Origin: Conexibacter sp.
Lineage (GTDB): Bacteria > Actinomycetota > Thermoleophilia > Solirubrobacterales > Solirubrobacteraceae
Reading direction: 5' to 3'
Assembly (NCBI GenBank): GCA_025964325.1
Contig: JAOPZA010000061.1
Span: 1-50,818, forward strand
Length of the DNA stretch: 50,818 nt
Made by a program: the position numbers and the translations under genes. Each line of letters starts with the position of its first letter. Position 1 is the first letter of the stretch. The notes below the pieces were generated by a model, which did no database searches, was not told the origin of the DNA, and saw only the letters and a list, made by a program, of their open reading frames with translations. Of the stretch, positions 1 through 50,818 are shown piece by piece.

Positions 1-1
1 C

Positions 2-1306
2 GACGCGGCCGCCGCCGCGGCGCCCGGCTGGCGCCGCACCCCCGGCCCGGCGCGCGGCGAGATCCTCCACCGCGCCGCCGCGGTGCTGGCCGAACGCGTC
101 GCGTCGGTCGGCGAGGAGCTCGCGCGCGAGGAGGGCAAGACGCTGGCGGAGGGACGCGGCGAGGTCGCGCGCGGCGTGCAGATCCTGCGCTGGTTCGCGG
201 GCGAGGCCTCGCAGCCGGTCGGCGACGTGCTGCCGAGCGCCAACGCGACGACGTTCATCTGGTCCGAGCGCGTGCCGCTCGGCGTCACCTGCATCATCAC
301 GCCCTGGAACTTCCCCGTCGCGATCCCGATCTGGAAGCTCGCACCGGCGCTCGCCTTCGGCAACACCGTCGTCTGGAAGCCGTCGGAGCTGACGCCGCTG
401 TGCGCCGTGCGCGTCGCGGAGGCGCTCCAGGAGGCGGGACTGCCGGCCGGCGTGCTGAACGTCGTGCACGGCGAGCCGGCGGAGATCGGCGCCGCCGTGA
501 CCGACGACGAGCGCATCGACGGGCTCTCGTTCACCGGCTCGACCGGGGTCGGGCGCGCGATCCAGCGGCGCGTGATCGAGCGCGGCGTGAAGGTCCAGCT
601 CGAGCTCGGCGGCAAGAACCCGGTGATCGTGCTCGACGACGCCGACGTCGGGCAGGCCGTCGAGCAGACGCTGCGCGGCGCGATGATGTCCTCCGGGCAG
701 AAGTGCACGGCGACGAGCCGCGCGCTCGTCCTGCCGGGGATCGCCGACGCCTTCACCGAGGCGCTGGTCGCGCGCGTCGCGGCGCTGCGCGTGGGCGACC
801 CGCTCGATCCCGCGACGAACATCGGCCCCGTCGTCTCCGCCGCGCAGCGCGACCGCGTGCTCGGCTATCTCGACGTCGCGGCGCAGGAGGGCCACGCGCT
901 GGCGGTCGGCGGGCGCGACGCGGTGCCGCCCGGCGACGGCTACTTCGTGGCGCCGACGGTCTACCGCGACGTCGACCCGGCGTCGCGGCTCGGCCAGGAG
1001 GAGGTCTTCGGGCCGGTGCTGGGCTTGATCCCGGTCGGCTCGCTCGAGGAGGCGGTCACGGTCGCCAACGGCGTCTCCTACGGCCTCTCGGCGTCGATCT
1101 TCACGCGCGACATCGCGCGCGCCTTCGCGTTCGTCCGCGAGGTCGAGGCCGGGATGCTGCACGTCAACTCGGAGACCGCCGGCGCCGAGCCGCAGGTGCC
1201 CTTCGGCGGCATGAAGGCGTCGAGCTCCCACTCGCGCGAGCAGGGCAAGGCGGCCGTGCACTTCTACACCGAGACGAAGACCGTCTACCTCGACATGCCC
1301 GCCTGA
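2..1306 (+). CDS. Aldehyde dehydrogenase, 5'-truncated by window edge
   Basis: NAD(P)+-dependent oxidation of an aldehyde to an acid. The reading frame is already open at base 2 and begins with a typical ALDH N-terminal stretch (APGWRRTP...R..IL), so the true start lies before the window. The oxyanion/cofactor segment PWNFP, the LELGGKNP segment and the catalytic Cys in GQKCTA (codon 704-706) are all present, as is EEVFGPVL. The C-terminal GMKASSSHSREQGKAAVHFY...KTVYLD resembles alpha-ketoglutaric-semialdehyde (2,5-dioxovalerate) dehydrogenases, so an acidic semialdehyde is a reasonable substrate guess. It is convergent with the GntR gene and next to an aminotransferase/transketolase operon, which fits oxidation of an aldehyde released there. 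Family is certain; substrate is inferred. Confidence 0.93.
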   Translation, partial: DAAAAAAPGWRRTPGPARGEILHRAAAVLAERVASVGEELAREEGKTLAEGRGEVARGVQILRWFAGEASQPVGDVLPSANATTFIWSERVPLGVTCIITPWNFPVAIPIWKLAPALAFGNTVVWKPSELTPLCAVRVAEALQEAGLPAGVLNVVHGEPAEIGAAVTDDERIDGLSFTGSTGVGRAIQRRVIERGVKVQLELGGKNPVIVLDDADVGQAVEQTLRGAMMSSGQKCTATSRALVLPGIADAFTEALVARVAALRVGDPLDPATNIGPVVSAAQRDRVLGYLDVAAQEGHALAVGGRDAVPPGDGYFVAPTVYRDVDPASRLGQEEVFGPVLGLIPVGSLEEAVTVANGVSYGLSASIFTRDIARAFAFVREVEAGMLHVNSETAGAEPQVPFGGMKASSSHSREQGKAAVHFYTETKTVYLDMPA

Positions 1307-1316
1307 GCCGGGGGCG

Positions 1317-1350
1317 CGGGGGGGTCGCGCGCTAGCACGAGACCCCCCGC
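1317..1350. terminator. Hairpin between convergent ALDH and gntR genes
   Basis: A G-rich arm at 1317-1326 (GC, a run of G, TC) pairs with 1341-1350 (GACCCCCCGC) across a 14-nt loop, with one bulged G. It fills the 45-bp gap between two convergent genes and has no U-tract. Probably a bidirectional terminator; called from pairing only. Confidence 0.55.
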
Positions 1351-1351
1351 G

Positions 1352-2092
1352 CTAGCGCTCGAACACCTCGCCGTGCTCGGCGAGCACCAGCCGCGTGCGG
1401 CGGATGTGCGAGCGGATCCGCTCCGCGGCGTCGATCGGGTCGCGCCGGTCGAGCGCGTCGAGGATCAGGCGGTGGTCGAGGTCGACGAACGCGAAGTCGG
1501 CGGCCGAGAGCGTCTCGCGGTAGGCGCGGCGGTAGTGCTGGGTCGTGGTCCAGAGGTCGTCGATCATCGCCAGCAGCCGCGGCAGCGGAGCGGCTGCATA
1601 GCTGGCGAGGTGGAAGTCGCGGTCGAGCTCGAGCCAGCGGCGGGCGTCCTCGTGCGCCTCGCCGATCGCGTCCGCGAGGCGGTGCAGCTCCGACAGCTGC
1701 GCCTCGCTCAGCAACGGCGCGCTCTCGGCCAGCGCGACCGGCTCGAGCGCTTCGCGGATCCGGTACAGCTCCACGTGCTCGGCGCGGTCGAGTCGCGCGA
1801 CGCGCGCGCCGCTGTGCGGTATGAGCGTCACGAGGCCCTCGCTCTCGAGCCGCCGCAGCGCCTCGCGCACGGGGATCCGGCTGACGCCGAAGCGCTTCGC
1901 CAGCGCCTCCTGGCGGATGCGCGTGCCGGGGCCGAGCAGCCCGTCGAGGATCGCCTCGCGGACGCGTTGCGCGATCGCCTGGCCGAGCGGCTCGTAGGGG
2001 CCGTCGAGCGCTGCGCCCGGCTCGCGCAGCGGCGCGGGGAGCGGCGCGATCGCCGCCAGCGCGGCGTCCTCCGAGTCTGACTGCTTGCTCAC
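1352..2092 (-). CDS. GntR-family (FadR/FCD subfamily) transcriptional regulator
   Basis: Ligand-responsive repressor, 246 aa. Residues about 25-90 form the GntR winged helix (QAIAQRVREAILDGLLGPGTRIRQEALAKRFGVSRIPVREALRRLESEGLV, cited in pieces). The rest is an all-helical FCD effector domain with conserved D/H positions (ELDRDFHLA, DLDHRLILDA) that usually bind a metal and an organic acid. I chose the GTG at 2092 because a GGAG lies about 13 nt upstream and codon use deteriorates before it; the open frame extends further but through the promoter region. It is divergent from the transketolase operon, and its own -10/-35 overlap two GGATCC-type sites, so autoregulation is likely. The effector is unknown; an intermediate of the adjoining amine catabolism is the obvious candidate. 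Confidence 0.9.
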   Translation of the reverse strand: MSKQSDSEDAALAAIAPLPAPLREPGAALDGPYEPLGQAIAQRVREAILDGLLGPGTRIRQEALAKRFGVSRIPVREALRRLESEGLVTLIPHSGARVARLDRAEHVELYRIREALEPVALAESAPLLSEAQLSELHRLADAIGEAHEDARRWLELDRDFHLASYAAAPLPRLLAMIDDLWTTTQHYRRAYRETLSAADFAFVDLDHRLILDALDRRDPIDAAERIRSHIRRTRLVLAEHGEVFER

Positions 2093-2131
2093 GAGTGCGT
2101 GCGATCTCCGAGGGCCGGCGCGAGAGCACCG

Positions 2132-2289
2132 ATCGTATCCGATGAGAAGTCGGATCCAATCACTTCGGGGCGAGCGCGGCAGCGAGCTAGATTGGATCCG
2201 CATTCGCCATCTGGACGGGGTCTGATGGCGCATTCTGGCCAGAACGGATCCGAAATGGCTTGACGAGAGCAGAATGGATCCATTAGTTT
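2132..2289. promoter_or_regulatory. Divergent gntR/transketolase promoters with five GGATCC-core operators
   Basis: Cores lie at 2135-2140 (GTATCC, degenerate), 2152-2157, 2194-2199, 2246-2251 and 2276-2281 (all GGATCC), flanked by A/T (for example ATTGGATCC, GGATCCAAT). Centre spacings of 17, 42, 52 and 30 bp are mostly near whole helical turns. Plus-strand promoter: TTGACG 2260-2265, 17-bp spacer, TTAGTT 2283-2288, with the last core inside the spacer. Minus-strand promoter: TTGGAT (2154-2159), 16-bp spacer, TACGAT (2132-2137), overlapping the first two cores. The GntR/FCD regulator VanR of Caulobacter is known to bind ATTGGATCCAAT, so these are probably sites for the adjacent FCD regulator. 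Binding by this protein is inferred. Confidence 0.7.
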
Positions 2290-2345
2290 GGACGCGTCGG
2301 CCGGGAGGCCGGTGTCCGTCCAGCCCCGCCGAGAGGACCTCTGCC

Positions 2346-3239
2346 ATGCCCGGCAACCGCACGACCGACCCCGCCGCGCCGGCTGCGCTCGCCGCGGGCG
2401 CCGCCGGCGCCGCGCCCGCGCCGCTCGAGCAGATCCGGCGGCGTGCGGCGATCGTCCGGAACGAGACGCTGCGGCTGATCGAGGTCGCCAAGAGCGGCCA
2501 CTACACGAGCGTCTTCTCGGCCGCCGAGCTGCTCGCGGCGCTGTACTCGGGCGTGCTGCGGCTCGCCGACGATCCCGAGTGGCCCGACCGCGACCGCCTC
2601 GTGCTGTCGAAGGGACACGTCGCCGTCGGCGTCTACCCGCTGCTGGCCGAGCACGGCTACATCCCGGCCGAGCTGCTCGACCAGTACACGCGCCTCGGCA
2701 ACCCGCTCGGCGACCACCCCGACATGCGCCGCGTCCCCGGCATCGACTTCTCCTCCGGCTCGCTCGGCCACGGCCTCTCGATCGGCGTCGGGATGGCGCA
2801 GGCCGCGCGGATGCGCGGCTACGGCAGCCGCATCTGGGTGCTGCTCGGCGACCAGGAGCTGAACGAGGGCCAGATCTGGGAGGCGGCGCAGGCGGCCGGC
2901 CACTTCGGCCTCGGCAACCTCGTCGCGATCGTCGACCGCAACCAGATGGGGCTCGACGGGCTGACCGAGGACGTGATGACGGTCGAGCCGATCGGCGACC
3001 GGTTCCGCGCCTTCGGCTGGCGGGTCGTCGAGCTCGACGGGCACGACCCCGCGGCCGTGTGGGAGACGCTGACGGCGGTCCCCGCGACCGACACAACGAC
3101 GCCGACCTGCCTCGTCGCCCACACCGTCAAGGGCAAGGGGATCGGCTACATGGAGCTGTCGCGCACCTGGCACCTCGGCTACCTCGCGCCGCCCGACGCG
3201 ACCGACGCCGCCCGCGAGCTGGAGGGGTTCCATGCCTGA
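2346..3239 (+). CDS. Transketolase, N-terminal (TPP-binding) subunit
   Basis: One half of a split thiamine-diphosphate transketolase, 297 aa. It holds the pyrophosphate/Mg site (GDQELNEGQ...NLVAIVDRNQMGLDG), the LSKGHV and SGSLGHGLSIG segments, and ends with TVKGKGIGYME before the domain break. The ATG at 2346 follows a GAGAGG and gives a short Ala/Pro-rich leader; it lies downstream of the predicted promoter. The last 8 nt overlap the C-terminal subunit gene. GDQE replaces the commoner GDGE. Split transketolases often serve specialised sugar or analogue pathways instead of central pentose metabolism. Here, beside aminotransferases and an ALDH, it probably moves a two-carbon unit in a catabolic route; the donor is unknown. 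Confidence 0.9.
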   Translation: MPGNRTTDPAAPAALAAGAAGAAPAPLEQIRRRAAIVRNETLRLIEVAKSGHYTSVFSAAELLAALYSGVLRLADDPEWPDRDRLVLSKGHVAVGVYPLLAEHGYIPAELLDQYTRLGNPLGDHPDMRRVPGIDFSSGSLGHGLSIGVGMAQAARMRGYGSRIWVLLGDQELNEGQIWEAAQAAGHFGLGNLVAIVDRNQMGLDGLTEDVMTVEPIGDRFRAFGWRVVELDGHDPAAVWETLTAVPATDTTTPTCLVAHTVKGKGIGYMELSRTWHLGYLAPPDATDAARELEGFHA

Positions 3240-4245
3240 CGCCCCGCCCGCCTTCCGCGCGCCGCTGCCGAGCGATCCCGCGAGCTGGGACATGGCTGCC
3301 TCCGAGCGCCTCGCGAACGCGGCCGTCGCCGGCGAGGTGCTCGCCGACCTGGCCGACGCCGACGACCGCATCGTCGTGCTGACCGCCGACCTGAAGTTCT
3401 CCAACCGCACCGTCGACTTCGAGCGCCGCCACCCGCGGCGCTTCCTCAACGTCGGCATCGCCGAGCAGCACATGGTGACGATGGCGGCCGGGATGGCGAC
3501 GTTCGGCTACGTGCCGTACGTGGCGACGTTCGCGAGCTTCGTCGGGCTGCTGTGCGCCGAGCAGCTGCGCACCGACCTCGCCTACCCGGGCCTGCCCGTG
3601 CGGGTGCTGGCGCACCACGCCGGCATCTCGCTCGGCTTCTACGGCACCTCGCACCACGCGACCGAGGACCTCGGGCTGCTGCGCGCGATGGCGAACATGA
3701 CGGTGATCTGCCCCTGCGACGCGGCCAGCACCGAGCGCGCGCTGCGCACGACCGTCGACCACGACGGGCCGATCTACTTCCGGCTCGGCCGCGGCCGCGA
3801 GCCCGACGTCCACGCTCCCGGCGCGCCCGCCTTCGAGGTCGGCCGCCTCGCGACGCTGCGCGACGGCGGCGACCTCGCGATCGTCGCCAACGGCGTCACG
3901 GTCGCGCCGGCGCTGGCGGCGGCCGAGCAGCTCGCAACCGAGGGCGTCGAGGCGACCGTGCTCGACGCCCACACGATCCGCCCGTTCGACGCCGAGACGC
4001 TCTGCGCCGTCGCCGCGCGCAGCGGACGGCTGCTCGTGGCCGAGGAGCACAACGTCGTCGGCGGCCTCGCGTCCGCCTGCGCGGATGCCCTCGTCGACGG
4101 CGGCGTCGGCGGCGTGCGGCTCGCCCGCGCCGGCATGCCGCCCGACGAGTACGCGCTGATCGGACCCCCGACCCATCTCTACCGCCACTACGGCCTCGAC
4201 GCCGACGGCCTCGCCGCTCGCGCTCGGGCGCTGCTCGACCGCTGA
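3232..4245 (+). CDS. Transketolase, C-terminal subunit
   Basis: Second half of the split transketolase, 337 aa, with the Pyr domain that activates TPP followed by the C-terminal domain. The TPP-activating Glu is in NVGIAEQHMV. GTSHHATEDL and the phosphate-binding YFRLGRGREP segment follow, and the C-terminal domain runs from about residue 205 (LAIVANGVTVAPAL). Start ATG 3232 overlaps the partner gene by 8 nt, implying coupled, stoichiometric synthesis. There is a 22-bp gap to the aminotransferase, so one operon. Family certain; specific donor/acceptor not readable. Confidence 0.9.
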   Translation: MPDAPPAFRAPLPSDPASWDMAASERLANAAVAGEVLADLADADDRIVVLTADLKFSNRTVDFERRHPRRFLNVGIAEQHMVTMAAGMATFGYVPYVATFASFVGLLCAEQLRTDLAYPGLPVRVLAHHAGISLGFYGTSHHATEDLGLLRAMANMTVICPCDAASTERALRTTVDHDGPIYFRLGRGREPDVHAPGAPAFEVGRLATLRDGGDLAIVANGVTVAPALAAAEQLATEGVEATVLDAHTIRPFDAETLCAVAARSGRLLVAEEHNVVGGLASACADALVDGGVGGVRLARAGMPPDEYALIGPPTHLYRHYGLDADGLAARARALLDR

Positions 4246-4267
4246 GCCGACCCGGAGGAACCCACCG

Positions 4268-5557
4268 ATGACGACGAACCCCGACGACCGCCGCTTCTGG
4301 CATCCCTTCTCCGACATGGCCGCGGTGCGCGACGAGCTCTTCACGCTCGCCCGCGGCGAGGACGTGTGGCTGTGGGACGACGCCGGCGAGCGCTACCTCG
4401 ACGCGACCGCGAGCCTCTGGTATGCCAACGTCGGCCACGGGCGAGCAGAGATCGCCGACGCGGTCCGCGCGCAGCTCGTGCAGCTGGACGCGTACTCGAC
4501 CTTCGGCGACACGACGAACGCGCCGGCCGAGACGCTCGCGCAGCGGCTCGCCGCGCTCGCGCCGGTGCCCGACGCCCGCGTCTTCCTGACGACCGGCGGC
4601 GGCGACTCGATCGACACCGCCGCGAAGCTCGCGCGCCAGTACTGGTGGACGAAGGGCGAGCCGCAGCGCGTGCAGCTGCTGAGCCGTACGAACGGCTACC
4701 ACGGGACGCACGGCTTCGGCACGAGCATCGGCGGGATCGAGGCGAACCGCGCCGGCTACGGCCCGCTGCTCGAGCACACGACGCTCGTGCCGTGGGACTC
4801 GCTCGAGGCGCTCGAGCAGGCGATCCTGCGCGTCGGACCGGAGCGGATCGCCGCCTTCTTCGCCGAGCCGGTGATCGGCGCCGGCGGCGTGCTGCCGCCA
4901 CCGGCGGGCTACCTCGAGGGCGTCGCCGCGCTCTGCGAGGAGCACGGGATCCTGTTCGTCGTCGACGCCGTGATCTGCGGCTTCGGCCGCCTCGGCAGCT
5001 GGTTCGGGATCGAGCGCTGGGGCGTGGAGCCGGACATGATCACGTTCGCGAAGGGCGTCACGAGCGGCTACCTGCCGCTCGGCGGCGTGGTCGTCTCCGG
5101 CGCGGTCGCCGAGCCGTTCTGGAACGAGCCCGGGAACTTCGTCCGCCACGGCGCGACGTACGCCGGCCATCCGGCCTGCTGCGCCGCCGCGCACGCGAAC
5201 CTCGACGTGCTCGAGCGCGAGGGGCTGATCGCCCGCGGCGCCGAGCTGGAGGGCGAGCTGGCGGCGGTGCTGACGCCGCTGGCGGAGCATCCGCTCGTGG
5301 CCGGGGTACGCGCCGGGACCGGGCTGCTGGGCGCCGTCGAGCTCGACGCGGCGGCGCTGGCGGCCGGCGTGACCACGTCGGCGGTCGCGCTCGAGCTGCG
5401 GCGCCGCGGCGTGCTGGTGCGCCCGCTCGGCAGCGCGATCGCGGTCTCGCCGCCGCTGACGATCCAGCGTCCCGAGCTGGACCTGATCGGCACGGTCGCG
5501 CGCGACGCGCTCGACGCGATCCTGGCCGCCGCGCCGGCCGCCGCGGGACGCGCATGA
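4268..5557 (+). CDS. Class III PLP aminotransferase (omega-transaminase family)
   Basis: Fold-type I PLP enzyme, 429 aa, transferring an amino group from a terminal amine or omega-amino acid to a keto acid such as pyruvate. Landmarks: SLWYANVGHG near residue 50, TTGGGDSIDTAAKLAR (about 108-123), VVDAVICGFGRLG with the PLP-ring Asp at 233, and the Schiff-base Lys 262 in TFAKGVTSGYLPLGG. A strong GGAGGA (4254-4259) precedes the ATG. The stop overlaps the next aminotransferase start (ATGA). Relatives include beta-alanine:pyruvate, taurine:pyruvate and (S)-selective amine transaminases; the substrate cannot be chosen from sequence alone. Its product would be an aldehyde or ketone, which fits the nearby ALDH. 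Confidence 0.92.
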   Translation: MTTNPDDRRFWHPFSDMAAVRDELFTLARGEDVWLWDDAGERYLDATASLWYANVGHGRAEIADAVRAQLVQLDAYSTFGDTTNAPAETLAQRLAALAPVPDARVFLTTGGGDSIDTAAKLARQYWWTKGEPQRVQLLSRTNGYHGTHGFGTSIGGIEANRAGYGPLLEHTTLVPWDSLEALEQAILRVGPERIAAFFAEPVIGAGGVLPPPAGYLEGVAALCEEHGILFVVDAVICGFGRLGSWFGIERWGVEPDMITFAKGVTSGYLPLGGVVVSGAVAEPFWNEPGNFVRHGATYAGHPACCAAAHANLDVLEREGLIARGAELEGELAAVLTPLAEHPLVAGVRAGTGLLGAVELDAAALAAGVTTSAVALELRRRGVLVRPLGSAIAVSPPLTIQRPELDLIGTVARDALDAILAAAPAAAGRA

Positions 5558-6513
5558 CGGCCGGCGAACAGGCGCGGGCGACGACGCAGCAGCCGCTCGC
5601 CGCGTCCGGCGCGGACGACGCCTTCGCCGCGGGCGCCGCCTGGATCGAGGGCGAGATCGTGCCGGTCGCGCAGGCCCGCATCCCGATCCTCGACACCGGC
5701 TTCGTGCGCTCCGACCTCACCTACGACGTCGTCTCCGTCTGGCAGGGCGCGTTCTTCCGCCTCGACGACCACCTCGCGCGCTTCGAGCGCAACTGGCGCC
5801 GGCTGCGACTCGTGCCGCCGCTCGCGCGCGAGCAGATGCGCACGATCCTGATCGAGCTCGCGCGCCGCAGCTCGCTGCGCGACGCCTACGTCGCGATGAT
5901 CGCGACGCGCGGCGTCCCGCCCGCCGGCGAGCGCGATCCGCGCCGCTTCCCGAACCGCTTCTACGCCTACGCGGTGCCGTTCGTCTGGATCCAGCGGCCG
6001 GAGCAGCAGGCCGGCGGCGTGCACCTCGTGGTCGCGCGCGACACGCACCGGATCCCGCCGACGTCGATCGACCCGACCGTGAAGAACTTCCACTGGGGCG
6101 ACCTCGTGCGCGGGCTCTACGAGGCCTACGATCGCGGCGGGGCGCTCGGCGCGCTGAGCGACGGCGCCGGCAACGTCACCGAGGGGGCGGGGTTCAACGT
6201 CTTCGCGGTCGTGGACGGCGTCGTGCGCACGCCGGCTGCCGGCGTCTTCGACGGGATGACGCGGCGCACGCTGCTGGAGCTGCTGGAGCGCGAGCCGCTC
6301 GCGCCGCTGCGCGTCGCCGCGCTGCCGCTGGCGGACCTCGCGCGCGCGTCGGAGGTGTTCCTCACCAGCACCGCCGGCGGGGTGATGCCGGTCACGACGC
6401 TCGACGGCGCGGCGGTCGGCGACGGCAGGCCGGGTGCGCTGACGCGAGCGCTTCGGGAGCGCTACTGGGCGGCGCACGCCGAGCCGCGCTGGGCGACGCC
6501 CGTCTCGTCATGA
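5554..6513 (+). CDS. Class IV PLP aminotransferase, (R)-amine-transaminase-like
   Basis: Fold-type IV PLP enzyme, 319 aa. The Schiff-base Lys is residue 177 in SIDPTVKNFHWGDL. Also seen are GAGNVTEGAGFNVF (PLP Glu), the GMTRRTLLE phosphate segment and TSTAGGVMPV. From memory, blocks such as GAAWIEGEIVP, SDLTYDVVSVWQGAFFRLDDHL, GERD...YAYAVPFVWI and PTVKNFHWGDL line up closely with the Arthrobacter (R)-selective amine transaminase ATA-117, more than with BCAT (FEGIR) or D-amino-acid transaminase motifs. ATG 5554 overlaps the upstream stop by 4 nt. It is last in the transketolase operon; a promoter region follows. Having fold I and fold IV transaminases side by side suggests both hands of an amine, or amino donor recycling. 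Activity is inferred. Confidence 0.87.
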   Translation: MTAGEQARATTQQPLAASGADDAFAAGAAWIEGEIVPVAQARIPILDTGFVRSDLTYDVVSVWQGAFFRLDDHLARFERNWRRLRLVPPLAREQMRTILIELARRSSLRDAYVAMIATRGVPPAGERDPRRFPNRFYAYAVPFVWIQRPEQQAGGVHLVVARDTHRIPPTSIDPTVKNFHWGDLVRGLYEAYDRGGALGALSDGAGNVTEGAGFNVFAVVDGVVRTPAAGVFDGMTRRTLLELLEREPLAPLRVAALPLADLARASEVFLTSTAGGVMPVTTLDGAAVGDGRPGALTRALRERYWAAHAEPRWATPVSS

Positions 6514-6540
6514 GCGCATTTTCGCCATTGGGCGAAAGAA

Positions 6541-6673
6541 GGATCCAATTTGCTGTACCACCGGAGAGATCGGATCCAACTAGGTGGTCTTATCGTGCCA
6601 GCATGCCCCGAAACGCGACACTTAGGATCCTATCTCTTGACTTGGGATTCCATTCATGAGTAGGGTCGGATCC
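6541..6673 (+). promoter_or_regulatory. Promoter of the ABC/hyu operon with five GGATCC-type operators
   Basis: Cores at 6541-6546, 6572-6577, 6625-6630 and 6668-6673 (GGATCC) and 6645-6650 (GGATTC), with centre spacings 31, 53, 20 and 23 bp. Candidate promoter: TTGACT 6637-6642, 18-bp spacer, TAGGGT 6661-6666. The GGATTC core sits in the spacer and a GGATCC directly follows the -10, a layout suited to repression. The same core and similar 30/52-bp spacings occur at 2132-2289, linking both operons to one regulator. The rest of the 196-bp gap holds no gene that I can support. Confidence 0.68.
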
Positions 6674-6709
6674 GGAGAGCGCCTCGTCCCCGTCCAAGGA
6701 GACCCCGCT

Positions 6710-7780
6710 GTGACGACCCCTTCCGGGTACCTCGAACTGGCCGGCGTCGAGAAGCGCTTCGGTGAGACCGCCGTCCTGCACGGCATCGACCTGTCGATCG
6801 CCGAGGGCGAGTTCGTCTCGCTGATCGGCCCCAGCGGCAGCGGCAAGACGACGACGCTGCGGATCATCACCGGCACCGACGAGCCGACGAGCGGCGCGGT
6901 GCGGCTGCGGGGCGAGGACATCACGTTCGTGCCGGCCCACAAGCGCGGCTTCGCGATGGTCTTCCAGCACTTCGCGCTGTTCCCGCATAAGAACGTCTAC
7001 GACAACGTCGCCTATGGGCTGCAGCTGCGCGGCACCGCCAAGCGGGAGCTGACCGAGCGCGTCACCACGATGCTCGAGCGCGTCCACATGCGCGAGTACG
7101 CGAGCCGCCGCGTGAACGAGCTCTCGGGCGGGCAGCGCCAGCGCGTCGCGATCGCCCGCGCGCTCGTGATCGAGCCGCGGCTGGTCCTGCTCGACGAGCC
7201 GACCGGCGCGCTCGACGCGAAGCTGCGGCTGCGGATGCAGTCGCAGCTGAAGGAGCTGCACCGCGAGCTCGGGCTGACGTTCGTGCATGTCACGCACAAC
7301 CAGAGCGAGGCGCTCGCGCTGGCCGATCGCGTGTTCGTGATGAACGACGGCCGCGTCGAGCAGTCGGGGCCGCCGGCGAGCGTCTTCAACGCCCCCGCGA
7401 CGCGCTTCGTCGCCGACTTCGTCGGTCGCAACAACCTGATCGACGGCACCGTCGAGGGTGGCGACTTCGTCACCGCGCTCGGCACGTTCGCGCTCAACGG
7501 CCGCGTCGCGCGCGACGGCCTGCGCGGCTCCTGCACGGCCGTCATCCGGAGCGACTCGCTGCGGCTGGGCGAGCCGCCCGAGGGCTGCCCGCGGCTCGAG
7601 GCCGAGCTGCAGGCGCTCGAGTACGGCGGCTCGTTCGTGACGTGGTTCCTGCACGCGGCCGGGACCGCGCTGCAGCTCGACCTGCGGGCTGAGGAGTCGG
7701 GCGAGCTGGAGCCGGCGATCGGCCGGCGCTACCGCGTCTGGTGGAAGCCCGAGGACGCCCACTACCTCTGCAACGACTGA
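6710..7780 (+). CDS. ABC transporter ATPase, polyamine-type (PotA-like)
   Basis: Energises import of a small cationic or amine-like solute, 356 aa. Walker A GPSGSGKTT, Q-loop VFQHFALFPH, signature LSGGQRQRVAIARAL, Walker B LVLLDEPTGALD and the H-loop in VHVTHNQSEA are all intact. A C-terminal TOBE domain (from about residue 260) is typical of spermidine/putrescine and iron porters. I use the GTG at 6710, with AAGGAG at 6696-6701, and not the in-frame ATG at 6656, because that ATG lies upstream of the predicted transcription start. First gene of a six-gene operon running to 14910. Confidence 0.93.
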   Translation: MTTPSGYLELAGVEKRFGETAVLHGIDLSIAEGEFVSLIGPSGSGKTTTLRIITGTDEPTSGAVRLRGEDITFVPAHKRGFAMVFQHFALFPHKNVYDNVAYGLQLRGTAKRELTERVTTMLERVHMREYASRRVNELSGGQRQRVAIARALVIEPRLVLLDEPTGALDAKLRLRMQSQLKELHRELGLTFVHVTHNQSEALALADRVFVMNDGRVEQSGPPASVFNAPATRFVADFVGRNNLIDGTVEGGDFVTALGTFALNGRVARDGLRGSCTAVIRSDSLRLGEPPEGCPRLEAELQALEYGGSFVTWFLHAAGTALQLDLRAEESGELEPAIGRRYRVWWKPEDAHYLCND

Positions 7781-7817
7781 CGTCGCGCAGTCACTACGTA
7801 CGGCACCAAGGAGAGGC

Positions 7818-9116
7818 ATGACCCAGCTCAGCTATGAGGAGATGGCGCGACAGCGCGCGCTCCACGAGACGCGCTACTCGCGCCGCTCGCTGATCGGCGG
7901 CGGCCTGCGGGCGGCCGGTGGACTGGCCGCGACCGGCAGCCTCGGCGCGCTGCTGAGCGCGTGCGGTGGGACCAGCAGCAGCGGCGGATCGACCGGCTCC
8001 GGCGGCGGCACCGTGCGCGAGATCGGCCTCAGCCTGACGGAGGACCCGCGCATCTTCGGACCCGCGCAGAAGGCGCTCGGGATCAAGGTCCAGGGCAAGT
8101 CGGACAACCTCGGCAGCCAGATCACGTTCTGGAACCAGAACTACGGCCAGTTCGACGTCGACCAGCTCAACTTCAACCAGCTCGGCGCGATCGAGAGCAC
8201 GCTCAGAACGATCCCGGTCAGCGACATCCCGGCGTGGAACGACCAGGTCCTGCCGCTCTTCCGCAAGCCCGGCGAGCCCGGCTACAACGAGAAGTCCGGC
8301 TGGCCGATCGCCGGCATCTACACCCCCGCGGCGATCAAGAGCAGAAGATACGACGAGTTCCAGGCCGTGCCGACCTGGTTCGGCTTCGACGCGTTCGGCT
8401 ACCTGTCCGACAGAGCGAAGGGCGACCTCAAGTCCTACGGCGCGATCTTCGACCCGGCCAACAAGGGCCACGCGACGCTCCTGAACGAGCCGATCACGTC
8501 GGTCATGAAGGTCGCCACCTTCCTCGAGGGCTCGAAGCAGGCGAACTTCAAGGGGGCGGTCAACGACCTCACGAGAGACGACCTCGCGATCGTCTTCGCG
8601 TTCCTCAAGGAGCAGAAGGCGCGCGGCCAGTTCCGCCTCTTCTGGAGCGACTTCGGCCAGCTCGTCGACCTGCTGACGGCGGGCGAGGTGTGGGTCGGCG
8701 ACTTCTGGGCGAGCGCCGTCGCGGCGGCCGTGCAGAACAAGGCGAAGGCCGTCTTCGTCAACGACCCGACGGAGGGTTCGAACGGCTGGATCCAGGGCTG
8801 CGCGGTCTCGAGAAGAACCACCAGCTACGCGACCGTCACGAGATTCATCGACTGGAACCTGACGAGCGGCGTGACCGGCGCGATCCTCGGGACGCAGGGG
8901 TACTACTCGCCGCGTCCCGACACGACCAAGCCGGTGCTGCAGAAGCAGAAGGCGCCGAGCGGCAGCGGCAGCGCGTGGGACTACTGGTACCAGGGCTCCG
9001 TGCCCGGCGAGCGGCCGTCGCTCGACGAGCGCCTCAAGCACGTCGCCGACTGGCAGGCCTACCCGCGCGAGTTCCCCGAGTACCTGCGCCGCTGGACGGA
9101 GTTCACGGCGGCCTGA
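7818..9116 (+). CDS. ABC transporter substrate-binding lipoprotein, spermidine/putrescine type
   Basis: Extracytoplasmic solute receptor, 432 aa. The N-terminus has a twin-arginine motif (SRRSLIGGG) followed by a hydrophobic stretch and lipobox LLSAC, then a Ser/Gly linker. The body resembles PotD-like type II binding proteins (SDNLGSQITFWNQ, VGDFWASAVAAAVQ, ITSVMKVATFLEG). Strong AAGGAG precedes the ATG. It uses at least eight AGA arginine codons (for example twice in SRRY and SRRT), unlike the cytosolic genes beside it. The ligand is unknown; context favours an amine or a hydantoin-like amide. Confidence 0.9.
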   Translation: MTQLSYEEMARQRALHETRYSRRSLIGGGLRAAGGLAATGSLGALLSACGGTSSSGGSTGSGGGTVREIGLSLTEDPRIFGPAQKALGIKVQGKSDNLGSQITFWNQNYGQFDVDQLNFNQLGAIESTLRTIPVSDIPAWNDQVLPLFRKPGEPGYNEKSGWPIAGIYTPAAIKSRRYDEFQAVPTWFGFDAFGYLSDRAKGDLKSYGAIFDPANKGHATLLNEPITSVMKVATFLEGSKQANFKGAVNDLTRDDLAIVFAFLKEQKARGQFRLFWSDFGQLVDLLTAGEVWVGDFWASAVAAAVQNKAKAVFVNDPTEGSNGWIQGCAVSRRTTSYATVTRFIDWNLTSGVTGAILGTQGYYSPRPDTTKPVLQKQKAPSGSGSAWDYWYQGSVPGERPSLDERLKHVADWQAYPREFPEYLRRWTEFTAA

Positions 9117-9117
9117 C

Positions 9118-10062
9118 ATGCCGACCTCGATGCGCAGCCCAGCCCCGCCTCGCCTCGCGCGCGACGCGCCCGTCCCCGCCGTCGACCACGCGGCGCGGCT
9201 GCGCGCTCGCGCGCGCGGGCGCCGGTGCGAGACGGCGCTGCTGCTCGCGCCCGCGCTGCTGTGGGTCGTCGTGGCGGTCGCGATCCCGCTCGGCATGATC
9301 GTCTGGGTCAGCTTCTGGCGCGCCGACGGCGGCACGCTCGTGCACACGTTCGACCTCTCGACCTGGAAGAGCGTCGTCAGCGACGGCGCCTTCCGCTCGC
9401 TCGCCTGGCAGACGCTGAAGGTCGTCGTGATCGTGCTCGCGATCGTCGCGACGGTGGGGCTGCTGTCGGGCTACTTCCTCGCCCGCTTCGTGCGTAGCCG
9501 GCGGCTGCAGACGCTGCTGCTGATGCTCGCGATCCTGCCGTTCTGGACCAGCTACGTGATCCGCATCATCACCTGGCAGCCGCTGTTCGGCAACAGAGGC
9601 GTGCTGAACTGGCTGCTGACGACCACGGGCATCCTGAAGGAGCCGGCGAGCGCCTTCCTCTACAACCAGACCGCGATGATCTTCGCGATGTCGTCGCTCT
9701 ACGTCGTGTTCGTGATCGGCCCCGTCTACTGGGCGCTCAGCCGCATCGACGACGACGTGGTCGCCGCCTCGCGCAGCCTCGGCGCGAGCGCGTGGCAGAC
9801 CTTCTGGAGGATCGAGTTCCCGCTCGCCAAGGGCGGCCTCGTCGCGGGCTGCTTCTTCGCCGCGATCTTCCTCTTCGGCGACTACGCGACCGAGCGGCTG
9901 ATCGGCGGCGGGACCCACCCGGCGCTCGCGGGCACGATCAACGCGATCGCCGGCTCCGGCCAGTGGCCGACCGCCGCCGCGCTGTCCGTCGTGCTGCTCG
10001 CGCTCGCCGCGATCGTGCTCGGCGTCTTCATGAAGATCCACGACCTGCGCCGCGAGCTGTAG
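9118..10062 (+). CDS. ABC transporter permease, PotB-like
   Basis: Inner-membrane permease of the same importer, 314 aa, with about six membrane segments starting near residue 40 (LLLAPALLWVVVAVAIPLGM). The EAA loop that contacts the ATPase reads DDDVVAASRSLGASAWQTFWRIEFPLAKGG. ATG starts one base after the binding-protein stop. The approximately 35-residue cytoplasmic N-terminal tail is Arg-rich and GC-extreme; a later start is possible. Confidence 0.92.
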   Translation: MPTSMRSPAPPRLARDAPVPAVDHAARLRARARGRRCETALLLAPALLWVVVAVAIPLGMIVWVSFWRADGGTLVHTFDLSTWKSVVSDGAFRSLAWQTLKVVVIVLAIVATVGLLSGYFLARFVRSRRLQTLLLMLAILPFWTSYVIRIITWQPLFGNRGVLNWLLTTTGILKEPASAFLYNQTAMIFAMSSLYVVFVIGPVYWALSRIDDDVVAASRSLGASAWQTFWRIEFPLAKGGLVAGCFFAAIFLFGDYATERLIGGGTHPALAGTINAIAGSGQWPTAAALSVVLLALAAIVLGVFMKIHDLRREL

Positions 10063-10070
10063 GAGATGCG

Positions 10071-10973
10071 ATGACCCTCACCACCGGCCAGCGGGCGGTC
10101 AAGGGACTCAGCGGGACGCTCTTCGCCTTCGTCCTGCTCGTCCTCTACGCGCCGTTCGCGATCATGCTGACGCTGTCGTTCGGCGAGCGCGCGACGGCGG
10201 TCTTCCCGCCCAGCGAGTTCACCTTCGTCTCCTACGAGAAGCTGCTGCACCCGAGCGACTACAGCCTCTTCACGATCGCCGGCGAGCCACTGACGAACTA
10301 CTGGCCGCCGCTGCGCCTGTCGCTGATCCTCGGCCTGCTGACGGCGCTGCTCGCGACCGCGCTCGCGCTGATGGCCGCGCTCGCGTTCCGGCGGCGCTTC
10401 CGCGGCCGCGGCCCGCTCTTCTACCTGCTGCTGCTGGGGCTGCTGACGCCGGGCGTGATCCTCGGGCTCGGCATGCGGCTGTTCGCCGACCAGGTCGGGC
10501 TCGGCGCGCACTGGTACACCACCGGCCTGCTGCTGCACGTCGCCTGGACGATGCCGTTCGGCTTCATCGTCTTCCTGATCTTCCTGAACCGCTACGACGT
10601 CTCGGTCGAGGAGGCCGCCGCGGTGCTGGGCGCCTCCCGCTGGAAGGTCTTCCGCACCGTCACGCTGCCGCTGCTGGCGCCCGGCGTGATGGGCTCGCTG
10701 CTGTTCGGGTTCACGCTTTCGCTCGACGAGGTGCAGCGCAGCTCATTCGTGATGGGCCGCGACCAGACGCTGCCGATGGAGCTGCTGGCGGTCACCGGCG
10801 TGCGCATCACGCCGGTCGTCTACGCGCTCGGCTCGCTGATCGCGGTCGTCTCGTTCGCGCTGCTGGCGCTCTACTTCGTCGGCTTCGAGCGCGAACGCCG
10901 GCGCACGGCGATCGCCGAGCCCGACGAGGACGACGACTTCACGGCCGCGGCGCCACTCGCCGCGGCCGCCTGA
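10071..10973 (+). CDS. ABC transporter permease, PotC-like
   Basis: Second permease of the importer, 300 aa, about six membrane segments. EAA loop: VEEAAAVLGASRWKVFRTVTLPLLAPG. The AGGAG Shine-Dalgarno (10061-10065) overlaps the stop codon of the first permease, so translation is coupled. The C-terminal tail is acidic (DEDDDF) and then Ala-rich. Confidence 0.92.
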   Translation: MTLTTGQRAVKGLSGTLFAFVLLVLYAPFAIMLTLSFGERATAVFPPSEFTFVSYEKLLHPSDYSLFTIAGEPLTNYWPPLRLSLILGLLTALLATALALMAALAFRRRFRGRGPLFYLLLLGLLTPGVILGLGMRLFADQVGLGAHWYTTGLLLHVAWTMPFGFIVFLIFLNRYDVSVEEAAAVLGASRWKVFRTVTLPLLAPGVMGSLLFGFTLSLDEVQRSSFVMGRDQTLPMELLAVTGVRITPVVYALGSLIAVVSFALLALYFVGFERERRRTAIAEPDEDDDFTAAAPLAAAA

Positions 10974-10999
10974 TCCGACCGATTCGAGAAGGGAACCAC

Positions 11000-13138
11000 G
11001 TGGGCTATCGCATCTCCGTCGACACCGGCGGCACGTTCACGGACGTCGTCGTGTCAGACGACGACGGCGAGCTGCACATCGCCAAGGCGCTGACGACGTA
11101 CGAGCGCGCGTTCGACGGCGTCGCGGCCGCCCTCGCCGAGGTCGCCGGCACGCTCGGCCTCGAGCTGCGCGAGCTGCTCGCGAGCACCGACGGCTTCACG
11201 TACGGCACGACGCGATCGACGAACGCGATCGTCGAGCAGAAGACGGCGCGCACCGCCTTCTTCACGACCGAGGGGTTCCCGGACATCCTGCTCATGCGCG
11301 AGGGCGGCAAGCTCGACCCGTTCCGCCAGCTGCCCTACCCGCCGCCGTACGTGCCGCGCCAGCACACGTGGGAGATCCGCGAGCGGATGGACGCGGAGGG
11401 GACGGCGTTCCTGCCCCTCGAGGAGGCGAGCGTCGTGGAGGCGATCGCCGCCGCGGGCGCGGCCGGCTGCGCGGCGATCGGCGTCTGCCTGCTGTGGGCG
11501 ACGGCGAACCCCGCGCACGAGCTGCGCGTCGGCGAGCTGATCGCCGAGCACGCGCCGGCCATGCCGTTCACGCTCTCGCACCAGCTCAACCCGATCGTGC
11601 GCGAGTATCGGCGCGCCTCCTCGACCGTCATCGACGCGTCGCTCAAGCCCGTCATGCAGACGTTCCTCGAGGAGCTGGAGCGCGACCTGCGCGCCGCCGG
11701 CCTCGCCGGCGACCTCTTCATCTCGACCTCGTTCGGCGGCGCCTGGCGGCCGGCCGAGGTCGTCGCGCGGCCGATCTACTCGGTCGGCTCGGGGCCGTCG
11801 ATGGCGCCCGTCGCGGCCGTCACCTACGGCGGCGTCGAGCTGGCGGGGGAGGGCGGCGCGCCGGTCGACATGCTCGTCTGCGACACCGGCGGCACGACGT
11901 TCGACGTCGGGCTCGTGAGCGGCGGCGAGGTCCACTACACCTCGGAGACGTGGCTCGGCGGCCGCTGGACGGGCCACATCACGGGGACGCGCGCGGTCGA
12001 CGTCAAGAGCATCGGCGCCGGCGGCGGCTCGATCGCCTGGATCGACGCCGGCGGGCTCGTGCACGTCGGGCCGCAGAGCGCGGGGGCCGACCCGGGACCC
12101 GCCTGCTACGGGCGCGGCGGGACGCAGCCGACGATCACCGACGCCGCCCTGCTGCTCGGCTACCTCGACGGCGCGAACTTCCTCGGCGGGCGGCTCGCGC
12201 TCGACCGCGACGCGGCCGAGCGGGCGTTCGCGCCGTTCGCGCAGCGGCTCGGCATGAGCCTCGAGGCGGCCGCGGACGCCGCGCTCACGATCGCGAGCGA
12301 GAACATCGTCGGCGCGATCCGCGAGATCACGATCAGCCAGGGGATCGACCCGCGCGAGGTCGCGATCGTCGCCGGCGGCGGCGCCTCCGGCCTCAACATC
12401 GTGAAGATCGCCCGCGAGCTGGGCGTCGGGCGCGTGCTGCTGCCGAGCACGGCGGGCGCGCTGAGCGCGTGCGGCGCGCTCTACTCCGACGTGATCGCCG
12501 AGTTCTCGGTCAGCCGCTACGCCGAGACGCGCGCGCTCGATCTCGAGGAGGTCGACGGCGCGCTCGCCGACGCGGAGGCGCAGGCCGACGCGTTCCTCGC
12601 CGACCTCTCGGGCGTGCGCACGGTCGCGGAGCGCAAGGAGTTCTTCGTCGATGCGCGCTACCGCCAGCAGGTGTGGGAGCTGACCGTCCCGCTGCCGGCC
12701 GCGCGCGTGCGCACCGCGCAGGACGTCGCGGCGATCGAGGACGCGTTCCACGCCGCTCACCGCCGTATCTTCGCCGTCGACGAGCCGGGCCAGTACCTCG
12801 AGTGCCTCGTCTGGAAGGCGCGGGCGACGGCGGAGCTGGCGAAGCCGTCGGTCGCAGGCCGGCCGATCGCGGCCGACGCCGGCGGCGCTCCGGTCGCGAC
12901 CGCGCCGGCCTACTTCCGCGAGACGGGAGCGCTCGACGTGCCGCGCTTCGACGGCGCCCGGCTACCGCGCGGCGCGGTGCTCGACGGCCCGGCGGTGATC
13001 CGCGAGCCGACGACGACGATCGTCCTGCCGCCCGGCGCGCGCGCGACCGTGACGGAGTCGGGCAACTACATGATCACGACCAGCGTCGAGGCGGCTCCGC
13101 CGCTCGGCGCCCAAACGAGCGAGGTGACGGTCCCGTGA
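11000..13138 (+). CDS. hyuA: Hydantoinase/oxoprolinase subunit A (HyuA family)
   Basis: ATP-dependent ring-opening or carboxylase-type enzyme subunit, 712 aa, the usual family length. The N-terminus GYRISVDTGGTFTDVVVSD and the internal DTGGTTFDVGLVSGG are the two ATPase-fold phosphate motifs. SIGAGGGSIAWID and GPACYGRGG are also classical. Start GTG 11000 follows GAAGGGA. The family includes 5-oxoprolinase, N-methylhydantoinase and acetone/acetophenone carboxylase subunits, which sequence alone does not separate. It lies downstream of an importer in the same operon and overlaps hyuB by 4 nt. Probably opens a cyclic imide/lactam that has been imported; inferred. Confidence 0.92.
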   Translation: MGYRISVDTGGTFTDVVVSDDDGELHIAKALTTYERAFDGVAAALAEVAGTLGLELRELLASTDGFTYGTTRSTNAIVEQKTARTAFFTTEGFPDILLMREGGKLDPFRQLPYPPPYVPRQHTWEIRERMDAEGTAFLPLEEASVVEAIAAAGAAGCAAIGVCLLWATANPAHELRVGELIAEHAPAMPFTLSHQLNPIVREYRRASSTVIDASLKPVMQTFLEELERDLRAAGLAGDLFISTSFGGAWRPAEVVARPIYSVGSGPSMAPVAAVTYGGVELAGEGGAPVDMLVCDTGGTTFDVGLVSGGEVHYTSETWLGGRWTGHITGTRAVDVKSIGAGGGSIAWIDAGGLVHVGPQSAGADPGPACYGRGGTQPTITDAALLLGYLDGANFLGGRLALDRDAAERAFAPFAQRLGMSLEAAADAALTIASENIVGAIREITISQGIDPREVAIVAGGGASGLNIVKIARELGVGRVLLPSTAGALSACGALYSDVIAEFSVSRYAETRALDLEEVDGALADAEAQADAFLADLSGVRTVAERKEFFVDARYRQQVWELTVPLPAARVRTAQDVAAIEDAFHAAHRRIFAVDEPGQYLECLVWKARATAELAKPSVAGRPIAADAGGAPVATAPAYFRETGALDVPRFDGARLPRGAVLDGPAVIREPTTTIVLPPGARATVTESGNYMITTSVEAAPPLGAQTSEVTVP

Positions 13139-14910
13139 GCACGTTCGACCCCGTCCTGCTGGCGGTGATCGCGAACCGCCTCGACACGATCGTGCGCGAG
13201 ATGGAGAACACGCTCCTGCGCGCCGGCCGCTCCGCGGTCATCAACATGGCGCGCGACTTCTCCTGCGCGCTGATCACGGGCGACAACCGCCTGCTCTCGA
13301 CCGCCGAGGGCCTGCCGGTCCACGTGATCGGGACCGAGTACCTCGGCGAGGCGATGTGCGACCTGCACGACGACATCGCCGAGGGCGACGCCTTCCTCCA
13401 CAACGACCCCTACCTCGGCAACACGCATCCGGCCGACCACACGATCCTCGTGCCCGTCTTCTACGAGGGCGAGCACCTCTTCACGACCGCGGCGAAGGCG
13501 CACCAGGCCGACATCGGCAACGCGGCCCCGACGACGTACATGCCGTTCGCGCAGGACTCCTACGCGGAGGGCAGCCTGATCTTCCCCGCGGTCCGGATCC
13601 AGCGCGGCTACCGCGACGTCGACGACATCGTGCGCATGTGCCGCCGGCGCATCCGCGTGCCGGAGCAGTGGTACGGCGACTACCTCGCGATGATCGGCGC
13701 CGCGCGCACGGCCGAGGCGCGCCTGAAGGAGCTCTGCGACCGCTACGGGCCGGAGACGCTGAAGACGTTCGTGGAGGAGTGGTTCGACTACTCCGAGCGC
13801 ACGATGAAGCACGTGATTCGCCGGATGCCGCGCGGCACGATCGTCGGCAGCGGCCGTCACGACCCGCTCGCGCCGGTCCTGCCCGACGGCGTCCCGATCA
13901 ACGTGAAGATCACGGTCGACCCCGACGAGGGGATGGTCGAGCTCGACCTGCGCGACAACATCGACTGCGTCCCGCTCGGCATCAACGAGTCGCGCGCGTG
14001 CGCGACCAACAACGTGATGACCGGCCTGTTCAACTCGATCGACCCCGAGATCCCGCACAACGCCGGCACGTTCCGGCGCGTCCGCGTGCTGCTGCGCGAG
14101 AACTGCATCGTCGGGATCCCGCGCTTCCCCGCCTCCTGCTCGGTCGCGACGACGAACATCGGCGAGCGGCTCGTCGTCACGACGCAGCGCGCGATCGCGG
14201 ACGCCTGGGAGGGCTACGGCCTGGCCGAGGGCGCGTGCGGCATCGGGCCCGGCTTCGCCGTCGTCTCGGGCGCGGACCCGCGGCGCGACGACGAGCCCTA
14301 CGTGAACCAGAAGTTCCTCGGCTCGCAGGGCGGCCCCGCCGGCCCCGAGCACGACGGCTGGGTCACGTACGGCAACTCCGTCACGAACGGGCTGATGTTC
14401 CGCGATAGCGTCGAGATCGACGAGCAGAAGTACCCGATCCGGGTCCGCGAGATCCGCATGCGGATCGACTCCGAGGGCGCCGGCCGGCGCCGCGGGGCGC
14501 CGGGCGCCGTCGTGGCATACGGGCCGAAGACGGCGCCGATGCAGGCGGCCTACGTGACCGACGGCTTCGTCAACCCGCCGCGCGGCACGCGCGGTGGCGG
14601 GAGCGCGGCGCCGTCGGTGCCGTTCAAGCTCGACGCCGCCGGCATGCGCCATCCACTCGAGCCGATTGCGCAGGTCGAGATCGGTCCGGGCGAGCTGCTC
14701 GGCCATGCGCTCAGCGGGGGAGGCGGGTACGGCGACGCGCTCCTGCGCGAGCCCGAGCGCGTGCGCGAGGACGTCCTCAGCCGCTGGGTCAGCTTCGAGC
14801 GCGCCCGCGAGGTGTACGGCGTCGTCTTCGTGGACGAGCTGCTGACCGACGCGCTCGCGGTCGACGAGGCGGCGACCGCGCGCCAGCGCGCGGCGCTGCG
14901 GGAGGGGTGA
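13135..14910 (+). CDS. hyuB: Hydantoinase/oxoprolinase subunit B (HyuB family)
   Basis: Partner of HyuA, 591 aa. The hallmark FLHNDPYLGNTHPADHTILVPVF near residue 85 and the C-terminal GGGGYGDALLREPERV are present. GTG 13135 overlaps the HyuA stop (GTGA), indicating coupled synthesis of the two subunits. Last gene of the operon; a hairpin follows and the next gene is convergent. Confidence 0.92.
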   Translation: MSTFDPVLLAVIANRLDTIVREMENTLLRAGRSAVINMARDFSCALITGDNRLLSTAEGLPVHVIGTEYLGEAMCDLHDDIAEGDAFLHNDPYLGNTHPADHTILVPVFYEGEHLFTTAAKAHQADIGNAAPTTYMPFAQDSYAEGSLIFPAVRIQRGYRDVDDIVRMCRRRIRVPEQWYGDYLAMIGAARTAEARLKELCDRYGPETLKTFVEEWFDYSERTMKHVIRRMPRGTIVGSGRHDPLAPVLPDGVPINVKITVDPDEGMVELDLRDNIDCVPLGINESRACATNNVMTGLFNSIDPEIPHNAGTFRRVRVLLRENCIVGIPRFPASCSVATTNIGERLVVTTQRAIADAWEGYGLAEGACGIGPGFAVVSGADPRRDDEPYVNQKFLGSQGGPAGPEHDGWVTYGNSVTNGLMFRDSVEIDEQKYPIRVREIRMRIDSEGAGRRRGAPGAVVAYGPKTAPMQAAYVTDGFVNPPRGTRGGGSAAPSVPFKLDAAGMRHPLEPIAQVEIGPGELLGHALSGGGGYGDALLREPERVREDVLSRWVSFERAREVYGVVFVDELLTDALAVDEAATARQRAALREG

Positions 14911-14914
14911 GGGG

Positions 14915-14939
14915 GCGCGGCGGACGGGTCGCGCCGCGC
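14915..14939. terminator. GC-rich hairpin between convergent hyuB and PBP genes
   Basis: Perfect 8-bp stem, GCGCGGCG (14915-14922) with CGCCGCGC (14932-14939), 9-nt loop, no U-tract. It fills the 32-bp gap between convergent stops, so a bidirectional terminator is likely. Confidence 0.5.
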
Positions 14940-14942
14940 ACG

Positions 14943-17024
14943 CTAGCCCGTCGTGCCGGTGGTCCCCGTCGTGCCGGTCGTGCCGCTCGTGCCGGTGGTG
15001 CCGCTCGTCGCGATCACGCCGTTGTCGAGCGCGCTGAAGAACCGCGCCACGAGCGGCGCCGCGACGGCGCCTCCGGCGCGGCCGCCCTCGACGATCACGG
15101 CGACCGCGACGTCGTCGCGGTAGGCGATGAACCAGGCGTGCGTCGGCGGCGGGGTGCCGCTGCCGTACTCGGCCGTGCCGCTCTTGCCGTGCACGTCGCC
15201 GGAGGTGCCGGCCAGCGCCGTCCCGGTGCCGGACGTGATCACGTCGCGCGTCAGCGAGCGCAGCTGGTCGACGACGCCGCTCGGCAGCGGATCGCCGGCC
15301 GCTCTGGGGTCGGCGGGTACGAGTCGCGGGCTGTGCCAGCGGCCGTTCGCGACGGTCGCGGCGACGCCGGCCATCGCGAGTGGGCTGGCGAGGATGCGGT
15401 CCTGGCCGATCATCGCCGAGGCGCGCGCGACGAGGTCGGCCGGCTGCGGCACCTGCCCGCCGTAGGCCGCGACCGGCAGGGCGAGCTTCGCGCCGAGGCC
15501 GAAGCGGGTGCCGGCCTGCGTCAGCGCGTCGGGCGCGAGCTTCTTCGCGAGCGGCACGAAGGCGGTGTTGCAGGACTGCGCGAAGGCGGTCGAGAACGGC
15601 TCCGTCGTGCCGCCCTCGCCCTCGAAGTTCTTGTACGAGCGCCCGCCGACGTTCACCGTGCTCGGGCAGCCGACGGTCGTGTCCGGCGTCACCGCGCCGG
15701 CCTGCAGGAGCGCGTCGGTCGAGACCACCTTGAAGGTCGAGCCGGGCGGGTACTGGCCCGCGAGCGCGCGGTCGGAGGTGTCGGCGACGGGCCGGTTCGC
15801 GACGGCCAGCACGTCGCCGCTCGACGGTCTGACGACGACGAGTCCGACCTTCGCCTTGTCGCCGACGCCCGCGAGCGCGTCCTCGGCGGCGCTCTGCGCT
15901 CTCAGGTCGAGGAGCGTCTTGAGGTCCTGCGCGCGCGTGCCGGGACGTCGCAGCAGCTGCTCGAGCGGCGCGCCCTGGGCGTTGCGGACCACGACCGCGC
16001 GGTTGGGCGTGCCCGCGAGTCTCGCCTCGAACGCGGCCTCGAGCCCCCACTGGCCGCCGACGTCGCCGACCGCGTAGCCCGACCCGAGTCTCTTCAGCTG
16101 CTCGGCCGACAGCTCGCCGACGCCGCCGAGCAGCTGCCGCGCGAACGGCTTCGTCGGCGCCAGCTGCGCCGTGCCCTGCACCGTCTGGACGCCGGGGATC
16201 GCCTTCAGCTGGTCGGTGACGTTCGCGTAGTCCTCGGGGCGGAGCGTGATCGCCGTGACGAACTGCTGCTTGCCGCCGATTCTGATCGCGCGGGCGAACG
16301 GCTTCGCGTCGATCTGCAGCAGCTGTCCGACCGCCGTCGCCGTCGCGGTCGGGTCCGTCACCTTGCCGGCGACGACGCCGACGCGCACGACCGGGCGCGC
16401 CTCGACGAGCGGGGCGCCGGCGCGGTCGAGGATGCGCCCGCGCCGCTGCGCGGTGCGCGTCGTGCCCAGGCGCGTGCCCGCCGTCAGCTTGGGGTGGACG
16501 ACGGTCGGCGCCCAGGCGACCCGCCAGCCTCTGCCGGCGACCTTGCGGAACCGAACGCTCACCGTGTAGCTCCACGCGCCGAGCTGCGGGACCTGCCACG
16601 TGACGCGCGCCCGGCCGGTCGAGCTGGCGCCCGAGCCGCCGTTCGCGACGCCGAGCGCAGCGACGCGGACGGGCGCGCCGTCGAGGCCGGCGCGGTTCGC
16701 TCTCAGGCCTGCGAGCGCGCGGGCGGGGGCGTCGGTCTCGCGCGAGGCGCCCGCGTCGTCGCCCTTCGTCCAGGCGGCCGCGAAGGCGTCGAGATGCTTG
16801 GCGGGCGTGTCGTCGGATCTGCCGACGAGGCCGAGGCCGACGACGACCGCGGCGCCGATCGCGAGCACGACGACGGCAAGCGTCCCGACCGCGATCACGC
16901 GCCCGCGCTTCGACGGCGCCGGCCGGGCCGACGGCGTCGGTCGCGGCGTCCGCGCGGGCGGCGTCGAGCGTGCCGGTCTTCCGGGCTGACGGCGTCGCGG
17001 CGGCTTGTCGGGACCACCCTCCAC
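14943..17024 (-). CDS. Class B penicillin-binding protein with MecA-type N-terminal domain
   Basis: Membrane-anchored D,D-transpeptidase cross-linking peptidoglycan, 693 aa. Cytoplasmic Pro/Arg-rich tail (1-42), one membrane helix (about 43-67), NTF2-like MecA_N domain (about 75-185), dimerisation domain (about 190-360), transpeptidase (from about 390). Catalytic motifs are S429-T-F-K432, S484-C-N486 and K614-S-G616. It ends in a low-complexity Thr/Gly tail (673-693). GTG 17024 lies only 2 bp after the upstream YceH-family stop, so the two form an operon. Many Arg codons are AGA. Whether it is an elongation or accessory, low-affinity PBP is not readable here. Confidence 0.93.
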   Translation of the reverse strand: MEGGPDKPPRRRQPGRPARSTPPARTPRPTPSARPAPSKRGRVIAVGTLAVVVLAIGAAVVVGLGLVGRSDDTPAKHLDAFAAAWTKGDDAGASRETDAPARALAGLRANRAGLDGAPVRVAALGVANGGSGASSTGRARVTWQVPQLGAWSYTVSVRFRKVAGRGWRVAWAPTVVHPKLTAGTRLGTTRTAQRRGRILDRAGAPLVEARPVVRVGVVAGKVTDPTATATAVGQLLQIDAKPFARAIRIGGKQQFVTAITLRPEDYANVTDQLKAIPGVQTVQGTAQLAPTKPFARQLLGGVGELSAEQLKRLGSGYAVGDVGGQWGLEAAFEARLAGTPNRAVVVRNAQGAPLEQLLRRPGTRAQDLKTLLDLRAQSAAEDALAGVGDKAKVGLVVVRPSSGDVLAVANRPVADTSDRALAGQYPPGSTFKVVSTDALLQAGAVTPDTTVGCPSTVNVGGRSYKNFEGEGGTTEPFSTAFAQSCNTAFVPLAKKLAPDALTQAGTRFGLGAKLALPVAAYGGQVPQPADLVARASAMIGQDRILASPLAMAGVAATVANGRWHSPRLVPADPRAAGDPLPSGVVDQLRSLTRDVITSGTGTALAGTSGDVHGKSGTAEYGSGTPPPTHAWFIAYRDDVAVAVIVEGGRAGGAVAAPLVARFFSALDNGVIATSGTTGTSGTTGTTGTTGTTG
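14946..15008 (-). repeat. Short tandem repeat encoding the PBP Thr/Gly tail
   Basis: Degenerate 9-bp units (ACGGGCACG-like on the coding strand) encode repeated (S/T)GT and GTTG steps at residues 673-693, the extreme C-terminus outside the transpeptidase fold. Repeat number is likely to vary by slippage. Confidence 0.8.
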
Positions 17025-17026
17025 GG

Positions 17027-17839
17027 CTACTCGCCGAGGGCCTCGCGGAGCGCCGTCAGCTCGGCGCGCAGCTCCGCCAGCTCGCGCTCGAGGCGGGCGA
17101 GCCGGTCGTCGTCGGCGAGCGCCACCAGTTCGCGCTCGAGTCGCCCGATGCGATCGTCGTCGCGTTCCGCGGCGACGGCGGCGGCCGAGTTCGTCGACGG
17201 TGCCTGCGCCGCCGGGACGGGCGCGGCAGCAGCGGGGGAGGCGGCAGCCGCGGCCGCGGCGAGCGCAGCGACCGGCGCGGAACGCGCCACCTGCGCGCCG
17301 TCCTGCGCCCGCGACGGCGACGCGGCCGCGACGGGAGCGGACACCGCCTCGTCGTCGGCGCCGCCGAGCAGCTGCGCGTAGCGCTCCTCCTTCTGCCCCG
17401 GGCGGCGCGCGAGCCGCGCGACGAGGCCGCGCGCGATCAGGCGATCGAGCGTCGCCTGCGCGGCCGCGAGGTCGGCGAACGGGTGCAGCCGGTCGGTCCG
17501 CTGCTTCAGCTCGCCCGGCGTCTGCGCGCCCCGCAGCATCAGCACCGCCAGCAGCGCGATCTCGTCGCCCGCGAGGCCGAGCGCCTCGTCGAGCAGGTGG
17601 CGGTACTTCGCCGCGCGGCTGCCGTGGCCGCTCGCGAGGCGCGTCCAGCCGCGGCGGTAGAGGTGCGCCAGCGCGTCGCGGATCTGCGCCTCGTCGTAGT
17701 GCACGACGGGGTCGCGGTTGGTCGACTGGTTGCAGGCCAGGCGCAGCGCGTTGAGCGACAGCGGATAGGCGTCCGGGGTCGTCCGCTGCTTCTCGATCAG
17801 GCAGCCGAGGACGCGAATCTCGACGGCGGTGGGGTCCAT
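17027..17839 (-). CDS. UPF0502 (DUF480, YceH-family) protein
   Basis: Winged-helix-like protein of unknown function, 270 aa. The family signature is clear: EIRVLGCLIEKQRTTPDAYPLSLNAL...ACNQSTNRDPV, then LMLRGAQTPGELKQRTDRLHPFADL. Family members are usually about 210-220 aa; here an Ala-rich linker (about 150-220) precedes a C-terminal coiled-coil-like stretch (RLERELVALADDDRLARLERELAEL in parts) that may mediate oligomerisation. I chose ATG 17839 because it directly begins the conserved domain. Upstream of, and coupled to, the PBP gene. Confidence 0.88.
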   Translation of the reverse strand: MDPTAVEIRVLGCLIEKQRTTPDAYPLSLNALRLACNQSTNRDPVVHYDEAQIRDALAHLYRRGWTRLASGHGSRAAKYRHLLDEALGLAGDEIALLAVLMLRGAQTPGELKQRTDRLHPFADLAAAQATLDRLIARGLVARLARRPGQKEERYAQLLGGADDEAVSAPVAAASPSRAQDGAQVARSAPVAALAAAAAAASPAAAAPVPAAQAPSTNSAAAVAAERDDDRIGRLERELVALADDDRLARLERELAELRAELTALREALGE

Positions 17840-17888
17840 CCGGGAGAGACTACGACAGCTCGGCGATACCGTCGCGGCCCGGGAGCGG

Positions 17889-17894
17889 TAGCGT
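17889..17894 (+). promoter_or_regulatory. -10 element for small lipoprotein gene
   Basis: TAGCGT, 9 nt before the ATG at 17904, no Shine-Dalgarno; probably a near-leaderless mRNA. No clear -35. Confidence 0.45.
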
Positions 17895-17903
17895 TCCGGA
17901 TCC

Positions 17904-18206
17904 ATGGCACGCCGCGCCCTCATCCTCGCGCCCCTCGCGGCGCTCGTCATCGGCGGCTGCAGCTATGCCGCGCCGCAGAAGCTGACGGGCCAGCAGGAGA
18001 CGGCGCGCAAGGCGTTCATCAAGGACCACCCGAACTTCACCGACCACGATCTGGCGAAGCTCTGCCCGGCGCTGTACCCGTCCACCTTCCTGACGGACAG
18101 GAAGAAGTACCCGCTCGAGAAGAAGGACAAGGACGGCACGATCCCGGCGGTCACGCAGGCGGATCGCGACCAGGCCGCGGCGGCGGGCTGCAACAGCACG
18201 CAGTGA
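17904..18206 (+). CDS. Small secreted lipoprotein of unknown function
   Basis: 100 aa. Signal peptide 1-18 with lipobox VIGGC; acylated Cys19. The mature part is short, Lys/Asp-rich and contains two further Cys (CPAL and the C-terminal CNSTQ), which might form a disulfide. I recognise no family. Divergent from the YceH-PBP operon and 4 bp before the aminopeptidase gene, so possibly cotranscribed with it. Confidence 0.75.
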   Translation: MARRALILAPLAALVIGGCSYAAPQKLTGQQETARKAFIKDHPNFTDHDLAKLCPALYPSTFLTDRKKYPLEKKDKDGTIPAVTQADRDQAAAAGCNSTQ

Positions 18207-18210
18207 GCCG

Positions 18211-19416
18211 GTGAGCGCGCCGGCCGCGGACACCCTCGAGCGCCTCGCCGACCTGCTCGTCGGCTTCGGCGCCAACGTGCAGCCGGGGCAGATCGTCGCC
18301 GTCTCCTCGGAGATCGGCAAGGAGCCGCTGACGCGCGCGATCGCGGCGAGCGCCTATCGGCGCGGTGCGCGCTTCGTCGACGTCGTCTACGCCGACGCGC
18401 ACGTGCGCCGCGCCCGGCTCGAGCACGGCAGCGACGAGGCGCTCGCAACCGTTCCGTCGTGGTTCGGGGAGCGGCTGCTGGCGCTCGGCGAGCAGCGCTC
18501 CGCGCGGATCGCGCTGACCGGCCCGGTCGAGCCGCACCTGCTGGAGGACCTCGACCCCGAGCGCGTCGGAAGCGACAAGTCGGCGGCGCTGCGCGAGGCC
18601 GGCCAGGTCGTCAACCAGCGCACGACGAACTGGACGATCGGGCCGTGCCCGACGCCCGGCTGGGCGGCGCTCGTCCATCCCGAGCTGGAGCCCGACGCGG
18701 CGCTGGCGAAGCTGTGGGAGGAGATCGTCTACGTCTGCCGGCTCGACGAGCCCGATCCCGTCGCCGCCTGGCGTGAGCGGATGGCGACGCTGAGCGGCGC
18801 CGCCGAGCGGCTCAACGCCGCGCACTTCGACGCGCTCCACTTCGAGGGTCCGGGCACCGACCTGACCGTCGGGCTGCTGCCCAGCTCGACCTTCATCTCG
18901 GCCGCGTTCGAGACCGTCGACGGGATCGCGCACGCCCCCAACCTGCCGTCGGAGGAGGTCTTCACGACGCCCGACCCGGAGCGCACCGAGGGCGTCGTGC
19001 GCTCGACCAAGCCGCTGCTGATCGGCGGCGCGACCGTCGAGGGGCTGCGGGTGCGGTTCGAGGGCGGTCGCGCGGTCGAGATCGACGCCGACCACGGCGC
19101 CGGGACGCTGCGCTCGATGACGCAGCACGACGACGGCGGCGCGCGCCTCGGCGAGGTCGCGCTGGTCGACCGCGAGGGTCGGATCGGACCGCTCGGGACC
19201 GTCTTCTACGACACGCTGCTGGACGAGAACGCCGCCAGCCACGTCGCGCTCGGTCGCGGCTTCGACTTCGCCGTCGGCGAGCAGGACCTCGCGCGCGTCA
19301 ACGACAGCCTGATCCACATCGACTTCATGATCGGCGGCGACGACGTCGACGTGACGGGCGTCACCGCGGCCGGCGAGCGCGTGCCGCTGCTGCGCGGCGG
19401 CAGCTGGCAGCTCTAG
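18211..19416 (+). CDS. M29-family aminopeptidase
   Basis: Metal-dependent cytosolic aminopeptidase (AmpS / aminopeptidase T family), 401 aa. Family segments seen: VQPGQIVAVSSEIGKEPLTRAI near the N-terminus, NLPSEEVFTTPDPERTEGVVRSTKPL (metal-ligand Glu residues), GTVFYDTLLDENAASHVALG and HIDFMIGGDDVDVTG (His/Asp ligands) near the C-terminus. Start GTG 18211 follows the lipoprotein stop by 4 bp. Two cobalt or zinc ions are expected from the family. Confidence 0.92.
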   Translation: MSAPAADTLERLADLLVGFGANVQPGQIVAVSSEIGKEPLTRAIAASAYRRGARFVDVVYADAHVRRARLEHGSDEALATVPSWFGERLLALGEQRSARIALTGPVEPHLLEDLDPERVGSDKSAALREAGQVVNQRTTNWTIGPCPTPGWAALVHPELEPDAALAKLWEEIVYVCRLDEPDPVAAWRERMATLSGAAERLNAAHFDALHFEGPGTDLTVGLLPSSTFISAAFETVDGIAHAPNLPSEEVFTTPDPERTEGVVRSTKPLLIGGATVEGLRVRFEGGRAVEIDADHGAGTLRSMTQHDDGGARLGEVALVDREGRIGPLGTVFYDTLLDENAASHVALGRGFDFAVGEQDLARVNDSLIHIDFMIGGDDVDVTGVTAAGERVPLLRGGSWQL

Positions 19417-19481
19417 GGTCCCGGCCGCGCGGCGCGGGGCGGACGCGGACCTGTACCCTTCTCGGGCTCCATCGACCGCAC

Positions 19482-19570
19482 GGAGAGGTGCCGGAGCGGC
19501 TGAACGGGCACGACTGGAAATCGTGTGACGGGGGTGACCTCGTCCGAGGGTTCGAATCCCTCCCTCTCCG
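19482..19570 (+). tRNA. tRNA-Ser (anticodon GGA)
   Basis: Acceptor stem GGAGAGG (19482-19488) pairs with CCTCTCC (19563-19569), discriminator G. Anticodon stem CACGA/TCGTG with loop CTGGAAA gives anticodon GGA. A long variable arm and the T-loop TTCGAAT confirm serine type. The 3' CCA is not encoded. A possible -10 (TACCCT) is at 19454-19459. Confidence 0.96.
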
Positions 19571-19616
19571 CTTCGCCCGACGCCCATGCGCTTCGTTGGA
19601 TGGCAGGACCTTGGCC

Positions 19617-19835
19617 ATGCCGAAGATCTCATCCAAGCATCAGATCACCCTGCCGGTCGATGCGCTCGCACGCGCAGGATTCACCGTCGGCGACGACGTC
19701 ACGATCGAAGCCGAGGGTCCCGATACGATCGTCGTCCGCAGGGCTCAGCGTGACCTCGACGCGGCCTTCGGCGTGTTCGACGGACTGTACGAGCCGGGGT
19801 ATCTCGACACGCTGCGCTCAGAAGAGCGCGCGTGA
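19617..19835 (+). CDS. AbrB/SpoVT-type antitoxin (VapB-like)
   Basis: 72-aa swapped-hairpin DNA-binding protein: MPKISSKHQITLPVDALARAG...GDDVTIE is the AbrB fold, and the C-terminal 30 residues would wrap the toxin. ATG chosen at the conserved N-terminus. It overlaps a PIN-domain toxin remnant by 4 nt (GTGA), the normal antitoxin-toxin arrangement. Codon bias is weaker than in neighbours, in keeping with a mobile module inserted behind a tRNA gene. Confidence 0.82.
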   Translation: MPKISSKHQITLPVDALARAGFTVGDDVTIEAEGPDTIVVRRAQRDLDAAFGVFDGLYEPGYLDTLRSEERA

Positions 19836-19978
19836 CGGTCTGCGTTCTCGACACGGATGTCGTGATCGCGGCGCTTGATCGCGCCGACGATCGTCCGGGC
19901 TGGATCGCCACGTATGACGGGCGGATGCGGCGATCGCTCGCGGCTGCCGGGGTAGACCTCGCGCCGGGCCTGGACTGA
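19832..19978 (+). pseudogene. PIN-domain toxin remnant with central deletion
   Basis: GTG start, 48 aa. The first 19 residues (VCVLDTDVVIAALDRAD) are a PIN N-terminus with the first catalytic Asp. The remainder (GWIATYDGRMRRSLAAAGVDLAPG) matches the last strand-helix of PIN domains. About 70-90 central residues, including the other acidic ligands, are missing, so it cannot be an active RNase. The frame stays open across the junction, consistent with an in-frame deletion. Confidence 0.72.
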
Positions 19979-20034
19979 GGTTCCAAGGCGCCGGGACGCC
20001 GGCGCGGCCGGCCGATCCCGTCCGGCCTCGCCGG

Positions 20035-20040
20035 TACCTT
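20035..20040 (+). promoter_or_regulatory. -10 element for exonuclease gene
   Basis: TACCTT, 6 nt before GTG 20047; no Shine-Dalgarno, so the transcript probably starts at or next to the start codon. Confidence 0.4.
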
Positions 20041-20046
20041 CGCCGC

Positions 20047-20769
20047 GTGAACTGGCACATGCGCCGCCTCGCGGCCTTCGACATCGAGACGACCGGCATC
20101 GACTGCGCGTCGGACCGGATCGTGACCGCGGCGGTCACGCTGGCGGGCGGCGGACGGCCGCTCGAGAGCCACGCCTGGCTCGTCGACCCGGGGATCGAGA
20201 TCCCCGCCGGCGCGACGGCCGTGCACGGCGTCAGCACCGAGCGGGCCCGCGCGGAGGGGCGCAGCCCCGCCGAGGCGGTCGAGGAGATCACGATGCTGCT
20301 GGCCGACCAGCTGCGCCACGGCGTGCCGGTGATCGCCTACAACGCCCGCTTCGACCTGACCTGCCTCGAGCGCGAGGCCGAGCGCCACGGCGTGCGGCCG
20401 CTGGTCGACCGCGTCGGCGGCGACGGGCTGCTCGTCGTCGACCCCTACGTGCTCGACAAGCAGCACGACCGCTACCGGCCCGGCAAGCGGACGCTGGGCG
20501 CCGTCTGCGAGCACTACCGCGTACGCCTCGACGAGGCGCACGCCGCCAACGCCGACGCGCTCGCGGCGGCGCGGGTCGCCTGGCGGCTGGCGCAGACGTT
20601 CGCCGAGATCGCCGGCGCCGACCTGCCGACGCTCCACGCGCGGCAGGTGCTCTGGGCCGCCGAGCAGGCCGCCTCGCTCGAGGACTACTTCCGCGGCAAC
20701 GGTCGCGACGAGGTGGTCGAGCGCGCCTGGCCGATCATCCCCGCGCGCCTCGCCGCGGTCGCGGCGTAG
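20047..20769 (+). CDS. DEDDh 3'-5' exonuclease (DnaQ/epsilon-like)
   Basis: 240 aa. Exo I FDIETTGID (D, E), the HGVSTERA turn, Exo II AYNARFDLTCLE (Asp) and Exo III HAANADALAAARV (His and Asp) give the full DEDDh set. It is a stand-alone nuclease domain with a C-terminal helical extension (QVLWAAEQAASLEDYFRG), seen in actinobacterial 3'-5' exonucleases of this kind. An alternative ATG is at 20059. Role: proofreading-like or repair/RNA trimming; not assignable further. Confidence 0.9.
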   Translation: MNWHMRRLAAFDIETTGIDCASDRIVTAAVTLAGGGRPLESHAWLVDPGIEIPAGATAVHGVSTERARAEGRSPAEAVEEITMLLADQLRHGVPVIAYNARFDLTCLEREAERHGVRPLVDRVGGDGLLVVDPYVLDKQHDRYRPGKRTLGAVCEHYRVRLDEAHAANADALAAARVAWRLAQTFAEIAGADLPTLHARQVLWAAEQAASLEDYFRGNGRDEVVERAWPIIPARLAAVAA

Positions 20770-20787
20770 CAGCGACCGCTACGCCGC
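20761..20787. terminator. Perfect hairpin spanning two convergent stop codons
   Basis: GCGGCGTAGC (20761-20770) and GCTACGCCGC (20778-20787) form a perfect 10-bp stem with a 7-nt loop. The two stop codons lie in opposite arms. No U-tract; works equally on both strands. Confidence 0.65.
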
Positions 20788-21459
20788 CGTGCGCTCGCGG
20801 TCGCGCTCTCTGCGCACCGGCGTCCCGAAGACGTAGTCCCAGAACGGCGCGCTGACGCCGTAGGCGGCGTCGTGCTCCTTGAAGTGATGGCGCATGTGCA
20901 GCTCGTGCAGCTTGCGCGGGATCCACGCCTGCGGCTTGCGGCCGCCAGGAAGGTGGTGCATGTAGTAGTGGAGCATGTCGTAGGCGAGGTAGCCGCCCCA
21001 GAAGCCGGCCGAGGCGGCGTATGCGCCGGGGCTGCCGACGACGAGCAGGAAGCCGGCGAAGAAGATCGCCGCCAGCGGCACGCTGACCGACGGCGGCATC
21101 ACGAGCCGCAGCGGGTCGTTCGGGTGGTCGTGGTGGACGCCGTGGATGATCCAGTGCAGCCGCGCTCCGATCCCCTCTTCCGGCTCGAAGTGGAAGACGA
21201 TGCGGTGGAGCCAGTACTCGGTCAGCGTCCAGAAGACGTAGCCGCCGAGCACGTAGAGCGCCACCTGCCAGAGCGCCATGTCGGCGATCGCGTAGACGAG
21301 CGCGACGATGATCGCGGGCACGAAGATCAACGGGACGACGCTCCAGTGCACACGCGAGAGCTTGTCGAGCAGGTCCGACTCGAACATGCGCGGCGACGCT
21401 CTCAGGACGTCGGAGCGCTTCATGCCCGCGAGCTCTGAACGCCGGGGATATGTCGCCAT
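20779..21459 (-). CDS. Fatty acid hydroxylase / sterol desaturase family membrane protein
   Basis: Di-iron membrane oxygenase, 226 aa, with about four membrane segments. The eight-His set is present: HRIVFHFEPEE, HGVHHDHPND, YYMHHLP and HELHMRHHFKEHD. The spacing resembles fatty-acid 2-hydroxylase (Scs7/FA2H-like) more than sterol C4 oxidase. I prefer ATG 21459, which has AAAGGA 8 nt upstream, over the GTG at 21465, where the spacing would be 2 nt. It probably hydroxylates a membrane acyl chain; substrate inferred. Confidence 0.87.
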   Translation of the reverse strand: MATYPRRSELAGMKRSDVLRASPRMFESDLLDKLSRVHWSVVPLIFVPAIIVALVYAIADMALWQVALYVLGGYVFWTLTEYWLHRIVFHFEPEEGIGARLHWIIHGVHHDHPNDPLRLVMPPSVSVPLAAIFFAGFLLVVGSPGAYAASAGFWGGYLAYDMLHYYMHHLPGGRKPQAWIPRKLHELHMRHHFKEHDAAYGVSAPFWDYVFGTPVRRERDRERTAA

Positions 21460-21491
21460 GCTCACGATCCTTTCGGCGAAGAGGAGACCAT

Positions 21492-21507
21492 GGTTTCGAC
21501 CGAAACC
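21492..21507. promoter_or_regulatory. Perfect 16-bp palindrome upstream of the hydroxylase gene
   Basis: GGTTTCG-AC-CGAAACC, about 33 bp upstream of the hydroxylase ATG, in a stretch that is more AT-rich than its surroundings. TetR-like size and symmetry suggest an operator in the hydroxylase leader or promoter. No regulator gene is adjacent. The rest of 21460-21744 holds no gene I can support. Confidence 0.45.
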
Positions 21508-21744
21508 GAACCGTTACGGCTTCCTACGATACTCGTCGCGCGCACGTTCCTCATCCTTCTCCCGGTCACGCGACTGACGCGGCGCCTGCGACGAGGTTGG
21601 TTCCCACCCTCTGCCCGGTATCAGGACCGGTACGTGCGTGTTGGGACGGCGGCGGTCGACTCGTACGCGGGTGAGCGGGCAGGTGCGCGAGCTCGCGGCG
21701 GAGCGAGCCGGCGAGGGGCGGGGGGATCGCGCCGCCTGATCACA

Positions 21745-21750
21745 TAGCAT
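21745..21750 (+). promoter_or_regulatory. -10 element for nucleotide-sugar dehydrogenase gene
   Basis: TAGCAT, 7 nt before ATG 21758, no Shine-Dalgarno; probable leaderless start. Confidence 0.45.
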
Positions 21751-21757
21751 CCGCGCC

Positions 21758-23008
21758 ATGATCGTCGGAATCATCGGGTTGGGCTACGTGGGGCTCCCTC
21801 TTGCGGTCGCGTTCGCCGAGGAGGGCCGGCGCGTGATCGCGGTCGATCTCGACGCCGAGCGCGTCGCCGCGATCAACGCGGGGATCTCGACGATCGAGGA
21901 CGTCCCCTCGTCGCGCCTCGCCGCCGTCGGCGACACGATCGTCGCGACGACCGACTACGGCAGACTCGCGGAGGCCGACGCCGTGCTGATCTGCGTGCCG
22001 ACGCCCCTGACGCCCAACCGCGAGCCGGACCTCGGGCCGCTGCTCGGCGCCGGTCGAGCGCTCGGCGAGTCGCTCCGCGCCGGCCAGCTCGTCGTGCTGG
22101 AATCGACGACGTTCCCCGGCACGACGCGCGAGCATCTCGTGCCGCTGCTCGAGGCCGCCTCGGGACTCGTCGCGGCGCGCGACTTCCACGTGGCGTTCTC
22201 GCCCGAGCGGGTGGACCCCGGCCGCATCGACCACACGCTGCGCACGACGCCGAAGGTGCTCGGCGGCCTCACGCCCGCCTGCGCCGCCCGTGCCCGCGAG
22301 GTCTACGAAGTCGTCTGCGACACGATCGTCGAGGTCGCCTCGCCGGAGGCGGCCGAGATGTCGAAGCTGCTGGAGAACATCTTCCGCTCCGTCAACATCG
22401 CGCTGATGAACGAGCTGGCGATCCTCGCGGATCGCATGGGGATCGACATCTGGGAGGTCGTCGATGCAGCGGCGACGAAGCCGTATGGGTTCATGCGGTT
22501 CGAGCCGGGGCCGGGCATGGGCGGCCACTGCCTTCCGGTCGACCCCTTCTATCTCTCGTGGCGCGCGCGCCAGTTCGATTTCCAGACGGAGTTCATCGAG
22601 CTGGCCGGAAAGATCAACCAGCAGATGCCCTACCACTGCTTCGAGCGGATCGAGCGCGTCCTCAATGACGCCGGCAAGCCGGTGAAGGGCTCGCGCATCG
22701 CGATCCTGGGCGTGAGCTACAAGGCCGGCATCGGCGACGTCCGCGAGTCGCCGGCGCTCAAGCTGATGCAGCTGCTGGCGCAGCGGGGCGCGGACCTCGG
22801 GTTCCACGACCCGCACGTCGCGGAGCTCGCGGAGCTGTCACTCCGCTCGGAGCCGCTCGAAGAGCTGCTCGACGGAACGGACCTCGTGGTGATCGTCACG
22901 GCCCATCCGAACATCGACCACGTCGCGATCGCTCAGCGCGTGCCGCTCCTCTTGGATCTGCGCGGCGTCACGCGCAACAGCCCGGCGACCGCGGCCTTGC
23001 GCCTCTAG
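21758..23008 (+). CDS. UDP-sugar 6-dehydrogenase (WecC/WbpA-like)
   Basis: Two-step NAD+-dependent oxidation of a nucleotide sugar to the uronate, 416 aa. Rossmann GIIGLGYVGLPLA at the N-terminus; ESTTFPGTT and FSPERVDPG typical of the UDP-GlcNAc/ManNAc/GDP-Man branch; helix with Lys204 (EMSKLLENIFRSVNIALMNE); catalytic Cys258 in GGHCLPVDP; C-terminal UDP-binding domain with SYKAGIGDVRESPA. It would supply an acidic sugar for the surface polysaccharide genes that follow. Which epimer is unknown. Confidence 0.93.
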   Translation: MIVGIIGLGYVGLPLAVAFAEEGRRVIAVDLDAERVAAINAGISTIEDVPSSRLAAVGDTIVATTDYGRLAEADAVLICVPTPLTPNREPDLGPLLGAGRALGESLRAGQLVVLESTTFPGTTREHLVPLLEAASGLVAARDFHVAFSPERVDPGRIDHTLRTTPKVLGGLTPACAARAREVYEVVCDTIVEVASPEAAEMSKLLENIFRSVNIALMNELAILADRMGIDIWEVVDAAATKPYGFMRFEPGPGMGGHCLPVDPFYLSWRARQFDFQTEFIELAGKINQQMPYHCFERIERVLNDAGKPVKGSRIAILGVSYKAGIGDVRESPALKLMQLLAQRGADLGFHDPHVAELAELSLRSEPLEELLDGTDLVVIVTAHPNIDHVAIAQRVPLLLDLRGVTRNSPATAALRL

Positions 23009-23773
23009 CTAGCGTTCGCGCGGCGGTTCCGAGCCGCTCGCAGCGTCGCGGCGCGTCGTCGCCCGACGCAACGCTCGGCCCAGCGGATTGGGCGATCTCG
23101 TACGCTCCACTTGGCCGGTCATCCATGCGTAGGATCGATCGCCCGGCGGCACCACCATCTGCACGATCGTGCGCCAGTCTCGCGTGACGACCCGCATGCG
23201 GGCGCACTCCTCGAACCCGAGCTTTTGCACCGCGCGGTGCGAGGCCGCGTTGTCGACGTCGATTCTCGTGACGATCGCGCGGACGCCGTCCCGAGGGAGG
23301 ATGTCTCCGAGTTGCGTCAACAGCCCTGGAGCGATTCCTCTCCCGCGCATCTCGCGCGACGTCACCGTGTCCTCGAAGCCGGCGACGTCGTCCGGAAGCA
23401 CGAGCTCGTAGCGACCACGGAGCGGGAGCGAGCGGGTGAAGACCCAGGAGAGGCCCGCGACTCGCCCGTCATCGCTGATCGCGAGCCACGGCTTCACGCC
23501 GTTCAGGACGCGCTCGCGCATGACCTCTTCCGTGATCGTCACCGTATGGGCGCTCGTCATCTGCTGCATCGAAGCGACGTCCGCGATGGTCGCCTCGCGC
23601 ACCACGAATCCCTCGGGCAGCGGGTTCTGCGGGCGGTCCGCCCGCTCGAGGTCGATCGCGTACCAGACGTAGACAGCCGCGACGCGCTGGCGCGGGCCGA
23701 CACGGTCGACGGCGAGGTGGGCCACCCCACGGAGCCCATGTCGGCGCACAACATCCCGCACGCGGCTCAGCAC
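23009..23773 (-). CDS. GNAT-family N-acetyltransferase (paralogue of the one at 38462)
   Basis: 254 aa. A helical N-terminal segment is followed by a GNAT core with acetyl-CoA loop REMRGRGIAPGLL and the C-terminal NAASHRAVQKLGFEE. I start it at GTG 23773, which has GGAGG 6 nt upstream; the frame is open 24 codons further. It shares order and many blocks with the protein at 38462 (YVWY/YVWF, GFEDTVTS/GFEDAVTS, ARMRVV.RDWR, PPGD.S.AW), so they are paralogues flanking the carrier-protein locus. Abuts the dehydrogenase gene convergently with no gap. Substrate unknown; a sugar or amino sugar is plausible by context. Confidence 0.85.
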   Translation of the reverse strand: MLSRVRDVVRRHGLRGVAHLAVDRVGPRQRVAAVYVWYAIDLERADRPQNPLPEGFVVREATIADVASMQQMTSAHTVTITEEVMRERVLNGVKPWLAISDDGRVAGLSWVFTRSLPLRGRYELVLPDDVAGFEDTVTSREMRGRGIAPGLLTQLGDILPRDGVRAIVTRIDVDNAASHRAVQKLGFEECARMRVVTRDWRTIVQMVVPPGDRSYAWMTGQVERTRSPNPLGRALRRATTRRDAASGSEPPRER

Positions 23774-23890
23774 ATCGTACCTCCGTCCCTGAAGAACACC
23801 AGCCGCGGCGACGCTACCACAGCTCGTCAACGGGTTGTCGATCATCGCCCGCGTCCAATCGCCGGTTCGACAGCTCCGCGAGCAGCACGA

Positions 23891-24682
23891 CTAGACGCGC
23901 CGAGCGAGGTAGTGCAGCTCGGGGCAGGAGGCAGCGTCGTCCCCGGCGGCCACCGGCCGGCCGTCGAGGTCGAGGCACTCGAGCAGCTCGAAGCCGCTCT
24001 CGCGCAGCTGGCGCTCCTGCGTGTCGCGCCCGATGTAGTAGTGGAGGACGGAGAAGTCATGGCCCTCGTCGGTCAGGATCGCGTACTCCGGCTCGACCCG
24101 CTGGAGCGGCAGCAGGCGCCGCCGGTTGCGAATGCGGCGCGGGAGGCGTACGAGCTCGCGGAGGACTCCGACCGGGCGGCGCGTGCGCACCCGCAGCTGT
24201 TCGCGGATGCGCGGCGCGTACGCGAGGTTGTGCGTCGACATCAGCAGCAGACCGTCCTCGGCGAGGAGACGATGCAGGTCGCCGAGGACACGGCGACGCT
24301 CGGCGTCGCCGAGCACGTCGAGCACGGCGTAGGAGGCGACGATCGCGTCGAACGATCGATCCCCATGCGCGGAGAGGTCGCGCAGGTCGCCGACGGCGAA
24401 GGTCCCGGCGGGATACGCGCGCCGGCAGTGCTCGACCATCGACGGCAGCACGTCGATCGCGTGAAACGCGCCGGCGAGCTCGACGAGGTAGCCGGTGAGG
24501 CGGCCGGCGCCGCATCCCAGCTCGAGCACGCGTCCTGAGAGCGCCTCGCGCCGGCGGATCAGTGCCATCACCTCGGGCGGCCGCAGCGTGCGGTCGGCAT
24601 AGTGCGAGACGAGGTCCTCGCGCGACCAGAGCGCGTCGTTGATGCGACGCTGCGGATCGGTGTCGGTCGCGTCCGCGCTCAT
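23891..24682 (-). CDS. Class I SAM-dependent methyltransferase
   Basis: 263 aa. SAM-binding motif I is VLELGCGAGRLTGYL (about 51-65), motif II AIDVLPSMVEHC, motif III FDAIVASYAVLDVLGD, then LLLMSTHN. The C-terminal half is Arg-rich and adds a small substrate domain. ATG overlaps the GH2 stop by 4 nt, so it is translationally coupled to the operon of the amino acid:carrier-protein ligase. That makes it a candidate tailoring enzyme of that pathway, acting on oxygen or nitrogen; inferred. Confidence 0.88.
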   Translation of the reverse strand: MSADATDTDPQRRINDALWSREDLVSHYADRTLRPPEVMALIRRREALSGRVLELGCGAGRLTGYLVELAGAFHAIDVLPSMVEHCRRAYPAGTFAVGDLRDLSAHGDRSFDAIVASYAVLDVLGDAERRRVLGDLHRLLAEDGLLLMSTHNLAYAPRIREQLRVRTRRPVGVLRELVRLPRRIRNRRRLLPLQRVEPEYAILTDEGHDFSVLHYYIGRDTQERQLRESGFELLECLDLDGRPVAAGDDAASCPELHYLARRV

Positions 24683-27348
24683 CGCGGCATCGTCTCAGAC
24701 TCGGGGGAGCTCGGGGCCAGGGCCTGCGGCGCGAACCCGCGCAGCTCGCGGTCGAGCGCGTCGCTCGCATCCTCCTGGATCGCGATTCGCTGGCGGCCCT
24801 GGAGGTTGAGCGCGGTCAGCGTGCCGGCGGGCGGCGGCAGCTCGTCTCCCGCCGGGCGCAGCGCCACCGTGCGGGTGGCGCCGGGCTCGAGCGTCAGCGC
24901 GTCGTCGCCCGGCAGGTACCCGGGGACGTGGATGCGCAGCCCGTACACGACCCGCGTCGCGCGCAGCTCGAGCAGGAGGCTGCCGTCCGGCGCTCGCCGG
25001 CCGTCGTTCTCGAGCCCGAGACGGTCGGCCGGCTCCTGGCGCAGCGGCCTGCCGGCCGGGAAGCGGAACGCCTGCGAGAGCAGCTCGGTGCCGCCCGCTC
25101 CGTCGCGCTCGAGGCTCGCCACGACCACGTCGTGGGCAGGCGGACCGAAGCGATACGCCCACGCGGCGTCGACGAACCGCCCGAGCAGCCCCTCCACGCT
25201 CCGACGCGTCGCGCTGTGAGCGTCCAACTCGATCGTCTCCGCCGCGGCGTCGACGCGGTGCTCGCCGTCGCGGTACAGCGCGACCCGCAGGCGCGCCACC
25301 AACCGCTCTGGACGATCGTTCGCGACGTGGACGTCGATTCCCCCGAGTCCCTCGTCGGTCGTCCACACCGCCACCGGCGCGAGCGCCCGGCGCAGGTGGT
25401 GATAGGCGACCTTCGGCGTGCCGGCCGCGTCGACGACGCCCCATCCGGCCCCGGGCGCGAGGTCCCGCAGCCAGAGGACGATGCCGCCGCCGCACGGCGA
25501 GCCGCTGCGGCGCCACTCGCCGAAGACCTCCGCCATCGCCTCACCCGTCACTGCCCGCGAGAGGTCGAGATAGCGCGCGTGGTCCACCCTCCGCAGCTCG
25601 CCGGGGTCGACGCCGAACAGCAGGGCGAGGTAGTGGTCGCGCACGTCGTCGAAGTCCCAGCCGCTGCCTGCGTCGCGCGGGACGCCGGCCTTCCAGCGCG
25701 GATGATGGACGACGACGTTCGCCGGGAGCTCGGGCATCAACGCTTCGACGCCCTCCTCGTCCGGCACGTTCGCGAACGCGAGGCATTCCGATGCGAAGCG
25801 CACGTCGGCGCGGCGCGCGTCCTCCAGCGGACGCCGGTAGCCGCCGACACCGTAGTAGTTGGCGACGCCGGCGCCGGGGCGGAACGGCAACTCGCCGCCG
25901 CACGGCGCGGACGGCACGTAGACGGCGTCCGTCGCAGCGCGCGACACCGCGCGTGGCAGCAGCTCGCCGAACAGCTCGCCGCGACCGAGCGCGGGATCGA
26001 GGCCGAGCATCGCGACCTGCTGCTCGATCTCGCTGTTGCCGCAGAACACGGCGACGCAGGGCCGGCCGGCGAGCGCGGCGAGCAGGTCGCGCGCCTCGTC
26101 CTCGACGGTCGCGCGGAAGCCGGCGTCGGCGACCGGGTAGTCGAGGTTGGCGAACATGAAGTCCTGCCACACGAGCAGGCCGAGCTCGTCGCACAGGTCG
26201 AAGAACGCCGGGCTCTCGTACGCGCTCGTCCCGGGCACGCGCAGCAGGTTCATGCCCGCGTCGCGCGCCTGTTCGAGCGCGGCGCGGAGTGAGGGCTCCG
26301 GCGGCGCGAGGCCGATCGGGTCGACCGGCGTCCAGACCGCGCCGCGTGCGAACACGCGGACGCCGTTGACGTGCAGGTCGAGCCCGTCGTGCTCGACGTC
26401 GTGGTCGGCCCGCGGCCCGGCGGCGAGCGAGCGGAAGCCGACGCGACCGGCATCGACCGACACCACCGTCCCATCGTCCGCAGCGACCTCGAGCACCACG
26501 TCGTGCAGGACCGGCGTCCCGTGCGTGTGCGGCCACCAGCGGGCGACCCGCGGCACGCGCAGCTCGCCGCTGAAGGTGACGGTGCCCGGACCGCGGGCCG
26601 TCGCGAGCAGCCCGCAGCGATGCGCACCCGACGGTCCCGCCAGCGCGACCTCGGCGGAGGTGATCGACCCGCCCTGCTCGCCTCCCGGGAGCGTGCGGAG
26701 CGTCGCCTCGACCGTCAGGAGACCGTCGTCCCGGTCGAGCCCTGCGTCCAGCGTCAACGCGTCGAGCGCCAGCCGTCGGCGGCGCTCGAGCCGCACCGGA
26801 CGCCACGGTCCGACGGCGGCCGGGCCGGGCGCGAAGCCGGGCGCCCGGCCGAGCAAGGCGGTCCGGAACCAGCGAAGGCTGCCGTCGGCGACGAGTCTGG
26901 TGCGCCAGCGCGCACGCGGCTTGCGGGGCGTGCGCAGCAGCGGCGCCAGCGCTCGGCAACGGATCGCGAGCTCGTTCTCACCTGCCAGCAGCGCGCCGAC
27001 GCCGACCTCGTGCGCGGCGAACATCGAGACGCTCTCGAGCACCCGTGTGCCGTTCAGGAAGACGTCCGCCACGGTCGCGATCCCGTCGAGCGCGAGCACC
27101 ACCTCCTCACCCGGCGTCGCCGCGGGCGCAGCGAAGCGGGTGCGGAACCACCAATCCTCCGCGTCCAGGTCGCTCGGCTCGCCGGGACGCCAGCGCCCGG
27201 CATCGTGGAGCGCCGCCGCCGCCGTCCCGGGGACGCGTGCCGCGAGCCAGTCGAGGCCGTCGAGATCGGCTGGGTCGACGTGGGCGTCGGGCGGGCAGGA
27301 CGTCGCCTCCCAGCCGGTCTCGAGTGCCCGGCGCTCGTGACCCCCCAC
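24679..27348 (-). CDS. Glycoside hydrolase family 2, beta-mannosidase-like
   Basis: Retaining glycosidase-like protein, 889 aa. Jelly-roll sugar-binding domain (to about 185), Ig-like domain (to about 330), TIM barrel (from about 335), C-terminal beta domains. The acid/base is probably Glu440 in FCGNSEIEQQ and the nucleophile Glu521 in FASECLAF; mannosidases usually read FVSEFG there, so the subsite differs. HHPRWKAG and LWLRDLAPGAGWGVVD follow. I prefer GTG 27348, since LETGWEATSCPPD just after it is the normal GH2 beginning; a TTG at 27396 overlapping the DUF1839 stop is an alternative. No signal peptide, so it is cytosolic, odd for a scavenging enzyme. It sits inside the aminoacyl-carrier operon. 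Confidence 0.87.
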   Translation of the reverse strand: MGGHERRALETGWEATSCPPDAHVDPADLDGLDWLAARVPGTAAAALHDAGRWRPGEPSDLDAEDWWFRTRFAAPAATPGEEVVLALDGIATVADVFLNGTRVLESVSMFAAHEVGVGALLAGENELAIRCRALAPLLRTPRKPRARWRTRLVADGSLRWFRTALLGRAPGFAPGPAAVGPWRPVRLERRRRLALDALTLDAGLDRDDGLLTVEATLRTLPGGEQGGSITSAEVALAGPSGAHRCGLLATARGPGTVTFSGELRVPRVARWWPHTHGTPVLHDVVLEVAADDGTVVSVDAGRVGFRSLAAGPRADHDVEHDGLDLHVNGVRVFARGAVWTPVDPIGLAPPEPSLRAALEQARDAGMNLLRVPGTSAYESPAFFDLCDELGLLVWQDFMFANLDYPVADAGFRATVEDEARDLLAALAGRPCVAVFCGNSEIEQQVAMLGLDPALGRGELFGELLPRAVSRAATDAVYVPSAPCGGELPFRPGAGVANYYGVGGYRRPLEDARRADVRFASECLAFANVPDEEGVEALMPELPANVVVHHPRWKAGVPRDAGSGWDFDDVRDHYLALLFGVDPGELRRVDHARYLDLSRAVTGEAMAEVFGEWRRSGSPCGGGIVLWLRDLAPGAGWGVVDAAGTPKVAYHHLRRALAPVAVWTTDEGLGGIDVHVANDRPERLVARLRVALYRDGEHRVDAAAETIELDAHSATRRSVEGLLGRFVDAAWAYRFGPPAHDVVVASLERDGAGGTELLSQAFRFPAGRPLRQEPADRLGLENDGRRAPDGSLLLELRATRVVYGLRIHVPGYLPGDDALTLEPGATRTVALRPAGDELPPPAGTLTALNLQGRQRIAIQEDASDALDRELRGFAPQALAPSSPESETMPR

Positions 27349-27388
27349 CGAGGCTCGCGGAGACGTCGAGGGCGAGCGGAGCCCGTGC

Positions 27389-28360
27389 TCAGACAACGGC
27401 GTCGCCGAGCGCCTCGAACGCTTCCTCCCAGGCGCTCGCAAGCTCCACGATCGCCGGCTCGGGGTCGAACGCGCGACGCCGCGCGAGCTTGAACGACAGC
27501 ACCTTGGAGCCGTCGACGATCCGACCCATCGCGGCCGCGGCGGGCGCGCCCGCCTCGCCCAGCAGCCAGTCGACGTGGGAGGCGCCGACCTCGAACGCCG
27601 AGCCGACCATCCGCACGGTTGCGAACGCGTAGTCGTGGTAGGCGGCGTGGTCGCCCTCGAGCAGCCGTGGCAGGTCGTCCGCCAGCTGCGCGCCGAAGCG
27701 CAGGAAGGGGTTCGGTGACGGCCGCCGCGCGAGGTTGCGCAGCAGCAGCTCGCGAGCGGCGCCACGCAGCTCCTCGCCGTGCAGGCGCGCGCCGGCGTCG
27801 AGCCGCACGAGCTCGGTGTAGGGCGGCAGGACGTCATCGGAGAAGGCACGGCCGAGGCGGAAGACCCCGCGGTAGTCTGCGCCCGCCAGCTCGTAGTACC
27901 CAGGACCGTGGAAGTAGCGCAGCCGCTCGCCCGCGAGGTCGATCGCCTCGGCGACGATGCTGCTCTTGACGTGCGCGGTGCGGTAGCTGGTGGCCGCGAC
28001 GTCGGGCAGGTAGAACGAGTCGAGCTCGACGATGATCGTGCGTCCCCGCTCGAGCTGCTCGGCGATCTGCTGCGGCAACGGCCGGTAGGGCTGCATCTCG
28101 TGCACGTCGATGCCGTAGAGCCGCTCCAGGTCCTCCGGCAGCGGCTTGAAGAACGTCCACTGGTCGCCCTCGAAGTCGACCCCCAGCACGCAGCCCATCG
28201 TCGCGAGCGGCTCGTCGCCGCGGGCGTGCAGGAGCTCGATCAGGATGTCCGTGTAGCAGTTGGTCTCCTGGTAGGCGCGCTCGGCGCCGTGCAGAAGGTG
28301 CTGGCGGTGGGTCGCCGGATCGAGCCCGAGCAGGCTGACGTAGCCCGTCGCCGTGCTCAT
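27389..28360 (-). CDS. DUF1839 family protein
   Basis: 323 aa, no signal or membrane segment. The sequence (QETNCYTDILIELLHARGDEP, CVLGVDFEGDQWTFFKPLP, DLERLYGIDVHEMQPYRPLP, IVELDSFYLPDVAATSYRTAHVKSSI) matches the DUF1839 pattern as I remember it. The family is known chiefly as a gene neighbour of amino acid:[carrier protein] ligases. EQLERGRTIIVELDSFYLPD followed by SYR...HVK has the look of a peptidase-like/BtrH-type N-terminal acyl-transfer fold, with Cys23-like and His residues, but that is a guess. ATG overlaps the ligase stop by 4 nt. Confidence 0.8.
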   Translation of the reverse strand: MSTATGYVSLLGLDPATHRQHLLHGAERAYQETNCYTDILIELLHARGDEPLATMGCVLGVDFEGDQWTFFKPLPEDLERLYGIDVHEMQPYRPLPQQIAEQLERGRTIIVELDSFYLPDVAATSYRTAHVKSSIVAEAIDLAGERLRYFHGPGYYELAGADYRGVFRLGRAFSDDVLPPYTELVRLDAGARLHGEELRGAARELLLRNLARRPSPNPFLRFGAQLADDLPRLLEGDHAAYHDYAFATVRMVGSAFEVGASHVDWLLGEAGAPAAAAMGRIVDGSKVLSFKLARRRAFDPEPAIVELASAWEEAFEALGDAVV

Positions 28361-29292
28361 GTCAGCTGCAGCCGCTCCAGCACCGGCTCCGGCCAGGCGT
28401 CGACCTCGAGCCCGTGCGCGTGCAGCAGCGCGAGCGTGATCCGCTCGAGCCCGAACCCGAGACAGGCGGTGTGCGCGGTCCCGCCGCCGTTCTCCATCGC
28501 GATGCCGTAGGTGCCCGTGAAGTGGTCCTGGTGGTAGTTGAAGGAGGCGACCGCGGTCGGCTCCGGCCCGGCGATCTGCACGCGCACCTCGAACTTCAGC
28601 GTCTGCGCCCGCTGGCTGCGCGCGAGCAGCTGGCCGGCGCGGCCGAAGAACGGGTCGTTCGCGACGTCGAAGTCGGCCTCCAGCCCGACGCTGCGCAGCA
28701 GCCCGACGGAGCGGTCGCGCCACGCATCGCGCCAGGCGGCCACCGTCTGCGGCTCGCCGATCCGCACGATCTCGCGCTGGTGGAACATCTGCAGCCGCGC
28801 GGGATCGCCGGAGGGCTCGTGGCGGAAGACGTACGACCCACCGGCGTCGACGGTCACGCCGCCGGGGGCGAGCGGGCCGCGCGCTGCGATCGCCGGGTAG
28901 ACGGGATAGCAAGCGGCGGGTGTCAGCACGAGCTCGGTCTGGGACTGGAACTCGCTCCAGTCGTCGTGCCGGCCGGCACGCTGCCCCTGCTCGGCCGCCT
29001 GCGCCTCGTCGCCCTCGAAGGAGAAGATCGCGCCGGCCAGGTGCGGGAACGACTTGAGGTAGCCGATCTGCTCGAGGTTGCGGCGCGGGAGCACCGGCGG
29101 GAACGCCATGTGCTCGGGTGCGTCGACGGCGCCCGTGCGTGTCACGAGCCCGTCGAACGCCCAACGCACGCGCTCGAACTCCGAGCCGCGGCCATAGACG
29201 CCCGACACCCCGCTGTCGATCAGCAGGCCGGCTGCGAGCAGCTCTTCGAGGAACGCCGCCTGGTCGGGGCTTCCGGGTTGGAACGCGGCCAT
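28357..29292 (-). CDS. Amino acid:[carrier protein] ligase (aaRS-like, class II)
   Basis: 311 aa, a truncated seryl-tRNA-synthetase-like catalytic core without the tRNA-binding arm. It adenylates an amino acid and transfers it to the phosphopantetheine thiol of a carrier protein (established for the Bradyrhizobium/Agrobacterium family by Mocibob and colleagues). Class II motif 2 FRHE (156-159) and motif 3 GFGLERI are present. Zn ligands are probably Cys128 (TPAACYP), Glu174 (FHQRE) and Cys277 (TACLGFG), nearly the same numbers as in the characterised enzymes, which prefer Gly or Ala. FPPVLPRRNLEQIGYLKSFPHL is a further family block. First complete gene of a coupled operon with DUF1839, GH2 and methyltransferase; the carrier is encoded at 33448. 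Confidence 0.92.
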   Translation of the reverse strand: MAAFQPGSPDQAAFLEELLAAGLLIDSGVSGVYGRGSEFERVRWAFDGLVTRTGAVDAPEHMAFPPVLPRRNLEQIGYLKSFPHLAGAIFSFEGDEAQAAEQGQRAGRHDDWSEFQSQTELVLTPAACYPVYPAIAARGPLAPGGVTVDAGGSYVFRHEPSGDPARLQMFHQREIVRIGEPQTVAAWRDAWRDRSVGLLRSVGLEADFDVANDPFFGRAGQLLARSQRAQTLKFEVRVQIAGPEPTAVASFNYHQDHFTGTYGIAMENGGGTAHTACLGFGLERITLALLHAHGLEVDAWPEPVLERLQLT

Positions 29293-29295
29293 CAG

Positions 29296-29388
29296 CTACG
29301 CGTCCGTCGCGATCGGCAGCCGACCCGTCGCGACCTCGCCGCTCGGACGTGCACCGTCCACGACGACTCTTCCGATCTCGTCATTCAT
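29296..29388 (-). pseudogene. Carrier-protein N-terminal fragment (30 codons) upstream of the ligase
   Basis: ATG 29388 to TAG 29296, in the ligase frame and 3 nt before its ATG. It begins MNDEI like the carrier at 33448, and the first 20 residues align with it (MNDEI, then I/V, I/V, E/D, AR, S, D/E, V), ending ...TDA-stop where the carrier continues DADLY. The DNA just upstream is also alike (GCCGATAC, C/T-rich 7-8 nt, ATGAA). I read it as a truncated copy of the carrier gene with its promoter, now serving as ligase leader. It is too short to carry the phosphopantetheine serine. Could instead be a short leader peptide. Confidence 0.5.
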
Positions 29389-29488
29389 AGAGAGGGGTAT
29401 CGGCCGCTCGCGGCCTTTCCTGCAGTCACGATCGACGAGGCGCAGCCGTGCTCGTGCGTCAAGCTGTCGGCACGTCGATCACGCGCGG

Positions 29489-31567
29489 CTAGCGGACGAC
29501 TCTGACGGTGCGCGACGTCGCGGTCGTCACGTTGCCGGCGGCGTCGCGCGCCCGTGCGGTGATCAGGAGGGGACCGACGGGCGTGCTGGAGGAGTCCCAG
29601 TCGAAGCTGTAGGGAGCCGTCGTGTCGATGCCGACCGTCTCGCCGTCGACGACGAAGTCGACCCGGCTCACGCCGACGTTGTCGCTCGCCGTGGCCTGCA
29701 GCGACACGGTCCCCGATACCTGCGCGCCGGCGGCCGGGGACGTCAGCGCGACGGTCGGCGGGCCTGTGTCGGGTCTGATCGCCAGCACCTGTGCGGCCGT
29801 TCTGACTTGGACGTCGGGTCGCGCGGCGATCCAGGTCAGGAGCGCGTCGAGCGTGGCGACGTCGACGGTGTAGTCGTCGGCGCCGGTGCAGGCGCCGGTG
29901 CACAGGTCGTGCAGCACGATGTTGACCGATCCACCGCCCGTGTCGCGGGCGCGTTGGATGACGTCCTCGAAGGTGGCCAGCGGCGTCGTGAACCGCGGCT
30001 CCCAGGCACGCAGCGCGAAGGCGTTCCGCGGCGGGGTCGTCTCGGCGTAGACGCAGCAGGGGTCGGGATAGTCCGTGCCGCCCGTCGTCCGCGCCGACGT
30101 GTAGCCGCAGCCGGCGGCGACGCCCTGCACGCCCGCGTTCGAGGCGCCGAACGGATATGCGAAGTCGGTCACGGCCAGCCCGTGACTCAACAGCGTCGTC
30201 CGGTCGTCGCAGATCTGGTGCTGCTGCTCAGCCGCGGAGACTGCGGTCAGCATCGCGTGGTCGACGGTGTGGCCGCCGATCTCGTGCCCCTCGGTCTGCA
30301 TCTGCGTCAGCTGCGCCCACGTCACGTATCCGGGCTGGCCGACGTGTCCGCTGTTCGCGAAGAAGGTCGCGTGGACGCCGTGATCGCTGAGCACGCCGCG
30401 GTTCGCGTATTGCGACGCGAGGCCGTCGTCGAAGCCGAGGGTCACGTACGTCAGCGGCCCCGTCGGGGCGGGCGGTGCGAGGACGGTGACGGTGCGCGCT
30501 GCCGACACCGTCGCGTTCCCGGCTCTGTCGGTCGCGCGCGCCGTGATCGTCGCGGACGCTCCGGCTCTCGACGCGTCCCACGCGACGGTGTACGGCGCGG
30601 TCGTCGTGCTGCCCACCACGGTGCCGGCGACGAGGAAGTCGACTCTCGCGACGCCGACGTCGTCGCTCGCGTCCGCGCTCAGCGTCACGGGCCCGGGTGC
30701 CACGGTCGATCTGTCGACGGGCGCGGTCAGCGCCACTGTCGGCGGCGATCTGTCGGGGACGGGGGCGGGCGGGGAGGTCGAGAAGGCTTGGGCCGTCGAA
30801 CGGACCTGCACGTCGGGCAGCGTGGCGATCCAGTCGAGCAGGCCGGAGAGGGTCGCGGTGCTGATCGCGTCGCTTCCGGCCCCGGCGCAGGTGCCGGTGC
30901 AGATGTCGTGGAGGACCAGGTCGAACACGCCACCGCCGCCGTTGCGCGCGGCGTTGATCGCGTCTTGGTAGACCGACAGCGGCGTGGAGAGCTGAGGCTG
31001 GATCGCCCGCAGTGCCCTCGCGTCGCGCGGCGGGACGGTCTCGGCGTAGACGCAGCAGGGGTCCGGGTAGTCGAGGCCGCCGGCGGTGCGGGCCGTGTCG
31101 TAGCCGCAGCCGGCGAGGACCGCCTTGACCGCGGCGTTCGTCTGCCCCCCGGGATACGCGAAGTTGCGGACGGTCAGGCTGTGGCTCTGGAGCGCGGTGC
31201 GGTCGTCGCAGGCCTGGTGCTGCTGCTGGGCGGTCGTCAGCGGGGGCAGCGCCACGCGGTCGACGCCGTTGGAGCCGATCTCGTGCCCGTCCGCCTGCAG
31301 CTGCGTCAGCTGCGCCCACGTCATGTAGCCCGCTCTGCCGACCTTCCCGCTGCTGACGAAGAACGTCGCGTGCACCCCGCGATTGGTCAGGACGGCGCGG
31401 TTCGCGTACTGCGACGCGAGCCCGCCGTCGAAGCCGAGCACGACGGAGGTCGTCGCCGCCTGGGCGGCCGTGGCGCCGACCAGCGTGATCACGAGCGCGA
31501 GCAACGCCACGCGTAGTGAAAATCGCGCGTGCGGAGTGGCATCCTGCCGGCGGCCTGACGATCGCAT
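29489..31567 (-). CDS. Secreted double polysaccharide deacetylase with Ig-like domains; first domain degenerate
   Basis: 692 aa. Signal peptide 1-37 (ALLALVITLVGATAAQA). Order: NodB-like domain 1 (about 40-262), Ig-like (about 272-363), NodB-like domain 2 (about 373-590), Ig-like (about 600-692). Domain 2 has the metal/catalytic set D380-D381 and H433...H437 (GGHTVDH). Domain 1 has G48 for the second Asp and N100/R104 for the two His (GSNGVDR), so it should be inactive and may bind glycan. ATG 31567 has GAGGAA 6 nt upstream; the ATG at 31594 has none. Ig linkers have the DNVGV.RVDF.V.G..VG form. AGA is frequent. Probably trims acetyl groups from extracellular polysaccharide. Confidence 0.88.
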   Translation of the reverse strand: MRSSGRRQDATPHARFSLRVALLALVITLVGATAAQAATTSVVLGFDGGLASQYANRAVLTNRGVHATFFVSSGKVGRAGYMTWAQLTQLQADGHEIGSNGVDRVALPPLTTAQQQHQACDDRTALQSHSLTVRNFAYPGGQTNAAVKAVLAGCGYDTARTAGGLDYPDPCCVYAETVPPRDARALRAIQPQLSTPLSVYQDAINAARNGGGGVFDLVLHDICTGTCAGAGSDAISTATLSGLLDWIATLPDVQVRSTAQAFSTSPPAPVPDRSPPTVALTAPVDRSTVAPGPVTLSADASDDVGVARVDFLVAGTVVGSTTTAPYTVAWDASRAGASATITARATDRAGNATVSAARTVTVLAPPAPTGPLTYVTLGFDDGLASQYANRGVLSDHGVHATFFANSGHVGQPGYVTWAQLTQMQTEGHEIGGHTVDHAMLTAVSAAEQQHQICDDRTTLLSHGLAVTDFAYPFGASNAGVQGVAAGCGYTSARTTGGTDYPDPCCVYAETTPPRNAFALRAWEPRFTTPLATFEDVIQRARDTGGGSVNIVLHDLCTGACTGADDYTVDVATLDALLTWIAARPDVQVRTAAQVLAIRPDTGPPTVALTSPAAGAQVSGTVSLQATASDNVGVSRVDFVVDGETVGIDTTAPYSFDWDSSSTPVGPLLITARARDAAGNVTTATSRTVRVVR

Positions 31568-31598
31568 CGGTCGTTCCTCGATCGGGGTGCGCATCGGT

Positions 31599-31645
31599 GC
31601 GTACCCGAGTCCAACGCTCCAGATCGAGGATGGTAGCGGGTACGC
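31599..31645. promoter_or_regulatory. 9-bp inverted repeat in the divergent deacetylase/membrane-protein gap
   Basis: GCGTACCCG (31599-31607) and CGGGTACGC (31637-31645), 29 nt apart, centred in the 114-bp divergent gap. A TACCAT -10 candidate for the deacetylase (complement of 31630-31635) overlaps it. It may be a paired operator controlling both genes; no direct evidence. Confidence 0.3.
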
Positions 31646-31681
31646 GACACCGGCGCTCGTCGAACTTGGCAGACTCGCGGC

Positions 31682-33025
31682 GTGCACGCAGCCGACGACA
31701 TCGATGACTGCGGCGACCGGACGGGATCCTCCTGGGGCGGTCGCCGGGCCGCCGCGCTCAACCGACCGCTGTCGTGGGGACCGGCCGTGATGATCGTGAC
31801 GGCGCTGATGGCCGCCCTCGCCGCGACCAACCGTTGGATGAGCTGGGCGCACGGCTTCGTCTACGCGCACGCCGACGACGAGAACGCGTACCTCGTCATC
31901 GCGCGCGCCTCGCCACACCTGCCGGCCGGGCGGATCGCCGACCAGCACGCCCAGCGCTGGCCGCTCCATTGGCTGATCGGCGCCGTCGCCGACCTGACGG
32001 GCTGGCAGCTCGAGCTCCTCTACCGCTACGCGGCGATCGCGCTGGCGATCGCCGTCTGCCTGATGCTCGCCGCGGTCCTGATCCGGTTGGGGGCGAGCGT
32101 CGCGACGGGCGCCGTCTGCCTCGCGGCCTTCGCCTGCAATCCCTACGCGCTGCGGTACTACGCGCTCGCGCCCGGATACCTCGACGACCTCGTCTTCGAC
32201 CTGGCGCTCGGCGTCCTGCTGCTCGGACTCCTCGCGCGGCGGCTTCCCCTCGTGCTGGGGGGCCTCGTGCTCGGCCTGCTCGCGCGTCAGACGATGCTGC
32301 CGGTCGCATCCGTCGTCGCGCTGTGGATCGGGCTGTCGCCCGCGTGGCGCAGCGGAGGCGTGCGCGCGCGCCTGAGCCGCGCCGGCGCGGCGCTCGTGGT
32401 CGCGATCGCCGTCTACCTCGTCGTCACGCGCGTCGCGAGCGGCTTCTCGGAGGCGGGAGCGCCCTTCGGACGGCTGACGATCCTCGACACCGTCGAGCAG
32501 CTGCCCGGCAGCGCGCACGACCTGCTCAACCATTTCGCGCACGTCGTGAACGGTCTGCTGGCGGTTGCCGCGCTGCTCGCCGCGACGCTGCTCTCGACCC
32601 GGTTCCGCGATCTCTCCTGGTCGTTCTGGGGGCCTCTCGCGATCGGGCTCGTGATCGTGCTGCAGGCGGCGGCACTCAACCCCGACCCCGTCTTCAACGA
32701 CTACAACTCGACGAACGAGCCGCGGCTCGTCGCCCCCGCGCTCGTTGCGTTCGCCGTCGCGTTGGCCGGTGCTCGCAGCGGCGCCGCGCGTTCGCGCGTA
32801 CGTCCGCTGGGCGACTCGCCCGTGGTCGTGACGCTCGCGCTCGCGCTGCTGGCGATCGGCTCGCTGCACCACACCTACACGTCGATCTCGACGGGCGGGA
32901 AGGGCGTCACGCTCGCGCTCGAGCTCGCCGTCGCGCTGGCGCTGTTCGTGCTCGTCCTGCGCTGGGACCGCAGCGGCCGCGCCGGCGGCCCGCACGACGC
33001 CGTCGCCGTGCGGTCAGGCGCCTGA
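31682..33025 (+). CDS. Polytopic membrane protein, possible GT-C-like glycosyltransferase
   Basis: 447 aa with about ten membrane segments beginning near residue 35 (AVMIVTALMAALAATNRW). A long extracytoplasmic first loop (FVYAHADDENAYLVIARASPHLPAGR...QRWPLHWLIG) contains acidic residues placed like the catalytic Asp/Glu of GT-C enzymes, but I cannot name the family. GTG 31682 is taken; ATG 31790 would remove the cytoplasmic tail. It is 22 bp upstream of acpS on the same strand and so is probably cotranscribed with the carrier-protein genes. Confidence 0.6.
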   Translation: MHAADDIDDCGDRTGSSWGGRRAAALNRPLSWGPAVMIVTALMAALAATNRWMSWAHGFVYAHADDENAYLVIARASPHLPAGRIADQHAQRWPLHWLIGAVADLTGWQLELLYRYAAIALAIAVCLMLAAVLIRLGASVATGAVCLAAFACNPYALRYYALAPGYLDDLVFDLALGVLLLGLLARRLPLVLGGLVLGLLARQTMLPVASVVALWIGLSPAWRSGGVRARLSRAGAALVVAIAVYLVVTRVASGFSEAGAPFGRLTILDTVEQLPGSAHDLLNHFAHVVNGLLAVAALLAATLLSTRFRDLSWSFWGPLAIGLVIVLQAAALNPDPVFNDYNSTNEPRLVAPALVAFAVALAGARSGAARSRVRPLGDSPVVVTLALALLAIGSLHHTYTSISTGGKGVTLALELAVALALFVLVLRWDRSGRAGGPHDAVAVRSGA

Positions 33026-33047
33026 CGCTCTGCGATGCTTTCCGGCG

Positions 33048-33458
33048 ATGGGGCTGCGCGTCGGCATCGATCTCGTCGCCGTCGCCGATATCGAGGCGTC
33101 GCTCAGAGCCCACGGCGAACGCTACCTGCGGCGCGTGTTCACCTCGCGCGAGGTCGAGGACTCGCGGACGGGCGAGCAGATCTCGGCGGAGCGCCTCGCG
33201 GCTCGCTTCGCCGCGAAGGAGGCGGCGATGAAGACGCTGCGGATCGGCGACGACGCGCTGTCGTGGCACGACATCGAGGTGCGTCGGGAAGCGGGCGGGT
33301 GGGTCGAGCTGGCGCTGCATGGCCGCGCGGCGGAGCTGGCCGCGGCGGCTGGCGTGATCGAGCTCGCCGTCAGCCTCACGCACGAGGGCGGATACGCATC
33401 TGCGGTCGTCGTTGCAGAAATCCGCTCGCCGAGCCGATACTCCCCGCATGAACGATGA
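33048..33458 (+). CDS. acpS: Holo-[acyl-carrier-protein] synthase
   Basis: 136 aa, normal AcpS length. It transfers 4'-phosphopantetheine from CoA to a carrier-protein serine. Mg/CoA ligands Asp8 (VGIDLV) and Glu58 (RFAAKEAAMKTL) are in place, and SLTHEGGYASAVVV is the C-terminal strand pair. It overlaps the carrier gene by 11 nt, so it is probably dedicated to that carrier, although it may also be the cell's general AcpS. Confidence 0.92.
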   Translation: MGLRVGIDLVAVADIEASLRAHGERYLRRVFTSREVEDSRTGEQISAERLAARFAAKEAAMKTLRIGDDALSWHDIEVRREAGGWVELALHGRAAELAAAAGVIELAVSLTHEGGYASAVVVAEIRSPSRYSPHER

Positions 33459-33693
33459 GATCCGCACCATCATCCGCGAGCACGCCCGCCTGTCGGTGGA
33501 CGTGGACTCGCTCTCCGACGACGCCGACCTCTACCAGGCGGGGATGACCTCGCACGCGAGCGTGAACCTGATGCTGGCGCTGGAGGACGGCTTCGACATC
33601 GAGTTCCCCGACAGCATGCTGAAGCGAAGCGTGTTCGAGAGCGTCGCCGCGATCGCGGCTGCCCTGGGCGAGCTCCGACGAGCGGCCGCGTGA
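33448..33693 (+). CDS. Carrier protein (aminoacyl carrier) of the ligase system
   Basis: 81-aa acidic four-helix carrier. Phosphopantetheine attaches to Ser35 in DLYQAGMTSHASVNLMLALE, and FDIEFPDSMLKRSVFESV is the third-helix block typical of carriers partnered with amino acid:CP ligases; fatty-acid ACPs read DSLD at the serine. ATG 33448 begins the MNDEI start and lies inside the end of acpS. The stop overlaps the next start (GTGA). Amino acid attached by the ligase at 28357 would be carried here as a thioester and processed by the next two proteins; inferred from family and order. Confidence 0.9.
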   Translation: MNDEIRTIIREHARLSVDVDSLSDDADLYQAGMTSHASVNLMLALEDGFDIEFPDSMLKRSVFESVAAIAAALGELRRAAA

Positions 33694-34862
33694 GCGTCGC
33701 GACGGATCGCGACGGGCTCTTCCTCGCCGCGGTTCGCGCGATCGCCGACGACGTCGCAGGACCGCTCGCCGACGAGGTCGACCGCGACGCCCGCTTCCCC
33801 GTCGAGACCGTCGACGCCCTGCGCGCACAGGGGCTGCTGTCGGCCTTCGTCCCGGAGGAGCTGGGCGGCGCCGGCGTCTCGTTCGACGCGCTCGCGACCG
33901 CCTGCTTCGAGCTCGGCCGGCGTTGCGGGGCAAGCGCGATGGTCTTCGCGATGCACCAGATCCAGGTCGCGACGATCGTGCGCCACCTCGACGACGCGCC
34001 CTGGTTCGAGGGCTACCTGCGGGAGCTCGGCGAGCAGCAGCGACTGATCGCGTCGGTCACCTCCGAGGTCGGGACGGGCGGCGACATGGCCCGCTCGATC
34101 GCAGCCGTGACACCGGCCGGCGACGGGCGTGCGACGTTCGAGAAGCAGGCGCCGACGGTCTCCTACGGCCGCTACGCCGACGACCTGCTGACGACGCTGC
34201 GCCGCTCGCCCGAGGCCGAGCCCGGCGACCAGGTCTGCGTGCTCACGCGCGGCGAGCAGCACGCGCTCGAGCCGACCGGCACGTGGGATCCGCTCGGGAT
34301 GCGCGGGACGTGCTCGCCCGGCAACATCGTGCGCGCCGAGTTCCCAGTCGAGCAGATCCTTCCGACCGGGTTCGCGAAGGTCATGAACGAGTCGATGGTG
34401 CCGATCTCGCACATCCTGTGGTCCCACCTGTGGCTCGGCATCGCGAGCGACGCCTTCGCTCGCGCCCGCGCCTTCGTGCGCGCGGCGGCGAGACGGAAGC
34501 CCGGCGAGCCGCTGCCGGCTGCGATCCGCCTCTCGGAGCTGATGAGCGAGCTGTCGCTGCTGCGGGCCGAGGTCTCCTCGGGCCTGCGGGAGTTCGTCGA
34601 CGCCTCCGCCGAGGATCGCACGCGCCTGTCCCAGATGGCGACGATCCTGCGCTTCAACAACCTCAAGATCGCCGCCTCCGAGCAGACGCCGCGCGTCTGC
34701 CAGGCCGCCCTCGGCGTCTGCGGGATCGTCGGCTTCAAGAACGACACGCCGTTCAGCGTCGGACGGCACGTGCGCGACTCGCTGTCGGCTTCGCTGATGG
34801 TCGCGAACGAGCGCATCCACCAGACCAACGCGACGCTCCTGCTGATCGCGAAGGACGTCTGA
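33690..34862 (+). CDS. Acyl-CoA dehydrogenase-like protein, presumed to act on a carrier-bound thioester
   Basis: 390 aa with the three-domain acyl-CoA dehydrogenase fold: N-terminal helices (FVPEELGGAGVSFDALATACFELGR), mid beta domain (ASVTSEVGTGGD, GTWDPLGMRGTCS) and C-terminal helices (FNNLKIAASEQTPRVCQAALGVCG). FAD contacts look conserved. At the usual catalytic-Glu site near the C-terminus (YEGT..IQR in family members) it reads VANERIHQTN, so the base is displaced or absent. GTG 33690 overlaps the carrier stop, hence coupled. It probably oxidises, or merely binds, the aminoacyl thioester. Confidence 0.87.
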   Translation: MSVATDRDGLFLAAVRAIADDVAGPLADEVDRDARFPVETVDALRAQGLLSAFVPEELGGAGVSFDALATACFELGRRCGASAMVFAMHQIQVATIVRHLDDAPWFEGYLRELGEQQRLIASVTSEVGTGGDMARSIAAVTPAGDGRATFEKQAPTVSYGRYADDLLTTLRRSPEAEPGDQVCVLTRGEQHALEPTGTWDPLGMRGTCSPGNIVRAEFPVEQILPTGFAKVMNESMVPISHILWSHLWLGIASDAFARARAFVRAAARRKPGEPLPAAIRLSELMSELSLLRAEVSSGLREFVDASAEDRTRLSQMATILRFNNLKIAASEQTPRVCQAALGVCGIVGFKNDTPFSVGRHVRDSLSASLMVANERIHQTNATLLLIAKDV

Positions 34863-34963
34863 CGATGGCGGAGCTCCGGCCCCGTCGGGGACGCGACGCA
34901 GGCGGCCGAGCAGCAGGAGCCCGCATCGCGCCACGGCGGCTTCGGGAGACCGCGGCGCGCCGG

Positions 34964-34969
34964 TAGAGT
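34964..34969 (+). promoter_or_regulatory. -10 element for the double hydrolase gene
   Basis: TAGAGT, 6 nt before ATG 34976, no Shine-Dalgarno; suggests a separate leaderless transcript after the 113-bp gap that follows the dehydrogenase-like gene. That gap holds no other gene I can support. Confidence 0.5.
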
Positions 34970-34975
34970 GGCCGG

Positions 34976-36775
34976 ATGCCAGACCCTCCCGCGCAACGGG
35001 CCTGCTACCTGACCACTGCGCGTGGGCCGGTCTTCGCGCTGCTCCATCCGGCTGCGCGCCCGTGCGGGATCGGCGTCGTGCTCTGCGCACCGTTCGGCAA
35101 CGACGATCTCTGCTCCTATCGCAGCCGCCGCGAGTGGGCCGAGCAGCTCGCCGCCGCCGGCCATCCGACCGTGCGGCTGGACCTGCCCGGGACGGGCAAC
35201 AGCGCCGGCGACGCGCACGACGACGACCTGCTGGAGGCGTGGACCGACGCGATCGCGGCCGCCGCCGCGTGGCTGCGCGAGCAGAGCGGATGTCCGCGCG
35301 TCGCCGCGGTCGGGATCGGCCTCGGCGGGCTGCTGGCCTACCGAGCCGTCGCGCTCGGCGCTGCGATCGACGACCTCGCGCTGTGGGCGACGCCGGCCCG
35401 CGGCCGCACGTTCGTGCGCGAGCTGCACGCCCTCGCGCGGATGGAGGCGTCCGCCGCGAGCGCGACGGAGCCCGGCGAGGAGGCGGCCGAGTCGGATGGC
35501 GAGATGGCGAGCGCGGGCTTCGTCCTCAGCGCGCAGACGCTGGCGGCGCTCGAGGCCGTCGACCTCGGCCAGCTGCCGCTGCCCGCGCCGGCGGGCCGGC
35601 GTGTCCTGCAGCTCGAGCGCGACGGGATCGCGCCCGACGCACGCCTCCGGCGCGCGCTCGCGGCTACCGACGTGGAGCTGACGCTTGCCGCTGGCCCCGG
35701 CTACGGCGCGATGGTCACGGCTCCGCAACGCTCGCAGATGCCGGCCGAGGTGGTCGAGACCGTGATCGCGTGGCTGGGGCACTCCGCGCCCGCGCCCGTG
35801 ATCGCGGGACCGGCGCCGCCGGCGGCGGCGCCGACGGCGCCCGTCGCCAGCCTGTCGGTCGACGGCGCGCCGATCCGGGAGACGCCGATCACCGTCGCGC
35901 TCGAGCGGGGCGCCCTCTTCGGCGTGCTGAGCGAGCCGCTCGACGAGACGGCGCCGATCTGCGCCGTGCTGCTGAGCGCCGGCGCGGTGCGCCACATCGG
36001 ACCGAATCGGATGTGGGTGGAGCTCGCGCGCCGCTGGGCCGCGGACGGCGTGCCGACGCTACGGGTCGACCTGGCCGGGATCGGAGACGCGGACGGCGAG
36101 GGGTATCCGATGCACGAGGACGGGAGCTTCCACGCCACGCGCTTCGTCGACCAGGTCGGCGCGATCCTCGACACGCTGGCCGCGCGGGGGCTGCCGCAGC
36201 GCTTCGTCCTCGGCGGCCTCTGCTCCGGCGCCTATCTCGCCTTCCATGCCGCCCAGCGCGACGAGCGCGTGGCCGCCGCGCTGATGGTCAACCCGCGCAC
36301 CCTCTTCTGGTCGCGGCGGCTCGACCGCGTGCGCGACGCGCGCGACGTCCGCAAGATCCGCCGGCTCGAGACGTGGCGCAAGCTGATCCGCGGCGACATC
36401 AGCCGCGCCCGCCGGCAGGAGATCTGGCGCGGCATCGCAGCGGCCGTGTCCGCGCTGCCGAGCGAGCTGCGCGAGCGCCGACGACGGGGGCGGGCCGGCG
36501 ACCCGCTCGAGGACGCGCTCGACGCGCTCGAGCGCAACGCGACCCGGCTCGTGGCCGTCTTCACGGCCGGCGAGCCGTTGCTCGAGGAGATGCAGCGCGA
36601 CGGTCGGCTGGAGCGCATCCGGCGTCGGAGCATGCGCGTCGAGTGCATCCCCGGTGCGCTGATCTCGCACACGCTCGAGCCGCTTCCGTTGCAGCGGGCC
36701 GTCGCGGCCGTGCTCGACGAGGAGATCGCGCACGAGCTGGAGCGCGCTGCGCCGCTCGCGCCCCAGATCATCTAG
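34976..36775 (+). CDS. Tandem alpha/beta-hydrolase protein with altered nucleophiles
   Basis: 599 aa, two S33-like alpha/beta-hydrolase domains (about 10-270 and 310-590) joined by a Pro/Ala linker. The nucleophile elbow of domain 1 is VGIGLGG, with Gly115 where Ser belongs, so it is inactive. Domain 2 has GLCSG with Cys416. Acid/His candidates in domain 2 include the Asp in the AVFTAGEPLL region and His in LISHTLEPLPLQ. Domain 2 looks like hydrolases found in surface-polysaccharide and exosortase-type loci (RVDLAGIGDADG, GGLCSGAYLAFHAA, VNPRTLFW). A Cys nucleophile next to a carrier protein would suit acyl or aminoacyl transfer more than hydrolysis; inferred. Convergent with the flippase gene, overlapping by 4 nt. 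Confidence 0.85.
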   Translation: MPDPPAQRACYLTTARGPVFALLHPAARPCGIGVVLCAPFGNDDLCSYRSRREWAEQLAAAGHPTVRLDLPGTGNSAGDAHDDDLLEAWTDAIAAAAAWLREQSGCPRVAAVGIGLGGLLAYRAVALGAAIDDLALWATPARGRTFVRELHALARMEASAASATEPGEEAAESDGEMASAGFVLSAQTLAALEAVDLGQLPLPAPAGRRVLQLERDGIAPDARLRRALAATDVELTLAAGPGYGAMVTAPQRSQMPAEVVETVIAWLGHSAPAPVIAGPAPPAAAPTAPVASLSVDGAPIRETPITVALERGALFGVLSEPLDETAPICAVLLSAGAVRHIGPNRMWVELARRWAADGVPTLRVDLAGIGDADGEGYPMHEDGSFHATRFVDQVGAILDTLAARGLPQRFVLGGLCSGAYLAFHAAQRDERVAAALMVNPRTLFWSRRLDRVRDARDVRKIRRLETWRKLIRGDISRARRQEIWRGIAAAVSALPSELRERRRRGRAGDPLEDALDALERNATRLVAVFTAGEPLLEEMQRDGRLERIRRRSMRVECIPGALISHTLEPLPLQRAVAAVLDEEIAHELERAAPLAPQII

Positions 36776-38238
36776 CGCCCCGTCGCGGCCTCGGTCGTCG
36801 GGCCGCCGCCGGGAAACGCGATCCGGACGAGGCGGCGGAGGTGCTCGCGCGCGACGAGGGCCAGCACCGCGAGGTAGACGGCGGCGCCAGCCGGGATCCC
36901 GACGAGCAGCGCGACGACCGGCGATCCGATCAGGTGGTCGATCGGCACGAGCACGGCGGCCATCGCCGCGGAGGCGAGCAGCGGCGGTCCGAGCAGCCGG
37001 ACCGAGGACCAGAAGGAGACGTCGAGCTGCCGCGAGACGACCCAGGTCTGAATCGGGACGACCGATGCCTGCAGCGCGGTCGTCGTCAGCGCGACCGCGA
37101 GGATGCCCTCCTTCGTGACGACGGTCAGCAGTCCGGCGAGGAGGAGCACCGCGGGGATCGAGAAGATCACCATCATCTTCGCGCGGCGCGTCACCTTCAG
37201 CACCGTCCCCGGCGGGATCGAGAGCGTCGCGCAGAGCGTGTAGGCGGCGATCACCTGCGTCACGTGGATCGAGCCGCGCCACTGGTCGCCGAAGACGACG
37301 AGGATCACCGGACGCGCGAGCGCCGCGAGGCCGACCGCGAGGGGCACCGTCAGCATCGACACGTAGCGCACGGCGGCCAGGTAGCCCTCGCGCAGACGCT
37401 CGCGATCGAGCGCCGAGTAGGCGGGGAAGAGCACGTCGGCGGCGACGTGGGCGACGTTCAGCACGAGCAGCTCGGGGATCCGGAAGCCGATCGAGTAGAG
37501 CCCGAGCTGGACGGCACCGAGGACCCGCCCGACGAAGATGTAGTCGAGGTTGTAGAAGATCACCGCGCTGATGTCGAGCAGCGTCAGCACGCCGCCGAAG
37601 CTGAGCAGGTCGCGCAGGTGCGTGTGGGTGAGCCTCGGCTGCGGGCGGAAGCGGACGAGCGCCCAGAGGGCGATCGTGCTCGCCGCGACGCCGGCGACGA
37701 ACCCGAGCACGAGGCTCCACGCGCCGAGCCCGAGCAGCGCGAGGACGATCCCGACGACCCCGCGGACGGTCACCTCGGTGATCTCGCTGACGGTCCGCAC
37801 GCGGTAGTCCAGGTGCTTGCGCGCGAGCGCGTAGTGCGTCGTGCCGAGCGACCGCAGCAGGAAGGCGCTGCCGAGCACGGGCAGCAGAGCCGTCAGCTTC
37901 GGCTGGTGGAAGAACGCGGCCGCCAGCGGCGACAGCGCCGCGGTCACGAGCGTCAGGATCAGGCCCAGCACCACGCTCCAGCTGAAGACCGTCTGGGCGC
38001 GCGCGCTCTCCTCCTCGGGGCTCGCGACGATCAGCGCCTGGCCGAGCCCGAGATCCTTGATCGCGTCCAGGAACGTCGTGAAGACGAGGGCGATCGCGAC
38101 GACGCCGAAGTCGCGCGGCGTCAGCAGCCGCGCGAGGATCGCCGTCGAGATCAGCACGAGCGCGCGGCCGCCGATGTAGGCGCCGTACGCCCACGCCATC
38201 CCGCGAACGGCTCGCGTCGCGAGCCCGTGCGGACTCAT
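36772..38238 (-). CDS. Polysaccharide flippase (MOP superfamily, WzxC-like)
   Basis: 488 aa, about 12-14 membrane segments. It moves lipid-linked oligosaccharide across the membrane. MAWAYGAYIGGRALVLISTAILARLLTPRDFGVVAIALVFTTFLD (quoted in part: ARLLTPRDFGVVA) is the diagnostic N-terminus, and LVLNVAHVAADVLFPAYSALD and VTQVIAAYTL occur in mid-protein. ATG 38238 begins the conserved region. Only flippase in the window; together with the Wzy-like and Wzz proteins at 44757-47773 it completes a Wzx/Wzy route. Confidence 0.92.
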   Translation of the reverse strand: MSPHGLATRAVRGMAWAYGAYIGGRALVLISTAILARLLTPRDFGVVAIALVFTTFLDAIKDLGLGQALIVASPEEESARAQTVFSWSVVLGLILTLVTAALSPLAAAFFHQPKLTALLPVLGSAFLLRSLGTTHYALARKHLDYRVRTVSEITEVTVRGVVGIVLALLGLGAWSLVLGFVAGVAASTIALWALVRFRPQPRLTHTHLRDLLSFGGVLTLLDISAVIFYNLDYIFVGRVLGAVQLGLYSIGFRIPELLVLNVAHVAADVLFPAYSALDRERLREGYLAAVRYVSMLTVPLAVGLAALARPVILVVFGDQWRGSIHVTQVIAAYTLCATLSIPPGTVLKVTRRAKMMVIFSIPAVLLLAGLLTVVTKEGILAVALTTTALQASVVPIQTWVVSRQLDVSFWSSVRLLGPPLLASAAMAAVLVPIDHLIGSPVVALLVGIPAGAAVYLAVLALVAREHLRRLVRIAFPGGGPTTEAATGR

Positions 38239-38324
38239 CTAGGGATGCCCTGGAATACGGCCGGCGCCGGGAGAAACGCGGACATTCGCTGCAAGCACCC
38301 CGTCGGAGACGTTCGATTTCGCCA

Positions 38325-38396
38325 TGGGCGCGGGTGGTTTCGAACCACCGACCTCTCGCGTGTGAAGCGAGCGCTCTCCCACTGAGCTACGCGCCC
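38325..38396 (-). tRNA. tRNA-Val (anticodon CAC)
   Basis: On the minus strand the acceptor GGGCGCG (38396-38390) pairs with CGCGCCC (38332-38326), discriminator A at 38325. Anticodon stem CTCGC/GCGAG, loop TTCACAC, anticodon CAC. D-arm and T-loop (TTCGAAA) are normal; CCA is not encoded. A TAGACT -10 lies 11 bp upstream (complement of 38408-38413). Confidence 0.96.
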
Positions 38397-38461
38397 TGCG
38401 ACGGCGCAGTCTACCGGGACACAGCCGGCGCGGCGTCCCTCGCAGTATGGTGGTCGGCGCC

Positions 38462-39166
38462 GTGGTGGACGCCATCTCACGCATCGCACGCGCAAGGCGC
38501 ACACGCGGTCCTTGGGGCGCCGCACGCGTCGCGCTCGAGCGCGTGAAGCCGCGCCCGCGTTTCGCCGCCGACTACGTCTGGTTCCTCCTCGACCTCACGC
38601 AGGACACGCGGCCCAGACCGGCCCTGCCCGACGGGTTCGAGCTGCGCGCCGGCACGCTCGGGGACCTCGCCGCGATCCAGGAGCTCGACCACGAGCTGGT
38701 CTCGACGATGACGAAGCGTCTGATGCGCGATCGGCTCGCGCGCGGCGCGACGCCGTGGCTCGTCGTCGCCCCCGACGGCCGCCTCGCGTGTTACACCTGG
38801 TCCTTCGAGGGCTCGCTCCCGGTGCACGGCGACCATCGCCTGACGCTGCCGGACGGCGTCGTGGGCTTCGAGGACGCCGTCACCTCCGCCGCCTTCCGCG
38901 GTCGCCGGATCGCTCCCGCGACGTGGTCGGCGGTGGGGACCCGCCTCGTCGAGCGCGGCGCCTACGCGATCGTCGGCAGAGTCGACGTCCTCAACGAGTC
39001 ATCCGCGCGCGCCTGTGGTGCGGCCGGCTACGTCGAGCGCGCGAGGATGCGCGTCGTCTGGCGAGACTGGCGGATCCTCGTCCAGGTCGCGCTGCCGCCC
39101 GGGGACGAGTCGCACGCGTGGCTGCGCGACGTGAAGCGCGCAGGCCCGCGGCTTCGGCGCTGCTAG
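38462..39166 (+). CDS. GNAT-family N-acetyltransferase (paralogue of the one at 23009)
   Basis: 234 aa from GTG 38462. A TATGGT -10 candidate lies at 38446-38451 and overlaps the more upstream ATG 38447, so I prefer the downstream GTG (38462 or 38465) as a leaderless start. GNAT core: SAAFRGRRIAPATW (acetyl-CoA loop) and ESSARACGAAGYVERARMRVVWRDW. Similar across its length to the protein at 23009. It is followed at 11 bp by the epimerase gene. Target unknown. Confidence 0.83.
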   Translation: MVDAISRIARARRTRGPWGAARVALERVKPRPRFAADYVWFLLDLTQDTRPRPALPDGFELRAGTLGDLAAIQELDHELVSTMTKRLMRDRLARGATPWLVVAPDGRLACYTWSFEGSLPVHGDHRLTLPDGVVGFEDAVTSAAFRGRRIAPATWSAVGTRLVERGAYAIVGRVDVLNESSARACGAAGYVERARMRVVWRDWRILVQVALPPGDESHAWLRDVKRAGPRLRRC

Positions 39167-39169
39167 GGT
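39164..39169 (+). promoter_or_regulatory. -10 element for epimerase gene
   Basis: TAGGGT, 8 nt before GTG 39178 and overlapping the previous stop codon; no Shine-Dalgarno. Confidence 0.4.
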
Positions 39170-39177
39170 GCCGCGAC

Positions 39178-40107
39178 GTGAAGGCGCTCGTCACCGGCGG
39201 AGCCGGGTTCATCGGTAGCAACGTCGTGGACGGGCTCGTGGACGCCGGCCACGACGTGGCCGTCGTCGACAACCTCTCGACCGGTCGGCGAGCGAACCTG
39301 CCGGACGGCATCGCGCTGCACGAGGTCGACGTCGTCGACGGGTCGGCGATCGAGACCGCGTTCGCGGCCGAACGGCCCGACGTCGTCTTCCACCTCGCGG
39401 CGCACATCGACGTCCGGCGCTCGGTCGAGGACCCCGGCCATGACGCGCGCGTCAACGTCGAGGGAACGATCAACGTGCTCCGCGCCGCGCATCGGAGCGG
39501 CGCGCGCCGCGTCATCTTCTCCTCCACCGGCGGAGCGATCTACGGCGACGCCGAGGCCGTCCCGACCGGCGAGGACGCGCCGATCCGCCCGCTCGCGCCC
39601 TACGGGGCCTCCAAGCATGCGGCAGAGGGCTACCTGGCGCTGTTCGCCTCGCTGCACGGGCTCTCGACGATCGCGCTGCGCTACGCCAACGTCTACGGAC
39701 CGCGGCAGGACCCGCTCGGCGAGGGAGGCGTCGTCGCGATCTACTGCGGCGCGCTCGCGAGCGGCGCGACGGCGATCGTCTACGGCGACGGCGAGCAGAC
39801 GCGCGACTACGTCTACGTCGGCGACGTGGTGCGCGCGAACCTGCTCGCCGCCGAGTCGGCGGCGACCGGCTCGTTCAACGTCGGCAGCGGCGTCGAGACG
39901 ACCGTGCTCGAGCTGGCCGAGCGCCTACGCGAGCTCGGCGACGGCGCCGACTTCGTCCCGCGCCATGCACCCGAGCGCGCCGGCGAGGTTCGCCGCAGCT
40001 GCCTCGACGCGACCCGCGCGCGGTCGGCGATCGGCTGGCAGCCGCAGGTCGAGCTGGCCGAGGGCCTGCGTCGGACGCTCGCGCACGTCGCCGCCGGCAT
40101 GCGCTGA
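39178..40107 (+). CDS. NAD-dependent nucleotide-sugar epimerase/dehydratase (extended SDR, GalE-like)
   Basis: 309 aa. TGGAGFIGSNVVDGL at the N-terminus binds NAD; FHLAAHIDVRRSVEDP, the SSTGGAIYG strand and the catalytic YGASK (Tyr-xxx-Lys) are intact; RYANVYGPRQDP and YGDGEQTRDYVYVGDV are typical of UDP-glucose 4-epimerase-like proteins. GTG 39178 starts directly at the Rossmann strand. It would interconvert UDP-hexoses for the exopolysaccharide genes downstream; exact substrate not readable. Confidence 0.92.
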   Translation: MKALVTGGAGFIGSNVVDGLVDAGHDVAVVDNLSTGRRANLPDGIALHEVDVVDGSAIETAFAAERPDVVFHLAAHIDVRRSVEDPGHDARVNVEGTINVLRAAHRSGARRVIFSSTGGAIYGDAEAVPTGEDAPIRPLAPYGASKHAAEGYLALFASLHGLSTIALRYANVYGPRQDPLGEGGVVAIYCGALASGATAIVYGDGEQTRDYVYVGDVVRANLLAAESAATGSFNVGSGVETTVLELAERLRELGDGADFVPRHAPERAGEVRRSCLDATRARSAIGWQPQVELAEGLRRTLAHVAAGMR

Positions 40108-40121
40108 TCGCGTAGCGCCGC

Positions 40122-40127
40122 TATGAT
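40122..40127 (+). promoter_or_regulatory. -10 element of the SRP RNA gene
   Basis: TATGAT, 5 nt before the predicted RNA 5' end at 40133, the normal distance. No convincing -35. Confidence 0.55.
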
Positions 40128-40132
40128 CGACC

Positions 40133-40409
40133 GCGGATCGTGCTAGGCGGGGAGGTAGCGGTGCCCTGTATTTGCAATCCGCTCTAGCAAGGCTGAATTC
40201 CCTCTCGAGGGTCGCTGGCTTCCGAGGCCGGCGTGCCGTTCGGAGGCGTTGATGGTCAGGTCCCGCGCGATGACGGCCCGCGAACCAGGTCAGGTCCGGA
40301 AGGAAGCAGCCTTAACCGGTCACCGTCATGCGTTGCGGGAGTGCCTGGCCGGAGCCGACCGGCGGTGACGCGCTCGGGAACCCGTCTCGACGGAGGGTGC
40401 ACGGTCCGC
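40133..40409 (+). ncRNA. ffs: Signal recognition particle RNA, long Alu-domain form
   Basis: RNA scaffold of the SRP. The universally conserved S-domain motif GGTCAGGTCCGGAAGGAAGC begins at 40288. The 5' half (GTGCTAGGCGGGGAGGTAGC, TTGCAATCCGCTCTAGCA) matches the Alu domain of Bacillus-type SRP RNA, so this is the ~270-nt Gram-positive form and not the short 4.5S type. The ends are set by a perfect or wobble 11-bp terminal helix: 40133-40143 with 40399-40409. A TTTT run follows at 40410-40413, a likely termination site. Confidence 0.93.
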
Positions 40410-40442
40410 TTTTCACCACATTCCAACGAGGGTGATGCGAAC

Positions 40443-41534
40443 ATGGGGGGTGTGGCAAGCACGACCGTGGTCCCCGGCCCGATGGTCGTGCGCATGCTCC
40501 CCTCGCGCGAACGCGACGAGGCCCGACGGCTCTGGCTCGCGCTCGAGGCCGAGATCGCCGAGCCGGCGCTGAGCTGCTCGTGGGTGTGGACCGGCACCTG
40601 GCTCGAGCACTACGGCGACGTCGTCGCCCACCGCTTCCTGATCGCGGAGCGGAGCTCGCGTCCGTGCGGGATCGCGCTCGTGACCGAGGCGCCGCCGCGC
40701 CTGATGCGTCCGCGCGCCTGGCATCTCGGCACCGCCGGCGAGCCGCCCGGCTCGACGGTCTTCGTCGAGCGCAATCGACTGCTGGTCGGCGACGGCGAGC
40801 GCGCGGGGTTCGCGGCGGCGTTGATCGAGGCGCTCGAGGCCGAGCCGGGCTGGGATCGTCTGCGGCTCGACGGCCTGCACGCAGAGGACTCGGCCGCGCT
40901 GCTGGCGGCCTGCCCGGCGGCGGTCCCGAGAACGCTCGAGAGCCCGGTCGCCGACCTGCTCGCCGGCGACGACGTGCTCGCCGGCCTGAGCGGCAGCCGG
41001 CGCCAGCGCGTGCGCCGCACGCTGAAGGCGTTCGGCGAGCTGGAGCACGACTGGGCGGCGACGGTGGGGGACGCCAACGCGATCCTCGACGAGCTGATCG
41101 TCCTGCACCAGCAGCGCTGGCAGGAGGCCGGCGCGCCCGGGGCGTTCGCGAGCCCGCGCTTCGTCGCCTTCCACCGGGCGTTGATCGCTCGGCTCGTGCC
41201 GGAGGGGCGCGCGGCGCTCGTGCGCGTCCGTCGCGGGGAGGAGACGGTCGGCTGCCTCTACGGGCTCCTCGACGGCCGGCGGATGCTCTTCTACCAGAGC
41301 GGCCTGCGCCTCTACGAGGACAACCGCCTGCGCGCGGGCACGGCCGCGCACGTCGAGTTCATGCGCGCCTGCCGCGCGCGCGGAGTAGCGGAGTACGACT
41401 TCCTCGCCCCGGCGGCTCGCTACAAGGAGGAGCTCGCCACGCGCAGCGACCAGCTCGTCTGGGCGGAGGTGGCGCGGCCGACGTGGCGGACGCGTCTCGC
41501 CGGTGCCATCCGTGGCGTTCGCGGCACCCGCTAG
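40443..41534 (+). CDS. CelD/BcsL-type acetyltransferase (GNAT_6, FemAB-like fold)
   Basis: 363 aa. Two GNAT-like lobes; RRLWLALEAEI...SWVWTGTWLEHYGD near the N-terminus and SGSRRQRVRRTLKAFGEL, LHQQRWQEAGAPGAF, then EYDFLAPAARYKEELATR at the C-terminus are the CelD-family blocks. Such proteins are found in exopolysaccharide and cellulose loci and are thought to acylate sugars or a lipid-linked intermediate. I start at ATG 40443, since any earlier start would lie inside the SRP RNA gene. First gene of the eight-gene polysaccharide operon. Confidence 0.87.
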   Translation: MGGVASTTVVPGPMVVRMLPSRERDEARRLWLALEAEIAEPALSCSWVWTGTWLEHYGDVVAHRFLIAERSSRPCGIALVTEAPPRLMRPRAWHLGTAGEPPGSTVFVERNRLLVGDGERAGFAAALIEALEAEPGWDRLRLDGLHAEDSAALLAACPAAVPRTLESPVADLLAGDDVLAGLSGSRRQRVRRTLKAFGELEHDWAATVGDANAILDELIVLHQQRWQEAGAPGAFASPRFVAFHRALIARLVPEGRAALVRVRRGEETVGCLYGLLDGRRMLFYQSGLRLYEDNRLRAGTAAHVEFMRACRARGVAEYDFLAPAARYKEELATRSDQLVWAEVARPTWRTRLAGAIRGVRGTR

Positions 41535-41564
41535 AGTCCCGCCGCTCAACGACTCGGGCCCGTC

Positions 41565-42716
41565 GTGCGACTCGCCGTCTACACCGACTACACCTACAGA
41601 CGACACGACGGCGAGGTCTACGCCGAGCGCGCCTTCGCGCTCTTCCTCGACGCGCTCGCCGAGCGCGTCGAGCGGCTGACGCTCGTCGGGCGGCTCGATC
41701 CGCGTCCCGGGGCCGTCGGCCCCTACCGGATCGGAGGCCATGTCGCGTTCATCGGCCTGCCGTTCTACGAGACGATCACCGCGCCCTTCGCGGCGGCCCG
41801 CGCGATCGCCGCCTCGCTGCGTCGCTTCTGGCGCGTGCTCGACGACGTCGATGCCGTCTGGCTGCTCGGCCCGCATCCGCTCGCGCTGCTGTTCGCGGTC
41901 GAGGCGCGCCTGCGCGGGCGCGCGCTCGTGCTCGGCGTGCGTCAGAACATGCCGGCCTACGTCCGCAGCCGCCACCCGCGACGGCGCTGGCTGTGGGCGG
42001 CCGGAGACGCGTTGGAAGGAATCTGGCGGCTGATCGCGCGCCGCGTCCCGGTGATCGTCGTCGGGCCCGAGCTCGGGGCGCTCTACGGCCGCGCCGCGAG
42101 GCTGCTCGCAGTCGCGATCTCGCTCGTCCGCGAGCGGGACGTCGACGGCGGCGCCCGCGATCGAGACTACGAGGCGGGCGATGTCGAGGTGCTCAGCGTC
42201 GGGCGGCTCGAGACGGAGAAGAACCCGCTGCTGCTGGCAGACGTGCTCGCCCGCCTGGTCGCGCGCTCGCCCCGTTGGCGGCTGACCGTCTGCGGCGAGG
42301 GTCCGCTGCGCGGCGCGCTCGCCGCGCGACTCGCGGAGCTCGGCGTCGCCGACCGTGCGCGGCTGCTCGGCTACGTCCCGCTCGACGGCGGCCTCTTCGA
42401 CGCCTACCGCTCCAGCCACGTGCTGTTGCACGCCTCCTGGACCGAGGGCCTGCCGCAGATCCTGTTCGAGGCGTTCGCCGCCGGGCTGCCGGTCGTGGCG
42501 ACCGACGTCGGCGGGATCCGCGCGGCCGTCGGCGACGCGACCGAGCTGATCCCGGCGGGCGACCCGGAGGCGGCGGTCGCCGCGCTCGAGCTCGTGCTCG
42601 GCGATCCCGTCCGCCGTGCGGCGCTGGTCGAGGCCGGCCTCGACCACGCACGCGCGCACACGCTCGAGGCCGAGACCCGCCGCGTCGCCGACTTCATCGA
42701 GGCGGCGGCGCGATGA
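41565..42716 (+). CDS. Glycosyltransferase, GT4-type (GT-B fold)
   Basis: 383 aa. The C-terminal nucleotide-sugar domain has VEVLSVGRLETEKNPLLLADVLARL, the E-x7-E segment EGLPQILFEAFAAGLPVVATDVGG (retaining catalytic Glu), and EAAVAALELVLGD. The N-terminal acceptor domain is short and poorly conserved (YTDYTYRRHDGEVYAERAFALFLDAL). GTG 41565; stop overlaps the next start (ATGA). Donor and acceptor unknown. Confidence 0.9.
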   Translation: MRLAVYTDYTYRRHDGEVYAERAFALFLDALAERVERLTLVGRLDPRPGAVGPYRIGGHVAFIGLPFYETITAPFAAARAIAASLRRFWRVLDDVDAVWLLGPHPLALLFAVEARLRGRALVLGVRQNMPAYVRSRHPRRRWLWAAGDALEGIWRLIARRVPVIVVGPELGALYGRAARLLAVAISLVRERDVDGGARDRDYEAGDVEVLSVGRLETEKNPLLLADVLARLVARSPRWRLTVCGEGPLRGALAARLAELGVADRARLLGYVPLDGGLFDAYRSSHVLLHASWTEGLPQILFEAFAAGLPVVATDVGGIRAAVGDATELIPAGDPEAAVAALELVLGDPVRRAALVEAGLDHARAHTLEAETRRVADFIEAAAR

Positions 42717-43492
42717 GCGACGTGGTCTCGCTCTGCTACCACGGCGTCAGCCCGTCGTGGCCCTCGACCCTCGCGGTCACGCAGCAGCAGCTGTACGCGC
42801 AGGTCGCCTGGTTCGTGCGCCGCGGCTACCGGCCGACGACGGTCCGCGACGCCGTCCGAGGCGCGCCCGAGGGGAGAGTGCTGGTGATCACGTTCGACGA
42901 CGCGCTGCGGTCGGTGCACGGCCTCGCGCTCCCGGTGCTGGAGCGACTGGGCGCGGTGGCGACCGTGTACGCGCCGTCACGCTACGTCGCGAGTGGAGAG
43001 CCGATGGCGTGGCCGGAGGTCGCCGCGCATCTCGCCACCGTTCACGCCGGCGAGCTCGAGCCGATGTTGCCGCGCGAGCTGCAGGCGGTCGCACGGCGGG
43101 GCTGGGAGGTCGGCTCGCACACCTGCACGCATCCGTGGCTGCCGCGCCTCGACGACGCGACGCTCGCGTCCGAGCTGTCGGCCTCGAAGGCGGAGCTCGA
43201 GGCGCTGCTCGAGCTGCCGTGCGACACGCTCGCCTACCCCTTCGGCGCGCACGACGACCGCGTCGCGACGGCGACGGCCGTCGCCGGGTACGAGGCGGCC
43301 GTGACGCTGCCGACCCGCGTCGGGCGATGGCCCGAGGCGCCCGGTGAGCGCGAGCGGATGACGCTGCCGAGGATCGGCATCTACCGCGCCGACGAATGGC
43401 GGCGCTTCCGCTTGAAGGTCGCGCGCCCGCTGCGTGCGCTGCGCGCGGGCCCGGCGTGGGACCTCGTCACGGCGCTGCGAGGCAGCAGGTGA
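42713..43492 (+). CDS. Polysaccharide deacetylase (NodB/CE4 domain), cytoplasmic form
   Basis: 259 aa with no signal peptide. LCYHGVS at the start, LVITFDDALRS (metal Asp and catalytic Asp), VGSHTCTHPWLP (two metal His) and LAYPFGAHDD complete the CE4 motifs. ATG 42713 overlaps the upstream glycosyltransferase stop. Lacking export, it may de-N-acetylate a lipid-linked or nucleotide-activated precursor; inferred. Unlike the exported protein at 29489 it has one intact domain. Confidence 0.9.
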   Translation: MSDVVSLCYHGVSPSWPSTLAVTQQQLYAQVAWFVRRGYRPTTVRDAVRGAPEGRVLVITFDDALRSVHGLALPVLERLGAVATVYAPSRYVASGEPMAWPEVAAHLATVHAGELEPMLPRELQAVARRGWEVGSHTCTHPWLPRLDDATLASELSASKAELEALLELPCDTLAYPFGAHDDRVATATAVAGYEAAVTLPTRVGRWPEAPGERERMTLPRIGIYRADEWRRFRLKVARPLRALRAGPAWDLVTALRGSR

Positions 43493-43551
43493 TCGCACGC
43501 GCCTCCCACCCAGGGGTGAAGGAACGACCGAGATCTGCCGATGATGCTCGA

Positions 43552-44760
43552 ATGCGACTCGCCGTGATCGAGCCCGTGCCGTTCGGCGGCCTGCTCCACT
43601 ACGCCGTCCAGCTCGCCGACGCGCTCGCCGAGCGCGGCAACGAGGTCGACCTCGTCGTCGCCGAGGGCAACGAGCTCGAGGGGCGCGACGGGCCGGCCCG
43701 TCGCCGTGCCGTCCTGCCGTCCGGCAACGCCGCCCACGGACCGAGCCAGACGCGCTTCGAGACGGTCGCGCGGCGAGCCCGCACCGCGCGCCGCCTCGCG
43801 CTCACCTGGGGCAGGATCGCGCGGATCGTGCGCTCCGGCGGCTATGACGCGGTGCTGCTGAACGGCAGCCTCGACCTCGCGCTGACCGCCGGCGGCGCGC
43901 TCGCGGTCAACCTCCTCAAGGGCGACACGCCGGTCACGCACGTCTGCCACAACGTGCGCCCGTTCAACCGCTGGGGTGGCAGCGAGCTGTTCGTCAGCTC
44001 CGGTCCGACGATGGCGCTGCTGCGGCGCGCCTACCCGAGCTTCGACCTGCTGTTCGTGCACGGCGAGCGCAGCCTCGCCGAGTATCGGGAGACGTGGCCG
44101 CCGACGCGGCTCGCGGTGATCCCGCACGGCGACGAGGGCATCTTCTCGGACGAGCCCCCGCCGGCGGCGACCGAGCCGCGCATCCTCTTCTTCGGCGCCT
44201 GGCGCAAGATGAAGGGCCTCCCGGTGCTGATGGAGGCCTTCGACGCGCTTGCGAAGCGGCGTCCCGACGCGCGTCTGACGATCGCGGGGCCCCCGGTCCC
44301 CGAGGAGGGCGAGGCCGATCGCGTGCTGCCGTGGGCCGCCGACCGCGCGGGCACGGTCGAGGTCCGGCCCGGCTACGTGCCCGTGGACGACGTGCCCGAG
44401 CTGTTCGCCCGCTCGCGCGTCGTCGTCATGCCCTACCTCGCCGGCTACCAGAGCGGCGTCGTGCACCTCGCGATGACGATGCAGCGCGCGGTCGTGGCGA
44501 GCGACGTCGGCGATCTCGGAACGGTCGTCGACGACGAGACGGGCCGCCTGATCCCGCCCGGCGACGTCGGCGCGCTCGTCGAGGCGCTCGACGCCGTGCT
44601 CGGCGACGCGGCGCTCGCCGACCGGCTCGGTGCCGCGGGCCGGGCGCGAATGTTGAACGGATCCGGCTGGCCGACGGTCGCCGAACGGGTCGAGGCGTCG
44701 CTGCGAGAGCTGGCGTCCGAACGGAGCACCACGAGCGTGGGCAGAGCGGAGGCAGCATGA
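43552..44760 (+). CDS. Glycosyltransferase, GT4-type
   Basis: 402 aa. PFGGLLHYAVQLADALAERGNEVDLV (N-terminal acceptor domain), HVCHNVRPFNRWGG, then the donor domain ILFFGAWRKMKGLPVLMEAFDAL, PYLAGYQSGVVHLAMTMQRAVVASDVGDL and LIPPGDV. The usual E-x7-E is replaced by QSGVVHLA, seen in some GT4 members. ATG 43552 directly begins the first strand. Stop overlaps the Wzz gene start by 4 nt. Confidence 0.9.
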   Translation: MRLAVIEPVPFGGLLHYAVQLADALAERGNEVDLVVAEGNELEGRDGPARRRAVLPSGNAAHGPSQTRFETVARRARTARRLALTWGRIARIVRSGGYDAVLLNGSLDLALTAGGALAVNLLKGDTPVTHVCHNVRPFNRWGGSELFVSSGPTMALLRRAYPSFDLLFVHGERSLAEYRETWPPTRLAVIPHGDEGIFSDEPPPAATEPRILFFGAWRKMKGLPVLMEAFDALAKRRPDARLTIAGPPVPEEGEADRVLPWAADRAGTVEVRPGYVPVDDVPELFARSRVVVMPYLAGYQSGVVHLAMTMQRAVVASDVGDLGTVVDDETGRLIPPGDVGALVEALDAVLGDAALADRLGAAGRARMLNGSGWPTVAERVEASLRELASERSTTSVGRAEAA

Positions 44761-46367
44761 GACCTGAACGTCGTGGCGAACCGACACCATCGAGCCTGAT
44801 CTCTTACAATCGCGGGAGAACGCCTGTGCCGCCGAGCCTGCTTCTTTCCTCGACGGGCCGCGACGAAGGCGCGTTCCGTCCGTACGTGCGGGCGGTCCGG
44901 CACCATCCTTGGCTCGTCAGCATCATCATCGTGCTCGTCGTCGGCGCGAGCGTCGCCTGGCTGTCGCATCGGCAGGTGAAGTACGAGGCGACCGCGCAGA
45001 TCCTCGTCACGCCGATCACGACCGACAGCGCGATGTCCGGCCTGCCGCTGCTGACCGATTCGATCGACCCGACGCGCACGCTCCAGACGGCGGCCACGAT
45101 CCTCAACTCACCGCGAGCGGGCGTCGTCGCGTCCGGCAGACTCGGACAGGGAGCGGCGCCGCTCGCCGGCGTGAAGGTGAACGCGCTCGGCGACAGCAAC
45201 ATCATCGGCGTGACGGCCCAGGCGTCCAGCGCGAACGCCTCCGCGGCGGCCGCCAACGCCTATGCCGCCGCCGCGCTCTCGGTTCGCTCGGAGTCGTTGA
45301 GAACGCGCGTCGCGTCGCAGCTCGTGGGGCTGCGGGCGCGCCGGGCCGCGTTGGGCACGTCCGATCCGACGACCGCCGCCGCGCTCGCCGGCGACATCGC
45401 GCAGCTGCAGTCGATCATGAACGGGCAGGATCCGAACTTCTCGCTCCTGCAGGCCGCGGGCCCGGGCCTCGCGATCGGCACGAAGTCGTGGGTCATCGTC
45501 GCGCTCGCGCTGCTTGGCGGCCTCGTCATCGGGATCGGCGCGGCGCTCACGCTCGAGCACCTCGACCGGCGCCTGCGCGACGAGGACGACCTGACCGAGG
45601 CGTATCCGCTTCCGGTCCTCGCGCGCGTGCCGCTGACGAAGCGCCGGAACGATCCGCTCACGCCGCCGCCTGCGATCGAGGAGGCCTTCCGCACGCTGCA
45701 CGTCCAGCTCGAGATCGACGACCGCGACCACCGCGTGGTGATGCTCACCAGCGCCTCGGTCGGCGACGGCAAGACGACCTCCTCGATCGATCTCGCCGCC
45801 TCGCTCGTCTCAGCCGGCCAGAGCGTCGTGCTGCTCGACCTCGACCTGCGCAAGCCCGACGTCGGCGATCGGCTCGGAGTCAGCTCGGACGTCCTCGGGC
45901 TGCTGCGCTCGAACATGCGGCTCTCGGCCGCGCTCGTGGACGTCCCCTCGCTGCCCGGACTGCGCGTGCTCAGCGCGCCGCCGCGGGCCGACATCTCGGC
46001 CGTGCTCGAAGCGCTCACCCGTCGCCTCCCGGAGCTGCTCGCGCAGGCGCGCGAGCTGGCCGACTTCGTCGTGATCGACACCGCACCGCTCGGCCGCGTC
46101 AGCGACGCGCTGCGGATCGCGGCCGCGGCCGACGACGTCGTCCTCGTCGTGCGCCCCGGCAGCACGAACCGCCGCGACCTCGGCGTCACGCGTGAGCTGC
46201 TCGAGCGCATGGGGATCGTCCCAACCGGAATGGTGATGATCGGTGGCTCCGGCGGCTCCGCCGGCTACCACAGCTACTACGGGCCGCCTGAGCGCGAGTT
46301 CCGCGGCTCGCACGTGGACGCGCTCGACGCCGGCGCTCGGCAGGGCGAGCTGGGCCCGCGCGCGTAG
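44757..46367 (+). CDS. Wzz-type chain-length protein fused to BY-kinase domain
   Basis: 536 aa. N-terminal cytoplasmic segment, membrane helix (about 58-78, IIIVLVVGASVAWL), periplasmic/extracellular Wzz region, second membrane helix (WVIVALALLGGLVIGIGAAL) and a cytoplasmic tyrosine-kinase domain. Walker A SVGDGKTTSSIDLA, Walker A' VVLLDLDLRKPD and Walker B DFVVIDTAP are intact. The C-terminus has a short Tyr cluster (GYHSYYGPP) that could be autophosphorylated. Controls polymer length and export. The fused Wzz-kinase form is common in actinobacteria and proteobacteria. Confidence 0.9.
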   Translation: MRPERRGEPTPSSLISYNRGRTPVPPSLLLSSTGRDEGAFRPYVRAVRHHPWLVSIIIVLVVGASVAWLSHRQVKYEATAQILVTPITTDSAMSGLPLLTDSIDPTRTLQTAATILNSPRAGVVASGRLGQGAAPLAGVKVNALGDSNIIGVTAQASSANASAAAANAYAAAALSVRSESLRTRVASQLVGLRARRAALGTSDPTTAAALAGDIAQLQSIMNGQDPNFSLLQAAGPGLAIGTKSWVIVALALLGGLVIGIGAALTLEHLDRRLRDEDDLTEAYPLPVLARVPLTKRRNDPLTPPPAIEEAFRTLHVQLEIDDRDHRVVMLTSASVGDGKTTSSIDLAASLVSAGQSVVLLDLDLRKPDVGDRLGVSSDVLGLLRSNMRLSAALVDVPSLPGLRVLSAPPRADISAVLEALTRRLPELLAQARELADFVVIDTAPLGRVSDALRIAAAADDVVLVVRPGSTNRRDLGVTRELLERMGIVPTGMVMIGGSGGSAGYHSYYGPPEREFRGSHVDALDAGARQGELGPRA

Positions 46368-46375
46368 GAGCGCAG

Positions 46376-47773
46376 ATGCCGGTTCGCTCCCTGCGTCTCC
46401 ACCCGGCGCACCTGCTCGTCACGGCGGGCGCGCTGCTGCTGGCCGTCGCGACGGGCGTGCTGATGGCCCGCAGCACGAGAATGGGCCTCGAGCTGGTCGG
46501 CGCGCTCATCTTCCTGCCGCTCGCCTTCGCCAACCCGCCGTTCGCGCTGGCGCTCTGGATGGTGACGCCGTTCGTCTCGTCCCTGCACGGGATGGGTCCC
46601 GTCTCCAATCGCTCCGTGCTGCTGCTGTTCGCGATCTGGGTCGGCTCGCTCGGCTCGCGCGAGTTCCGCGAGCGGGCGGCCGGCCGTCAGTGGCGGCTGC
46701 AGTACACGGCGATCGTCCTGTTCGTCCTCTGGATCCTGATCACGACGATCTGGGCGCCGCTCCCGAGCCACGCGAGCGACCCGATCACCCACTACATGAA
46801 GGCCGCGATCGTGCTGCTCGTCGTGACGGGTTTCGTGACCGAGCCCAAGCACGTGCGCTGGCTGGCCGCCGGCTTCGTCGCCGGTGCGGTCCTGTCGATC
46901 CTGATCGGCGCCGTCGACGGCGGCCTGCACACGGCCGCGAGCGCGGCGACGAGCACGACGAGCAAGCAGGGTCGCCTCCAGGGCGGCACCAGCGATCCGA
47001 ACTACCTCGCCGCGGCGATCGTGCCGGCGATCATGTTCGCCGCCGGGCTGGCCGCCCAGAAGAGCCGGCTGCTCGTGCGCGTGAGCCTCGGGATCGCGCT
47101 CGCCGTGCTGGCCGTCGGGCTGGCGGCGACCGAGTCGCGCGGCGGCGCGCTCGCCGCGATCGTGGTCAGCCTGCTGGCGTTGCTGTTCTGGCGCGGCCGC
47201 CGGCGCACCGTCGCGATCGCGATCGCGGTGGTGGTCGTCGCGGCCGGCGCGTGGTTCAGCGCCTCGCCGAGCTCGCTTCAGCGCGTCACGAGCAACAGCG
47301 ACGGGGGGAGTGGGCGCAACGAGATCTGGCTGGTGGCGTGGCGCGTCGTCGAAGCGCATCCGATCGTCGGCGTCGGCCTCGGGAACTTCTCGGCCGTCTC
47401 GCCCGACTACATCCGGCGGCCGGGAGCGCTCACGCGCGCGGACCAAATCGTCGACCAGCATCTCGTCGTCCACAACTCCTACCTGCAGCTCTGGGTCGAG
47501 ACGGGCCTGATCGGCCTGCTCCTGTTCCTCTCGATCGCGGCCACCTCGATGCTGGCGGCGCGCGACGCGGCGCGACAGTTCGACGCGCGCGGCGATCCCG
47601 AGATGGCGACGCTCGCGCGCGCCGCGATGCTCGCGCTCGTCGGCTCGCTGACCGCGTCGTTCTTCCTGACGAACGTCGACGACCGGCGCCTCTGGGTGCT
47701 GCTCGCGCTCGGGCCCGCGATGCTCGGTATCGCGCGTCGTGGCGGCGCGATACGGAAGAATCTCGCGGCATGA
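46376..47773 (+). CDS. O-antigen ligase/polymerase family protein (Wzy-like)
   Basis: 465 aa, about 11-12 membrane segments. The large loop and following helix HNSYLQLWVETGLIGLLLFL is the O-antigen ligase domain signature, preceded by GSGRNEIWLVAWRVVEAHPIVGVGLGNF with the functional Arg. AGGAG lies just upstream of ATG 46376. With no outer membrane expected, polymerisation of the exopolysaccharide repeat (Wzy) is a likelier role than LPS ligation. Confidence 0.9.
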   Translation: MPVRSLRLHPAHLLVTAGALLLAVATGVLMARSTRMGLELVGALIFLPLAFANPPFALALWMVTPFVSSLHGMGPVSNRSVLLLFAIWVGSLGSREFRERAAGRQWRLQYTAIVLFVLWILITTIWAPLPSHASDPITHYMKAAIVLLVVTGFVTEPKHVRWLAAGFVAGAVLSILIGAVDGGLHTAASAATSTTSKQGRLQGGTSDPNYLAAAIVPAIMFAAGLAAQKSRLLVRVSLGIALAVLAVGLAATESRGGALAAIVVSLLALLFWRGRRRTVAIAIAVVVVAAGAWFSASPSSLQRVTSNSDGGSGRNEIWLVAWRVVEAHPIVGVGLGNFSAVSPDYIRRPGALTRADQIVDQHLVVHNSYLQLWVETGLIGLLLFLSIAATSMLAARDAARQFDARGDPEMATLARAAMLALVGSLTASFFLTNVDDRRLWVLLALGPAMLGIARRGGAIRKNLAA

Positions 47774-48807
47774 GCTCACAACCGGACATCAGCGTGCTGG
47801 TCCCCGTCCTCAACGAGGAGACCCACATCCGCGAGACCGTCGCCGCGATGCAGTCGCAGGAGCTCGGCGACCGCACGCTCGAGCTCGTCTTCGCGGACGG
47901 CCGCTCCGACGACCGCACGAAGCAGATCCTCGAGCAGATGGCGCAGGACGACGATCGCATCGTCGTCGTCGACAACCCCGCTCGCACCACGGCGGCCGGG
48001 CTCAACGCCGCGCTCGGTCATGCCCGCGGACAGTACGTCGCCCGCATGGACGCGCACGCGTTCTTCCCGCCCCGCTATCTGGCCGCCGGCATCGAGCGGC
48101 TGGAGCGCGGCGACGACGTCGTCTGGGTCGCCGGTCCGGTCGTCCCGCGCGGCAACGGCGGGGTCTCGAGCGGCGTCGCGCTCGCGCTCGGCACCCGCCT
48201 GGGCGTCGGCGCCTCGAAGAAGTGGCGCATGAACGATCCGAACGCGCGGGCGAGCGACGAGATCGAGCTCGACACCGGCGTCTTCGCCGGCGTCTGGCGG
48301 CGCGAGACCGTCGACCGGCTCGGCGGCTGGGACGCCGACTGGCCGGTGAACCAGGACTCGGAGCTCGCGGCCCGGGTCCACGCCGAAGGCGGCCGGATCA
48401 TCTGCCTGCCGGAGATGGCGGCCGAGTACATCCCGCGCGACCGCCTGAAGACGCTGTGGCGGCAGTACTGGCGCCACGGCTTCTACCGCGCGAAGACCGG
48501 CAGCCGACATCCGACCAGCCTGCGACGGACGCATCTGCTGCCGCCGAGCGTCGTCGCAACCGCCGCGCTGTCGATCGCGGGTCCGCGACCGCTGCGCCGG
48601 CTCGGGCGCGTCGGGCTCGTCACCTACGGCGGGGCGCTCGCCGCCGCCTCGCTGGCCGAGGCGCGGAACGCGCCTCCGCGGCACGCGGCGCTGCTGCCGC
48701 CGGTCCTCGCGACCATGCACCTCGCATGGGGCATCGGCTTCATCACGGGCCTCGCGCGCTTCGGCACGCCGTGGGCAGCGATCCTGCGGCTGCTGTCGTC
48801 GCGATGA
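47770..48807 (+). CDS. Glycosyltransferase family 2
   Basis: 345 aa. GT-A fold: ISVLVPVLNEETHIRETVAAM, FADGRSDDRT, the metal-binding MDAH (DxD position), FAGVWRRETVDRLGGWD and NQDSELAARVHAEGG. Two or three hydrophobic C-terminal segments (from about residue 255) probably anchor it at the membrane, as in ExoA-type succinoglycan enzymes. ATG overlaps the Wzy stop (ATGA). Confidence 0.92.
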   Translation: MSSQPDISVLVPVLNEETHIRETVAAMQSQELGDRTLELVFADGRSDDRTKQILEQMAQDDDRIVVVDNPARTTAAGLNAALGHARGQYVARMDAHAFFPPRYLAAGIERLERGDDVVWVAGPVVPRGNGGVSSGVALALGTRLGVGASKKWRMNDPNARASDEIELDTGVFAGVWRRETVDRLGGWDADWPVNQDSELAARVHAEGGRIICLPEMAAEYIPRDRLKTLWRQYWRHGFYRAKTGSRHPTSLRRTHLLPPSVVATAALSIAGPRPLRRLGRVGLVTYGGALAAASLAEARNAPPRHAALLPPVLATMHLAWGIGFITGLARFGTPWAAILRLLSSR

Positions 48808-49931
48808 CGCCCCGCCCGAGCATCGTCCAGGTGATGGGCTGGAGATCCCAGCAGTACGGCAGCTTCGAGCGCTTCCTCGTCGCGCTCACGCGCCGCTGCG
48901 CGGAGGCCGGCGCCGTCTCGCACCTCGTGTTCCACGAGCCGCCCGCCTCGCGCAGCTTCGTGGCCGACGTCGAGGCCGAGATCCACGTCGTCCCGGAGGC
49001 GCGTTACGTCGGCGACGTCGCCAACGTCCTCGAGCTCGGCCGCGTGCTGCGTCGCACCCGGGCGACCCACCTGCACGCCCACTTCGGCTACGACTCCTAC
49101 AACGCCCTCGCGATCGGCCACGCGCTCGGCGTGCGGCGGCGCTTCACGACGAAGCACATCACGCCGTCGAGCTCGTGGAGAGAGCTGCCCGGCATTCGCC
49201 ACCGGCTGCTCGCGCGCGAGGTGGAGGTCTTCTGGGCCGTCTCGGAGTGGGTCGCCGCGCGGCTGCGTGCGCTCGGCGTGCCCGCGGACAAGCTCGAGGT
49301 CTGCTACCTCGGCGTCGACCCCGCGGTCTACCGGCCCGATCCGGTGGTGCGTGCACGTATGCGCGCCGAGCTCGGCGTCGGCGACGGGACGCGACTCGTG
49401 CTGGCGGCCTCGCATCTGCGACCCGGCAAGGGCACCGAGGCGCTCCCGCGGCTCGCCGCGGAGCTGGCAGCCGATCCGGGCGACGTCGCCCTGCTCGCCG
49501 CCGGCGACGGCGCGCTCGCCGACGCCCTGCGCGCCGAGGCGCGCGAGCTCGGCCTCGACGCCGACCGCTTCCGCCTGCTCGGCGTGCGCGAGGACATCCC
49601 GGCGCTGCTGGCCGCGGCCGACCTCTTCGTCTTCCCCACGAAGGCGAACGAGGGCATGCCGCTCGGGGCGCTGGAGGCGCTCGCGGCGGGCGTGCCGCTC
49701 GTCGCCTCCGCCGTCTCGGACATCGCGAAGCTGCCGCAGGACACGGCCCGGCTCGTCCCCCCCGGGGACGTCGCGGCGCTCGTCGCGGCGTGCCGGGCGC
49801 TGCTCGCCGACCGCGCCGATGCCGCCGCCCGCGCCGAGCGCGGACGGCGGCTGGTGACCGAGCGCTTCTCGGTCGACAGCGCGGTCGACGTCCACGTGCG
49901 GCGCTACCTCGCGCCGCGCGTGAGCGCCTAG
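48804..49931 (+). CDS. Glycosyltransferase, GT4-type
   Basis: 375 aa. Acceptor domain GWRSQQYGSFERFLVALTRRCAEAG and THLHAHFGYDSYNALAIG; donor domain VCYLGVDPAVYRPD, VLAASHLRPGKGTEALPRLA, FVFPTKANEGMPLGALEALAAGVPLVAS (E-x7-E type) and LVPPGDVAAL. ATG overlaps the GT2 stop. Its own stop codon overlaps that of the transposase on the other strand, so the IS lies immediately behind or within its 3' end; the protein looks full length. Confidence 0.92.
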   Translation: MTPRPSIVQVMGWRSQQYGSFERFLVALTRRCAEAGAVSHLVFHEPPASRSFVADVEAEIHVVPEARYVGDVANVLELGRVLRRTRATHLHAHFGYDSYNALAIGHALGVRRRFTTKHITPSSSWRELPGIRHRLLAREVEVFWAVSEWVAARLRALGVPADKLEVCYLGVDPAVYRPDPVVRARMRAELGVGDGTRLVLAASHLRPGKGTEALPRLAAELAADPGDVALLAAGDGALADALRAEARELGLDADRFRLLGVREDIPALLAAADLFVFPTKANEGMPLGALEALAAGVPLVASAVSDIAKLPQDTARLVPPGDVAALVAACRALLADRADAAARAERGRRLVTERFSVDSAVDVHVRRYLAPRVSA

Positions 49932-50818
49932 GTGCGCTGCTCGCGGTCTTGGTGAACGCGGGTGATGGGTGGTCGGCCGCCGGCGGCGGTGTGTGGTCGT
50001 TGGCGGTTGTAGAAGCGGATGAACGATGACAGCGCGCGGTCGCGTTGGCGAGAGGATCGCCAGACGCGGCTGTGTGCCCAGTCGCGATCGAGGGTCTGAA
50101 AGAACCGCTCGATCTTCCCGTTCCAGCGGGGTGTGAACGGGGGCGTGAGGATGTGCGTGGCGCCGAGCTCGGCGAGCGTGTCGCGGAACTCGTGGCTGAC
50201 CGAGTAGCACTTCGCGTTGTCGCTCATCACTGCTTGGACCGGGCCGCAGCCCTGTTCGCGGAACCACGTGCTGGCGCGTCGCAGCGTCGCTGAGACGGCT
50301 GCGGCGTTCTCAGCGGCGTGGATCTCGCTGTAGACCAGGCGGGTGTGGTCATCGATCACGCCGATCACTTTGATCTTGCCGGCGTTGCGCGTCCGGTGAG
50401 GTTGCGAGCGATCGCCGTGTGCCCAGTGGCCGGGCTGGTCGAACTTCGGCAGCTCGAACGCATCGATGTGCAACAGCGCCCCAGCCTCTGCCCACTCGTA
50501 GCGACGCGAGCTTCTTGGCCGATCGGTGCGGCGCCGGCGACTCTCGCCATGGCGTGCGAGCACTTTCCAGATCGTCGAGCGATGACGGCCGGTCAGGAAC
50601 TGCAGCTGCATCGGCCCCCAGTTCGTCCTGCGCCGCGCCTGCAGGATCGCCTGCTCCTGCTCGACACTCAGCCCCCACGGACACGACCGCGGCACCGGCG
50701 GCCTGGCCGCCAGACACCGTCGCGAGACGCGCTCCTCCTCACTGGCGGACTGCCAACGATGCCACCACCGATGCGCGGTCGCCGGCGCGACGCTGAGGGC
50801 CGCCGCGGCGGCCCTCAG
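49928..50818 (-). mobile_element. IS481-family insertion sequence; transposase CDS cut by window end
   Basis: The frame runs open to the window edge (WWHRWQSASEEERVSRR precedes the first internal GTG at 50695), so the 5' end of the gene is missing; at least 296 codons are visible. A helix-turn-helix region (RRTNWGPMQLQFLTGRHRSTIWKVLARHG) precedes the DDE/RNase-H core: Asp in LLHIDAFEL, Asp in AVMSDNAKC, Glu in WNGKIERFFQTL. The C-terminal FYNRQRPHTAAGGRPPI is standard for IS481. The stop (49928-49930) overlaps the preceding glycosyltransferase stop. I could not identify the terminal inverted repeat. Confidence 0.9.
50793..50818. repeat. Perfect 26-bp palindrome at the window edge
   Basis: CTGAGGGCCGCCG (50793-50805) followed by its exact reverse complement (50806-50818). 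It lies in the transposase 5' coding region as an Ala-rich stretch and ends exactly at the last base, so it may be a real IS feature or a sequence-end foldback. Confidence 0.7.

Follow-up and report, generated by a model that had tools for sequence, protein, structure and literature searches.

DUF1839 as a candidate aminoacyl transferase in a conserved amino acid:[carrier protein] ligase cassette of Conexibacter

The purpose of amino acid:[carrier protein] ligases has been in question since 2010, and a 2022 review calls their role unknown (PMC9437257). The question is raised again by a locus of Conexibacter sp., where the window (the whole stretch of DNA analysed, 50,818 nucleotides) harbours such a ligase next to a DUF1839 gene. 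The original prediction, whose gene coordinates proved correct, held that the ligase charges a carrier rather than tRNA and that the aminoacyl group is oxidised there or passed on to a sugar or lipid. Computational analysis of the locus suggests a tRNA-independent aminoacyl-transfer cassette, in which a carrier is loaded, the amino acid is probably oxidised and DUF1839 transfers it to an amine, likely that of an amino sugar or glycoside; we give this reading an even chance of being correct.

Gene order and core members of the cassette

The relevant genes form two groups, a ligase side and a carrier side, about 4 kb apart (Table 1). In relatives the order is continuous, running AcpS, carrier, oxidoreductase, ligase, DUF1839, GH2 and double hydrolase, and the contiguous cassette is also found on plasmids of Alpha- and Betaproteobacteria. 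What the window shows as two groups is a single operon that has come apart in this genome.

Table 1. Genes of the cassette and those lying between its two halves.
Feature	Coordinates	Strand	Basis or remark
SAM methyltransferase, frequent accessory member in Thermoleophilia	23891..24682	-	overlaps GH2 end
GH2 beta-mannosidase-like glycosidase	24679..27396	-	start TTG 27396 or GTG 27348
DUF1839, predicted carrier-dependent aminoacyl (amide) transferase, nucleophile Cys35	27389..28360	-	PF08893, predicted fold
Amino acid:[carrier protein] ligase, SerRS-like class II catalytic domain, lacking tRNA-binding domain	28357..29292	-	NF005479
Polysaccharide deacetylase, two deacetylase domains plus Ig repeats; not part of the cassette	29489..31600	-	Pfam; between cassette halves
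Predicted membrane protein; not part of the cassette	31682..33025	+	between cassette halves
AcpS-type phosphopantetheinyl transferase	33048..33458	+	TIGR00516, above cut-off
Dedicated aminoacyl carrier protein, Ser35 in GMTS	33448..33693	+	NF005480
Acyl-CoA-dehydrogenase-like flavoprotein, predicted oxidiser of carrier-bound amino acid	33690..34862	+	Pfam Acyl-CoA_dh_N
Double alpha/beta hydrolase	34976..36775	+	TIGR03101- and TIGR03100-like, below cut-off

Co-occurrence was determined over 31 loci that have both ligase and DUF1839, the window included. Carrier and oxidoreductase were present in all 31, GH2 in 29 (adjoining DUF1839 in 27 of these) and an AcpS homologue in 14; the neighbours that had been said to recur are conserved across phyla, and GH2 is a core member of the cassette. 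The flippase, GNAT and deacetylase genes, which had also been counted as parts, fared less well in the same set: homologues of the deacetylase (0 of the 30 other loci) and of GNAT were confined to the window, and the flippase was found in one further locus. The membrane protein between the two halves likewise had no homologue in the 30 other loci, and a Pfam search with it gave no match. These four genes do not belong to the set. Homologues of the SAM methyltransferase occur in the cassettes of several relatives, with its best NCBIfam matches below cut-off.

The ligase (311 aa) scored 390 bits against NF005479 (curated NCBIfam cut-off, 357) and the carrier 116 bits against NF005480 (cut-off, 72), with Bll0957 (E 2e-73) and Atu2571 (E 8e-18), respectively, as the closest solved structures. 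By family assignment, these scores favour, as originally predicted, a ligase that needs no tRNA and has a carrier of its own; of archaeal SerRS, its alignment covers the catalytic part alone. The Zn ligands that had been named, C128, E174 and C277, are conserved in at least 90% of 39 sequences, as are the class II motif 2 and 3 residues (R157/E159 and G281/E283/R284). The carrier-recognition helix of the ligase was dropped as an identifier of its carrier, being by eye about equally like both solved versions. On the carrier side the genes are tightly packed, the carrier starting (ATG at 33448) 11 bp inside AcpS and the flavoprotein gene overlapping the carrier stop by 4 bp.

The flavoprotein matched Acyl-CoA_dh_N at 60.5 bits, and solved acyl-CoA dehydrogenases and nitrososynthases matched it about equally. 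The MCAD-type catalytic Glu (IYEGT) is missing, with Val or Ile in that column in 28 of 28 sequences; canonical alpha,beta-dehydrogenation is therefore not favoured. A near-invariant His241 lies, by eye only, close to the position of the isovaleryl-type alternative Glu. Among the remaining members, the catalytic acid/base and nucleophile Glu of GH2 (E461 and E542) were found in 17 of 17 sequences and PDB beta-mannosidases matched it at E of about 1e-46 to 3e-48, while the double hydrolase carries Cys416/His565 in its second half and no nucleophile in its first (motifs over 20 sequences; model).

Amino acid loading onto a carrier that is weakly similar to DltC, with envelope genes nearby, could also point to a system like D-alanylation (Dlt), where the carrier would donate the amino acid to a polymer of the cell wall by ester formation. 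However, a DltB-type membrane acyltransferase was not recognised in the cassette and the ligase differs from a DltA-type adenylation domain, so that we consider this explanation very improbable.

Fold and active site of DUF1839

DUF1839 (315 bits against PF08893) is the candidate for the transfer step. That its gene is coupled to that of the ligase, as noted originally, was confirmed by a 4-bp overlap with the ligase stop; moreover, DUF1839 was always accompanied by the ligase (24 of 24 genomes, among 146), with gaps of 27–81 bp between profile matches. In several loci lacking DUF1839, an ATP-grasp ligase takes its place.

The predicted model of DUF1839 (pLDDT 85.6) matched CcbD, AziU3 and CtaG, which are cysteine-protease-fold enzymes from antibiotic pathways, with Z of 16.7–19.3 over 269–287 of 323 residues. 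The match was best for CcbD (Z 19.3 over 284 residues), followed by AziU3 (Z 19.0) and CtaG (Z 18.2); the next unrelated row was at Z 8.0. This structural match, made with a predicted model, is what is new in the present analysis, and it lends support to the originally proposed transfer of a carrier-bound aminoacyl group. A fold search in the viral library gave no match at E 0.001 or better. Searching the PDB with a DUF1839 sequence profile brought up neither CcbD, AziU3 nor CtaG, and no other convincing match; the link to these enzymes thus rests on the predicted structure together with a weak BtrH_N profile signal (hhalign P 0.0015, versus no value under 0.16 among 20 column shuffles). Against Pfam BtrH_N itself DUF1839 scored 12.4 bits, far under the gathering cut-off of 29.7.

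C35, H130 and H151 of DUF1839 are conserved (23 sequences), and C35 was aligned to the BtrH Cys by hhalign. In the alignment S/T133 falls at or beside the usual His position, the place of the Asp is taken by H151, and a Cys-His-Asp/Glu triad in the BtrH/CcbD order is absent. The Ser/Thr and His thus seem to be swapped relative to the CcbD type, a swap also stated elsewhere (PMC10318531). With His apparently at the position of the third residue and Ser/Thr at that of the usual His, the chemistry may differ; DUF1839 may therefore work like CcbD, yet it is not filed as a BtrH/CcbD-type member.

A peptidase or amidase role was guessed for DUF1839 in 2023 from genome context, its fold being described as papain-like and its site as C-(S/T)-H (PMC10318531); the protein would then act on cell-wall material and take up no acyl group from a carrier. 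Papain-like proteins are indeed among the fold matches, as a lower tier (Z 6–7), whereas the carrier-dependent enzymes match far better and over nearly the full length (Z about 19), and the strict coupling to ligase and carrier also speaks against such a role, which we therefore hold to be hardly probable. For the transfer reading, the nature of the matched enzymes is not uniformly favourable: AziU3 is a ring-forming enzyme and not an amide synthase despite the shared fold, which counts against amide transfer by DUF1839.

Proposed route and its surroundings

For the organism itself we infer the following steps, the oxidation, acceptor and product among them: (i) AcpS, or an enzyme of the cell's own, would convert the carrier to its holo form; (ii) the SerRS-like ligase would activate a small amino acid with ATP and load it onto the carrier phosphopantetheine (characterised relatives of the ligase use Gly or Ala); (iii) the flavoprotein would probably oxidise the amino acid on the carrier; (iv) Cys35 of DUF1839 would accept the acyl group and pass it to the amine of an acceptor, with amide formation of the kind that CcbD catalyses in the celesticetin pathway (an amino sugar or a glycoside is the most likely acceptor, and it may belong to a surface glycan); (v) GH2 would trim or release sugar; (vi) the double hydrolase, via Cys416, would edit stalled thioesters or make a second transfer. 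The gene identities, the operon, the conserved catalytic residues and the fold match behind this proposal come directly from the computation.

The alphaproteobacterial plasmids had suggested a self-contained cassette with no link to glycan genes, an idea that was abandoned after a test in Thermoleophilia and inspection of the Cupriavidus and Burkholderia loci. Glycosyltransferase-type genes were enriched around the cassettes of Thermoleophilia, the class to which the window belongs (10 of 18 loci versus 4 of 51 background stretches, with two seed loci left out, a background from four genomes and loci that are not independent), and they adjoin the cassette in Cupriavidus and Burkholderia. The description of the surroundings as a polysaccharide locus is thus supported in part: it fits these groups, but around six alphaproteobacterial plasmid copies neither glycosyltransferase nor sugar-biosynthesis genes were found; nor does the cassette contain a constant sugar-biosynthesis or glycosyltransferase gene across loci.

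The same loci bear on whether the product is instead a small secreted natural product, such as an antibiotic- or signal-like amide or a modified amino acid, with no decoration of surface glycans. All three nearest folds of DUF1839 come from antibiotic pathways, occurrence is sporadic (33 of the 146 genomes of the family), the plasmid copies are compact with unrelated flanks, and a drug exporter lies directly upstream of the cassette in Phyllobacterium; furthermore, a PKS/NRPS-like cluster contains distantly related ligases, and in Priestia a related carrier-oxidoreductase-ligase trio is found with alanine racemase and D-Ala ligase. On the other hand, the Thermoleophilia enrichment, the EPS genes beside the Cupriavidus copy (ManC, Wzc and WcaJ-like), the almost constant GH2 glycosidase and the lack of a constant exporter or regulator argue against a secreted product, which we regard as possible, if doubtful. 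In the most specific form of the aminoacyl-transfer reading, offered tentatively and in our judgement rather unlikely, a translation-derived ligase and a swapped-site cysteine transferase would together, and without tRNA, attach an oxidised amino acid to amino sugars, whether these belong to surface glycans or to glycosides.

Were an oxidised amino acid indeed attached to amino sugars in this way, these ligases would have a first known purpose, and the glycan modification would be new. DUF1839 now gives the cassette a likely transfer enzyme. If it does remove the amino acid from the carrier, four or five small proteins would suffice to rebuild the pathway, and the acceptor could be screened directly; a relative of genetic-code enzymes would then also be linked to glycan or natural-product chemistry.

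Relation to known systems

The nearest characterised counterpart is Bll0957 of Bradyrhizobium japonicum with its carrier, which shares the ligase family, the Zn ligands, the lack of a tRNA-binding domain and a dedicated carrier; the closest solved relative of the window's carrier is Atu2571 of Agrobacterium. In the window, unlike in these systems, an insertion separates the ligase from carrier and oxidoreductase. The halves of the double hydrolase resemble the exosortase A system-associated hydrolases 2 and 1 (TIGR03101 and TIGR03100), yet here they are fused and under both hydrolase 1/2 cut-offs (101 versus 203 and 83 versus 168 bits), and exosortase genes were not seen in the cassette.

For DUF1839, the butirosin acyltransferase BtrH offers weak profile similarity and an aligned catalytic Cys, but the triad order differs and DUF1839 is below the Pfam cut-off. 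The lincosamide condensing enzymes CcbD and LmbD share with it a near full-length predicted fold, an N-terminal catalytic Cys and a carrier-bound amino acid donor; CcbD uses a Cys-His-Glu ping-pong mechanism to place proline from its carrier on an amino sugar (PMC12945683). Identity is 13%, however, and the Ser/Thr and His are apparently swapped in DUF1839; moreover, loading is by an aaRS-like ligase in the cassette and by an NRPS A-domain in the CcbD/LmbD systems.

A neighbourhood of SerRS-like, Atu2574, redox and glycosidase genes was predicted in a 2010 note added in proof, along with the transfer of an amino acid to the amine of a cell-surface sugar (PMC2922099). It appears to be the same cassette with the same core idea, and Atu2574, judged from gene order, should be DUF1839. 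The 2010 text offered neither a fold nor an active site nor statistics, whereas here the conserved ORF is structurally matched to carrier-dependent enzymes.

Cassette architecture in the window and its relatives

All the genes named in the original prediction were found at correct coordinates on the contig (50,818 bases), which belongs to a draft genome of 4.3 Mb whose closest relatives are Thermoleophilia/Solirubrobacterales MAGs. In profile searches, both the ligase and the carrier surpassed the curated NCBIfam cut-offs, and the DUF1839 gene was an unambiguous family match. The ligase (311 aa) matched Bll0957 over ~305 residues (E 2e-73), while archaeal SerRS aligned with its catalytic part only; the proposed zinc ligands Cys128, Glu174 and Cys277 are conserved across 39 sequences. 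The genes are tightly packed: the carrier starts (ATG) 11 bp inside AcpS, the oxidoreductase 4 bp ahead of the carrier end, and DUF1839 overlaps the ligase by 4 bp.

In Solirubrobacterales MAGs, the genes run in one direction as AcpS-carrier-oxidoreductase-ligase-DUF1839-GH2-(methyltransferase)-double hydrolase. Among 31 loci having ligase and DUF1839, carrier and oxidoreductase were present in all and GH2 in 29, making GH2 a core member that lies beyond the interval first proposed. Some loci, such as L013, L014 and L016, lack genes because the contig stops there, so hydrolase counts are lower bounds. Since the oxidoreductase adjoins the ligase in 29 of the 31 loci, that is, in all except the window and a two-ligase genome in which the best match falls on the other copy, the 4-kb separation in the window is a rearrangement of what is one operon in relatives. 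Between the two now divergent halves lie a deacetylase and a membrane protein gene, neither with a homologue in the 30 other loci. The deacetylase protein carries two polysaccharide deacetylase domains plus Big_7 repeats, and only this genome's copy of the locus has it.

Features of the window (strand where given)
Feature	Position	Strand
Nucleotide-sugar dehydrogenase	21758-23008	
GH2	24679 to about 27396	
DUF1839	27389-28360	-
Amino acid:[carrier protein] ligase	28357-29292	-
Deacetylase	29489-31600	
Membrane protein	31682-33025	
Carrier	33448-33693	+
Oxidoreductase (acyl-CoA-dehydrogenase-like)	33690-34862	+
Double alpha/beta hydrolase	34976-36775	+
Sugar epimerase	39166-40107	
GT4	43396-44760	
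O-antigen-ligase-like	46376-47773	

Distribution and variant loci

That the neighbours are conserved together was borne out by these MAGs and by plasmids of six proteobacterial genera (Phyllobacterium, Azospirillum, Rhizobium, Shinella, Mycetohabitans and Caballeronia), where gene order is identical, the Caballeronia copy being without a hydrolase nearby. Within the window's family, the ligase occurs in 33 and DUF1839 in 24 of 146 genomes, and all 24 DUF1839 genomes have the ligase (formal probability 2e-20, which overstates independence as the genomes are related). The 25 DUF1839 copies lie 27-81 bp from a ligase, measured between profile matches.

Some ligase loci without DUF1839 (L011, L058, L059 and L064) harbour an ATP-grasp ligase, mostly with an esterase, and the Priestia locus has a dapdiamide-synthase-like ATP-grasp enzyme. 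ATP-grasp enzymes of this type make amide bonds; their presence where DUF1839 is absent would fit an amide-forming step for DUF1839. The former four loci form a second cassette type of carrier, ligase, double hydrolase and ATP-grasp ligase, to which most of them add a divergent oxidoreductase.

More distant arrangements were also seen. The Priestia aryabhattai plasmid p-LAD4 (L037) carries AcpS-carrier-oxidoreductase-ligase near an ATP-grasp ligase, hydrolase, exporter, alanine permease, alanine racemase and D-Ala-D-Ala ligase, an arrangement suggestive of a cluster that makes an antimetabolite derived from alanine and confers self-resistance. On a Streptomyces sp. NBC_00557 plasmid (L039), a distant ligase homologue adjoins carrier, ACAD, 3-hydroxyacyl-CoA dehydrogenase, acyltransferase and ketosynthase genes, a set resembling aminomalonyl-carrier supply in a PKS/NRPS cluster. 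Small Apilactobacillus kunkeei plasmids (L040) pair another such homologue with an aminotransferase and two annotated D-Ala-D-Ala ligase genes.

Glycan context and acceptor

Seeds for the context profiles came from the colanic acid cluster of E. coli and from local sequences; the window and L018, as sources of seeds, were excluded from the count. Glycosyltransferase, flippase or priming-transferase genes occur at 10 of 18 Thermoleophilia loci versus 4 of 51 background stretches (Fisher P 8e-5, with background from four genomes and phylogenetically non-independent loci). A priming transferase, ManC and Wzc adjoin the Cupriavidus copy, and similar genes the Burkholderia copy. The same profiles found no such genes around the copies in the six plasmid-bearing genera, although public annotation places single polysaccharide-type genes 7-10 kb from the Shinella and one Azospirillum copy. 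Polysaccharide genes are present in the window too: the dehydrogenase, epimerase, GT4 and O-antigen-ligase-like genes tabulated above, together with a flippase. With glycan genes near some copies and none by profile near others, the acceptor may be either a surface glycan or a small molecule.

That such ligases load a carrier is established (Mocibob 2010, 2013, as cited in PMC9437257, a paper that calls their role unknown). In 2010, a note added in proof (PMC2922099) predicted that Atu2574, a conserved neighbour, attaches the amino acid to an amine group on a cell-surface sugar, the aminoacyl group being modified by the redox enzyme. The oxidation or transfer first proposed for the window therefore repeats a published prediction. 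Against the open-licence literature searched, the present analysis adds the structural match of DUF1839, residue conservation, statistics, and both the full extent of the operon and its disruption in this genome.

Candidate roles of the cassette enzymes

For the oxidoreductase, acyl-CoA dehydrogenases are about as good a match as amino-sugar N-oxygenases (ORF36-type nitrososynthase 3mxl, DnmZ, 3m9v/4kcf). Val or Ile stands in place of the MCAD-type Glu in 28 of 28 sequences, which disfavours simple alpha,beta-dehydrogenation. Prolyl-ACP dehydrogenase 4irn is among the structure matches, so the fold is able to act on carrier-bound amino acids. GH2 is beta-mannosidase-like with both Glu kept. 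The double hydrolase is modelled as two alpha/beta-hydrolase domains, the halves resembling exosortase-associated hydrolases 2 and 1 at scores below cut-off; where a nucleophilic Ser or Cys would be expected, the first has Gly or Arg, and the second has a GxCxG motif with Cys416 plus conserved His565.

The predicted DUF1839 structure (built from 12 sequences; pLDDT 85.6, pTM 0.87) matched CcbD (Z 19.3, 284 residues, 13% identity), AziU3 (Z 19.0) and CtaG (Z 18.2) over nearly its entire length, the best unrelated match after them scoring Z 8.0. Sequence comparison by itself gave no more than a hint: BtrH_N scored 12.4 bits, and profile-profile comparison gave P 0.0015, against at least 0.16 for 20 column shuffles. 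In the profile-profile alignment the BtrH Cys aligns with Cys35, while Ser/Thr133 and His151 lie close to where His and Asp normally stand. The papain-like fold and this His/third-residue swap were already described in PMC10318531, which guessed a cell-wall role and makes no mention of CcbD, AziU3 or CtaG.

CcbD is a ping-pong enzyme that transfers carrier-bound proline to a sugar amino group and binds its carrier through arginines near the C terminus (PMC12945683). A region of DUF1839 that may be comparable contains R294, which is invariant, and R295, which is conserved, with K286 as well in close relatives. Compared with the Cys-His-Glu of CcbD, DUF1839 appears to have Ser/Thr and His swapped; as it departs by alignment from this defining feature, it is not filed as a CcbD-family member, but it may act in a CcbD-like manner.
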